Under the pieces are notes generated by a model. The model was not told the origin of the DNA. It did no database searches and saw only the letters and a list, made by a program, of their open reading frames with translations. The position numbers and the translations under genes were made by a program. A DNA stretch of 64,000 nucleotides, from assembly GCA_947561715.1 (NCBI GenBank), contig OX387198.1:10726001-10790000 (forward strand). Direction: 5' to 3'. Within the stretch, counting starts at the first letter, position 1, and each line of letters begins with the position of its first letter. Below, piece by piece: positions 1-64,000 of this stretch. This DNA is from Ascidia mentula. Taxonomy: Eukaryota; Chordata; Ascidiacea; Phlebobranchia; Ascidiidae.

Positions 1-10
1 TCACATTTAC

Positions 11-1563
11 TTGTTGGTGAAGTACTTTGCGCTTTTTATTGGCCGCGTCACTTGACAGTAGCGGTATATGGAAATGAGCATCAGGGTTGACATGGAAACT
101 TCACAACACACAGAACCGATGACAGCAGTCATGCTGCACAACCACATATGATTTTCGAGCACGTTTTGATAGCCCTGCAATGGAAAGAAAACAGTATTCC
201 CATGTACCGTTTGAAATAAAAGAATTATCACAATAGATACATATAACTTATAGAAAGAAAAAATGAAACAAGTAAATTTAAAGTCATCTGGCTTTTTTTG
301 CAAATATAAAGTCATCTTATATGCGCAAAAGAGCCATAATAATCAATGAGGTACCACAAAGTGGAAATCTGTGTGCCTGCTATAGTCTACCAGCTAGCAT
401 AGTGCCACATCAACAGCTGCACTGATGAGACCTTACAGGTCGAAACAGTGCGTGTATACACCCTGTCTGCAGCTCTCATAAAGTCATCTGTTTTATTAAT
501 ATGTTTTCATATGGGCTATATATACATATGTATAGATATATATTAGTTATATATATCAAGGAGTAGGACAGCTCGATTGAAAGAAAGACATTGAAGTTTA
601 TTTCTGTGCTATATTGCTGGCTACCCACTAAACAAACCAAAAATCACGTGTATGGCCATGCGGGTATAGCAATATAAAAACCGTCACGTCACATTAAAAG
701 TTACCGTGCGGTTAAAATGTTGGGTAAGACCATAGAAAGTGGCCATTAAAAGAACTGTAGCCGAATTTAATCGTTTTCTGATGATATTGTAAAGCAAATG
801 AACCCACAAATTGAATAAAACTTGCAGGTCCACATACTACTATGAACCTTCAGGTGACAGTGAACAGAAAACTTTCAAGTCAAATCAAAAATGTCTTACG
901 TTCAAAATGTTGGCTAAGACGAGAGGAAGATGCCATGCTGTGATCGCCAGATCGGCAACTGCGAGGTTGATGATGAAGGCGACTCCCATGTTCTTTAGTT
1001 TCTTCTCAGTCAGCGCCGTGGCAATAACGAACAGGTTGCCCGTTATTCCTGGAAGGACAAAACGCTGTGACTTTGTAGTGACAGTTATCCAATACTAACC
1101 GCACGCGCAATGAGTCTGTGGGAGGTCAAAGGTCTATTCGACTCTCCCAAAAAACTCTTCCAAATATCACTTAAACAGTAATCACTGACAAACAGTTTTA
1201 TCCGAATAAACATTTATATTTAAAGGAACTGTCATTCTGTTACAACCGACGTTTTAAACCGACATAACACGCCATTGGTTTGTAAATAACACGCGGTCTG
1301 ATTTGACCTAGAATGTTGTATGTTTTCGTGTCTTCTTAATTTGTAAGTTGTTTTGGATCCAACAATGCCAAATTAAGCTTCATTTGCAACGTATCACGCC
1401 AAAGAAAGAAAACTGAAAAAGAAATTATCAATAAAATTAGAGACGACTTACCGATAAGAATAACAAAAACCAGGTATGGAACTTCAAAGCCAAAATTTTT
1501 TATTGTGTTGGTCTCCACTGGACCCACTGCAGACGTTGTGTTATTAGCAAAGCTTGTTTCCAT
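11..1563 (-). CDS. Melatonin-receptor-like class A GPCR, tandem copy B (partial)
   Basis: Three coding exons are visible on the minus strand: 1452-1563 (start Met at 1563), 900-1048 and 11-174. The last ends at a GT donor, so the rest of the gene (TM4-TM7) lies beyond the left edge. Exon 1 encodes an Asn-rich extracellular N-terminus with N-glycosylation sequons (NNT) and the start of TM1 (VPYLVFVILIG). Exon 2 supplies the GN motif of TM1 and TM2 with NLAVADLAITAW. Exon 3 gives ECL1, the conserved Cys (MWLC) and TM3, ending in YRYCQV in place of DRY. The three exon lengths (112, 149, 164 nt) and phases match the complete downstream paralogue exactly. Family: rhodopsin class, closest in my memory to melatonin receptors. 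Ligand unknown. Confidence 0.85.
415..474 (+). ncRNA. Type I hammerhead ribozyme
   Basis: All conserved parts are present in order. Stem I 5' strand AGCTGCA is at 415-421, the CTGATGA core at 422-428, stem II GACC/GGTC (429-432 with 438-441, loop TTACA), the GAAA core at 442-445, stem III ACAG/CTGT (445-448 with 463-466) with an inner palindrome GTGTATACAC, the cleavage residue C467, and stem I 3' strand TGCAGCT at 468-474. Stem I is 7 perfect pairs and no core base deviates. It lies in intron 2 of GPCR copy B, antisense to that gene. Metazoan type I hammerheads are often carried by retrotransposon-related repeats; no element body is obvious around it. Self-cleavage is predicted, not shown. 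Confidence 0.88.
505..562. repeat. AT-rich simple sequence tract
   Basis: An imperfect TA/TATATA tract with ATATATAC and ATATAG interruptions, in intron 2 of GPCR copy B, sh­ortly after the hammerhead. A similar short ATATAT tract lies at about 4430-4448. No coding or structural signal beyond low complexity. Confidence 0.6.
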
Positions 1564-2911
1564 TCTTGTTTGTTTTACTTAATCGACAAAATATTCGATA
1601 TTTTTCCAAGTAAAATCAAATTCAATTATCACTCTGCGCTAATACCACAATAACTGGTACATCAATATTTCTGGTTTTCTAGAACAGGCTTGCTTCAAAT
1701 TTTGAGCGTGATATCGGCTGAAGTGCGGATCACAAACCTTTTACTCAACACATCTTATTTACAATTCAATAATATTTGCCGCATGTATAATATTCTCTTC
1801 AATATTTTAATGTTTTTACTAAGGCTTCTCGTTCAAAATGAAGAAATACTGTCACCCACAACTACAAACACCAAAACATTCTGTCAGTGCAAATTCTTTT
1901 AAACCAAGCAATTCGTGATATCTTGTCCCCAAATCACATACTCAATGAGGGGGAATTTACTGCATAATACAGAAACCTGGGACGGAGAATTGCTGCTTAC
2001 CAGTGCTTCTTCCTGATACAACGGGAAGAAGTCTTTACGCTTACGTCAACTGCATGCTTCCCGTGGTTAACCCCACATGCTTTATTATCTGATGATTATC
2101 ACGCGACGGTTGGCTGTCAAATCGTGGCAGTGACATGACTAAGCCGTCCCAGAACAACCTTAAATTCTCACTTTTTTGATTACATGAAACTTTTGTAATA
2201 TGTACATTTTCTGGACGTCATTGTATTGAATCTTGCGTACTTTTATAACGACATCAACCTCAAACCCGCGAACAAATGAGTTCATGTTTCCTTCCAACCT
2301 GTTGCACCAGCCCTATTGATATAAACGTACAGTATTTATTTAACCAAACCTGCAGCTTCAAGCTCAACGCATCGAAGACCGATGATCAAATTAAGCGAAT
2401 CGTAATTGGCTTCACTCAAAACAATCCTCCCGTTTTTTTGCGCAAGAGGAGCGCCTAAATATTCGAAGGAAGTTGATTGACTTCGCTATTCTCATTCAAT
2501 CAACTACATGAACAGGCGCACGCCGGGGGTTTTAGTGTGCAGTATTATAATTATTTTGTGACACTACACCAGATAGTGCTACACAGTGGTTTTAAAGTTG
2601 TTTTAGGTGTGGGATATCCAATGTGCATGCAGTATAACAGAATCCGACAAAGCGATAGGATAAGAAGACACGCAATTAAGGGAACTGTAGTTAGTTTTCG
2701 ATGTTTGTTCACTTTCACAAGATTTTGGGCACTGGTAACAACGAATATTTGGCATGTAAACAGAAGCAAAAACGGAATTTGTTTGGGATGTAACAATTCA
2801 CCTCGCTCCAGGCCGACACGCTCTGATACTGATAAAAAAGAAATAACATAAGAAGTTTTTGGTTCTTGTGCATTTTGCAGTAACAACTCTGTCAATCCAC
2901 AGAGGCTTCAG
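1564..2911. other. Intergenic spacer between the two GPCR copies
   Basis: About 1.35 kb between the start of GPCR copy B and the stop of copy A. It should contain the copy B promoter and the copy A 3' UTR. Open frames here (for example 2477-2851) show no domain, splice-site logic or recognisable protein. I see no clear poly(A) signal on the minus strand close to the copy A stop. Confidence 0.5.
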
Positions 2912-5900
2912 CTATCTGGGACGTGATTTCAGGCAATAGAAGCACGAAACGAACGGTTTTCCCAAACGACGAAGGATGTTCATGTATCCGTGTCGGAAGT
3001 TGCGATTGAACAAGCCGTAGATGATGCTGTTGATGGCACTGCACGAAAAACACAATTGAAGCCTAAATTTGCAGTATACGCGTTTTGAAGTTTCTAAATT
3101 TTTTTTGCTACCAAAACACCTTTGTATTTGTGAAAACCCTACACTCACCTTGCACGTCAATATATGTTAGTATTTTTTGCAAGAACGAAAAACCACTGCT
3201 GTTTTGACCTGTAAGGACTTAAGATCGCAGCATTGAATTAGACGGCACACAAATTTTCACTTTATAGCAATTTTTTGGTGAACTTATTCTGCTTCCAAAC
3301 ACACTACATTCAGAACTGAGAATTAAAGCATAAATTTATCCTTGCCTGTTGGTTAGCGCAAGCCAGCCGCTGAACCGAATGAAAAAGGGTGTTTTCAGCG
3401 GTCGTATGAGTGTCATCAACGCGTAGGGAGTCCAGAAAAGAATAAAAAACACAACCACGACGACGAGTGTTACAAACAGGTTGCGCTCCCGATCCGGGGT
3501 TTTCCCTTTTGGTTTCTTGTTGAACACTGTGTATCGGTTTGGAATAGTTGTGGTACTGCAATCGGTCAAAGTCAAATTCTCGGTGGATATCGCTGTGATT
3601 CTTTGCTGTAAATAGTTGATGTAAGCTTAGTTTACAAACTCAACTATGTATATGTCGATGACACTTTTAATAGACTTTCCTAACAAGGAAAACAATCAAT
3701 CGAAAAATAGATTAAAAAAATATATTTTGCGTGGCATCATTGGCAATGTACGAGGGGAAAGAAGTAGTGCGGTGGATTTGACTGAGCATGAAAAACTATC
3801 AATATTCATTTCGACACAAAATGCAGATAACAACGTCAACAAACACCGTACTAGTCGTTGAGATGTACCGACGTTGCTCTTCACAGCTTTAGACGTGTTC
3901 CTCACGTGTCTGTAACAAAACATTGAACAATTAAATCGAAAACTACTTTTACTACTAACAATAGATTGGTAATGGGAGTGTTTCATAAAATAAAGAAACA
4001 TATTTTTCGGCTGTTACATGTCACACCGATTTAAACAAAGGGAAACAAATGTTTGAATGCCAATGTTATCACATATTAAAATTTCCCGTGAAAATACAAA
4101 ACAGGTGTTCACATTTTTCATTGATGTTGGAGAGTCCACATAGTTTACAAAATTGGCCAGCTGGTACGAGCTGAAAAGACATGATTTATTACAGCCATTT
4201 GTTGTCACTCTTCCTTCCTTGTTTCACGTGCGTTGTTAACATAGGTTGTATACACATAAATTATACTTTAAACAAGGAACTGATGATACCGTAGGGTGAA
4301 AAAAAATCTTTCTGAATTTTAGTAGACTAATCCTGTTCGTGATGAAGCGAAATTAAGCTCGCGAAGCACGTGCAAATACAGTTTTAAACATTTAGTCTGT
4401 CCAAAACAGCGTACCAGCAATTACTGATATACATATATATATATATTTTTCTATATGTTTATAGGCTACAACTCGGTGATATAGTAGCTACGCGGCCATG
4501 CCTGATCCAAGCTGCGTTTACCTGGTAGGTTTGATAAAAAATCTCACAAGTAATTATTCAACCAAACAGACAAGCAGTACTTACAGAAATATGGAACCAT
4601 ACATGTACGCGGTGATTACAATCTGCAGAAAGATGGCCGCTATCACAACAAGGATGTTATAACCGAACGCACCTCTGTCGTCCCACATGCAAGCTTGTAT
4701 GTTAACATCGAAGTGAACAAGAGGTGGCCCACCTACAATAAAGTATGTGAACCCGTTGGATTATATTGTCGACTATTGGTAAATGCTACGCACCGAACCA
4801 GCCCGTCATCATTGGTAAAGCGATTAGAACACAGTAGACCCAAATGAGCGCAATCATCATCGCCTTATACCTGAAAAACATGGCATACTTCATTCATTGA
4901 ACTGTTCCAATTCATTGCTAACCAGGATTTATAAAACGGATCTTACAAAAACTAAAATTATATCTATCCGTGTATATAGCGCACTCCAGTGGTACTTTAC
5001 CATTAAAACACTTCAGGTAAATCACATTTACTTGTTGGTGAAGTACTTTGCGCTTTTTATTGGCCTCGTTACTTGACAATAGCGGTATATAGAAATCAGC
5101 ATCAGGGTTGACATGGAAACTTCGCAACAGAGAGAAGCCATGACAGCAGTCATGCTGCACAACCACATATGATTTTCGAGCACGTTTCGATAGCCCTGCA
5201 ATGGAAAGAAACAGTATTTTCTGATAGTAGCACAAAATTAAGGTATGATTGCTATATACGGCCTATGCATTGATATTCAACCCAAATTTATTATTTGTAT
5301 ACGTGTTCCGCATGAATGATTTGTTTATAAAACATGTATTCAATACTTGCGAGTTAGATTTACAACTAAAAACATATGAAATATATCGGGACAAATATGA
5401 TTAAATTTAAGTTAATTGTTTTCTGACAAGCTTGTACAGCAAATGAACCCACAAATTGCGTAAAACTCCATAGCAAAGGTGACAATCAACAGATAACCTT
5501 CAAGTCAAATCAAAAAATGTCTTACGTTCAAAATGTTAGCTAAGACGAGAGGAAGATGCCATGCAGTGATCGCCAGATCGGCAACTGCTAGGTTGATGAT
5601 GAAGGCGACTCCCATGTTCTTTAGTTTCTTCTCTGTAAGCGCCGTTGCGATAATGATCAGGTTGCCCGTTATTCCTGAACAGACAGAAATGCGTGCATCT
5701 CGGCCAATATTCCAACGTGATCTTGCAATTACTTAATTGAATAAGTTTGCGGTAACATTAATAGTTATGCAACAAAATAATTAATTTTTATTTTTATATA
5801 GTTGTATAACTTTGGAATGAAACACTGCTGTTGTTAAAACATGAAAAATATAAAACCATCCTGTCCTTGCTGGAGGAATTGTCCCGAACTTGTAGATCAG

Positions 5901-6115
5901 GGCCGAACCCCCTTGTGCAGAAACACACTCACACAAAATTAGAGGCCTGTGTAACTTACAAATCGATATTTTAGAGGCGACCAATTAGGATAACAAAACT
6001 TACCGATTAGAATAACAAAAACCAGGTATGGGACTTCAAAGTTGAAGTTGTATATTGAGTTGATCTCATACGAGACCGCAGCAGACGATGTGCTGTTAAC
6101 CAAGCTTGTATTCAT
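2912..6115 (-). CDS. Melatonin-receptor-like class A GPCR, copy A (complete)
   Basis: Eight exons on the minus strand: 6004-6115, 5526-5674, 5032-5195, 4794-4870, 4585-4732, 3852-3909, 3346-3605 and 2912-3038. They total 1095 nt, or 364 aa plus stop. All introns are GT-AG except intron 7, whose donor is GC (AACAG|GCAAGG). The start at 6115 is chosen because it aligns with copy B; an in-frame Met 36 nt upstream (6151) is possible. Visible: sequons at the N-terminus, TM2 NLAVADLAITAW, ECL1 Cys, TM3 ending YRYCQV, ECL2 Cys (QACMWDD), TM6 FWTPYAL, and TM7 NSIIYGLFNRNFR, which strongly recalls the melatonin-receptor NAIIYG motif. A basic, cysteine-bearing tail follows. It is a plasma-membrane receptor with unknown ligand and G-protein partner. 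A Tre1/moody/GPR84-like receptor is the main alternative. Confidence 0.88.
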
Positions 6116-6851
6116 AATCGTATATTTGTCTTCACTGGGCAATCGATTCATTTGATAAAATGAGTTTCCAATTAGTCAAACTACTGCTTTGCACTGCGCC
6201 ACGAGCAAGTTTATTGGCACACTTAATTCGCAAAATGGAAATTCAATATCTAGTTTCCTGAAAACATGTTTGTAAAATTATTTGACATTGACGACCGCAA
6301 GTAGATTCAAAAACTTATTATCTCCTTAAAGATGGCAATCGTCCTTGGAAGCCAACCAACACGACTGGCATATCTTTAAACGTTAAAGAAGAGATTTTTT
6401 CCGAGCTGCAAAGGCAACAAACTCTGGCAATGTATTAATTACACGACTGTCGACGATTGTATTGCGAGTAGCAAATACCACTTTCTCACCTGTTAGAGGA
6501 CCACCTGTCTCCGAATCACTAATACTGCTCAATATCTAGCAAATGATTAGCATGTGACAATCACAATAAAACCTGACCAAACGGCCAATGAAAGCCGAAC
6601 TTCTTTCTACAGAACTTGATTTAAAACGTAAAAGGAAGAAATCCTTGAAATACGTCAACCAGTTCCCGTGCCTGTCACTTGAAAGTACGACTTAACTTTC
6701 TCCATAAAAAAGGACGGATGGGTGATATTTCGTGACAGCAGTGGCATCACAATATTAAATGGTGGGTGGACAACCATAACCAGTTTTAATTTTCTACTTA
6801 ATATGAAATTTTCATCATTATAACTTTACTAAACATTATCTTGTACGTTCG

Positions 6852-6859
6852 TGACGTCA
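6852..6859. promoter_or_regulatory. CRE-like site (TGACGTCA)
   Basis: A perfect palindromic CREB/ATF site in the divergent region between the GPCR copy A start (6115) and the RyR start (7647), about 790 bases upstream of the RyR ATG. Occupancy is not known. Confidence 0.4.
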
Positions 6860-7209
6860 TCAATCTGTCAACTTAAAAAAATGTGTGATTTACATCATGT
6901 ATTTGGATTGCCTGTAGCGCGATTGACAGACAAGTTAAAGAATCTATGGGGTCGCAAAAGCAGGAAAAGTGTTTAAATAATCAACATCACTTGTAAATTT
7001 CGGTGGACAATTTGAGAATTCGGTATCCCAGCTTTTGTACAAATATAAACCCCATCAACTTACATTTTTTGTTACATCAACAACGGCGCCTTCTCGGACC
7101 TAATGCATTTGACCGACGATCAATAACCGGGTTACCAGCTGATAAGATCCCGTCCATCAATCACTGGGCCGTGACGACGCTTTGTTTTGTCACAGTTGAA
7201 ACCCGTGAT

Positions 7210-7244
7210 CAGCTGACTCCCGCAAGCAGCTGTGACGTCACGTG
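7210..7244. promoter_or_regulatory. E-box/CRE cluster upstream of RyR
   Basis: Within 35 bases there are two CAGCTG E-boxes (7210-7215, 7227-7232), a perfect CRE TGACGTCA (7233-7240) directly abutting the second, and an overlapping CACGTG (7239-7244). The cluster is about 400 bases upstream of the RyR ATG. CAGCTG is a MyoD-type E-box, and ascidian tail-muscle enhancers are known to combine CRE, MyoD and Tbx6 sites. I found no convincing Tbx6 site next to it. A muscle role is inference. Confidence 0.45.
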
Positions 7245-7646
7245 TCAAACCTGGAGTCTGCCATTCGTCCCGTAGATCGATTGCGCAAGGCGACACCGGC
7301 GCCTGAGCTTTCTGACGTGCAATGTAGAATCACAGTTGACACTATGGGCTTTGACAGTAAGTAGACGTTGTATTCTTGAGAAGGAATCGACGTGTTTTGG
7401 TCTGTTGTAGTTTAAGAAAAGGTGTGTCAAAGCCATGGTCAAACGTGTATGGGGTGTTTTAACGTAAATCTTGAAACGAGGCACGTTTAGGGTTTCGAAA
7501 TTTTTGTGTGCATTAAGAAAAGCTACTTCGTTGCCGCATATTCATTATTCATGAAGCAGACTTAACCGAATCGTGATTCTATTAGGTCAGGAACGATAGT
7601 GATTTGAAGGGATCTGAATTAGTAGCTGGTGTCGGAGAATTCGGGT

Positions 7647-10600
7647 ATGGCAGAAGGCGGCGAAGGCGAAGAGGAAGTTCACTTTCTACGCACGGTAAGC
7701 ACATCGTGCTGCTCAGAGATAAATAACAAACAAACTGCAGTATTTGTTGAAAATGCCAATGCACAGAATCGTTGTTTATTTTTTTGCTGTGTAAATGTGA
7801 GCTTGGGTTCTGTCTAAAGTCCGTAGTTGATGGTATCCCTGGCAAATACAACTTCTTTACCGAAAAGATTGTTTTCATTGAAATGCGTTTAACATCCTAA
7901 GTTAATAATCAGTGGAAAGTAATAAAAACCTTCATCGTGCGAAACACAAAAATGGTCCAAATAATAGCCAAAGTATTCGCATTTCTTCAGGCATTTCCTT
8001 CATAGTAAAACGTCGATAAACCGTGTCTATTATTTACATTGACTTTCAGTTAAGCTTCACCAGGGTTACGAGTTTTGTTGATATGTTTAGCTCAAAGTGT
8101 ACGAAGCAGCCCAAACTTGACTTGAAGATGTTTGCTTTTCGTAACAAATGTTACGGGAGTAAAGGTGTCCGCAGAGAGCTGTAAGGTTGCGTCATCGGCG
8201 TCCTCCCAATTAATCGACGACCTCACATTCTTCCACGCGCCCAAAATAACGCGTCGCGACAACTCCCTAGGGACAGGGCAATAATCCTGAAGCAACTTGT
8301 GTTGTTTTGTCATCAGACTAGACTGCATCGATCGCGATTAGCGCTGATTTAAGTTGCCATGTATTCTGCAATGCCTAATTGGTTGCCTTACTGCAAAATC
8401 AACAATTTTCGATTATTCGGCCCTTTAAAACAAATGGATATTTTCAAAAATCAATGAGAATGATTCTTAATCTATTCCCTTCATTGTTTCAAGCTTTCAA
8501 GCCAAATACGGAAATATAAATATAAATAAATAGGTTGTAGACATAAGACTGATACGGCACGTTTCATAATTTGATAAATATTTACATAACACATAAACTA
8601 GACGTATCCACATAACCTAACTGCGTCAATTAACACCTGAACATCTGCAATATGGATGTATGTTCAATTAAAGTGCATGTGACACGGTCATATCAACTCA
8701 AAAGAAAAACAAAAAGGGTCACAATTTCAAGCCTGCATTATGTCTACAATATATTATTCATTTATATAATTATATATAAACTAATTTAAGGTTTAGGCAG
8801 TATATGGTACCTTAATAAATAATCCGCAAACATACAATCATTTTACGCCCGGTCCACGTGCTTTTGGTACCTGTACATATACTGAGGATTTGTGTGTTAT
8901 AAATTGGACAAATCAAGGCTGTGTTGATTAGTTCGTCCAATACTAAAGCTGTACATTTAGTTGCCAAAAAGGCACACAGCTGTTCGAGTTTAAATCGCAA
9001 GCGTTGTACTTAACAGGACGATGAAATCTACCTCCAGTGTATTTCGTCCAAAGAAGGGTCGAAGCTTTGTCTCGCTGCTGAGGGGTTCGGCAATCGACTT
9101 TGCTACGTCGAGCATGCTTCCGACGACAAAGTAAGAAAAGGAACCTTTTTTTAATTGGAAATATCGTTTTTTTAGCAATGGGATATATGTACAGTGAATT
9201 GTAATTAGATAATAATTTTTTATCACATATCGCACACCGTTTTACTATTTGCATCAGGCAAACATGGTGGATTATAAACGGTTGTAAACCGATAGATTTG
9301 GTTGAGATTTTGCTTGTTAACTGCGTAGACACCATTCTATGGATGAGCATTTAATGTTCTTGTAATATCCATAGTTTTGTTTATCTCCTTTTTTTGAAAA
9401 CGTGACACATGCGTAAAAATCAAGTATCAAGTTGCTCAGGACAAATGGGTTGAGTGACTTTAACACAATATTTTTATGCTTCATGGCAGGACATCCCTAC
9501 AGATGCGCCCAGATGCATGTTCGTCTTGTCCCAAGCGTTGTCCGTGCGAGCTCTGCATGAACTGCTCGCCCATGATGACGTAAGTTGTATACATAGATAG
9601 CGGACGCGACTTTTGTTTGGTGCGCATTTCGTAGGACCGGTAAGGTCATCTTATCATCTGTTTGTGTTGGTCGATCTTAGCGCTATGTCACCTCACCAAT
9701 TTTCGGCGTTCATTTCCACATTTTACCATTTCTTTCTGACGTGTGCATTATAATCTTCTCATACAAATCTTCAACTTCTTTTTTTGCATTTCACTTTCCA
9801 TTTCCTAAAAATCGCATTTTGCTTCCACTTCACTATCACATCGCACGTGGCAACCGACAGTGTTTGGAAGAATTCGCCGACGAGATCGACGCTAAGCCCA
9901 GCCTAACTGCTGACGAGCAGGCAAGACTTAGCAACGTGCATGTCGTGTGATGGGAACGGCTTTTTTTTTTATTTACTTCCTTTTGCTGTTTGTTGTTGGC
10001 GAAAACCACTGGCGTGTGCCACAAACAGGTTACCTATTTGGGAGTGGTACTAAATTTAAATGTCCATTTTTTCGTGTTTTTGCCAGTGCAACGTTACATT
10101 TCGTCTCTCGTTTAGCCAGAGGCTTGCTTAGCCTGCATTGAGTGGTTTAGATCCTCGTTTTTTGCTGCTTTGTGGTTTTCAAGTGCAAAAACTTTGTTAT
10201 AACACGCAATAACTCGTTTTCGGCAAGGGATAAAACGATGTATGTTGTGTTTAGACTGAAGGGAGTTCGACTCACAGTCGAACACTTTTGTACGGCAACG
10301 CTATCCAACTTCGTCACGATCTTAGTGGAATGGTGAGTTGTTGTTTGTACAAAAAACATTTTTAAAATTAGGAAACTGTTTTCAACAATTGTAAGTTCGA
10401 TATTTTCAGATAATTACTTGCTCAATTTAAGCTATTTGTATATCTAGGTGCAAAATAGTTGAGTAGTGCGACCGGAAAAGCCAAAGCTAATATGCTAGTC
10501 ATTAAGCAGACGTTTCTGTTCAGTTGTCTGCCTGCCTAGCTTTGCGCACGCCTTGCTGCAACTCGTTCCTACTTAGCACTGATGATAAACGCAATGGTGT

Positions 10601-13600
10601 TTGAAACGTCTGCGTAATGGCCAACGTATGCTTGATTTTTCTGTTTAAACCACTCACGTTATTTGGTATCCTCAATTCCCAAGCAAACAGCTGATACTGT
10701 GTAGGTTTTAATCAGAATTTTTGTTTTAAAGTTCCTTGCCTGCATGACAACCTCAAGCTCATCCACGGATAAACTTGCATTTGACGTTGGGCTCACCAGT
10801 GACGATACGGGTTGGTCACATCATATATTTAGCTTGAAAGTTCCACTTCAGCCAAAAAATCTTTTTTTTCACTTTGAGCTTTCTTGTGTAATGCTTTAAG
10901 ACAAAATCTTCATCCGCATCTAAAATTAACAAAACATATAGTTTGCTTCTACTCAGTGGCCATTAAAATTTCGTTTTCATCAAAAGGGGATAAATTGCTC
11001 TTCTGTCGTTAAATTGTAAACTTACAACAGTGGAAATTTATAACAGGTGAAAGCTGCTGGTGGACTGTGCACCCAACATCCAAGCAGAGATCGGAGGGAG
11101 AAAAAGTTCGCGTCGGCGATGACGTCATCTTAATCAGCATTTCGTCCGAGCGATATTTGGTGAGCTCCTTTCTAGCAATTGCCAATGGAAATCTGTGCGA
11201 ATGTGTTTTGAAAAATATCGATTTCAACGCTTATATTTTGCAGCACCTCTCCACAAGTGATAACAAGGGAGCAGTACAAGCCTCCTTCCAACAAACCATG
11301 TGGAATGTGGGGCCCGTGGCATGTGGTGGCGCTAAAGCGCAGGGATACCTGACCGGTGGTGACTCGATAAGAATGTTCCACGGTCACATGGACGATTGCC
11401 TTGCAGTGCCTTCTGGAGAGGATAAACTTCACATGCTGAGGTGATCACCCTGACCGTCCACTTACCTGAAAACATAACCTTGACTTAACTACAAATCTTA
11501 CAAAATCCCTCGACAAGTTCAACAACGAATTTAGAGAAAATTATTTTACCATTCTCACCATGTAATAAAATTACTTTTCCCCAAGTTAATATTTACGCAT
11601 TGATCACGGAAAAACAACTTACTTTAGGTCTTACTATGTGAACTATGTGTAACACATAGGTTTTTAATGTTTAAGTGTTTACGATACTTATTTGAACTGT
11701 CATGGCGGCTAATGTGATTCCTAACTTGCGGTAAAGCCTTAGCTTAGTTCCACACATCCTTGAATATGTACAGAATACTAAGCTTTACCAAAGTACAAAA
11801 CGTATGTTTCAGGTCCGTTATTTACGAGAGCGGAATTGCCGGATCGCATGCTCGCTCTCTGTGGCGACTCGAGCTCGTCAATATCAAGTGGTCGGGAGCA
11901 CACGTCGGTTGGGGACTTCCCTTTCGTTTACGTCACATTACGTCGGGTGCGTTGATTGGTCGACAGCTGCCGTTTATAGATACCTTTAAAGACTTCTGGG
12001 GGTCGTTGAAAGTAAACTATGTATGACTTCTTGCAAGGGACATTTACGTGCTTAGGAAAGAAACTGCTTCTGTCATTCATTCTTGTCTTGGGTAATGCAA
12101 CCCACTTCCTCGCACATACTTACTTTTAAACGTTGTAGAACAAACTTTCTGGGGCTATGGTCTTCTAATTGCAAATCTTTATTTGTTTAAACTTAATCAT
12201 ACGCCATATTCAATTTTTCGCCCCACCAGAGTGAAATAATAAAACAAATAAATAACGTAACAACCTAGATGCGATTAGAAACATATACATACAGTTGCAC
12301 ACGCTGTAAAATGTGTATAAGTTTCACTTAATTTCCTCCCCCTGTATAATCGTCACGGCCCACTGTATAATTGTCACGTACCCATGTTTCGGAAACACTG
12401 GTATAAACCCTCGTAAAAGCATGTGCTTCGCAAACTTTTCAGCATGTTGTAACAAGTATGTGGCTTGGTCCAAGTGGTTGCTGGGAAACTGATCTAACTA
12501 ACGTCTTGGAACTATTTTCAGGCTTGTATCTTTGCATGATGGAGGACCGGACCCTAAGTTTGATGAATGGAGATTCAGCAAATTGCAGTATGGCAAATTT
12601 TTGCTGGCAACCATCGAAGGTAATCGACGATACCTTCCAGTCAATAATTCGTTGTTGTTTCGTCTTCCAAGTGCAGGGTCGATGGCTAAACTATAAGCCA
12701 GGCAATAGGACCTATTAATTAATGCACCGACTGTTATGCTTCCTCATTAGTATGTATGATCGCACTCAAATCCCTAGAGTTCGTTTAGTCAATATAGTTG
12801 CTCTAATTGAAGGTCGTCCTTTATTTTCTTGTCATTTGTCCTTCATTATGGGAGAACAAATATATTTGTTATGGCATGATTTAACATTTTACATAGATAT
12901 TTACTGCTATTCAATACTCAGGACAAACTTGAACCGATTAACGACCAAGAGATAGAAGGAATGGGAACCGCTGAAATAAAATACGGTGATTCCGTTTGTT
13001 TTCTACAACACATTGACACCGGAATGTGGATCACTTACCAGGTAACGTTGTGTCCTTAACCACGTATGGTGAACTCCATATTATGGGGCGTGGGTTCTTG
13101 ACCGGTTGGAAATATCCTACTAGTGGGAAATTTTAGGGCTGTAGGTTATTAATCAGCAACGAAATATTCAAAAGTGGTTGTTATGTTCTGTATTTACTGT
13201 GTATCATATACTTTTTGGAATTGGCCACGCAATGCCGTCAAAAATGTTACAAAGTATAACAGATATTGCAGAAATGCAATAATTAAATTCTTTCTGAATT
13301 TCTGAGTTTGAAAAGTTGAATATTGGTGGGAAAAGGATTCCCTTGAAACTGAAAGTGGAAAATGAGACAAAAAGGTTAAAAACCACTGTTATAGGGAAAC
13401 GTATGAACATAAGGCCAAATTCCTTGTTAATTTGATTGAATAACTTGCGTCTTTCACAGGCCCTTGATTCCAAACCCGGTCGATCCGGATGCAAGGAGAG
13501 GAGGGTAAGTAGATTGCGTTGCTTTCAATAAAACTCAAGTTACTTACTTTTTCTACCTCTCCGAACTAATTGGTTTACTGCAAATAACACTAGGTTCAGT

Positions 13601-14294
13601 GCGCATGTAAACCAGCCGTGCTGGAGGTTTTGTGACTTTTTTTTTTGCAGGCAATCCCCCATCACGAAGGACACATGGACGATGGCGTGACCTTGTCCCG
13701 CTCTCAAACCGGCGAATCACGAACGGCGACAATTATACGAAGGACTGGACACATTTTCACCAGTTTCGTGTCGTAAGTTTTTTAGAAAACGCGAAATATT
13801 AACCCTTTTCAAAACATGTTGTTCTATTTTATTGTTGTGATATGAAAAAAAACACAGCCTAAAGTAGCTCAGAAATTTTATTTTTAACTTTTTGAATGCA
13901 TTTTTAACCTCGTGAATAAATTGTCTCGTCGCTCCCCAATCAATTTAGCGCATAACTAAAAATTTTTAGTTTTCTAAGTGGTTTTGTAAAGTCTAACTTA
14001 CCTGACAATTGCAACAAATCGTTGTTACCCTTTTAGAAGCAACAGATTTTTACAAACCTGCAGCTTGCCAGGTTATTGCATTGACACGGTTACTTGCATG
14101 CTTTTTAGGGCACTGGAATCTCACCATTCAAAAAAGTTTACCAGACCCACACAACCCCATCTTGATGAGGTGGAACAGTGCGTGGAGGACTTGATTGAGT
14201 ATTTCCAGGAAATCGAACAAAAATCTGGTGGAGAGGATGAGCGAACAGACGAACATGAGGACAGGCAACATCGCGCCCAGCAACTTTTAAATAG
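7647..14294 (+). CDS. RYR: RyR exons 1-13: N-terminal MIR region
   Basis: Exons: 7647-7694, 9017-9130, 9490-9579, 10255-10332, 10732-10810, 11047-11159, 11244-11440, 11813-11946, 12522-12619, 12922-13041, 13460-13504, 13651-13772, 14109-14294; residues 1-475. These form the cytosolic N-terminal gating ring, the hot spot for disease mutations in vertebrate RyRs. Landmarks are [13 protein letters not shown] (exon 2), RTLLYGNA (4), [18 protein letters not shown] (6), [15 protein letters not shown] (7), [10 protein letters not shown] (8), [17 protein letters not shown] (10) and [16 protein letters not shown] (12). Intron 1 (7695-9016) is the longest in this block. Exon 13 ends AATAG|GCAAAC, a GC donor required to keep frame into exon 14 (RQDLFQEEG). 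Exon 4 directly after exon 3 gives a shorter linker than vertebrates have; see the candidate exon at 9861-9935. Confidence 0.94.
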
Positions 14295-17200
14295 GCAAAC
14301 ATGTCTTTATTTTGCTCGAATTTGTAACATGAGATTAAATTTGGTTTTACTATAACTACGGAAAATAATTCACCGCACTCGAAACATGTGATTTAAAACA
14401 GTTTTTAGGGTATTTTGTGCAAAAATGCAAATGTGAGTGGTAAGGTGACTTCCAAAATGTTGTGGGTTTCATTACCAACAATTCAAAAAAAAAATTATTT
14501 TTTGTGTAATCTTTAATATTATGAAGTGAAATACTGCACGTTTACAACAAATATTCCTCACGCAATCCCCTGAATTTTGATCACGATGCTCTATTTTTGT
14601 CTGCATTTAGGTGTATTTGTCATTATATTTCCTCGTATTATACTGCAGACAAGATCTGTTCCAAGAGGAAGGTGCCATCGCGCTCACTTTGCAGTGCATT
14701 GATAAGCTAAGTGCCTACGGGGATCCGATCAGCTTCGCTACAGAGTTTGGCAACGAAGCTGGATCCGCATACGAACGTTTGCTCAACTCCATGTATGTGC
14801 TCCTTGCTGCCACCGTGCGAGGGAACCGGTCGAACTGTGCTAAGTTTGCAAAACATTTGGAATGGTTGGTCAACCAGTTGGACGGCCAGCAGGCTACCGC
14901 TGGTGAGTGGTTATTTAGTTATGGCGTATTTAGGTTTCAGTTTTCAGAATAACAGAGATTCGTTAATGACATTTCATATTGGGAAAGAACTTGACTATAA
15001 CCACCAGAAAATAAATGGTTATAATATATGATTGAGATTAAACCGTGTAGTTGCAATTGTGTATTATACAACACAGCATCGCGCGTCGAATTTATGTACA
15101 TTGGGCTTTTTGCCTTTACGTTAATTGTAATAAAATAAAATTCCCGTTTTCTGTGGTCAATATACTGTATTTTGTTTTTCTGCAGGAATATTGGAAGTTC
15201 TGAATGCGGTTTTAACAGATTGCCAAGAAGCTTTAAACCTGATGAAGCCAGAACATATCAGATCCATTATTTCCTTGCTCGAAAAGCAAGGCCGGAACTC
15301 CAGGGTAGATTAAAACGTTTTTATGTGACTGGTTGATACATCATGTGCTATGCATTATGTGGGATCGTAAACTTAATCATGATATCACGAATTTTCAGTT
15401 TGTTATTCCCTTGTCTATTAAAACTATTACAGTTTTGGTGGTAATAAAGGTATATATGTTGGAGCAAATATATATTCTACAATGTTTAAGCATTCCATAT
15501 AACTGACGTAATCACATGGAAGACTGTTCAAAAACGCGTCAACTGTAACACAGGTATTGGAGGTGCTGTGTTCACTGTGTGTGTGCAACGGTGTGGCTGT
15601 GAGACCGAACCAGAATCTTATCTGCGAGACGCTGCTTCCCAACCGAGCAATCCTACTGCAGAGTGCTTTGGTTGATTACATAACCAAGTAAGTCTACGAA
15701 ACAAAAGAAAATGATTAAATATGGCAAAAGATGCTGCACTGATGAGACCATTTAGGTCGTTCTATTGGTTTACTGCAATATGTGTTATACACTGACGATG
15801 TTAGCAGCAACAAATTTAATCAGTTCCAAAAGTTAAGTTCATAAATACTCTTTAAATCGGGTGTAATTAATTTCATCACAGCGTGCAGCCCAACATATTT
15901 ATTGGGGTGAGCGAGTCATGCGCGCAGTACAAGAAATGGTATTACGAGTTGCTGGTGGAACGAGTCGAAGACGACCAGTTCTCGCGACGACCCCACTTGC
16001 GCGTTGGATGGGCCAACTCGACCGGGTATTCCCCCTACCCCGTAGGGGGAGATTACTTTGGAGAGAGCGGAGCGGGGGACGACGCCTACTCGTTTGCGTA
16101 CGACGGGATTAGTCTGTGGACAAGTAAGTTCATTCATGTTTTAAATAAGGCTAAATTAAATCCTTTAAAATTTTTTTTATTTTCTTGGATACCAATAATT
16201 TTTAGTGATGTTTTTTTTTAAAACTTTAACTCTTATCGGCGGTATGTATTTGCCCATTACGATTTGGGCAGTTTGCCGACGCTTAGATCGACATGGGCAA
16301 ATTAATCATAATCTTAAATAACCAAACAGTTTCATTAGCAATGCAATACACCTTTTAATCTTTAAAGGTCATCGTCGTTGTCCCGTCGGTTCCAACAATC
16401 GCCATGTTTTGTCTTCCAACGACGTTGTGAGTTGTTGTATGGACCTCAGTGCTCCAAGCATCTCGTTCCGCATCAACGGTCAACCAGTACAAGGAATGTT
16501 TGAGAACTTCAATCTGACCGGACTCTTTTTTCCCATTGTTAGTTTTTCTGTCGGTGTAAGGTAGGTAACTCAGAATTTGGGGGGGTTGTTAACAATTTAT
16601 CAACATAATTTCGGTGAACTGAGGTTGATTGTAATATGTATTCTACTAGTACTTTTCATTGCCACAGGTTAAGTGTAATGACTGAAAAAAAATGTAACCA
16701 AGATTCAGTTTAAAAAAAACCTGAAATAACTTTTTCCAAAGCACGAAATTCTTTTTATCTGAATCCAACATTACCTATAAACGCACACAGTACAACGTCT
16801 GGTACCAACTGTTTAATAGAACACACAAGTTGAAAATGTTAGAATCACTTTACATTGCTTCAAGGGTTCGTTTTTTATTCGGTGGAGCTCATGGGGAATT
16901 TCGCTTTCTCCCTCCGGTTGGTTTTGCGCCTGCTTACGAGGCTTTGCTGCCCGGAAGACGTTTATATTTGTCGCCCTGCAAGTCATACGGCCAGTTGGCC
17001 AGAGGTCACCTTCTCGGTCCTGGTGCGTCATGGGAACATACAGTGTTTGTGCCAGATGCTGTCAACACGCAAAGTGTAAGTCACGAGTTACATACAATAT
17101 AGTTACGCACAAATTTTGTATAGCAGCCTTAAAATTTAATTCTATACTGGAATGTAACAAGTTAGAAGTAAATTGTTGTGCGTCATGAAATTGATAAAAG

Positions 17201-20200
17201 ATCAATTACATTTGAAAGTGATAATGTTGACACATTTTAACCTTTCAAATAAAAGAATGCCAAATTCTTGTGTTTAATACTTGTATATTCTTGTTAACTT
17301 CTGTCGACAGGTGATCCTCTCTCATAATCTACAAGCTGTCGTACCAAAGCTTGCTGAAGGAATACACGAGTTATGGGCGATGACTAGAATCCAAGGAGGA
17401 TGGGCTTACGGGACGGTAAGAATCAGGTTTCTCTGAAGATTTTTGGCACTTTTAGAATGTCGGCTGTTGAGAACTTTTTGTCGCTCGTTCTACGTTTCAA
17501 CGGATTTGCAACACTGACAAACTCTACCATCTACTATGACCTTTATATATGTTTACAAAAATATAACACCGGATTCTTGCGTTTGCAGTATGTCTGAGAT
17601 AACCAAAACTCACAGTCATAGTTTAGGCGAAATACAACTTATTGCTTAGTTGTGAAAACGCAAAAACGCAAAAACGCAAACAACTTAATTGCGAAAACGC
17701 AAGAAATCCGAAATACAACAAACTCTACCATCTACTATGACCTTTATATATGTTTACAAAAATATAACACCGGATTCTTGCGTTTTCGCATCTTATCGAG
17801 GATAAACTTTGCAGGTTCGAGATGAACAGAAAAAGCAAAATCCTTGTCTGGTGGAATTCGCTCGCCTTCCCGAGCAGGAACGCAATTTCAACCTGACGAT
17901 GTCTTACGAGACTCTGAGGACGATCATTGCTCTCGGATATCACGTGGGAATGGCTGACGAGGACGCCGAATACAAATTAAAACGTTTGAAACTACCCAGA
18001 AAGTACGCAAAATGTCTTAATAATCGTGCGCTTGACAATGGCAACGTGAACTATGGCGCGAATGGTTACAACATAATTAGCAAAATATTTCTAATTTAAT
18101 ACCTTACGCTAAAAACTACAGTGGGTCAAAATGTATGTGTATAAATTGTGAGTTTTTCACTGGTATATTACTCAATACTGATGTTGGTTTGTCTAAACAG
18201 CTACATGATGGCGAGTGGCTACAAACCAGCACCGATCGACCTTTCCCACGTTCGTCTCACTCATCAGATGGAAGATCTGGTTGAGAAGCTCGCTAACAAC
18301 GCACACAACGTGTGGGCGAAGGAGAGAGTGAAGCAGGGTTGGACGTACGGAGTGCACCTGGTCAGTGTTGTTTGAATGCATGTTCGTTCGTAATACCTTG
18401 AACGTTGTGTTGTTTCAAACTTGGTTGCTTTGAAGGATGTTGGGAAGAAGAGAAACCCGCGATTGGTACCGTTTTCGCTTCTCGATGAACTTGCCAAACA
18501 AAGCAACAGGTTAGATTTTGTCATTGAACATTTGAAAAATACATTGCGGGAGAGTTTCTCGAGAGATTTTTAAGCAGTAGAATTTCTTACCGCAAGCACG
18601 TGAACATTCTTGTGGACCCTTACATTTTATACTTTTGTAGTTTGTGCGATAGTCTTGTGACGCTGTTGGGTAGCACTGTGGTAACAATGCATCCGGGCAC
18701 AGCTGTAGTAGTTATGTTTACTTTGACTGTTTTCGTAGCAACCACCTTTTCTTGAATAAAACCTCCGGCGTGTGTTATTTGCGTGTGATTGTTATTTCCA
18801 GGAACTCGATCCGTGAACTTGTTCGCACACTGATTGGCCACGGTTACATGATCGAACCTCCAGATGATCGCCTTAAGAGAATGGATCGAAGTGAGCTTTA
18901 TGTTATTGTTTGCTGGCCGCTGCTAATGTTAACAACTGTAAAAACTTAACCCCACATTTCCAGTCTTGTGTGCATTGTGTCAAGTTGTCAAGTTTTATCT
19001 ACTGCGTCATCTAAACGAACGCTTTTGCTTATAGGTCGATGGTTATACAAAACAATGCGACAATTTTATGAACAATGCAATTCAATGCAAGTGCTTCTAT
19101 ATTGCAGGCGCAAAGAACCATGTCCAGCATAACCGCATGAGGATTTACAGAGCTGAGAAAACGCACGCAGTCAACAGCAACAAGTGGTACTTCGAATTTA
19201 CGGTAATAAGACGAGCAATTTTGCAAACATGGTTTTAATGAGTTTTTCTTGATATATTTGGAACATGATGTTGTACAATCTTGTTTCAAAGATTGAGACT
19301 CCGGGAGATGTTCGTGTGGGGTGGGCGCGACCGGAATGCTCGGCTTGTGTCGATCTTGGTACAGACGACCGCGCTTATGTTTTCGACGGAGTCAATGTAA
19401 GTTATATATGTTAATGTAAAGATTATCAATTCTTCCTGCATGTGTCATTTGTCGAATAATTTTTGGTCATTTGAGAATCATGGCTGTTTCGGATGTTTCT
19501 GGCAGTAAATTTGTTGAGCTACTGTTTATACTTACCCATTTGTGAAGGCGCTCAAATGGCACTGCGGGTCTGAAGGCTTCGGACAACACTGGCGAGTCGG
19601 TGACGTCATCGGATGTTTGCTTGATCTCAATGAACGGACAATTTGTAAGAGAAAGAAAAGTTGTTAGGTGTAGCCTTTGAACAAAATTTAAGGTTTTCTA
19701 CCAAGATGTCTATGACTTATTCTCTTCGTCTATGACTTATTGAAATGAGTAACGGCATTTTTTCATCTCCTTTTCAGCATTTACTTTGAATGGTGAGATT
19801 CTGATCGACAGATTTGGTCAGGAGTTTGCGTTCAACAACCTCCCTGCTGGGATATTTCTTGTTCCTGCTGCAAGTCTCAACACGGGGCAAAGTGGTTTGC
19901 TCAATCTTGGACAGGTCTGCTGTACTCAGCCAAATATTTCGCTTAGTTTTTTGTTACGTTTGCAAGGAGAAACAGACAGAATGCTCAAACCCATCTTACA
20001 TCATGAAGAATTAGATTATATAAAACAATATACAGTATTGTAATATAACAGAAAAGATCAATGATTTCCTTTTGCTATGGAAATAAGTTTTACATTTTTA
20101 GTGAGTTAAGTCCATTATCCAATTTCTTTTAAATCACTAAGAAAATGCACAAAATCACTGCATGAAGTAACGACTGTTTTTGGGGGTTTAACAGGATCCC

Positions 20201-23200
20201 ACAAGTTTTAAATACTTCGCAGCAATGGGTCTCCAGGAGGGCTACCAACCTTTCGCTGAGTAAGAACCTCAAACAACCATTATTTTAGCGTAAAGTTTCC
20301 TAACGATGATTGTTTTGAATGTGCAGGGGCATGCGTTCCCAAGTTGCCATCTGGTTTACAAAGAATCTGCCTTGTTTCGTCACCGTAGATGAAACCAGCC
20401 GTGACGTAGAAGTAATTCGCATTCCGGCAAGGTAATGATTAATTTAAATTTTTACTCTCGTGCATGTAAGGATTCGAGCCAACGCTTAATATAAATTTCA
20501 TATTGATGCTCCATGTTTTTTTCCGTCTTTCACATTCCTAGCCCTATTCCTGCAAAGTTTACCAGCAAAGCAAACTGACCAACTATATATTTTCTTGTGC
20601 TTTCGTTTTTAGCTGTTGCAAAATTTAATTTATGGTGTATTTTATTTTGTTCATTTTCTATAGCAATCACAAGCCGCCAAGGTTGAAGGTGATTAACCGC
20701 CGATTAATAGCTGCTTCCAGCAACCTCTCACAACCTGCAGACTGGCTTTACACGAGGCTAAATATGCCAGTCATGATGGGCGAAACTTTTACTAAAAAGT
20801 AAGCAAAAAAACTCATAATACAAGTGCGTACTTTGTAAACCGTACGTTAATAAGTTGATAAATTTCACCCATGAGGTTTTAATATTGTCAATAATTCATT
20901 CATTAAGTCATATGGTATATTGTTTCAAGCTGGAGAAGATACCGTTAATAGAGAGTACTGCGTACATATTTAAAATAATCGTAACTTACATTTCTTGGCT
21001 TATTTCCATTTTGTTTATTTACTTTTTGTTCGATGATTCCTGCTTTGTTCTTTCCTTCTCGCGATAATTCATCCAACTTTCTTTCGTATTTTTTCTGCTT
21101 TCCTTGGAATTCTTCCCTTCACAGTTCAGGCCGCATCATCAATATCTTCACTGAAAGCGAGTCGATGTTGGACGACGGTGAGCAAGATTTGTCGTCTATG
21201 CGTTTTGTGGTGTCCTTGTTTTTCTATCAATTGTTCGCTGGATATTCTTTAAACCGCAACGTGTTACCCAGATGTCGATGGGGATTTTGAGGTTTTGCGC
21301 AAGACTGCCCGTGGTGGTTTAACTGGGGTGAATGGTGGAAAACACCACGAACGTCAACAACAACATCATCACCATCATCATCACCTCGGTACTTCAACGC
21401 TGCCAATACCAGGTAGAGTCGTTAATCCAATAGACAAATGTGGATTGGATTCTCGTAGATTTCTCTATGTCGTTCTCGGGCCTTTGTAGCGAACTGCTCA
21501 AAGGAACTATTGATAAAACCATTTTGTAGCGTTATTATCGTGATTGTGATAAACTTTGTGTAATTTCTATGAGCGGATTGTTTTCCAAAGTTCTCCCAGT
21601 TTGTATCTCGTTTCTGTGATCAGTCAGCCGTGTTTTATTGTTAAGGGATAAAAGTTTCCAAATTTCACTTCCGCTCCAAGTCGTCCGCAACCGCCCAGAC
21701 TGCAAACAACACCCCAGCCAAATCACGACTGACGGAGGAAGTCTTGCCCGACCAATACACCGACGTTTTGTACAAGAACGACATCGACCAGGTGATAAGC
21801 ACGAAATGACGATGTTCTGTGTCATATTTATTCACAATACCGGAATTTTTGTGTTGGCCAAAACGTTCTCTTTCTTTTCAACAATTTTTTTTTCGTTCAG
21901 CTTCTCCACTCCACTCAGTATTCTTTCACTGTACGGGTATTTCCCGATCAGGAGCCGGGCAGTGTTTACGTGGGTTGGGTGACGTCGGACTTTCATTGGA
22001 ACCTTGACCAATTCCGCCAGGACAATATTCCCTCTGTCACACTGACTCTTGGCGACGACAAGGGAAAAGTGAGCGAGAGGTGAAAAAAAAACAGGAATTT
22101 TTCCGACAGTTTGCTTAGACGCGTTTTTTAAACTTCAACTAATATTTCTACAGCATAAAGCGATCCAACTGCTACGTGATCTGGTGCGGCGACCTTCACC
22201 AGCATGTGGCCAACGGCCAATCGAATAACGGTTTGCTGGTCACGTGTATGGTCGACATAGCAACAGGCTTGCTCACTTTCAGCGTCAACGGGAAAGATCT
22301 TCACCTATTCTACCAAGTAGGAAAACTACCTTACAATTTTTTTCGAGCATTTTAAATTAATCAAAAACTATTTTGTTTGAAGGTTGAGCCAGGCGTGATG
22401 CTATACCCGGCTGTTTTCGCTCTGCCCACTGCGCAGTCTGTTTTCCAGTACGAACTTGGGCGGTCTAAGGTAATGTTGTGTTTTAAAATTCCTTAATTCC
22501 CTTATTTCGTCGTTTTTATCTTGTCCGATCATCCTGACACAAAACCTTGGTTAGCTAAAGCATTAACTTCATCCCGCGACTTTAAAGTTTTGACATTATG
22601 TTAACGTGTGTTTCTAACACAGGAAAAAATCGTTATTATAAAAAATTATACATAAAAAAATAAGATGCATTTTCTCAAGATCTCAAGATAGTGTTTTCGT
22701 TTAGAATTGTATGCCGTTGTCTGCTGCCTTGTTCGAGTGCGAGCGAAAAAACGTCATCCCTCAGTGTCCACCGCGATTGGTCGTTCAAGCACTAGCGCGG
22801 GTCACGTGGACGCGTATGCCGACACGCTTGATTAACGCCGAATGTCGTCGTGAGTTGGATCGGTCGAAGGGATGGAGTGCCGAGCTTAAGAAGATCGATT
22901 CCTACGGCGATGCTTGTAAGAGATTGCGCAATTTATCCGGCAATTTGTCAAAACATAATTGTGGTTTTGGGTGGAAATATTGTTGAGTTTAACAATTATA
23001 TACCGAAGATATAAAACGAAATAATGGCCAGCTTTTGTTTATAGTTATTCGGTATTTACCATGTGACGCTGGCTTGTCACAATAGAAGGAACGTATAGAG
23101 AGCACATCCAAAGCTGTTGGCTGTAGTTGATTCGTAGTGAAAGTTCTCACCCTGTACAACTATCTTGATTCTTCAAAATTTAGTTTATAAGAATGGCCGC

Positions 23201-26200
23201 ACTTAAATAACATTGATATTGAGTTCCGCATTTTTTTGACCATTTTAACGTCTCTTTACTATCACGTGGTGCTGATGACGAAAAAACGTTTCGCATAAAA
23301 TCGACATACTTTTTCGATCTTTAGACAACATGGCGGTGCTCCATATTCCGGAGGAAAACCGATGTGTCGACTTACTTGAACTGAGCGAAAACAGCGGGTT
23401 GCTCGACTTCCACGAACACACGATCAAGCTGTACTGCTCCCTGTGTGCGCTCGGTAACAACAAAGTCGCCCACGTGCTCAGCAGGTAAAAGTATTTCCTT
23501 TATCAGAGCTTTATTTTTTGCCTTTTTGGTTATCTAAATTTTAAAACTCCTCGGTAATTTCGTCAGTTACGTCGACCAGCGCCAGATGATGTACATTGTG
23601 AAGGACTCTTCCCTCGTCGGATCAATGCGAGCGGCTTTTCACGATTTGTTGATAGAAATGCACTTGGCGCCCCACGCTAATGCTTGGTACGTTTTTGCTG
23701 ATGTCCAGTTCATCTCGTGAAAAAAAAAAAACAATTATTAAATTAGCCATTAGTTAATATTTTCCAATCGTGTGATTCGGCTTCTCGAATTTATAATATG
23801 TCCGTGTAGTTTTGAATGAAACTAAATAGCGCTACTAAAACGATTTACGCATACCATATTGATATGGTTTGTATTGCAGTTAATTAAATAAAAATGTTGC
23901 GATTGCATTCAGGCGCAATACTCAGAACGAATACATTTTCCCGTTGAACGACTTGACGCGATCTGTGGGTTTGTTTGATGGACCGGGTTCTTACACACCT
24001 GGTTTGCCAGGAGTGGGACTCGCGTCCTCGCTACGCCCGCGAAGACATTGGTCGGCTACAGATTTTGTAACGAAGTAAGTTTTCGGGCAGTTGTTGTCCT
24101 TTGAAATCAGAAGCAGGTCTTTAGATAACGGGTGCGTATTCAAGAGCTTTTATACAGTGTAAGGGTAGAATCAACTTTCGACGCTTGTAATTATTACCTA
24201 CAATAGGTTAACAACACGAAGTAATACCTCATTTCACTCTGTGGTTTTCGTTTATTTTGGGCGTTTACGGAAAACACCTGCTGTATGTTTACTGTTGTTT
24301 TACTTGAGGTTAAAAACAAGTTATCAATCACGCAATTTGCACGAGGAAAATGGTTTGAACTCCTGTGCTGCTTCTAATATCCAGCTATGCCATATGCTTA
24401 TATATAAGTAATCGAACAGTAAACCTTTCCCCGACACCATTAGCTTTCGAACGATATGCCAGTCTGACAGGGACAGTCGAATTACATCTGAAAGACCACA
24501 GGCAGTAATGTCTTTTTGTCTGTTTTGGCGTTAATGTGAAGGGGGGATGTTTTGGCAAACAAAAAGCAATAACAGAAACTTTTTCCAACCTCGCAGTTGG
24601 GATGATGCTTATATCAGACCAGTGGAGGTACCTGAGTTTCCGTTGGACGGACTCCGTCGACACGTCATCACCCAGTTGGAAGACGCAGTGACGTCAACTC
24701 ACCTTAAGTACAAGGAGGTGATGGGAGATGCACAGGAGCATTTGTTTGTGTGAGTGAATATCTTGACATTCATTGAGGAAAATTGTGCGATAACATTACG
24801 TTTTTTACAATACGCGATATAGAAGTTCGTTTAGTGACAATACCAGAAAAAGAAGTTATTTTGTAAATAAAAGTAAATTCAACCTGTTTTGCTTAAACAT
24901 GTGGGTCCGATAGTTTTCCTTAGAATAGTGATTAAATTAAACTTTCTTGCGCTCCTCCACGACAGGCCTTTGCTGCGACTAACGGTCACACTTCTTGCAA
25001 TGGGGGTTCTTGAAGACAACGATGTGAAACGAATATTGGTGATGCTCGAGCCCGAGTACTTTGGAAGTCTCGTGACTGACCTGGAAGGACTTGAAGGTTC
25101 GCATATACGTCATCAAATATATCGTTACGTAAGGTTTTGTTTACGATTTGAAGTTTTTTAGATTTGAAATCGTCGGTTGGCTGCGGCTTGCTGCGCATGA
25201 GTCTTGTAGAACCAGTAAAGCTGGAAGCTTGCCGCCTCCTGCACTATCTCAATGATCTGCAGTTGCGCCACCGCGTGGAAGCTCTTGTTTCGTTTTCGAC
25301 TATTGTCGTTTCTAAAATGCAACAGGTAAGCGGTCTTGTGTGTTATATTCATATCATAAGTGTTACATGCTGTCGCTTGACAAGGCAGGATCGCCCCACT
25401 GCGCAGATTCTTTATACTTGGCGATCTCAGCTCTCGTATATTTCGGTCATAAGGTTCTTTCATCGCAGCCAAGGCTGGAAAACCTCATGATATTCACGTC
25501 AATGCATGTGTATCTACTCGAGCTTTGTTTTAGACCAACCTTTTTGCGTTTGTAGGATCAGCGAAATCGCTATCAGTCGGTCATGGAAGCCCTCAATATG
25601 TCAGCGGCCATGACAGCCAAAATGACCAAGGAGTTCAGGTCTCCACCCAACGACCAGATGACGTTATTGCTGAGGTGGGAAAAGTTTATCTGCATGTGTA
25701 TATTTTGTATGTTCCCGGCTCTTGTTACAAAAGTAGGCAACTGTCAGTCATTAATTACTAATTCCGTTGGTAGGCTTCTCTATTTGTTTGTAATTCTTTA
25801 TTTGGTTGGCAAACTGCTGATTGGTGGAAGTTTCTTAGCTAAATAAACGCCGGTTGTTCTTAATAATAAAGACATAAATTTATTAAAACTTTTCCCTTGC
25901 AGTTTTAAGTCAGAAGACAGTGAGAGTGATTGTCCAGTGCCGATCGACATTCGCGACTTCATGTGGAATTTTCACATGGACATGTTACGTCACTGTGGGG
26001 AATATACCGACGAGGAACCCGAAGAAACACTAAAGGTGATTTGATCACCGCAGGGTCGGTTATGACGTAAAAGGAATAGTTGCATACTATTCCAGTTATA
26101 ATTCAAGACTGGAAACGATTTAACTTATAATAAGTTAACGTCACAATTTGGGGATTACACGAAAATGTTTCAAATGTTGGATGTCAGGCCTCAACCCATA

Positions 26201-29200
26201 CCTTGAAACTCACGTTCACCTATTTAATGCTTTATCCATACTTTATTGTTGTAATAAATGGTGTCGTGTAAACGCATGCCACGCTTCATAATTGATAAAC
26301 ACATTCTATAATTTGTTGAATTATTTAATTTAAAAACCTCAATAAAAAAAATTTTTTATCCGCGCTAAACTTTTTTTAGAATCCGCACTAAATACGCATT
26401 TATTCTGCTGCACATTTATCCCGACAAACTTTTAGCTTTGCAAAAAATCAAGTTCCCTCTTCTGTTTAGGAATCTTACGCAGCGAGACTCAAATCTCTCG
26501 TCTCCCGTGTCGTAAGAAGGAAAAGACAAACTCTTCAGGATGGGAAAGAGGATAAGGAACGTGATGTACTCACTTCTACCTCTTCTCCTGCTAAAACCTT
26601 TACCTTTCGTGATTTGGTGACGCAAGTCATGGTGAAGTGGGGACAGGAGAAAACCATCGGAGACCCCTTGTTGGTTCGGGAAATCTTTTCTCTTCTTTAT
26701 CGACAGTTTGATGGCATTGGCGAGGTAAGAATGCTTAAAGAAAACACATTAAATTGTGCTTCTTGTGATTGTCTGCCGTTCTATTATGTATCTAATATAG
26801 AATTTTACCGAAATATAAATATACAAAAACAGTGAATCACTCTGTAACTGAAAATAATCAATTGCTGTGTATCGTTGTCCTTCACTGAATGTTTTTCTAT
26901 GGCTTCTCCATTCGAAATGGTAAACAGGTATTGAACCGTTGTCTCGTTTGTTTAAGCTACATCGCTCCTTGAAGAAAGCTTATTGCATTAGCGAGGCGTC
27001 GGCACTGGATACGATGGGTTTGCTTGACGCGTTGTCGAGACTTCGATCTTTGCTCTCTGTCAAACTTGGACGCGAAGAAGAAGCTCTCATCATCAAAGAG
27101 CTCAAGTACGGCAAGGCATTACTTATCTACTTAAAGGACTGCTTCCTTTGAATCAAAACTTTCCACAGCGAAGCATATGACCATAAATGAATTAAGCAAA
27201 CGTTTACAAATTAAATAGCTTTGCCTGAACCATGTATGATAATGTATTTAATATTTTTGTCTGTGTTATTTTGCAGTAAGATCATGAACAACAAGGTGTT
27301 CTACCAACATCCCAACTTGATGAGAGTTCTTTGTATGCATGAGACGGTGATGGAGGTAATGGTGAGCGTCCTCGGAGAAGGCGACGATGACGAAATGAAC
27401 GGTAAGTGGAAATGATTTCTCTGGTTCTGCAAAACCTGCAATCACTATCTCAGTTTGCTGCATAAATCTTGATGCACTGATGCACATGATTTATCATTTT
27501 GCAACATGCCGCAATGCACTACACATACTAGCTGTAGAGCTGAAATATTTCACACGAAAAACCATATAACGGTAAATCTGTTTAGGCCAGGAAGTGCATT
27601 TTCCTCGAATGGTGGCGGCGTGTTGTCGTTTCCTGTGCTATTTCTGTCGCATCAGTCGAATGAACCAAGGAGCAATGTTCGACAATATTAAATTTCTCCT
27701 TGAACACGGCTCCGTTGGCCTGGGTAAGTGTCACAGCTCATAGATGCACAGCTTAGATGTTAAAAACATTGTATTTTTGTAGCTTCGCCATCCATGCGTG
27801 GTTCGACACCTCTTGATGTGGCGGCGGCTTCGGTGATGGACAATAACGAACTCGCGCTTGCTTTGCGTGAATCTGATCTTGAAAAGGTTTACAAATGTTT
27901 GGATTGTTGTCGTATTTTTCAATTATATGTACTAAAATTTTTGCCATACTGCTTTAGTTTGTTTCTGTTTAAACGTTATACAACTTCTATAGAGTGTGCT
28001 TCATTGTGCATTATCTTGTTTTCTTTCGACATCAAAGCTTAGAAACAGTATATTCCTTCAAATTTTACGGACTCGTTAACTGATCAACTTTGGTTTATTT
28101 ACAAACAGTGATGAAACCATTACATTTAGCTCGTTGAAAACTTGGCCAACTGTGGATTGCAAAGTTCCACGATTCTGCTGAGGAAGGGTTATCCCGATCT
28201 TGGATGGAATCCAGTTGAGGGAGAAAGGTATCTCGATTTCCTTAAACACGCCGTCTTTGTGAATGGTAAGAGCAAGTTCGTCTGTGCGAACAAACCAAAT
28301 CCAAAACTGGAATTTTCGTGTATTTTTCAGGTGAAAGTGTGGAGGAAAACGCCAATCTCGTGGTCCGTCAGTTGATCAGACGACCGGAGTGCTTCAGTCC
28401 CAGTTTGCGAGGTGAAGGCGGTCAGGGATTGCTCTCTGCCGTTACAGAGGCCCTTCAGATATGCCGTGATCCTTTGCGTGATTGTCCTGACCCGGCCTTT
28501 ATGCACCACCAGTAAGTCGATTCTTGCCAGTTTGAAACAATAGTTTACAGCCTAATTTAGTCCGATGGGTTGTTTTGAAACAACCTCGTATTTAAATCAA
28601 CCTTACCTTTGTAATGCTTATGTTGGTGTTGTTCTTATGTCAGCAGACGATATTTGTGGTAATTAATTCAAACCACAATCCAAAATCAAAATTTTTCTGA
28701 AACTTTGTTTAAAGGTATTTGGATGAAGAAGATGAGGAGGATGAAGAAATACACATGGGATTCTCAATTCTAGCTTTCTACTCGGCCCTAATTGATTTGC
28801 TGGGAAGATGTGCTCCTGAGCAAAATCTCATCGAACAGGTGACACTCTCTTTGTTTTGTGCTATCATTGACCCTAAAGCTTGTGTCTGATTAAAATCTTA
28901 TCATTATCATTTAGGTCAGCATTTGTATTTTTTGTGCAACAATTCAACCACGCGGATAAACGATACACCCAAAAATTAAAGTAACATGGGCACCGATAAA
29001 AGCATGAATGTTATCGAGTCAGGCCTTACATGTTTGCTCTTTTTCACCAGGGAAAAAGTGAAGCAATTCGCATTCGCAGCATCTTGAGGAGTCTCGTTCC
29101 TCTCGAGGACCTGATCGGCGTTATCAGTCTGTCTTTTGATCTTCCCCGACTGGAAAGAGGTAAAAACCTTTTCAAATGTTCACCCGTTCAAACACGAAGC

Positions 29201-32200
29201 ATTCTTTTTTCGATCACCTTCTATGTTGAACATAATAACAGAAGGATCAAGTCACATCCGACAACCCGATCTTTCGGCTTGCTTCGTTCCTGATCACAAG
29301 GCGGCGATGATTCTCTTCCTGCAACGTGTTTACGGAATCGACTCTCCCCAACTTCTGATAAGAATCCTGGAGGTTGGCTTGCTTCCTGACATGAAGGCGG
29401 CTGCCCAACTTGACACGGTTTGTAGTTTTTGGGAATAATCAAAACAACCCAAACAGCAAAATAAAGATTATTAAAACGATAAAACACGTTTACAATACGT
29501 CATTTTTACTGAATCGGAAAGCAATTTGTATATGAAACGGGATTTTTAAACTGAATATATTTACGTCATTAATCATATTTATATTCTAAGTTAATGGTTT
29601 TAATCTTAAGCAGATAATTTTTGATACTTTTCGTATTGTATTGACAAAATTCTTTGCGAAACGCCCATGTATCCAAAAACATGGAGGAAACAATAATCCA
29701 AAATATTAAACAACTTCTTTCCCTTCACATAACACAAACGTTCTTTCTTTAGCCTGCTCTTCATTCCTCCAACATGGCTCTTGCATTGAACCGCTACATG
29801 TGCCACAGCGTCCTCCCACTTATCATACGCCACGTGGAACTTCTCGAAAAGTCTCAGCATCGATTGACGCTCTTGGATCAAGTATTACACACGGTTTATC
29901 GAATGTCGCGCGCACGGGCGCTCACCAAAGCTCAGAAGGAAATGATTAGCGATTGCTTGGTCGCGGTCGCCGGGTGAGTTCGATGTTGATAATTGTTACA
30001 AACCTACGTGAGGTTCCAGTGTGTTCAGCACACATATCAATAGCTCTAATTTGGAAAAAGAACGGTTCTTTAAATAAGCTTTATACATGAAGCATGACGA
30101 CAACCTGTAAAGGCAAAAAATTTTAAATACTTTACTCCTTTTGGAGTCTCAGGAATATAATATTGCAAAATACAATGATGCATTATTATCGCATAGGTTA
30201 CGCCTTTTTAAATATGTAAGCAAAACATTCCCGTAAGTTTGTATTTGGCAAACAACCTTGTTGTGTTTCAGTGTTTTGCGTCCTGCATTGTTACAAGGCC
30301 TCCTTCGCAAGTTGACGTTCGATGTCCCGACTCTCACAGAGGAGACCTACGTTCCAATCAGAGTGAGTATATTAACAAACCTTACATAGGTAAAGGGAAT
30401 AACACCACATTGTATTTGGTTTTGTTTTTGTAGCCAATGTACTTTCTGCGATTCTTAGAGACTATAACATGACGATCATGTATTTGGTGGCGTGGTGTCG
30501 TTGACATTTCACCCCACAAACTATCACGATCTCGTTTTTCAGCTTCTGACTCAGCACTACACGCGTTGTTGGAAGTATTATTATTTGCAAGATGGTTGTG
30601 TGGAGTTTGGTCGGGCAACAGACGAAGAGAAACATCTCACGATGGTTTTGTTCTGGGGAATCTTCGACTCTTTGTCCAAGCGGGTACGATAAAAAAACAT
30701 GCTGTGTTTACAGACTTTCTCGTTGCCTTTTCCTTAGAGTAGGCGTTTCAAGCATACGTTTGATGAGTTTTTTTTTTCAAGCACACCATGTTTTTTCATG
30801 ATTTTCCACTGCGTTTAACAGCTGTAGGTCATGAACAAATTACGTTTTCTACTCAAGCTTATAATGCTTACATTTTTTTCATTTTTATTTATTTCTGAAC
30901 AATTGGCCGTTTGACAGGAGGATGTTGCATCTATACTACCGACGCCCCAATTTAAATTGAACATGATCGAAATATTTATCCTAATTTCGTAAGTTATACC
31001 CAAATTTAGAATCTGTTTCTAAAACATTCGCAGGAATACGAACATGAATTGTTTTCGAAAGTCCTCCCGTGTTTGTGTTCGGTCGGTAACGCTCTTCCTC
31101 CTGACTACGCTCTCTCTCCAGCGATGGAAAAACTCCGTCAGCAATCTTCTCTTGATGCAGATGGGAAATTTAATCCGAAACCCGTCGATACAAAAGGGTA
31201 TTAAACTATGTTGAAGTGTTACATGGAGGGACAGGTCATTTATATTTGGCGATCTCATCTCTCGTATATCGATCACGAGTAGTTGTGGTTTTAGGAAAAG
31301 GGTAATTTTGCCGCAATTTGGCGCTGTTAATAGCTGTACAGGGATTTGGTGGTGTTTCAAATTGTAATGAAATAAACCAATTGAATAAGTATAATATGCA
31401 GTTTATCGGTGCAATGCACAAAAGGAATAAGGTACTTTTTTATTTTAAAATATAAATCACAGAAAAAAATACTGTATTTCTGTATCATATTGTTGCTTAA
31501 ATAAAAGCCACACAAAAACATCGTCATCATTTTGAACAGAATACTTCTTCCTGACAAACTGGAAACATTTGTGAGCAAGTATTCAGAGCAGTGGCACGAT
31601 ACATGGGCATTGGAGCGTTTTTCAGTTGGTTGGGCGTACGGACCTCAGTATTCGGACCATCTCAAGCAACATCCCCTGCTGAAGCCTTACAGACTTCTCT
31701 CTGACAGGGTAAATGTTGTCCTCAATGATTAATTTTATACATACTCAAATGTGTCGTTCAATTGAAATTAAAAGTAAAGTTTTTGTTAAACTGTGAATCT
31801 TGCAACAACATTTTAAACACAAGCATCAGATAAGTGACTTCGATCGAGTGTAGTAATTTGATGTTTAGCTGTAAATCAACTTCATCGAATCGCATTATCA
31901 TAAATCGTCGTCAAACCGACTTTGGTTTAAACTTTTTCCAGGAGAAGGACGTTTATCGACCAACGGTTCGTGAAGGCCTCAAAACCCTCAATGCATGGGG
32001 TTGGTCAATCAGTAAAACAAAGGAAACGACGGAATCGTTTAACCAGGGTCCCACCAAAATACGTTGTTCGTCACAAAGTGCCATGGTAAGAAGTGTTATC
32101 GAGAAAGGATTTTTTTGCCATGTTTAATAAAACATTTAATAGTTTGTGAGTTAGTTGGACTTTCCGGTGTGGTAGGCAAAAATGTACTGTGGGAGATCTA

Positions 32201-35200
32201 TCCTAATAAATATTTCTGCAAGATGGCATTTACGTTATTATTTCTATTGACACCAGTAATAAATATAACGGTGTCCTCAAGATGGTTTCAATTTCCCAAA
32301 CGTTACACTTTTAAATATTTTCGCTCAGAATTTGAGTGATTCCCCTCACGGTTATTCCCCGCGTCCCTACGACCTCAGCGGCGTCTCGCTAAGTCGGGAA
32401 ATGGCGACCACCGCCGAGATGCTGGCCGAAAATTTCCATTTAGCTTGGGCGAAAAAGAAGATCGGCGAGCTCGAGGCGAAGGCGGCCGCCGCGCAGGCAT
32501 CCGGGCAACCAAGTCCGGCCAACACACTCAACACAAACCCAATGCTCGTACCTTACGATAGGCTGACCGCGAAGGAAAAGGAAAGAGACAGAAGCAAGGC
32601 ATATGACATGCTTAAGTTTCTTCAGGTAAAAAGGGGCATTTAGATATTATATTGTATAAACAAGAGAAAACGTCATGAAATGACTCCAGTTATCAGTGCA
32701 GGTTGGTGTCGACAGATAGATCGGTCTTTTTTTCTGTATTAATATTCCGGAAACCCCAAAAAGAGTAACAGACGATTAGCGTCATAGTGAATGAATTCTC
32801 GAATTTTTTTTTATCCATTATTAACAGTTTGTCGTAAATGTGTGTTTGTTTTAACAGTTCCAGAATTACATGTTGAACAAGGAAGAGAAGGACGAAACGG
32901 AGTTAAAATCATCGGTTGAGAAACGCTTTTCTTCCATGCTGCTCACGCGATTACTAGGATACGTTGACGAAGTATTAGAATTGTTTCATGTCAACAAAAC
33001 GTTTAAATAAGGCACAAAAGAAGTCTGACCGATTTGCAATTAAAAAAACATGTTCGCGTTGTTTTTCTTCACATGATGAGTTGAAAATCGATGCCTAGTG
33101 ATAAGTTTTGCCAATACCAAATCCTTACATTATTTTACATGAGGCATATATCAATGTGTTCTTGTAGCATTGGAAATACGTCATACGCGTTAAAATATTT
33201 TTGTATTAAATGCTGTCGTACTCAGGCATCCAAGTACATCACCTCTATGCTTCAAGCAATAGATGCCACAAAACAACGTCAACAGGAATCTATCATTATG
33301 GGATCAATTCCTTTACCACTCGGCTTACATGAAATCACTCCATCCGATGGCATCAAATTTTTTGCCAAGGTTTGTCGGAAACGCTTGTCAAAAACCTATT
33401 GCACCTCCTGACTTTTCTCCTATCTTTTTCTTACCGTGAATGTACTTAAGATACGGTATGGTATAAGACACGCCCATGCTACAGATTACTTTACATCCAC
33501 ATAAGTCATGTACAACCTTACCATTTCCTTGGTGCATGACAGGTTGCCATGCCGTTCATGGACTCCTATTTCAAGACCCAACAGATCTATTACGTAACAG
33601 TCGCCGGTCGTGGTGATGAGGGAATGTCCTTCGCTTCAAATAAGGAAAAGGAGTCTGTAACAACGTAAACAATGCTCGTTTTAACTCTCTACGTTTTCAC
33701 AAAACTTTTCAACAAGTAACGTTTGTTTTTATTGTAGGTTGTTCTGCAAGATGGCGCTGCTGATTCGTCAGCGAACGTCCTTTTTCGGTAACTCGTTTTA
33801 ATACATTTGTTGTGTTTAATAGTGAAATGCACAGAAATGATTTAAAGGAAAATTTTTTTTTTAGGTGTCGACGCTCATGTCGCCATCAGTTGTGTGAAGG
33901 TGTTGGCGGAATGTATCGACGCGTCGTAAGTGTTCTTGTGTTTGACAGTTCACTGGTTAATGCGTCATAAGTTGTCATTAATTTCCCAAGTTGTTGCTAA
34001 CCATCATAGAATGTAATTTGTGTCATTACTGACAGTATACGACCATAACCATTATAGATAAGCGTAATCTTTTATGACGGAGATGGAAAAACGTTCATAT
34101 CACTTGGTAAATGCGCCTTTGACGGTATAGTTGACTGCGCTCTCAACTTTTCAGGACGGTATCCAAATCTTGCCCAGAGCATGTCAAGCAATCACTTACA
34201 ACGTTCTTCAATAACGCAGCGGAAGACCTCAAGAAAATGCTGAAATACATTAAAAGGTACAAATGTAAAGAACAGCAACATAACGACTAAGATAAAACAA
34301 CATGGAATTTATAAGTCCAATTATGAAGAGTTTTTCGTATTAATATATTACACATAACACAATAGCACAAATATGTGTTTAGCGGGAGAATGGATCGCTT
34401 GCAGAAGATGATGGTGGGCGCCCAGAATACAAGTTATGTCACGCACTGCTTGCTGCCCGTACTTACAACTCTCTATCGCCATCTCGGGTCGTACAAATTT
34501 GGACAGGATCTTCTGTGTAAGTTAACACGCCTTCAGACTTATTCTTTGTTGTTTTGACCTCATTCAAAGACGTCATATAGGATAATTTCACTTGTGTTTT
34601 AGGATCTTTATTTCTTAGTTTATCGTTTATACCTTGCAGTGGATGAGATACAAGTTGCTTGCTACAAAATCCTTAACGGGCTGTACAGTCTCGGTACAGG
34701 CAAAGAAGATTTTGTCGAACGGTAGGAGCTTGCTTTTTTCTGGAAAAACCAGACAAAAAATAACTAAACCATTTTACCACAGTTTACAGGAAAAGGGAAG
34801 TCGAAGGCTCTCACTCAAGCGGGTGTCAAGCATATTTGAAACGTGAGCATAAACAATTATAAAGTGGTTCATGTTCTCGATGTTTCACAGTTTAAATTCA
34901 CGACTGTTTCTTCAGTCACCGATCGCAAGTTGGAGAGTGTCTGGCTGCTTTCGCGAGCGCCTTTCCTGTCTCATTTCTAGAGCCTCGCCTCAACAAGTTC
35001 AACGCCTACTCAATCTACAACATACTCAGCATCAAGGATAGAAAAAGTAATACATTGTTTTCGTGCGCTTACTACACCACACACTAAATGCCAACACAAG
35101 TACAAATATGGGTATTCTTGTTATATTAAAATATGTTTGTCAAACTATCAATTAATTTATTACATTTAACTTGAATTACAAAAAGAAACAGAGTTTTTCT

Positions 35201-38200
35201 TGTAGTGTTGGGCTTGCCTTCAAAACTGGAACACTTGACTCCGCGTCTCCCTACTTTGAAAATCCTGCTTGACGACATCGGCCGACTTGCGGAATCTGGC
35301 GCAAAATACGACGAGGCGCCTGAGATGATTGACATTATTCTTCCAATGATCTGCAGGTGGGTGTAAAATCACACAATGTGAAATTTCCTTGCCAACTCAC
35401 GGAATAAATGATTGCTGGTATCTGGCGCAATACAAACGTTCAATCTTCTCCAGTTATTTGACCCAATGGTTGGAGCAAGGCATTGATTACATTCATCTCA
35501 ATGCGAAAAACAACTCTCAAAGTCCGACAGAAACTGATTCGGCTGCTCCTGGAGGTTGCTCCACCTCCGTAGCACATGAGACGATGAGTGCAGTTTTGAG
35601 GGACGTACTCAGACTTATTCACAACAACTTGGGGTTAGACGAAGCTGATTGGATGAGACGAATCGCTGGTATAGAATTTGTCATGAGCTCGTAGTATCAA
35701 TGTATTGATTTTCTTCGTTTGCGTTGTTAGCTACGTAGTTGTGAGATTTTGGTTAAATTAATGTGTTTTTAAACTCTTGAAACCAGTGTGATCTTGTTTG
35801 TATATCTGCTCGGCGATATTTACTTTCCACACAACATTTACACACATTTCTACTCAGTATACACTCTTCCCATTATGGTTCGCAACGAGAAAGACCTTCT
35901 AACCACTCAATTCCTTCCCATTCTTCACAAGACGCTGAAGAAACTCAGACAAACCCGTGATCTGGAGGAACAGGTACATATCTAATACCAATATGTGGTA
36001 AGACATTGTGTGTCAAGAATACCCATTGTCCATCGCATATGCATAATTTACCGCCTGAAAATATGGCGGCTCATGCAGTCTTAACTGTGTCGTTCTCCCT
36101 CTAGTTGGCGAGTCACCATGGCAACCCGAGCAGCGAGTTGCTTAACATCGTAAGTACCCGGTTATTGTGACAGACAACGAGTTAGCACTTGGGGTTGAAC
36201 TTTGCATGTCTCGGTAAAAAGTTTTAATGGCTTTTTCGAGAACGTTTTGGTTGTTGTCCTGTTTAGAAATCTTTAGAGATTTCTTTGTACGTTTTAGTGC
36301 GAGCACTGTTTTTGCAAAATTACACTTGCTTTGTTTATATTATATTATATATACGTTTAAATATTCTTTCATTTTAATGTTATATGGTTGCCCTTGGTTG
36401 TCCGAGTTGCTTTATTTTTAGTACAACTAAAACTAATCCTTGCTCGGTTTGGTATTTGGAATTGACTGTTGTGTGTATGAACAATTTATTACTGTTCCGT
36501 AAGCTTTTTGGTTTACGTTGAGCGATTCAAGTGTGTTTAATCATTTACGTTGCACCTTAAGGTGAAGTACGAGCAGCGAGTTAATGACGTATCAGATTTG
36601 GAGCTAGTCATGTTGGAGGACTACGGAATCCTAGTCCGCGACCTGTACGCCTACTATCCCTTACTTGTGCGCTTCATTGATCTGAGCAAGTAGGTGCAGT
36701 GTATGGTATTTAGTACTAAAATGGTGTTTAAATGCATGCACAAAGGTGGTGTTACTTGTCTTGTAACTTTTTAGGTCAAGCTGGATTGCAGAGAAGAATG
36801 AGGCAGCAGTTGAATTGTTTCAACTTGTTTCAGAAATCTTCGTTATTTGGTCCAAGTCGCTGGTAAGTGTTAGTCGTTTTCTTGCAAAAAAAACATGCTA
36901 TCTGGCGCGATCCTGATCCCTCTTCTTCTGAGGGCGTTGGCATTGCTTGTGCAGAATAGTGGAGTTGTTTTTGCTTCTAGAACTTTCGTCGCGAAGAGCA
37001 GAACTTCGTCATCCAGAATCAGATCGACAATATGTCAGTCCTTACAGCTGACAAAAGTGCGGCACCCAATGCTGCAGGGTTGTTGGTATGCGAAACCGTC
37101 GACTTTTTACAAGAAATATTCCGATTTTTGTACGATGAAACAAACCTTTCCAAGCTTTTAAACTGTTTTCTGCAAAGCTTTTGTGAATATAATGTTTCTT
37201 GTAATAATTTTTGGGTTAATTTTGCAGTCCTTGTCCATGGTAATACAACTCTTTTGATTGACTGCAACAGGCCAGTCGCCGATTAGTGAAAAAGCGAGGG
37301 GACCGTTATTCCGTATCGACATCGCTCATCGTGGTTTGCGTGAAACGCCTCCTGCCTGTTGGACTGAACGTGGGTTTGGCGGGAGACCACAAGCTGGTGC
37401 ATGAAGCCAAGGGAAAGTTCCACAAGCGCGAGTCGGACGAAGACATTCGCGAGTTTCTACTGAATAATCTCGTCACGGAATCGCCCGTGTCTGTACGTAT
37501 GTAAATAGACGGGTTGGTTAAAACGGTTGATCGGAAAAGTTTGCAGGAGCAAAATCGGTTTCTCGTGCAATTAATTAGCTGTATTAAACACATGGGGAAG
37601 TAGTGCGCACTGCAGTTCTTTTTAAAGCTGTCTATGGCCACTGAAGTTCCGCAATGTCCTTTTTTCCTTCACTAAATGTATGACTAGCTTCTTAAACGTA
37701 CCAGAATCTGGTCCTCGATTACCCATCTCATACCAACGACACAGTTTTACTATCAAGTTAGGTGTAATAGTTTTATGAAGTATTCAGGTAATAATCATAT
37801 CCTTTACAAACACAGATTATAGTATAAATGTGTCTTGGTAGAATTTCTAAACGTTTTTCTCTGAAAGGATTCTGCAAAGGAATCCGAATCCGAAGAACTC
37901 CGAGAGCTCATCGCAAAGCGAGTTGACTGGCTTTTGGAAATATCTCGTGTTCAGTACCATTTGTACATGGTAAGTCCGCTACAAACGGTCTTTTAAAACA
38001 ATAAGTTCTTTCATTATTACCCCGAGTATGTGTATTAAAGGTTGAGCATCCATCCAAGTCCAGAAGAGCAGTTTGGAGAAAACTGATGTCCAAACAAAGG
38101 AAGCGAGCGGTGGTCTCATGTTTCAGAATGGTTCCTCTTTATAATTTACCCACGTTAGTAGTTCTGTTCCTTTGTGAATTAATTAAGAACTAACACAGAC

Positions 38201-41200
38201 AATCTCAATAAATTTTGACGACTTTTGACCAGCTAATTTTTAATGATTAAGAAGGGGAAAATCACCTTAAATTTAGAGGATAAAAGGGCTTATTTAGCAA
38301 CAACTTTTTACATTATTTGATATTTAACCGTCACGTACAAGTCTGTTTAAAAACAGAACCATCATTATATTAATAAAAGTCGTTTCAATTTTTGGGTCAG
38401 AAACATTCATGTACGAATTTTGTTGCATCTGGGCTCAATAACAGCTGATTTTTTTCGTTTGATTTAAAAGTAGCGCAGTAAGGGTCATATTATAACCCTT
38501 GTGCCAAATTAGACATCGTGTTTCGAATTGCTTCCTTGACATCTACAAGAAGAGTTGGCTGATCGAGGACGAGCAAGAGAAATGCGCTCTCATTGATATG
38601 ATATCGGTACAATTTCTGGGCCCCACTTACTGTCTTCGTGAATGTTGTTGTGTTGAATGAGGCATGCGGTCTAGTAGTGGTGCAAGTGCATTCCGGTTAA
38701 AAAACAAAAGTATTCTATCTGTTGAGGTCGTTTCGAAACCTGATCGGTTGTGGTTTAACTTCAAATTTAGGCTCTTACGGTGGTCAATGCTTCAATTTGA
38801 TATTGTTATGCTGGCCACACAACTCGTAGTTGAAATGGAATGAATTCTGTAGCTACGTTTGGACCACAACAAAAAAACGCTATTTTGTCCACATCGTTTG
38901 CCATGTTAAGATCGGCGAAGTAACTTTAACTTTGCACAACGCAGACACAAAGCGATTTCCTTATTCATCGACCATTTCGCTGACCGCTGGGTGGCAACCG
39001 AGAGACAATGTCTCTCCACTCGGTTTCTGCGGGCTCTACATAAGGTATACAAGCTTAAATTGGCGTTTGCATAGCTGCGCTGATTGTTGCTTTTGGCGCT
39101 TATAGATAGTTAGACTCTAATCCGCTGGCACTAACGATTCCCTCGCATTTCTGGACGCTATTCATTTCATCAACCGCTTATCATCATATTCCAGCATATC
39201 AGACAAACCCAAGCATTTACAGTATGTCTGCTTTGCACGAAGCATGATCATTTCGTATTTTCTGCACCATAGTTTTGCTCGGTACGCATTTGAAGGTTGT
39301 ATGTTCTCAATGGTTTCGGAGCATGCGCTAAACTCGGCTAAAACATTGCTGCATGAATGTATGAAACCTGTTACTCTTGACAAACTGGCTTTTTAAACTG
39401 TGCAGCCTGGCCAAGAGGATGGCAACCAAGAAGTTTCAATTTCCACATCAGATCCACTCCGGCAACTTATCCAAGTATTTAGTATGGCTGCGGTCACTTC
39501 GCAAGGGTAAGACATACTGTATATTACATTATGTTATACTTCGGTAGTTTTTCCCGCATGTTTCGTTTATGCAACTGTGAGGGTCCGATTCTCGTATGCT
39601 GAATGAAGCATGTGCTTAAATAAGTCTAAGTTTACATTATTGGGTCAGCGCGTTGAAGGAGGACGAGCTTTACCTCAATTACACGGAGTTGATGTCGAAA
39701 AGTTGTCACACTGGTGATGATGACGATGAAGAAGGTGAAGGCGATGACGAGACTGGAAAATCCTTCGAGGTAAACTGATTGCTTTGTAGAAAGTCCTTTT
39801 TACTGGAGTGTTTTTCTACATTAAAAGGGCGTATGACAATTTTCAACGACTTATATTTAACATAGGTAATAAATTACTACTCAGGAAAATTCATAGATTT
39901 AACCACCGTATTTAACCCCTTTGACGTAGTGAGATTTCTATTCCTTTATGGTTTCAGTGCCTATATTGTTTATTCTAAACCAAACATGATAGTTCTTTAA
40001 ATGACAAATTCCTACTGTATATACGATAGCACGGAACACTTGTTGCCTGGTTAAGGTGGTAGAGGTCTCCTATACGTAAATGTGTAATGCCATGGCTGCG
40101 AATCTAGTGAACCTAATGATACGTGTGTAAGTAACATGCGTAACCTTTTACTCTAAGGAAAAAGAGCGCGAGAAGCAGAGGCTTCTCTATGAGCAGAAAC
40201 GTCTTGCAACCAGGGGGGCATCGGAGATGGTCTTGTATAACTTGAGTGCAAGCAGAGGAGAATTGTCTGACACCGTCACCGGCACGTTGGAACTTGGTAT
40301 TGCATTGCTCACCGGCGGAAATCAACTAATACAGAAGGTTTGTTATTACCTTGCGTCTTCAGATCGGCAAATTGAGTCACTAATATACATATACATATTT
40401 TCATGTTTTTTAGGAGTAAAATACGCAGTAATATATAAAAAAGTGCAAAGCCCAAGCTTCCCAACCAAATCTTACAATGAAAAGTCCGCAGACCTTTTTA
40501 TTTTAATTTTGATTTTTCACTGTTACTCTTACGAGATTTGTGTTGTGCGACCGATGCTTTTGTGTCTTTTGAAACACAATGACTTTGTGCAGATCATGTT
40601 AGAGCACCTTCAGGCAAAGAAGGACGTGAAGTTTTTCACCAGCGTCGCCGGATTGATGGATCAGTGCAGGTAGTTTTCGCAGACACTGTTGCAGCACTTA
40701 ACATTGTTTGACAATTACGAGATATCCAAACCCCGAACACATATTTGTTCGCAGCGTTTTGGATTTGAATGCATACGAAAGATGCATCAAGGCGGAAACA
40801 TTGGGTCACGTCAACGATGGTTCTTCTGCAGGTAGAGATCGTTTTTTTAACACTCTTTATCCTGCTACATTATTGCTTACAGGGTATCTTTATAATACGC
40901 AAACATAATGTGCGGAGGCTTGTTTTATTTGGAATAAATTTTCGCAACCCTACCGTTTAAGTTCAACCTTACCTATTACTTTACCCCCAACTATATTGCC
41001 ATAGGTTTTACTGAAGAATTCAGGTCAATTTCAACAGGTGATTTCACTTCCAGCTTCGATGCACAAAAAACTGCACTTTAATTCTTGCAGGAGACGTTTT
41101 GGCGAAACGCACAAATACACAATTTTTCTGCACCTGCTTAAAGCACTTGTGCTTGTTCATTATGCACTGAACTTTCACTTCGCCTCAAACGTATTCTGTG

Positions 41201-44200
41201 CTCAATATGAATGGGACGAGGTAGTATCAACAATAAGTTCTGTAATTGGATTTTGTTGTTTAGGAGAGAAAACGATGCATGACGCCGACTTCACTTGTGC
41301 TCTGTTCCGCTTCCTCCAGCTGTTGTGTGAAGGACATAACGCAGGTTGAACATCCATCTCGTTATTACGGGGTTTTACCTTTTTTGTGCCTTCTAGAAAC
41401 GCGCTGCTAATGTTATTCGCTACAGTATGCTTCCCCGTTAACAATCTTAGTATGGAGTTTACTTATCAAATCACACTGAAATGACTCAGTACAAGTGTTC
41501 TTTCATATACTCTTCAAATGGCAATGGCGTCACACCAAATGGAAATACTTGCGAAAACAACAATATAGGCTATTGATGTTATTTCCCCGAAACAGGATAG
41601 TTTTAACAGCAACCTCCACTGTGCATAGACTTCCAAAACTACCTCCGGACCCAGGTTGGCAACAACACAACAGTAAACATAATCATCTCAACCGTCGACT
41701 ACCTCTTACGCCTGCAAGAATCCATCAGCGATTTCTATTGGTATTACTCCGCCAAAGAGACGATTGATGATAACGTACGTATTATTTCTTGCATAACAAA
41801 AACAAAACAAATCCACTTTATGCAAAGAAATCCTTTAGCAAATCGTATTTTTCTGTGGTAACAGGGACAAGAAAACTTCTCCAAAGCTATTCGAGTCGCC
41901 AAGCAAGTTTTCAACTCGCTTACTGAGTACATACAGGTACGCCACTGTTTAGTTTAATATTTTAGCTTCTATTGGAATTGCTACTGTATCGTTACAATTA
42001 TCTCTTTTATACAAAAACACATGAAATTGGTATATTTGCTCTTGATTTATAAACAGAATAAAGTAATTTTGCCTGGTCTAATTGTGTGGAGTTTGTATTC
42101 TTGTAGTGTCTTGCATAAACACTGGTGTAAAAATAGTTACAATAAAATTATCCTAATTAGTTGCTTTTTCAAAAAAGGGAGGTACCAAAAAGAGATTCAA
42201 AGTAATACGTAAAACATGTCACAGGGACCTTGTGAAGGAAATCAACAAGCTCTTGCGCACAGTCGTCTCTGGGATGCTGTGGTCGGATTTCTTCATGTAT
42301 TTGCCAACATGCAGATGAAGCTTTCTCAGGATTCAGGAAGGCAGTTGTCCCTTCTTAACGAACTTCTCGACCTGCAGCAAGATATGGTCGTCATGCTCCT
42401 TTCAATGTTGGAAGGTATAACGCTTTTACATTATTTACTATTGGTGACTTCGCCGAACCTAAAACTCGTTACCGCTTCCTAGTCAAACTTCATTTTTAAT
42501 TTCCAATAATTTTGCGCGATATCGACCGGCCATGTTGATATTAAACATTGCGTTCTCAATTGTAACACAGAAACACCATATATTCCATGTATAACCGTTA
42601 TCTTTATTCAACCATAACATAGTTTGTATGCTTCATCCCTGCAGACCTCCTTGTATTGCAAACGGAGTCAGTGCTAAACTTGGTAGCCTACACTGATGAT
42701 GAACACAGTTGTGTTTGAAGCGTCTGCTTACTATGTCCACCATTTTAGCTTTGGGCTTCTTATTGAAAGTAGCAAGCTCGTAGTTTAAAAATTTATTCAG
42801 AAATAAAAATTTGCCAATCACCAGCCCATTTACATGTGTTTTCCCACACAGGCAATGTTGTGGATGGGACGATCGGGCGCCAACTAGTGGATACTCTCAT
42901 CGAATCCTCCCACAACGTTGGTCTCATCATCCGATTCTTTAACATGTTTCTCCGACTCAAGGACATCACGGAGTCAGATCGGTTTAAGGTGTACGATCCC
43001 GACAACAAGGGCGTCGTTTCGAGGAGGGACTTTCACCGAGCTATGGAGGCGTCGAAAGTTTATTCCAGGTAAAGAAAGATGCCTTTGCACGTTTCCACGA
43101 AGTCTGTGCTTTTTAGTCGCGGGATATGGTTGCAGCTGAAACTTTTACAAAAGCTTTTTGTTCGCAAATGGTCGACAAACGGATGTTTTCTGTGATAAAC
43201 AAAGTCCCTCACAAACCTTGTTTGATATTTGTAAAACTGCATTTGTGAGTTGTGTGCGCTGTAGTAACTTGCAACTAAATCGATATTTTTAACAATCCAG
43301 AAATTTGCATTGCGTGCTTATTTGTAAGAGCTTACTTCCGTTGGTTAACCTTATATCACTGTGGTAGATAATTTAAACCAATAATTACACTTGAAAAATT
43401 GGCAACAGTGACGAGATAGAATTCCTCCTGAGCTGCGCACTTTCTCCTGAGGAAGAGAGTTTGAACTACCACGAGTTCACGGAGCAATTCCACGGGCCTG
43501 CCGCTGACATCGGTTTCAACATGGCCGTGTTGCTTACGAACCTTTCTGAACATATGCCGAAAGACACGAGGTAAAGGGAATCTGTCACATCTCTTTAATC
43601 TTGTGTGATGTTCTAAAGTGGAAAACTTGTAATAGTCTGTGGAATAGTGAATAAATTGGGGTCGTCTTGCTATTCAGGCTGAAGAAGTTTCTGGAAATGG
43701 CTGAAGCTATGTTGGAATATTTTCAACCCAATCTTGGTCGCATCGAAATCGTAGGTGGAGCGAAAAGGATTGAAAGAGTTTATTTCAATATTCGGTCATC
43801 CAGGTACGGAAAAAGAAGTTTTCTGAATCCAACTGTTTTACCACGTTTTCTGCATGTTTATTCTAAATTGCCACTATTTTTATTTTACGCAGTTTATTCA
43901 AATGTTTTTTTCAGTTTGGACCAGTGGCACAAACCGCAAGTTCAAGAGTCGAAACGACAGTTCTTCTTTGACGTCATCAACACCAACGGCGACAAAGGAA
44001 AAATGGACGAGTTTGTTAATTTCTGCGAAGACACAATTTTTGAAGTAAGAACCCACAAAGCCACTGCAAAACTTCAACGATCGCCGACAGCTCTTATTTT
44101 ACCATAACGACTACACGTGCGCTGAACCTCAAATTGGACATATATTGTATGTTTAGATGCAACTTGCGGCTGATATCAGTGAAGCTGGTTTTGGGGATGG

Positions 44201-47200
44201 TAGTGGAGAAGCTGAAGAGGAGGAAGTTGAAATTGAACCTGAATCCGGGTGAGTTTTTCTATTATAAGATGGAGGATAAAAAATGCATTTATCATAATAT
44301 AAAGTAGTTCTGAAGCATTAAATAAATTAAAAAACATTAGCGACCGAATTTTTTCCAGGTCTCCTGTTAGTGTTGGTGGTGTTTTGCCATCTTTCAGCAT
44401 GTCAGGAATCAGGAAACAAATCGGAAAAGTTCGGGCAATGACGTGGATCGAACTCTTTGTTGCCCTCTTCTGGTCGGTGTTTGCGTTCAGCAAGTCTCTC
44501 CTGCGACTGGGATTTTTCTTTGCACGGTATTTCATAAATACGCTCATATCACATTCCTGGCCACGGTTAAGTAAATTTCGGATCTAGACTTAATTAGCTT
44601 CCCGCAGTTAGATAAAACCTCGACAATTGCGAAAGGTCTCGGTCCACCTGTTGTAAAATAAGAGATTTTTGTGTGTAAGATTGGTGCTGGCCTTGCTGAG
44701 GACTTTGTTGTTTTCCAACTCACTGATCTTGGCGGTGAAAAGCACCACAGTGACTCAGCTGGTTCGAGAGATGCCTGATCCGACTATAGAAGGGGTCGAA
44801 GAAAATACCTCGGTGGGTTCCGTAATACTGTTCTAAATTCGTCTTCAAATCACTTACATTGACAACCTACTCCAAACAATATAGACTTGTGATTGTTTCA
44901 TTGCTTTGTTTGTAGAAAAAAGAGGATTGGTAATGTATCGTTATAATTGCTTGTTGTGTAGGCTTCTGGTAGCGGAGAGGAATTTCTCTACGAAAGAAAT
45001 TCCGCCGTCCATGATCCTAAAGATGAACTCTTGTCGGATGTATTCGGAATAGATCTTTCGTAAGTAACAACTTATATATGTTTTCGATGATCACAACACA
45101 AGTTACGGCCCCTAACGTACCATTAAAAAAACTCATATACTTAATACAAAATGTGTTGAAGTTAAAGCGCCAGCGAATGTACCCCTTACTTACAGGCATG
45201 GCAAGGAATTGATTAAGGCTGTCGTGAACCCGAAGAGGGATGCGGGATTCGGCGATTTCACAGTTGAAGAGGCGGCAGACACATTGAGCATGATTGCTTC
45301 CGATTACGACAGCGGAATTTCGACCCCAGTCACTCCGGCAGGAATTGTAAGGAAGAGGAGGAGATTCCGCAGAGGGAGGACACATGATAAAGGTCCCATC
45401 ACTAAGAGCGTATCATCGGATGTAAGTTGGCATATAAAAAGCGTCATGCCATTGAAACAGCATTATCAAGTACTGTGGCAAAAATGTAAAGTGCTGCGAC
45501 GTGTACCAGTAAAAGTTGCGTAACTTGCAACTAAATTTATCACCTACACTTGTTCCCAACCCCAGCAAATATCCATTACTCACCTGATTTGTTTGCTGGT
45601 TAATACCGACAGTTACCAGAGTTTCAGTGTCTAAGCAAACGTTGACCCGTCTTACTCCACCCAGCATTCGTCCACCGGTTCTCCCGACCGAGGCTCGCAG
45701 CGAAGCACCAACCTCGCGGACATGAAGGGAATCAGCTTCGACAGTGATCACGTGACCACGGAAACGCAAAGCTCCTCATCGCCATGGGGACACTGTATGC
45801 GCGAGTGCGGAAGACCCGCGCGTTACACCACAGAAGAAAAGGTAGAAGACAAGAACGCGGCATTCTGGGATCGCGTGAACGGAATCAACAACGGAATACT
45901 GGTGGGTGTTGGATTAGTCACAGTCTCACAGGTCGGTGCGGTTTGTTTTTCACGATATTTGATATGTTTCGCAGGGAATGTTTGCGAGAAACTTTTACCA
46001 CTTCAAGATCCTAGCCCTGGCTGTGACGTTCGCAATCAACGCCGCGCTCCTCTTCTACAAGGTAAAGATACTGAATGTGTTTGTTGCAGGGCTACTTCAT
46101 AAATTGATTTTGGTCTACGTTTTGTTCCAAGCGAAATTTTAAACGAGTTTTCTCAGTAACATATTGAGATTGAAAAGATGTCCTGCCGGAAGTTTCACAT
46201 ATAACGATATATTTTTAAAATATTGCTTTTCCATAAAACAAGTCATAAGTCATACTCCTGGTGAGTTCCCAGGCCATTTTTGTCAATCAACACTTGTCAT
46301 TATAATAGGAATGTAATATTTAATTATAATAAACAACTCCATTTACGTTGGTTTAGTGGCAAACCATCAGTGGTGATTTGGAAGGAAACGATGAGGGCGA
46401 TAAAGAAGAAGTGGCGCAGATTTCCATGGACGATGACGCGACGGACTCAATCGTTCTTCCTGACGATTATCCGTATTTCGAGCAAACGCTTCGCATGTTT
46501 TGCACCATACATCTGTTTCTGAGCTTGTCCATGCTCGTGTCCTACTACAGGCTAAAGGCAAGCTGACATATCTTAGGGTTGATTGTCATTTGGAATTAGG
46601 TTTTAATGTGGAATTCTGAGTTGATCCACCGTACAATTACAAACATGTTTATCTAGGCTATTATAATTTAATAAAGTGTTATTTGTTAAGAAATGTTCTC
46701 ATGATAACGGGAACGGTTTAAAAAAAAACATTCCCAATGACATATGTCTGATAGAAGAGGTTTAAAAAACTTTCCAGAAAATGAGTCATTGCGCAAATTC
46801 TCAACTCCAAACGCTGTATTTAGGTTCCGTTGGTGATATTTAAGCGAGAAAAAGAGGTTGCTCGAAAACTGGAGTTTGATGGTCTGTACGTGAACGAGGA
46901 CCCAAGCGACGACGACTTGCCTGGCCAGTGGGACAGATTGGTTATATCTTGTCCGTCCTTTCCATCCAACTACTGGGATAAGTTCGTCAAGAAAAAGGTC
47001 AGTGCAAACAAATACTATCTAGTATTTCAAATGAATGAACATTGGGAGACGTCCATGCCGAATGTCGTGCCGCATGTTTTTCACACTAAGAAGACCAGCG
47101 ATGACTTTTAAATAACATTTGAATTTGTTGTAGAATTTTCGGGCATTCTTTAATTTTCTGTGTGCAGGTAATGGACAAGTTTGGGGCCCAGTGCGGTCAG

Positions 47201-49539
47201 GACAAAGTCCGAGAACTCTTGGGCATGGATCAGTCGACCACAAGTTTCCTCTTTGAGGAGGAAAAACCGGAGGAGAGCTTTGTAATGCAAATGTAAGCGT
47301 GAATTCTGTAGAATGAGAATCATAAACTTTACGTTTCTTAGGTATAGTAAATTAGTGTAATATTTTTAGGGCAATGACGCTTTCTGTGTGCAACAATAAA
47401 ACATAGAAAAATTGTTGCAAAGGTTATTGTCGCATTTTTCCTGCAAATAGACAGCAATTTCTCTGCAAATGATTTTAGTAAAACAGTTAGTTGAATTATC
47501 TACAGTTCTTTAAACAATTTAGAGCAAGACCAAGTTAATTCAACGCCGATTAAGCAAACGGTTACCTTTTTGACTTAAATTATTTTATTTGATTGATATT
47601 AACGGTTTTGGACATGTTATTTTGGAATACGAACATTGAAAATGTGTTTGAGACGCTAAAACTACGATATAACATACTCCATTCAACCTATGGATTTTAA
47701 TATTTCTACACACATTCCCGTTTTTGCAGAATAAACAACTTCGACTCCAAGTATACGCTATGGAAAACAGGGGTGATTTTTTGCGACCAGTCGTTCCTCT
47801 ACTTATTGTGGTACCTTATCATGTCAGTTCTGGGCCAGTACAATCGCTTCTTCTTTTCTCTGCATCTTCTGGACATCGCCGTGTGTTCAAAAGGTCTCAG
47901 GACGATCCTCACGTCGGTCACTCACAACGGAAAGCAGGCATGTTTTTAATTCGTTGTTTGTGGCTGACTTCATAACCTTGCTAGCATTTATTACAAGAAA
48001 AAAAACGTGATCACCGTTGGTCACTTTGTGCCCGTGGCACCTTGGTGCGTGTGGTGGATCATAAAGCCCCAGTCTCCTTTAAGACCCTGTTTTTTTTAGA
48101 GAGTTACATAAAACTGGTAAAATTAGGCTCGAATTATCAAAAATTTTGGCCAGAAGTAACTTTTTCTATTTTCTTGCAGCTCATTCTGACCATTGGACTT
48201 CTAACGGTAGTGGCATACCTCTACACTGTCATCGCATTTAACTTCTTCAAGAAGTTTTACAACAAAGGAGAAGGCGACGAGCCAGACTGGAAGTGCCACA
48301 ACATGTTTACCGTAAATAAACTTGGATAACCTTTAGAAGCCTAATTGCTTTCACAACGTGGAAACGTAGATGTTTGATGAGCTGTTCTCTTGTTTAGTGC
48401 TTCCAGTTCCACATCTACGCCGGAGTAAGAGCTGGAGGTGGAATCGGAGACGAACTTGAGGATCCCAGTGGAGACGATTACGAGTTTTATCGAATCTTCT
48501 TCGACATTTCCTTTTTCTTCTTTGTTGTCGTCATATTGCTCGCCATTATTCAAGGTAAAATCTGTGTTCTAACGTGCAGTTAAATGATTTATGGATATAT
48601 TAAGAGTGGTTGTGATGTGGGCTGCATACATGTATGAGAATGCAAAAAGTTGCTAAATAAAATCTTGTTCTTTGTGTTAGTGAATGTAAAAATTTAAAAT
48701 CTTTGTGTATTTAGTTAGGTTACTCCTGTACCTATACTTAGCTAAAAGCTATAAGCCCTTTTATAATATGTCATGGGCATCACTAATTTCTCAGCTTAAA
48801 CTTTTGTCGTCTGTGGACAGGTTTAATTATTGACGCTTTCGGGGAGCTGCGTGACCAACAGGAGCAAGTGAAGGAGGATATGGAAACGAAATGTTTTATT
48901 TGTACGATCGGCAATGATTACTTTGACCAGGTTCCTCACGGGTTCGAAACCCACACTATGCAGGAACACAACCTCGCAAATTACATGTAAGTTGTAATTT
49001 GCCATTTTCAGCCAAGTTTCTGGTGGAATGTACAGTAGGCTAGTCAACATTATCACAGTACAATACATGCAGTCTCTGAGGCAGTGTTTCTCAACCAGTG
49101 GGCCATAGCGTAGTTTTCGCATGGGCTACAAAACAGGGTGAAATATGTTAACAGGACCAAAAATAAACAAAGCTAATGAGATGGGCCACACAATTTTTAT
49201 CAAAAGACATGTCGTCCAAACAAGAAAAAGTTTCACAAAACATGTAACTTACAAATGCGTATTGAGTATACACTATCATGAGGAATGCTCTATACAGTCT
49301 TTTTTGTGATGAAATAAAAGTTACCACTATTTTGCATAACACAAAATTGCTTTTTTAGCTCATCACAAGCATTTCCTTTTATCCGCAGGTTCTTTCTTAT
49401 GCATCTTATCAACAAGGACGAGACCGAATACACGGGTCAGGAGACGTATGTGTGGCAGCAGTACCAGGAAAGATGCTGGGAATTCTTCCCTGCCGGCGAC
49501 TGCTTCAGAAAGCAATACGAAAACGAACTAGCTGGCTGA
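7647..49539 (+). CDS. RYR: Ryanodine receptor, calcium-release channel (whole gene)
   Basis: One gene of 112 coding exons by my threading, total 15,183 nt, 5,060 aa plus stop; human RyR1 is about 5,040 aa. Phases agree at all junctions. The start at 7647 opens [16 protein letters not shown], close to vertebrate RyR, and an in-frame TAG at 7623-7625 excludes an upstream ATG. The product is the homotetrameric sarcoplasmic/endoplasmic reticulum channel that releases Ca2+. Domain order is N-terminal MIR/RIH region, three SPRY domains, four RyR repeats, calmodulin-binding helix, EF-hands, auxiliary helices and a six-helix channel with filter GGGIGDE. Three introns use GC-AG (after exons 13, 105, 108). 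The vertebrate divergent regions are short. Exon 72 looks like an optional cassette, and a further candidate exon lies in intron 3. Exon coordinates follow in the block entries. RyR rather than IP3 receptor is certain from SPRY and RyR repeats. Confidence 0.97.
8092..8328 (-). other. Unexplained coding-like open frame in RyR intron 1
   Basis: A minus-strand open frame of 78 codons inside RyR intron 1, GC-richer than the surrounding intron. I recognise no domain. It includes [12 protein letters not shown] and [14 protein letters not shown]. No neighbouring exon was found that would join to it. It could be a nested gene fragment, a decayed gene copy, a conserved non-coding element or chance. 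Confidence 0.2.
9861..9935 (+). CDS. RYR: Candidate extra RyR exon (3b)
   Basis: In intron 3, an AG acceptor (CCGACAG at 9854-9860) is followed by 25 in-phase codons beginning [20 protein letters not shown], up to a possible GT donor (GTGCAT) at 9936; two further GT donors at 9939 and 9945 are also in phase. It starts and ends in phase 0, as do exons 3 and 4, so its inclusion keeps the frame. Vertebrate RyRs carry about 24 extra residues just here. The donors are weak, and the amino-acid sequence does not resemble the vertebrate segment, so inclusion is uncertain. Confidence 0.4.
10506..10613 (+). repeat. Repeat with hammerhead-like core, copy 1
   Basis: GCAGACGTTTC (10506-10516) and GAAACGTCTGC (10603-10613) form a perfect 11-bp inverted repeat. 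Just before the second arm lies CTGATGA (10579-10585), a small hairpin AAAC/GTTT, then GAAACGTC, which is the order of hammerhead core elements. There is no room for helix III, as in the minimal hammerheads described in Penelope-like elements. In RyR intron 4. A second, more diverged copy is at 42641-42727. Confidence 0.5.
13089..13388. mobile_element. hAT-type MITE (diverged)
   Basis: A 300-bp segment in RyR intron 10 begins CGTGGGTTCTTGACC and ends GGTTAAAAACCACTG, whose reverse complement matches the start at 10 of 15 positions. It is flanked by TTATGGGG (13081-13088) and TTATAGGG (13389-13396), an 8-bp duplication with one difference. An 8-bp target site and CAGTGGTTCTTAACC-like ends are typical of hAT elements. 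No transposase frame; non-autonomous and old. Confidence 0.5.
14649..15687 (+). CDS. RYR: RyR exons 14-16: RIH solenoid start
   Basis: Exons: 14649-14902, 15186-15304, 15554-15687; residues 476-644. Landmarks are [28 protein letters not shown], and [17 protein letters not shown], which is nearly identical to vertebrate RyR. This is the first RIH (RyR and IP3R homology) helical solenoid of the cytosolic shell. Exon 15 ends AGG|GTAGAT and exon 16 begins GTATTG, keeping phase 0. Confidence 0.95.
15733..15777 (+). repeat. Decayed hammerhead relative
   Basis: GCTGCA, CTGATGA (15739-15745) and a GACC/GGTC stem II (loop ATTTA) match the hammerhead at 415-474. After stem II the sequence reads GTTC in place of GAAA and stem III is missing; TGCA at 15774-15777 could still close stem I. 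It sits in RyR intron 16 and should be inactive. Confidence 0.5.
15882..18890 (+). CDS. RYR: RyR exons 17-24: SPRY1 and RyR repeats 1-2
   Basis: Exons: 15882-16123, 16368-16560, 16865-17075, 17311-17415, 17815-18002, 18201-18360, 18436-18509, 18802-18890; residues 645-1064. SPRY1 landmarks are [47 protein letters not shown] and [19 protein letters not shown]. RyR repeats follow with [19 protein letters not shown] and [24 protein letters not shown]1 packs against the N-terminal domain and near the FKBP site in vertebrate structures. Intron 20 (17416-17814) carries a tandem duplication that includes a decoy acceptor; the real acceptor is at 17814. Confidence 0.96.
17517..17785. repeat. Direct repeat, period 201 bp
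   Basis: A 68-bp block (17517-17584) recurs without mismatch at 17718-17785 inside RyR intron 20. The spacer includes a short run of the unit AAAACGC/CAAAAACG. The first copy contains GCGTTTGCAG, a potential decoy splice acceptor. It looks like a recent local tandem duplication. Confidence 0.8.
19108..22915 (+). CDS. RYR: RyR exons 25-38: SPRY2, short DR2, SPRY3
   Basis: Exons: 19108-19202, 19292-19396, 19548-19644, 19778-19914, 20195-20259, 20327-20431, 20664-20798, 21125-21177, 21272-21412, 21655-21791, 21901-22079, 22154-22316, 22383-22469, 22705-22915; residues 1065-1634. SPRY2: [50 protein letters not shown]. The DR2-equivalent stretch (about 1310-1420) differs strongly from vertebrates and contains a run of seven histidines in exon 33. 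SPRY3: [45 protein letters not shown]2 and SPRY3 lie in the peripheral clamp region, which in skeletal RyR1 is implicated in coupling to the dihydropyridine receptor. Confidence 0.95.
23325..31197 (+). CDS. RYR: RyR exons 39-60: central helical solenoids
   Basis: Exons: 23325-23484, 23567-23686, 23913-24074, 24597-24749, 24966-25096, 25162-25325, 25556-25674, 25903-26035, 26470-26724, 26957-27105, 27277-27401, 27586-27723, 27783-27886, 28130-28265, 28331-28511, 28715-28838, 29051-29159, 29242-29417, 29753-29973, 30272-30362, 30543-30683, 31034-31197; residues 1635-2720. Landmarks are [105 protein letters not shown] and LPPDYA. The acidic DR3 insert of vertebrate RyR1 is absent between exons 43 and 44. 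For exon 48 the acceptor is the second AG (26956), since the first (26927) would shift the frame. Confidence 0.94.
31540..32971 (+). CDS. RYR: RyR exons 61-64: RyR repeats 3-4 (phosphorylation domain)
   Basis: Exons: 31540-31708, 31942-32085, 32329-32625, 32858-32971; residues 2721-2961. Landmarks are [54 protein letters not shown] and [16 protein letters not shown]. This is the exposed domain that carries the PKA/CaMKII hot-spot serine in mammals (RRIS in RyR2). The equivalent here reads [10 protein letters not shown], so the RRxS consensus is not conserved. Repeat 4 has an Ala/Gln-rich insertion, [17 protein letters not shown], relative to vertebrates. Confidence 0.95.
33226..37492 (+). CDS. 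RYR: RyR exons 65-81: bridging solenoid
   Basis: Exons: 33226-33369, 33543-33664, 33738-33787, 33865-33925, 34155-34256, 34383-34516, 34640-34721, optional 34783-34842, 34916-35046, 35206-35356, 35454-35668, 35858-35973, 36105-36149, 36562-36689, 36775-36862, 36981-37085, 37271-37492; residues 2962-3613. Landmarks are [88 protein letters not shown] and [20 protein letters not shown]. These helical repeats connect the shell to the core. Exon 80 uses the donor at 37086 (TTGTTG|GTATGC) to keep frame. Exon 77 is only 45 nt. Confidence 0.94.
34783..34842 (+). CDS. RYR: RyR exon 72: predicted alternative cassette exon
   Basis: A 60-nt exon with good splice sites (TTTTACCACAG acceptor, AC|GTGAGC donor). 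It enters and leaves in the same phase: exon 71 ends CG, and both this exon and exon 73 (34916) begin with T, which completes an Arg codon. Skipping it gives [15 protein letters not shown], which matches vertebrate VERQRSALGECLAAF with no gap. Including it inserts 20 residues containing [15 protein letters not shown], that is, RRLS and KRVS, both basophilic-kinase (PKA/CaMK type) consensus sites. It can be included or skipped without a stop. Which form predominates cannot be told from sequence. Confidence 0.75.
37868..42414 (+). CDS. RYR: RyR exons 82-93: calmodulin-binding helix and core solenoid
   Basis: Exons: 37868-37969, 38041-38153, 38513-38606, 39406-39506, 39649-39769, 40158-40337, 40593-40669, 40755-40831, 41264-41344, 41629-41774, 41865-41936, 42225-42414; residues 3614-4064. 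Exon 83 encodes [20 protein letters not shown] followed by [11 protein letters not shown], the conserved calmodulin-binding segment including the Cys corresponding to the redox-sensitive Cys3635 of RyR1. Exon 86 has an acidic run. Later landmarks are [53 protein letters not shown] and [20 protein letters not shown]. Intron 84 (38607-39405) is about 800 bases without a recognised feature. Confidence 0.95.
42641..42727 (+). repeat. Repeat with hammerhead-like core, copy 2
   Basis: GCAGAC (42641-42646) pairs with GTCTGC (42722-42727). Before the second arm lie CTGATGA (42693-42699), a 5-bp hairpin AACAC/GTGTT (loop AGTT) and GAAGCGTC. The layout is the same as the copy at 10506-10613, but the GAAA core reads GAAG and stem I pairing is poor. 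It lies in RyR intron 93 and is probably dead. Confidence 0.45.
42852..44044 (+). CDS. RYR: RyR exons 94-97: EF-hand pair and core domain
   Basis: Exons: 42852-43068, 43409-43570, 43678-43803, 43915-44044; residues 4065-4276. EF-hand 1 reads [13 protein letters not shown], with acidic ligands at positions 1, 3 and 12 as in vertebrates. The second loop reads [13 protein letters not shown] and has lost the Asp/Asn ligands of vertebrate ETDENETLDYEEF. The U-motif region follows with [49 protein letters not shown] and [11 protein letters not shown]. This is the Ca2+-sensing core that transmits gating to the pore. Confidence 0.95.
44157..45901 (+). CDS. RYR: RyR exons 98-103: auxiliary helices and short DR1
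   Basis: Exons: 44157-44248, 44359-44526, 44680-44812, 44962-45059, 45196-45421, 45665-45901; residues 4277-4594. Hydrophobic stretches in exons 99-100 ([32 protein letters not shown]) correspond to the extra membrane-associated region before S1, ending REMPDPT as in other RyRs. Exons 102-103 hold a basic stretch ([10 protein letters not shown]) and a Ser-rich segment, then [14 protein letters not shown]. The Glu/Pro/Ala-rich DR1 expansions of mammalian RyR1 are missing. Confidence 0.92.
45975..49539 (+). CDS. RYR: RyR exons 104-112: channel domain and C-terminus
   Basis: Exons: 45975-46061, 46357-46557, 46824-46997, 47168-47292, 47730-47937, 48180-48311, 48398-48554, 48821-48986, 49389-49539; residues 4595-5060. 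S1 is [20 protein letters not shown]. Then come [20 protein letters not shown], the S3-S5 helices, [20 protein letters not shown] with the selectivity filter, S6 ([20 protein letters not shown]), and the CFIC...H...H zinc site ([25 protein letters not shown]). Tail: [18 protein letters not shown], stop at 49537-49539. The donors after exon 105 (CTAAAG|GCAAGC) and exon 108 (AAGCAG|GCATGT) are GC; no GT donor fits the frame at either. The 3' UTR is not delimited. Confidence 0.97.
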
Positions 49540-50477
49540 CCTTAAACGGGAAAGCTATTCACTCTATTCGCAACACGCGATACATTGGCTTGCTGATTGA
49601 TTGGACGAATCGATCAGAGTGGAGAAGAGAGCTGATGTTCTTATTGTTGGCAGTTGTTCTTCGCCACGTCACTGTTTTTTGGTTTTGGTTTCACAAAGAA
49701 ACTCGAGTTTTTGTTTGCATGCACAGAACGACTCTCTAGCTCAAGCAGCAAACGTTTATTGTTATTTTCCAGAAAAAGCGCAATTGTAAATAGTATAAAT
49801 GATATTCAGAATCAAAGCATGCAGTCGTGAAATTTTGCACTTTTCGGCGTTTGGTTTATTTTTACGGAATGTTTCAATTGCGTGACGTTGACACAGAAAA
49901 ATACAAAACGAGAAAGACAAAACATGGTGCCTTTAAACAACATTAGCAAATACTTCTTTCATAACACGATTGGGATTGTTGACTACACCAGAGCTTCTCA
50001 AACATTATTTTATTCTATTCTAAAGAAGATATGTCGTTGGGAGCCCAAACAGACATCCAGTAAACAACATAGTAAAATGCGTAGTTGCCTCCACAAAAAA
50101 GCTAATTTGTTTCGAAATTTGACCCATGGTTTGAGAAGCCCTGTGCTGCACCAAAATGCTTGATACTAACACAGGAAGCAACAGTACAACGCTCTACGCA
50201 AGTAAACAATACTGTAACACGGCCACAGTATTGTTTTATGTGACTTTTGGGTCATGACAAGGCTAAGAACTCGACAATAAGTTGATTCTAAAAAAATCAC
50301 GGAAATACCCAGCGATACCAGACAAACAAGGACACAGTAAAAGATTAGAAATCACGTGTGTACTATGAGATAACAGTGATTGGTTACTAACAACTATGAT
50401 TAAATTATATGAAAAACGAGTGTAGGTTGTGCCTTCCCATATGGGAAATAGAGCGAAACGAGTAGGAAGCGAATAAC
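49540..50477. other. Convergent intergenic spacer RyR/FBXO16
   Basis: About 940 bases between the RyR stop and the FBXO16 stop, holding both 3' UTRs. No canonical AATAAA was found close to the RyR stop. One small hAT-like element lies at 49989-50143; otherwise nothing recognised. Confidence 0.6.
49989..50143. mobile_element. Short hAT-type MITE
   Basis: 155 bp bounded by terminal inverted repeats CAGAGCTTCTCAAAC (49989-50003) and GTTTGAGAAGCCCTG (50129-50143), 14 of 15 matching when inverted. The flanking 8-mers GACTACAC and TGCTGCAC agree at only 5 of 8, so the target duplication has decayed or is not real. No coding capacity. Confidence 0.5.
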
Positions 50478-53400
50478 TCATTCGTCTTCGTCGGAATTTT
50501 GATGAGGGGGAGATTTCCATCCTTGTCCTTTCAGATCTGCAACAAGAAAACTCACAAGTTAATTTTCCCGGCGATTATTCGCTCCAACGCATCAAACATT
50601 GGAAATTGCTGAATTTCATCAAACCCTTTAGCTGTGTTAGTTTTTTTCAATTAAATCGCTACTTTAATAAAATTAAAATAAGTTACTAAACTGAATTTGC
50701 AACTTTTGATTGCCAATCAAAAAATGACTCAATGAACAGAAATTGAACCACGAGGCTGCCCTGAAAACATAAATTGCTCACACACAAATATTCCCATGAC
50801 GCAAATAATTTGCGAATCTGCCAACCAGCCAGTTGTTGATTGGGGAAAGGTATACGATCTAAAACACCCACCATCTGTGTTGTTAGTGGACAGTGACTTG
50901 TTTATTTGGGCCGGGATGATTTTCTCCCTTCTCGAATCTTCATCAGCATCTTTTTCTTTCTCGGGCGATTTCTTTTTCACACGTTCTGTTGATAATCTCA
51001 CAACTGGTTTTGGCATCGTTCCTAAAAGCAATAATTTAATGAGGTTTGTGTGGTAATCTGGCTGTATAAACCATGGTTTGGCACTTCACAAACAAAAATC
51101 TCCGGAGCAAAACTTTCGAAAATCCTAACAGGTCTGTGACTACTCTGACGTCATCAAATGGACAAAAAGGTTAAGAATCACTGCTTTACACAATAAGATA
51201 GCACATAAATTGAGGTTTGCAAATAAACACAACAACCACATTGAAGTCTTACCAGCATCCATGGACAGCTTTGAGATGTCCGGGGCTGAATATGGAGCAG
51301 AACCATCTGCAAAGTCAAAACATGGCGTCCCTTTTTTGCAGTTCAGGTTTACAAAAGTTAAATTTAACAAAATAACAAAGTAAGTCCATGTTATTTAAAT
51401 ATTTCTGTGTTTTAACAAGACTTCTTGCATAAAACCCAATTGAGTTAATTACAACCAGTTGTGATGGCAGAATATCATTGCCGAAAATGCACCTGGTCTG
51501 GGTGAATTGCTGTAGCTGGTTGGACTTGCTTTTGTAGCTGGTGGACTGGCATATCTTTGTGTGAGATTGAGTGCCTGTCTTCCTGTGATGCTTTCATTGG
51601 CCCCATACTAAATAAATTCGGGTTTTAGAACTTTTAGTTCAAAATAGGTTTGTGCAAAAACGCAGGTTTATCTACGAATGAAAAAGTGTCAAAATTTTAA
51701 TGTTTAGACTTCAGTGTTCAGTTGAACGGTTTGAGGTTAACAACAGTTTTTATACATAAGCAGGAGACACTGCACAAAATCCGAAAAACAACACAAATCA
51801 AGCCTAATTCTTAAAAAAAGGTCGACAAACATTTGATTACCTGAACAGTTGCTGATGCTGCTCCAATGTTTCCAATATCTTTTGACAGAGGAACAGTAGC
51901 CGTGTGGCCATTATACTGTGGAAGTTTGAGGTTTTTGTCCAGTCTTGGTGACAAACCAACTGTTTGCGAATCCGTCAGGTCAGCTTTATTGTGTTCAGGT
52001 GGCAAGTTTTGCTTCTGTGTTGACTTGCTGATAAATGGGGCCCCTGTGTCCAGATGAACGGATTTTGCCTGTAAGTAAACAATATTTAGTTCATATACAA
52101 GATATTAGAAACAATGTAATCAACTTGAAGTAGCTTTAAAAGCATGTTATTTGGATTGTATTAACGTGATGGAACAAATAACAATTACAATTTTCTCAAT
52201 ATTTGATTAAAATCCCACCATAATGTTTAATCAATTGAATTAAAACCATTTTTTATCAGAATATAACACTTACAAGTTCCCCAAAGTTACTAAGTTATTT
52301 CGAAGTGCAAAGTTCATGCAAATAGATTCTACCATTGAAAATCATGAACTGTCATTTATAAATTAACATACCGTTGCAGAATGTGGGCGGTGACTTCTTC
52401 TTGAGGAAGGTCGGCTACCTGGAACTCCACTGGCTTTACTTTTCCCTTTTTTAGCGTTGTTGTCCAAGTAGTTATATCTGTTCACAAAAAAAACCATATG
52501 TATGTAATCATGTGCACTAAATAAACATAAATCCCAAAATATTGCCAAAATCAGGTTACCTTAAATATTTCCACAAAAAACCTTACTAATAGTGATGTTC
52601 CCAGTTCCAAATTATCCGGCCCGGCCGGACCCGGATAGTTATTAATCAAATCCGGCCGGATAATTTGGATCCGGCAGTTTTGTTTGTTGTTGTTGGCAAA
52701 AATGTTTGATTGCCAAATAGAATGCTATGTTAAGGTTAGCTTATCATGAGTGGAACAAATAAACGTGGGCATTTATTAATATGGTATAACACGCCACAAA
52801 AAACTTTAATAACAAATAACAGAAAAATCCTACGTCGGCGAGTATAACAGACTGGGTCCCAAAAACGAGTAATTTGCGAAATGTTTGTCCGCTTTTAGGA
52901 CAAAAATGCTTTCCCAACTATCCGGTAAAATTAAGTGTATTATCCGGCCGGATCCGGGTATTGAAAATTGGTCAATATCCGGCCGGGTCCGGGTACCCGG
53001 ATCCGGCGCAACACATCACTACTTACTAATGTGCTGTGGTCAAACTAAATTTTGTTACGGCCTTAGTTTATCCTGTGGGTTGCTTCTCTATTGAAACCAC
53101 AGGAATTTTGGTTGTGGCCATGTGATGACAGTCTTACAAAGTTGTGTTTCCAAGTCAGGTTACAATTCACAGGCTAACGAAGATTATATAACTATGGCCT
53201 TTGGGGGCCAATCACTTTTAGATACATTTTTGTTGTAAACACCTCATTGTGTCAGTAGGTTTTTTGTCTGATCCTTTCCAGGGTGGAGGTTCCCATTTTG
53301 GACCGGGCAGAGGTTTTTTGGATGACGGAGTGGAAGGTCCTCTCAATATACCGCTTGCAGAAGATGCATGGGACCGTGCTGTTGAAATTCTGCTCATTGC

Positions 53401-55329
53401 ACTTCTGGCTGTGTCGGGACGTTGAGTTTCATGTTGGGTGATTGCTTTTGTTTCAGCCGCCTGCAAAGTCCAGTAGATCAATTTCAGAATCAAACAAACG
53501 TTATACAAATTTATCGAACACTTACCTTTGATAAAAATTTAAATAGGAATGTCCAGACAGTCCTATGGTCAACAAATACTTAGTGGAAAGGATTTTTTCG
53601 ACTAATTTTATCCAGAAACACTATATAAGCCATGTCATGTGTACTAACCAGGAGTTTTAAAAAGTATGTTAAATTCAATTACAGTGAAATGATCACTTCT
53701 TTGTATTAATGACAAGGAAAAAATCCTCAAATTGGCACACAGTTGAACCCTCAAATAGAGTGTAAGATCAACAAGTGTATTACAATAAAAACTAATAGCA
53801 TTCAAACCTTGTGGTATAAGAGACAAAATCAATACAATATTATATTTGAAGCACTCGACTTCACTTGTACAATTTTACCTTAGCCTTGGCATAGTTCAGT
53901 TCGTGGACGGTCGTTACATAAAATCGTTTCCACACTTTTTCCTCAAATGGTGATGGTTGATAAACTGGATACCACCCAAATTTCAGGCATTTAGGTCTCC
54001 ACAAACAATCCATTTCTGTCAAGTAATTCCAATACCAGGACACCTGGGACATAATAAACAAAATAGTTTGTTGATTTTAAAGGCAGAAACAACAACACAT
54101 TAGAGACAAACCTGGGAACATCTACAAAGTGTTCTTGGATCAAGGTATGAAAACACATACAGTGTCAAGACCCTTGGAAAAACTTTAGTAAAGTCATGTT
54201 TTTCTTGAGGAAATTTCCCTTTTAATGTTTCTGAAAAAAACAGTTGGTTTACAAGGAATATGAACTGACATAAGCAGGGATAATTTTTATTCCTTAAATT
54301 ATGTGCTATAACTTAGTAAATGCAAGTTAAACTAGGGGCAGTGCATACCTGAAACAGAAATCAAGTGTTTGCTTGACAGAGATTTTAATATGTCTTCAAC
54401 AACAATCTTTTTCTGGCTTTCATGCCATTTCTGAAACTAATAAACCTAAATTTTTACCTTTTGGATGCAAAAATTTTTACATGTTATATTTTGGCAATGG
54501 AAATTCTTACCCATTTCATGATTAATTCTCTTCTCTCTCCAAAGACCTGGACAAAAATGTTTTGTTAAAATAGGAAAGATATCATCTACCCGTACTACAT
54601 TGTGAGATTTATTTTCTGTTATTTGTTGGACAGATATTAAAGGAATTTCAAATCCTAATTAGAGCAGCAGTCATGCAAAGGCTTGTGTGCTGAAGCTACA
54701 AAGCATATGTCATAATATTATAAACAAGACTACACTTGTAAGCTACAATTAAATTACCTTTAACTTTTCTATTGTCAGATATTTTTTGCTGCAACTATCA
54801 CTATGTTAGTTCTTACACTGCCATGTAAGTCCTGTATGTACAAGTGATATTGCTATACACCCCAGATTGGAAAGTTTGTTTTTTGCGTGAAGGATTTTGT
54901 TTTGGCGATCAGTAATTTCGCGGACAATCACAATGTTTTTCGTATGTTAATGCATTAGCTAAGTAATATTGTGCGGATTATCGCCCCCAAGGGTTCGCAT
55001 CCTGACATGTATGCAATCATTGTTCATGGCATTTTATTTGATTCAGGATTTTATATTTCAATACTGTCTAATTTTAAAAACCTGTGCTATGCATAAGTTT
55101 TTACATCTTTAACATTATGATATGAAAAATGAACCACTATGTTCAAAAAGGCACCAACCTCTCCTAGACTACACTTTGTAATGTGCACCATATTACAACT
55201 CAAGCAAACAAAGTAACATTATTTTTTTGAAATTACCTGGTTATTTGCTTCTGGGTTATTAGCTGGTGTCCATGTGCTCTTTGCCAAGTTGCTGGAAACT
55301 TTGGCCTTCACTGGTGGGGCAAAAGCCAT
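50478..55329 (-). CDS. FBXO16: F-box only protein 16
   Basis: Twelve exons on the minus strand: 55237-55329, 54511-54546, 54349-54430, 54112-54230, 53879-54043, 53243-53460, 52372-52477, 51841-52068, 51493-51607, 51253-51306, 50872-51021, 50478-50536. Total 1425 nt, 474 aa plus stop, longer than human FBXO16 (about 290). The N-terminus MAFAPPVKAK, the STWTP motif and ERRELIMKW match the family. The F-box follows (FPRVLTLYVFSYLDPRTLCR, then CSQVSWYWNYL), then KCLKFGWYPVYQPSPFE, and the conserved PPPWKGSDKKPTDTMR with YNYLDN. The extra C-terminal part is low-complexity Ser/Pro/Lys. By family, it is the substrate-recognition adaptor of an SCF (Skp1-Cul1-F-box) ubiquitin ligase; substrates unknown. 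A hAT MITE sits in the intron between exons 6 and 7. Confidence 0.9.
52590..53021. mobile_element. hAT-type MITE with intact target duplication
   Basis: 432 bp flanked by perfect 8-bp direct repeats CTTACTAA (52582-52589 and 53022-53029). Termini are inverted: TAGTGATGT at the left, ACATCACTA at the right. Subterminal arrays of CCGG-rich palindromes (ATCCGGCCGGAT and variants) lie at both ends. No transposase is encoded. The 8-bp duplication and short terminal inverted repeats fit the hAT superfamily, and the intact duplication suggests a fairly recent insertion. It is in an FBXO16 intron. Confidence 0.85.
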
Positions 55330-55972
55330 TTTTGAAACCTGTTCAAATAAACATACATGTTTACACTATTCTAAATTTACACATTTTCAGTACAATCATA
55401 AATAATCTATCCAATAAATTTAAATTCCAACTTACATTCTACCTTTTTGTTTTTTGTAGGTACAAGCGATAACGGAAAACGCTTACCTTTAAACATGAAA
55501 TTCAGCTTGTTAATTTGTTTACGTTCAACTGTATAACAAGATGATCAAGCAATTCGCAGTATAATATTACATTAACATGCCTCTTAACTGTTTTCCAATT
55601 TAAATTTGTTTTTGTGAAGGCAAGCGATCTGTCATGCTTGACTGGCCATCCGTAATATTGTTTCTTTGCTATTTCTAGCGGTTTTAATTTTTTTTATTAT
55701 TTATTAATGCTTGCCCCAAGAAAACAAATGAGGATTTTGTAACTGTTCTATGATTATGTACAAATAACTATTGAGATAAGAGACTTTTACTATTGCGTTC
55801 CCGATGTACCACAACGTCACTTATATTGATTAAACCCTGTCGATGGCAAGTAAGGTCTCCACATTTCTTAATTCATAATTAATCACCACATTCACCACAA
55901 GTTTTTCCAATATCAAAAAATTTTATTCGTGGCAGCAATATGCAAAAGAGAATGGGAGAGGATTTTGCCAAT
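55330..55972. other. Spacer FBXO16 start / CDK11 stop
   Basis: 643 bases holding the FBXO16 upstream region and the CDK11 3' UTR. A minus-strand AATAAA at 55922-55927 probably ends CDK11 transcripts. Nothing else recognised. Confidence 0.6.
55922..55927 (-). terminator. Poly(A) signal for CDK11
   Basis: AATAAA on the minus strand, 46 bases after the CDK11 stop at 55973, inside an A/T-rich stretch. Canonical position for a short 3' UTR. Confidence 0.6.
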
Positions 55973-58900
55973 TCAAAAGCGAAGACTAAACCCGGTGCCG
56001 TGTTTGCTCATTCCGTGTTTCGGAGCCGTAAGTTGAAATCCAAGCTTCTCTTCCTCATTCTGTAACAAGAGAAACGGCAGATTTCTTAATTATAAGAACG
56101 CAGTTTCGAAATTTCAGAATACTCAAACATTTAGCTACCTAAGACCAATAAGAAATACTCAATTGAAAAACACCGACCATCCAAATCACTTACTTCAATT
56201 GCGTCACCACTAAACTTAAATTCCCAATTACACATTTTTAGAAGATGCTGCAATGCTTCTTACCAATAACTTATTGTAACCCATTCCGCCCTCTGGGGCT
56301 TTGGGGGTTCCCCCACTGGAGTTTGCCACCTTCTTGTTGCGGGATTGTTCGCTCTTTGCCGGCCATGTCGGAAACATAGACGGCTCCACTGGCTTCGGCG
56401 TCTCGTGGAACCATTCGTGCTCCAAAGCCTTGAAGGCGGATATTCGCTTCTCAGGGCAGTATGTGAGAAAACTAAGCAAATATTTTGTTTGTCATGGAGT
56501 ATAATTTAAACACAGGTTTACATTGAAGAAAACAGGTATATAGTTGTAGTTCTTTGGGCACACAAATAACTTCTCTACAAGGTATCAGTAAAAAAGAGCG
56601 AATCAAGGCAATCTAAGAAGTGAAAACCTTTATACAAATTACCAGATCAATTTAATTGTGCTTGAAATATAGGACTCCAGGTTGGCATACAGTCCTAATA
56701 TCTACGATATGTCTTATTTTTGGCAGCTGTTTCAGCCACAGGCATCCTTATTTTTAATACGTTTTGGCTCAAACGATGTTAATTGCAAATGTTTTCTTGC
56801 AAATAAGGTAGTCATATTTAAATTTCTATTAACTTCAGCATTATTAAAAACAAAACCGTAATATTTTGTAACAGTAGCCCGTATTCTACATCGATGGAAA
56901 CCTGCTTATACTGTTCTGTGTACCGATTTAGAAGGTCGAAGCCTTGTTCAGATACGTCCGTTGCTCCGAAGCGTTTTCGTAAGGTGTTGTATGGATGTTT
57001 GGTGAATGTTGTCTTTTTCACCATCGGTAGTTCGTCGTATCCCGGCCATATCTTCTCGCTCGGGGTTCCAAGTTCCTACACAGTATATACCCTCGTAAAA
57101 TCAAGTCCTAATATAGTATTGTACAGAAATATTGAGAACTCTGAGAATAGAATACATTATTTCGAATCAAATTCCAGATCAAATTACCTTAAATATTAAG
57201 TTGAGCTGCATAATTTCAGATTTCCCTGGGAACAACGGCTTCATGCTGAGAAATTCGGCGAAAATGCAGCCCACACTCCACATGTCTACTGCACACGCAT
57301 ATTCCTGTTGTGAAAAAAGACGAAGCGTCAACAAGGTGGTGCAAACTGTGGGTATGTTCAAAACGCACCTTGGCGCCTAGAAGTAGCTCCGGACTTCGAT
57401 ACCACAACGTCACTACGATGGGTGTGTAAGGTTTTAAAGGTGATCCGTACTCTCTTGCCAACCCAAAGTCACCTGAGTACAACACAGTTATTAATTGGTG
57501 CTGACAGGAAAATGTATATATGGATGGGATTAGCACAGGTAGTTTTTTTTTACTTGGGTGTTTGTGAAGGTTGCGTTTGGGGTTTTGAAACTTTTTGTTT
57601 ACCAAAAACGCGGTATGTCATTTCCCTAGAGTCGGTACGAACCCCATTCTATTGGAAACCAGTTGGGATATTTGTGTTTGATATAATTTACCGCGCCATA
57701 CCGATTTTTAATATTCCCTTGTGACTGAGAAGGAGATTGGAAGTTTTCAGATCCCTGTGCAGGATCCAGTTGTCATGGAGATGATGTACTCCTCGGAGCA
57801 GTTGAATCATGAGGGTTTTTACCTCGCCTGAATCATAAAAAAAACGAAAAATGTCAACAAATTCTTTCTTTCCATTTGGAATCGCACATGATACTGATAT
57901 CAACGCATTACCGACTAAGAACGGTTGTTTCATGGTTTCCATCAAGCTCTTCAAGTCATGTTCGACGTAGTCCATCACGATATAGATCTTATCCACGTTG
58001 GAACCCACAACAATTTCCTTAAAAGTGTGGTTAACTTTAATTGGACAACCTCTACGTGGTTTGTGTACAGGTCTTTTGTATCTTTGTAGAGTTTGTTTAA
58101 CATATTGCGTGGTATGTTGAAAATTTTTTTTCACTTATTACCTGAACTCGGACGATGTTTGGGTGACCGGCTTTCAGTAAAGTGCAGACCTCCCTCAGCG
58201 ATGTGATCGGAAATCCCTCTCTTTCTTTTTCCATTTTCAATCGCTTCAATGCCACGACCGTCCCTTAAATCAAACTGCAGTTGTAACAATTACAAATGAC
58301 TTGAGACATGTTGTAATAGGAGGAAGTCGAACTAATAACAGGTTGTGATTTAAAATTATTTGTCAATCATGCATAATTTAAAATAGGAGATGTGATTGTT
58401 GTTTGTACGGAGGTATGGTACTTGTGGATATACTAAATACAAAATACTTGAAATAAACAATGCAATCTTCATTGCAAAAACTCAGTAAAAACCTTTAGTT
58501 TTGTCTTTTGCTCGATACACGACGCCATAAGTGCCTTCCTCGATGCGGTTTAAACATGTAAACTCGTCTACACTGCGACACCCCTGGATGGCTGGAAAGT
58601 AATAGGGCAGGGTGGGCACCTTTTCAGCTGAAAATTAACAAATGTCAATGGTTAAAGCACCATAAAGGTAAACTGTTTGGGCACAGCGGTAAATATTAAG
58701 AGTGTGCGAGAGGTAGATGACAAGATCTTTTCAAGCAGCTTGGTAGCTGATATATCCCATGCTGACCACAATGCCACCTGCAATCAAATATACTGGTCTA
58801 ATATCAAAGGGTCCAATTTCAACTTTAAACAAAATTCGAAAATTACATTTTTATGCTGACTTTATAGTGTTAGGATACTGCACTTGGATAAAATTAATCA

Positions 58901-61900
58901 TGGTCTACAATTTCTACACTTGCAATGCACAAGCAATATTGATGTATGCAATCTGACCTTCTGGCAAAAATTAAACATAATTTTTATTTTACCAAGCTTC
59001 TAGTGCTTTTGAGTGTTGTGTGGTATATGTTTGATTTGTCTAGTTTAAAAAGTCTTATGGCAGACCAATCGTTGTTTGAAGAAACTCTTATGTTATTTTT
59101 TGTGCTGGATTGTCAACTATATTGAGAATTGTGTGATGCCTGTCAGCAACAGCAGCACAATGTATGCCAAGATTTTTACAAGTGTGAAGATCCAGCAAAA
59201 AACTCTCACACAACTCACCAGGTGGAGATTCTGGTGACGGCAAATCCTCATTTGTCGACTCCACATTCTCATCATCCACCTCTGACGCTTCAGCCTGTTC
59301 AGTTGGGGAGTCAAACCTCGATTTTGGATCTGAGTCAACAACAAGAAAGATTAACAAATTTATCAAACATCATGAGGTTTTCGGGCTTGGCAGCCCAGAC
59401 AATGCAGCCTAGCTGGATCAGCCACTTTTTCCTGACAAGTCGGAGTGAGACTTAAAAAATCAAGCTCCCGGTGAGGTTTGAACTCACGACCCTGGGCTAA
59501 TCAGGCCCAACGCTCTACCAACTGAGCTACAGGAGCTCAGTGGTTTCACAGGGTATATTGTGGCCAAGGTACACTGGTGCACAAGCGCACAACTTATACG
59601 TTAGCTGTGATCGCCAAGCAAGGACCTGCCTATCATGCCATTGCATGTAATATTACTGCGTTTATCAAACATATTTGAATGTGCAGGACCTTCGTTATCT
59701 GATGCTTCTGACGATTCTTCTTCGTCATTTGTTTCCGACTGACTCCCCTCCTCTTCTGATCCTTCCACTCCCTCACTAACATCTTCCTCCTCACTTACTT
59801 CTTCCTCACTGCCTTCTCCCGATGACGAGGACTCAGAGGAAGATTCCATGTCTTCATCAGCCTGTAAATTAAGGGTTATTTTCTGATTGATATGGATAGC
59901 ACATGACAGGCTACATATTTAAGGATCACTTTCGGCAACATATTTGTTATGCTATGAATACAATTCGATGGCCAAAACACAATACATGGCAACAAAGCCT
60001 GGAAGATGAAACAGGTTTGTGCATATCAGCAAATACATTTCAAATACCCACATTTTCTGCTGTTACTTGGTCATTATCATTATCTACAACATTTTCCTCT
60101 TCTTCACCACTGCTACTTTCGAAGTTCTCAGATGAGTCTGAAATAATGCAAGAAGATGCTTTTTGTTGTGTAATTGTATCATGTTTTGTCCTACAATTAA
60201 CCCCAACAAAAAGGCGTTTTATGTTTGCAGTGTAACCAACGTGTCTTTGCAATGTGGCTTGCACCTGCAGAAATACTGTGAACCTCAGTATGAATTGATT
60301 GTGCTCCTGGGGTTATTTGCATGTTTGTGTTTGCCTATAAAAACTGTGCACAGTTTGTATCGACACACATAAACTATTTGTGAGACTCAAGAATTTCAGC
60401 AGACAACTGATTGGCTTTTAAACAAGATTGCTAACAAATCTACCTGAAGAATCTTCACTGCTAACAACTTCAGTCACGAATTCACTTGCTTTGATTATGG
60501 TCTTCTTTTTTTCAGAAATTGGCTTTTGCGGACTGGATTGTTTGGAGTCTGGTTGTTTACTGGAGGTCTCAGCACTCCTACTGGTGTTGGTTCGTTCGTC
60601 CCGTTCTGATGTCAGAGCAAGGTGGTAAAATAGTGTAACTACATAGTTGGTGGAAATTACAGCAAACTTTAAGTTCATTTCATGTAGTAAATGTTTAAAT
60701 CAATTTTTGATCACAGCTTTTAATTTTTTTGCTCCAAAAAAATGGACTATTTTATTCCATACACTTATCCAAAATCTACATTTGTACATGATCATCAACT
60801 GCTGCTCTGTAGTTTTGGGTATTTGTCTTGACATAAACTCAATTTTGTGTGCAATAATTTTCAACAAATCTGAAAATCCTTTATCCCAGAATTAACTTTT
60901 ATAATGTGAAAAGGTTAAGAATATTTCCTACCTTTGCCTCTCCTGCTTCTGTGGTGTGCATCAATGGTTGGGTCGGAATGTCGAGCAGATCGGGAGGAAT
61001 GTGAACTTTTAACTGATGACTGAACATAATCTGATGCAGATCTATCGTGTTTCACTGTCAAAAAATGAAATATGTTTTAAAAATAGGGAAAAATGCCAAA
61101 AAATGTTTGCAAAGCCATGCTAATATTTCATTTGTTAATTCAAAATTGGGTAATACGGTGTTTTTTCATTAGTTTCATGCTACTTACATCGCCGCTCGTG
61201 CCTTTTATCGTCATCATACTTTCTCACAATTAACGACACGCGGCCTAAACAAAAAAAATAATAGAACTAAATAAAAACTCTCGTCACACAATCCATTAGG
61301 CAAAGTATTTATACTTTCTTCTCTTCTTCTTTCAATCTTGGCCCGTGCATCCTCCATTTTGGATGATGATGATGATGACGAGTATCTACTTTTCTCGTCT
61401 CTCGACCTGGAATACGATCCTCGGTCAGCTTCATCGCTATGGTGACTGGCGTAACGATCCCTCTTGCTGTCACTCTCTCGTTTTGAAGCATGGGTTCTAG
61501 GGATTCTATGATAACAAAAGGCTAATTGTAACCTTCACAATGCACATTGTGTGGTTAAAATCCATGCAGCAAAAAATTACCTAAAATTGCAATGTTCACC
61601 GTGTTATGATTTACCTGTCTCTATCATATGATTTGTAATCATATGATTTCGATCTTTCATGAGGGTGAGACTTTGGGTCACTCCTGGAAACTCTTCGACA
61701 AAAAATAGTTAGGAGGCAAATTAGGAAGATGAGAAAATTTGTCATAGTTTATCTTGTAATTTACCTATCACTTAATCTTCCTGATGAGTACTCTTTCCTT
61801 GGTGCAAGTCGATCACCATAATCACCACCCCTTCTGTCTTGTATATCAGATTCTGGTCGTCCTTCGGCTGGCCTGGATTCTTTGTCTGAAAATGATCAGG

Positions 61901-62726
61901 AAATTTTCAACATAACACCATAAGTATAAGTACAATGTTGTGTAATGCGGTACATCTAATTTGTGCACTAGAACAAGTGAGGTAAACTGGAATTTAATCA
62001 AATCAAATCATTTTATGTTGCACAAAAAACTTCTACACACAAAAGCAATTAACATTTTACATGGAATTGTAAAGGTTATTGTCACAGATGCACATATAAG
62101 TGATATCCTAATGGAGAATCATTCTGTCCTAGAATTACAGTCGGAAGTTGATGGGTAGCCACCTGACCACTAAGAGATCAAAAATGTAATGGCTTGGACA
62201 TACTGGCTGTCATACAAAACTCATTCCTTGAGAATTCACATCAATTTACACCTTTTGGTAATTTAAACAAATGCATTTTGTATATAGTCGTTCATACCCG
62301 GAGGCTTGTTGTCTCTAACTGGTGACCGACTCTTGCTTCGGTGATGTTTCTTTTTTTTCTCTTCCTTAACTTTGTGTTTTTTGTGGTGACGCTTGTGTTT
62401 CTTGTTAACAACTGGCGGAGGTTTAATATCAAGAACTTCTTCTTCTTCCTCTTCCATCATTGATTGTGTGCTTTAAAACAAAGATTCACAACAAACGTTA
62501 CACACAGAAAACACAACTAATGTTAACACAAAAGGTTTTTGTTTGATCATTATATTTGAACACTGTTGGTCCTACACATATTATATACATAAATAAAAGC
62601 ATGCACAAAAAATTTTTTAACACAATCGAATTAACCCAAAACTCACCGTTTTACGCCAGTGGTTTTTCTTTCCTCTGAATTTTTGTCATCATTTTCTACC
62701 AACTCTCCTTCTTCCATGGCCTCCAT
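55973..62726 (-). CDS. CDK11: Cyclin-dependent kinase 11 (PITSLRE kinase)
   Basis: Twenty exons on the minus strand: 62647-62726, 62298-62470, 61765-61885, 61615-61683, 61315-61505, 61188-61244, 60932-61054, 60444-60605, 60052-60137, 59690-59861, 59219-59329, 58493-58627, 58142-58263, 57912-58017, 57702-57827, 57369-57472, 57188-57304, 56924-57075, 56264-56471, 55973-56059. Total 2502 nt, 833 aa plus stop. The N-terminal half is Lys/Arg/His and Ser/Arg rich, then a Glu/Ser-acidic block (exons 9-11). The kinase begins [20 protein letters not shown] with GxYGVVY, then the diagnostic [58 protein letters not shown] and [10 protein letters not shown]. The tail FSLRF matches human FSLKF. It is a nuclear kinase acting with cyclin L in transcription and pre-mRNA splicing. 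A tRNA-like gene sits in the intron between exons 10 and 11. Confidence 0.95.
59464..59536 (-). tRNA. tRNA-like gene, anticodon GAT (Ile) by position
   Basis: 73 nt without discriminator fold as a cloverleaf. Acceptor GCTCCTG/CGGGAGC (one T-G pair), D arm GCTC/GAGC with loop AGTTGGTA, anticodon stem TGGGC/GCCCA with loop CTGATTA, T arm GTGAG/CTCAC with loop TTCAAAC. An A box (TAGCTCAGTTGG) and a B-box-like stretch (AGTTCAAACC) are present. There is one extra base between the D and anticodon stems. Anticodon GAT would read Ile, unusual for nuclear genomes, where AAT is standard, so a tRNA pseudogene or a tRNA-derived SINE head is possible. It is in a CDK11 intron, same strand. Confidence 0.7.
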
Positions 62727-63349
62727 AATATTTTTATTGTTGATAAATTTTATATGTAGTTAATCCCTAAATCCCTTGAATAATAAAATTAAGGCGTTAT
62801 CAGTATTATCAATTAGCCTGTCGTCAAATAACCAAGCAATATTTTCCAAATTTTATGCATGTTCCAAACGTAAAAACACTGATCTCTACAACAAAAAGCG
62901 AGCACTACTACGTTGCCGCAAACATGCAAGTGAGTTCAGGGCATAAAGTCTTGACTCTCTTAAATTTAATCAACCTTGTACAAAAGAATCAAAGCCTAGT
63001 AATTGTGGACAACCTTAATACATTATTACGATATTTTTTGTACGGATTAGTAATTGGGTTAGCGACAAAACTTTGTTTGATGTAGGCTACTGTTTTCCTT
63101 CAACACTAATCGCTGTCAACTCGATGCCCCCACTTCTGTACGTAAGTAGAGTTTCTGCAAAAGTTCTCGCCTGCAATGCTTGGTTTTCTCATCATAGAAA
63201 TTATATAATTCGTTTTTTTTCATAAATGGTTTCAAAAACTATCGCATTTTTCACAACAACACATTAAACATTCACCGTGTTCAATTCATTTTACCACAAC
63301 AACTTCAAAAGCACACAAACTGTATTTGACATTCAAATTAAAACGCACT
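62727..63349. other. Spacer CDK11 start / PSMG3 stop
   Basis: 623 AT-rich bases, holding the presumed CDK11 promoter and the PSMG3 3' end. The plus-strand open frame at 62855-63085 has no recognisable features. No clear regulatory motif seen. Confidence 0.5.
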
Positions 63350-63745
63350 TCAAAATATTTCACACAGCTTTAGCATGCCACATATTCCAGTTAAAGTGGC
63401 GGAGGAAAAATCTTTCAAAGCCAATGTACATAGTAAAGGCTTATCTGGTCTTAAAACTTCAAAATTTTGCTGCAGACCACCAGATTTCTGACCATGCTTT
63501 ATGACCTCCGCCAGTGCACGAGCATAAACATGAATTATTGGGGTGTCTTCCCCGAGAAGCACACTTGTGTGAAACGTGGGTTTGCCACCCTGCACACATT
63601 CAGTTTTGACAGATACAATAGTGCCAACTTTCTTAAACTGAGTGACCACAACCAAATTTCTGTCTTCAAATGCTGCACATGTTATGTCAATTTTGCTGCC
63701 TCCAATTTCTTTTGTTATTGCAAATGTTTTTAAGGGATCTTCCAT
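63350..63745 (-). CDS. PSMG3: Proteasome assembly chaperone 3
   Basis: A single uninterrupted frame of 131 aa plus stop, against about 122 aa in human. It begins MEDPLKTFAI; VVVTQFKKVGTIVSV, TSVLLGEDTPIIHVYARAL and LALKDFS align with human VLVTQFGKMGTLVSL, KVLLGQDEPLIHVFAKNL and VAVKDKS. By family, it pairs with PSMG4 to help build the 20S proteasome alpha ring. It lies only 6 bases downstream of the BOLA1 stop on the same strand, so it is probably the second cistron of an operon resolved by spliced-leader trans-splicing. It is intronless although its neighbours are split. Confidence 0.88.
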   Translation of the reverse strand: MEDPLKTFAITKEIGGSKIDITCAAFEDRNLVVVTQFKKVGTIVSVKTECVQGGKPTFHTSVLLGEDTPIIHVYARALAEVIKHGQKSGGLQQNFEVLRPDKPLLCTLALKDFSSATLTGICGMLKLCEIF

Positions 63746-63751
63746 TGTGCT
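63746..63751 (-). promoter_or_regulatory. Intercistronic gap with possible trans-splice acceptor
   Basis: Between BOLA1 TAA and PSMG3 ATG the minus strand reads AGCACA, so an AG directly follows the stop and leaves 4 bases before the ATG. Ascidian operons typically have almost no intercistronic DNA and use such AGs for spliced-leader addition. No pyrimidine tract is obvious, so this is inference. Confidence 0.45.
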
Positions 63752-63952
63752 TTAACTGCTTTTCTTGGATCCACCAAGGCAAGGTGGTGTTTCACCTATC
63801 ACCTGATCAGATTTTTCCCACTGGTCAGGTGTTTTGGCTTGAATTGACAAAGCGTGAACTGGACCAGAAAGCTCCTCTTGCAACAAAGCGTTGACACTAC
63901 GGTGTCTTTGGATAGGTGTCTTACCTTGAAAAGCTGCTGACACCACCAAAAC
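63752..63952 (-). CDS. BOLA1: BolA family protein 1, last exon (partial)
   Basis: After an acceptor (ATTTATTCAG) the last exon encodes 66 residues plus stop: VLVVSAAFQGKTPIQRHRSV, then NALLQEELSGPVHALSIQAK and PPCLGGSKKSS. The QRHR, GPVHALSIQA and PPCLGG(N/S)KK motifs match BOLA1 rather than BOLA2 or BOLA3. Upstream exons lie beyond the right edge. By family, it is a mitochondrial partner of the monothiol glutaredoxin GLRX5 in Fe-S cluster handling. The stop at 63752-63754 is 6 bases from the PSMG3 ATG. Confidence 0.87.
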   Translation of the reverse strand, partial: VLVVSAAFQGKTPIQRHRSVNALLQEELSGPVHALSIQAKTPDQWEKSDQVIGETPPCLGGSKKSS

Positions 63953-64000
63953 CTGAATAAATACAATCAAAATAACTAAGCTAAGTTTAGTCAGAAAAAA

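Follow-up and report, generated by a model that had tools for sequence, protein, structure and literature searches.

A candidate 60-nt cassette exon with two kinase-type motifs in the ryanodine receptor gene of the ascidian Ascidia mentula

An intron of the ryanodine receptor (RyR) gene of Ascidia mentula contains a 60-nt stretch that is stop-free in the RyR frame and encodes 20 residues, among which two basophilic consensus motifs around serine, RRLS and KRVSS, can be read. The frame is preserved both when the stretch is included and when it is skipped. Our preferred explanation, which we hold tentatively, is that it represents a real cassette exon with the edges 34783 and 34842 and a low level of inclusion (positions are those of the window, i.e., the whole 64,000-nucleotide stretch of DNA that was analyzed).

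The RyR locus and the candidate exon

The RyR gene lies on the plus strand of the window, where a 112-exon model spans positions 11047 to 49539. The assignment of the gene to RyR, already made in an earlier note on this DNA, is upheld by homology to an RyR2 chain with an E value of 2.4e-212, the best stretch covering all 693 residues of the query. The model was obtained with a self-trained gene finder at a penalty of -9.5 and corrected by hand in places against RyR2; it includes exon 32329–32625 after correction, begins at 11047 without the N-terminal exons, and contains some exons that look doubtful by eye (for example between 23913 and 24501). Two other versions were dropped as gene models, the first gene-finder run having over-split the RyR gene and the run at a penalty of -13 having kept only 27 exons. 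Two 25-nt microexons (20664–20688 and 20930–20954) are also predicted in the gene, with a product that looks RyR-like by eye, and a duplicated stretch (17388–17594 and 17622–17822) lies mostly within one modelled RyR intron.

A single RyR gene was found when the genome (195.8 Mb in 79 contigs) was searched with a pore-exon query. The matches consisted of two exons of this same gene and one distant match of 40% on another contig, which is probably the IP3 receptor; a second RyR gene was rejected with this query. RyR relatives were also sought in viral contigs (1 pattern match) and in genome contigs (43 pattern matches), and none was confirmed.

The features around the candidate are as follows (all on the plus strand):

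34640..34721, + strand, upstream RyR exon, ending in GKEDFVE plus two bases of the next codon (RyR1 and RyR2 alignment, splice sites)
AACG/gtagga, + strand, donor of the upstream RyR exon (splice-site inspection; the slash marks the exon border)
34722..34915, + strand, host intron of 194 nt, flanked by two homology-supported exons
34783..34842, + strand, candidate cassette exon of 60 nt (open frame, symmetric phase; motifs RRLS and KRVSS)
34788..34800, + strand, purine run of 13 nt within the candidate, a possible splicing-enhancer-like stretch (purine-run count)
34916..35046, + strand, downstream RyR exon (RyR1 and RyR2 alignment)

The candidate is preceded by cag and followed by gtgagc, so that the AG and GT ends are both present, and it would leave introns of 61 and 73 nt, a workable size. 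Since 3 of the 110 introns of the RyR model measure 61 nt or less and 9 measure 73 nt or less, both lengths fall within the modelled range. The coordinates, length, symmetric phase and 20-residue open frame given in the earlier note all proved correct.

The same holds for its proposal that skipping restores a vertebrate-like junction. In the two alignments shown, both to RyR2, the skip product crosses the junction without a gap and is aligned to VERQRSALGECLAAF, and the RyR2 counterpart of the 16-residue junction segment of the skip form, likewise gap-free, is YVERQRSALGECLAAF. When the 60 nt are included, a 20-residue gap appears in all five alignments shown, every one of them to RyR1; these place the gap two residues past the exon border. 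At the border itself, the insertion point separates K3185 from L3186 in the RyR1 chain 5gky and R3150 from Q3151 in the RyR2 chain 7u9x (both counted from the alignments). We take this position to belong to the bridging solenoid of RyR, and it probably corresponds to an inter-helix loop. The local spliced product in its included form matched no family in a Pfam scan. A second genomic copy of the candidate exon was sought and rejected, as a protein query matched this locus only (2 matches) and a 501-bp DNA query gave 1 match.

Splice sites, chance background and competing exons

Splice sites were scored with matrices trained on the introns of the same RyR gene model and ranked among its 110 modelled sites. 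The candidate donor at 34842 is ordinary (score of about 4.4–4.6, with 47% of the 110 weaker), whereas the acceptor at 34783 scores 2.1 and lies below 96% of the modelled acceptors, only 4% being weaker. Seven nucleotides downstream, an acceptor at 34790 reaches an ordinary score of about 5.3–5.5 (57% of the 110 weaker). The 34783 edge thus follows the upstream one of two AGs, and only 4 of the 110 modelled introns use an acceptor AG that is preceded by a further AG at a distance of 12 nt or less. The coding score of the candidate is +3.3 over 60 nt (0.056 per nt; the median for exons is 0.129). No gene-finder run called the 60-nt exon, be it the first run, those at penalties of -9, -11 and -13, or that at -9.5.

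Two other exons can be drawn from the same sites:

34790..34842, + strand, rival exon of 53 nt (site scores; frameshift, with a stop in the next exon by translation)
34790..34822, + strand, rival exon of 33 nt (gene-finder calls; no basophilic kinase motif)

To estimate how often such stretches arise by chance, we took 194-nt tiles with the same flanking partial codons and counted any in-frame, stop-free exon of a length divisible by three that scored at least as high as the candidate. The intergenic tiles, which overlap and whose non-genic status is assumed, came from positions 1–9000 and 50500–64000 on both strands; the shuffles were 1000 dinucleotide shuffles of the host intron. Of the 452 intergenic tiles, 16 equalled or exceeded the total score of the candidate (sites plus coding), as did 8 of the 1000 shuffles and none of the 105 antisense-intron tiles. 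With the site sum alone, the counts rose to 33/452, 84/1000 and 5/105, and when the site sum and the coding score had to be reached together they fell to 5/452, 4/1000 and 0/105, respectively. Applied to about 110 introns, the rates for the total score translate into roughly 0–4 such stretches per gene, so that finding one somewhere in this gene is unremarkable. In a scan of the other sense introns, the site sum of the candidate was reached by 8 pairs in 6 introns and its total by 0 of 106 pairs. The count for the total is biased, since good pairs had been claimed as exons by the gene finder beforehand; we therefore relied on the tile and shuffle background. The exon score of the candidate stands only modestly above that background. 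The prediction of a cassette exon in the earlier note keeps its open symmetric frame and its AG and GT ends, but it has to contend with this modest score and with the stronger acceptor at 34790.

Composition raises the odds of a real exon somewhat. The GC content of the candidate is 0.45, compared with 0.34 in the flanking pieces of the intron, a value matched by 8.5% of 60-nt intronic windows. Purine runs of at least 13 nt, such as the one inside the candidate, number 4 in the modelled introns, including this one (0.19 per kb), and 7 in the exons (0.48 per kb).

These observations bear on several explanations. That the stretch is a chance pseudo-exon, exon-like in appearance and never spliced in above noise, is a serious possibility: the weak acceptor, the low coding score, the silence of the gene finder and the intergenic and shuffled rates over some 110 introns all point that way, and the empty antisense-intron count, the rarity of the motif pair (see below) and the island of higher GC content argue against it. 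Should it be a pseudo-exon, it would be an instructive example of an intronic stretch that misleads by being open and carrying motifs. A fixed, lineage-specific loop, with the 60 nt included constitutively in this species and no switch at all, would be consistent with a frame that is open and in phase; the weak acceptor and a skip junction that is fully RyR-like make it the least probable of the readings considered.

It is unlikely that the true exon has edges other than 34783 and 34842, taking both alternative forms together. The 53-nt form would shift the frame and lower the RyR level by nonsense-mediated decay; its site sum (5.3 + 4.4) is the highest obtained with any of the four pairs of edges that were scored, and its shifted frame does reach a stop in the next exon, but the CAG located 7 nt upstream of its acceptor would have to be bypassed, which is rare in the gene model (the 4 of 110 noted above), and we regard it as improbable. 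The 33-nt form, in another reading frame, would add 11 residues without basophilic kinase sites. It was called in the final pass of the first gene-finder run and in the runs at -9, -11 and -9.5 (nothing was called in intron 34722–34915 at -13), and both its coding score of 6.5 over 33 nt and its total of 14.6 surpass those of the 60-nt form (total of 10.5), even though it had been left out of training. Its donor at 34822 (CGG/gtgtca), however, is weak, with only 7% of the 110 weaker, and it too skips the upstream AG; we consider it very improbable.

Kinase motifs and a possible splice-gated input

In the preferred reading, that of a weakly included 60-nt cassette exon, the default RyR mRNA would join 34721 to 34916 and the exon would be included in some cells. 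Inclusion would probably be low, given the poor acceptor and a likely dependence on the internal purine-rich enhancer. The 20 added residues would be inserted where a short segment separates conserved parts of the cytosolic solenoid, leaving the frame undisturbed, and this new loop would carry two sites, RRLS of the PKA type and KRVSS of the PKA/CaMKII type, both of which might be phosphorylated. Since the loop would hold kinase sites, channels with the insert could respond to cAMP- or calcium-dependent kinases, and the input would act where the RyR1 and RyR2 of mammals, as aligned, have no residues. The phosphorylatable serines would sit on a polybasic stretch, and their phosphorylation might affect gating.

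The two motifs, RRLS and KRVS(S), which we take to fit the PKA and CaMKII consensus, are present in the frame as claimed earlier, and their pairing is uncommon. With the host intron masked, 28,009 overlapping noncoding open stretches were scanned; 38 of them, at 5 places, hold two [RK][RK]x[ST] motifs within 20 codons, and 924 hold one or more. The 4861-residue RyR model without the candidate, itself imperfect, contains 5 [RK][RK]x[ST] sites, all of them single; RRx[ST] is absent, and in no window of 20 residues do two sites occur together. As the motif was noticed first and the test chosen afterwards, the weight of these rarity figures is limited.

A second site in the same gene is relevant here:

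31942..32085, + strand, RyR exon encoding the equivalent of the mammalian RRIS loop (RyR2 alignment; joined to 32329)

The alignment to RyR2 confirms that the mammalian RRIS reads RCSS in A. mentula, column by column. The second arginine is replaced, and the serine and the -3 arginine are kept, which suggests that this Repeat34 kinase site may be weakened rather than plainly lost, leaving a weaker basophilic site, and which makes it less likely that the kinase input has moved completely. As only one RyR gene was found, splicing could be its means of diversifying. One could imagine that the kinase input of the single RyR has moved, at least partly, from the Repeat34 loop to a splice-gated loop of the bridging solenoid, with cells choosing whether their calcium release is tuned by cAMP- or calcium-dependent kinases, an idea that we rate as quite unlikely. 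Of what the earlier note put forward for a phospho-switch, the identification as RyR, the RCSS reading and the skip junction hold, and the motifs are rare; the weak acceptor, the better rival acceptor and the 0–4 pseudo-exons expected by chance speak against it, and a working switch is speculative. If the exon is used, the kinase sensitivity of RyR would be set by splicing, as opposed to the three RyR genes of mammals, and a part of the solenoid without counterpart residues in mammalian RyR1 and RyR2 would receive a phosphorylation input.

Comparison with known optional exons

Vertebrate RyRs have splice variants such as ASI and ASII of RyR1, the 24-bp insert of RyR2 and the 29-residue segment of RyR3, which are likewise short and in frame and are located at other places than the A. 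mentula insert. We know of no vertebrate RyR variant with a pair of PKA motifs at this position. A search of the open-licence literature for RyR together with tunicate, Ciona or ascidian yielded, among the matches listed and as judged from titles and the beginnings of abstracts, no ascidian RyR splice form. Of the vertebrate variants, ASI and the RyR3 segment are mentioned in work on insect RyR (PMC3787966, PMC3989282).

Insect RyRs possess optional segments that are short, in frame and stage-regulated, exemplified by exon c of Ostrinia and ASII–ASIV of Bactrocera, the latter measuring 12–45 bp (PMC3787966, PMC3989282). They are situated elsewhere: in the interval from RyR repeat 3 to repeat 4, in that from SPRY3 to the second RIH domain, or close to the RIH-associated domain. 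In the sections consulted, no kinase site is mentioned for these segments, and no optional segment is described at the position of the A. mentula insert (PMC3787966, PMC3989282). Splicing of RyR at other places is described for insects and also for mammals, and PKA sites are reported in the Repeat34 domain of an insect RyR (PMC8301844).

A similar logic is seen in the STREX insert of the BK channel (KCNMA1), a cassette that is reported to place a PKA consensus site in a cytosolic linker of the channel and to turn the effect of PKA from activation to inhibition (PMC4122160). The use of STREX as an exon is established, its serine has been tested and its cysteines are acylated, whereas the A. mentula stretch is a candidate exon with putative phosphorylation sites and belongs to RyR. 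Both optional RyR exons and PKA-site cassettes are already known, from insect RyR and STREX, respectively.

Two minor observations concern the surrounding DNA and the genome. A near-identical translation, KMLAKTRGRCHAVIARSATARLMMKATPMFFSFFSVSAVAI, is found at about 870–1090 and 5510–5730 of the window, perhaps as copies of a dispersed repeat. In line with a tunicate genome, two genome stretches score above the curated cut-off for glycosyl hydrolase 6 (PF01341), a family that is a marker of tunicates within the animals; one of the two has an internal TGA, and no such match occurs in any of 14 control genomes.
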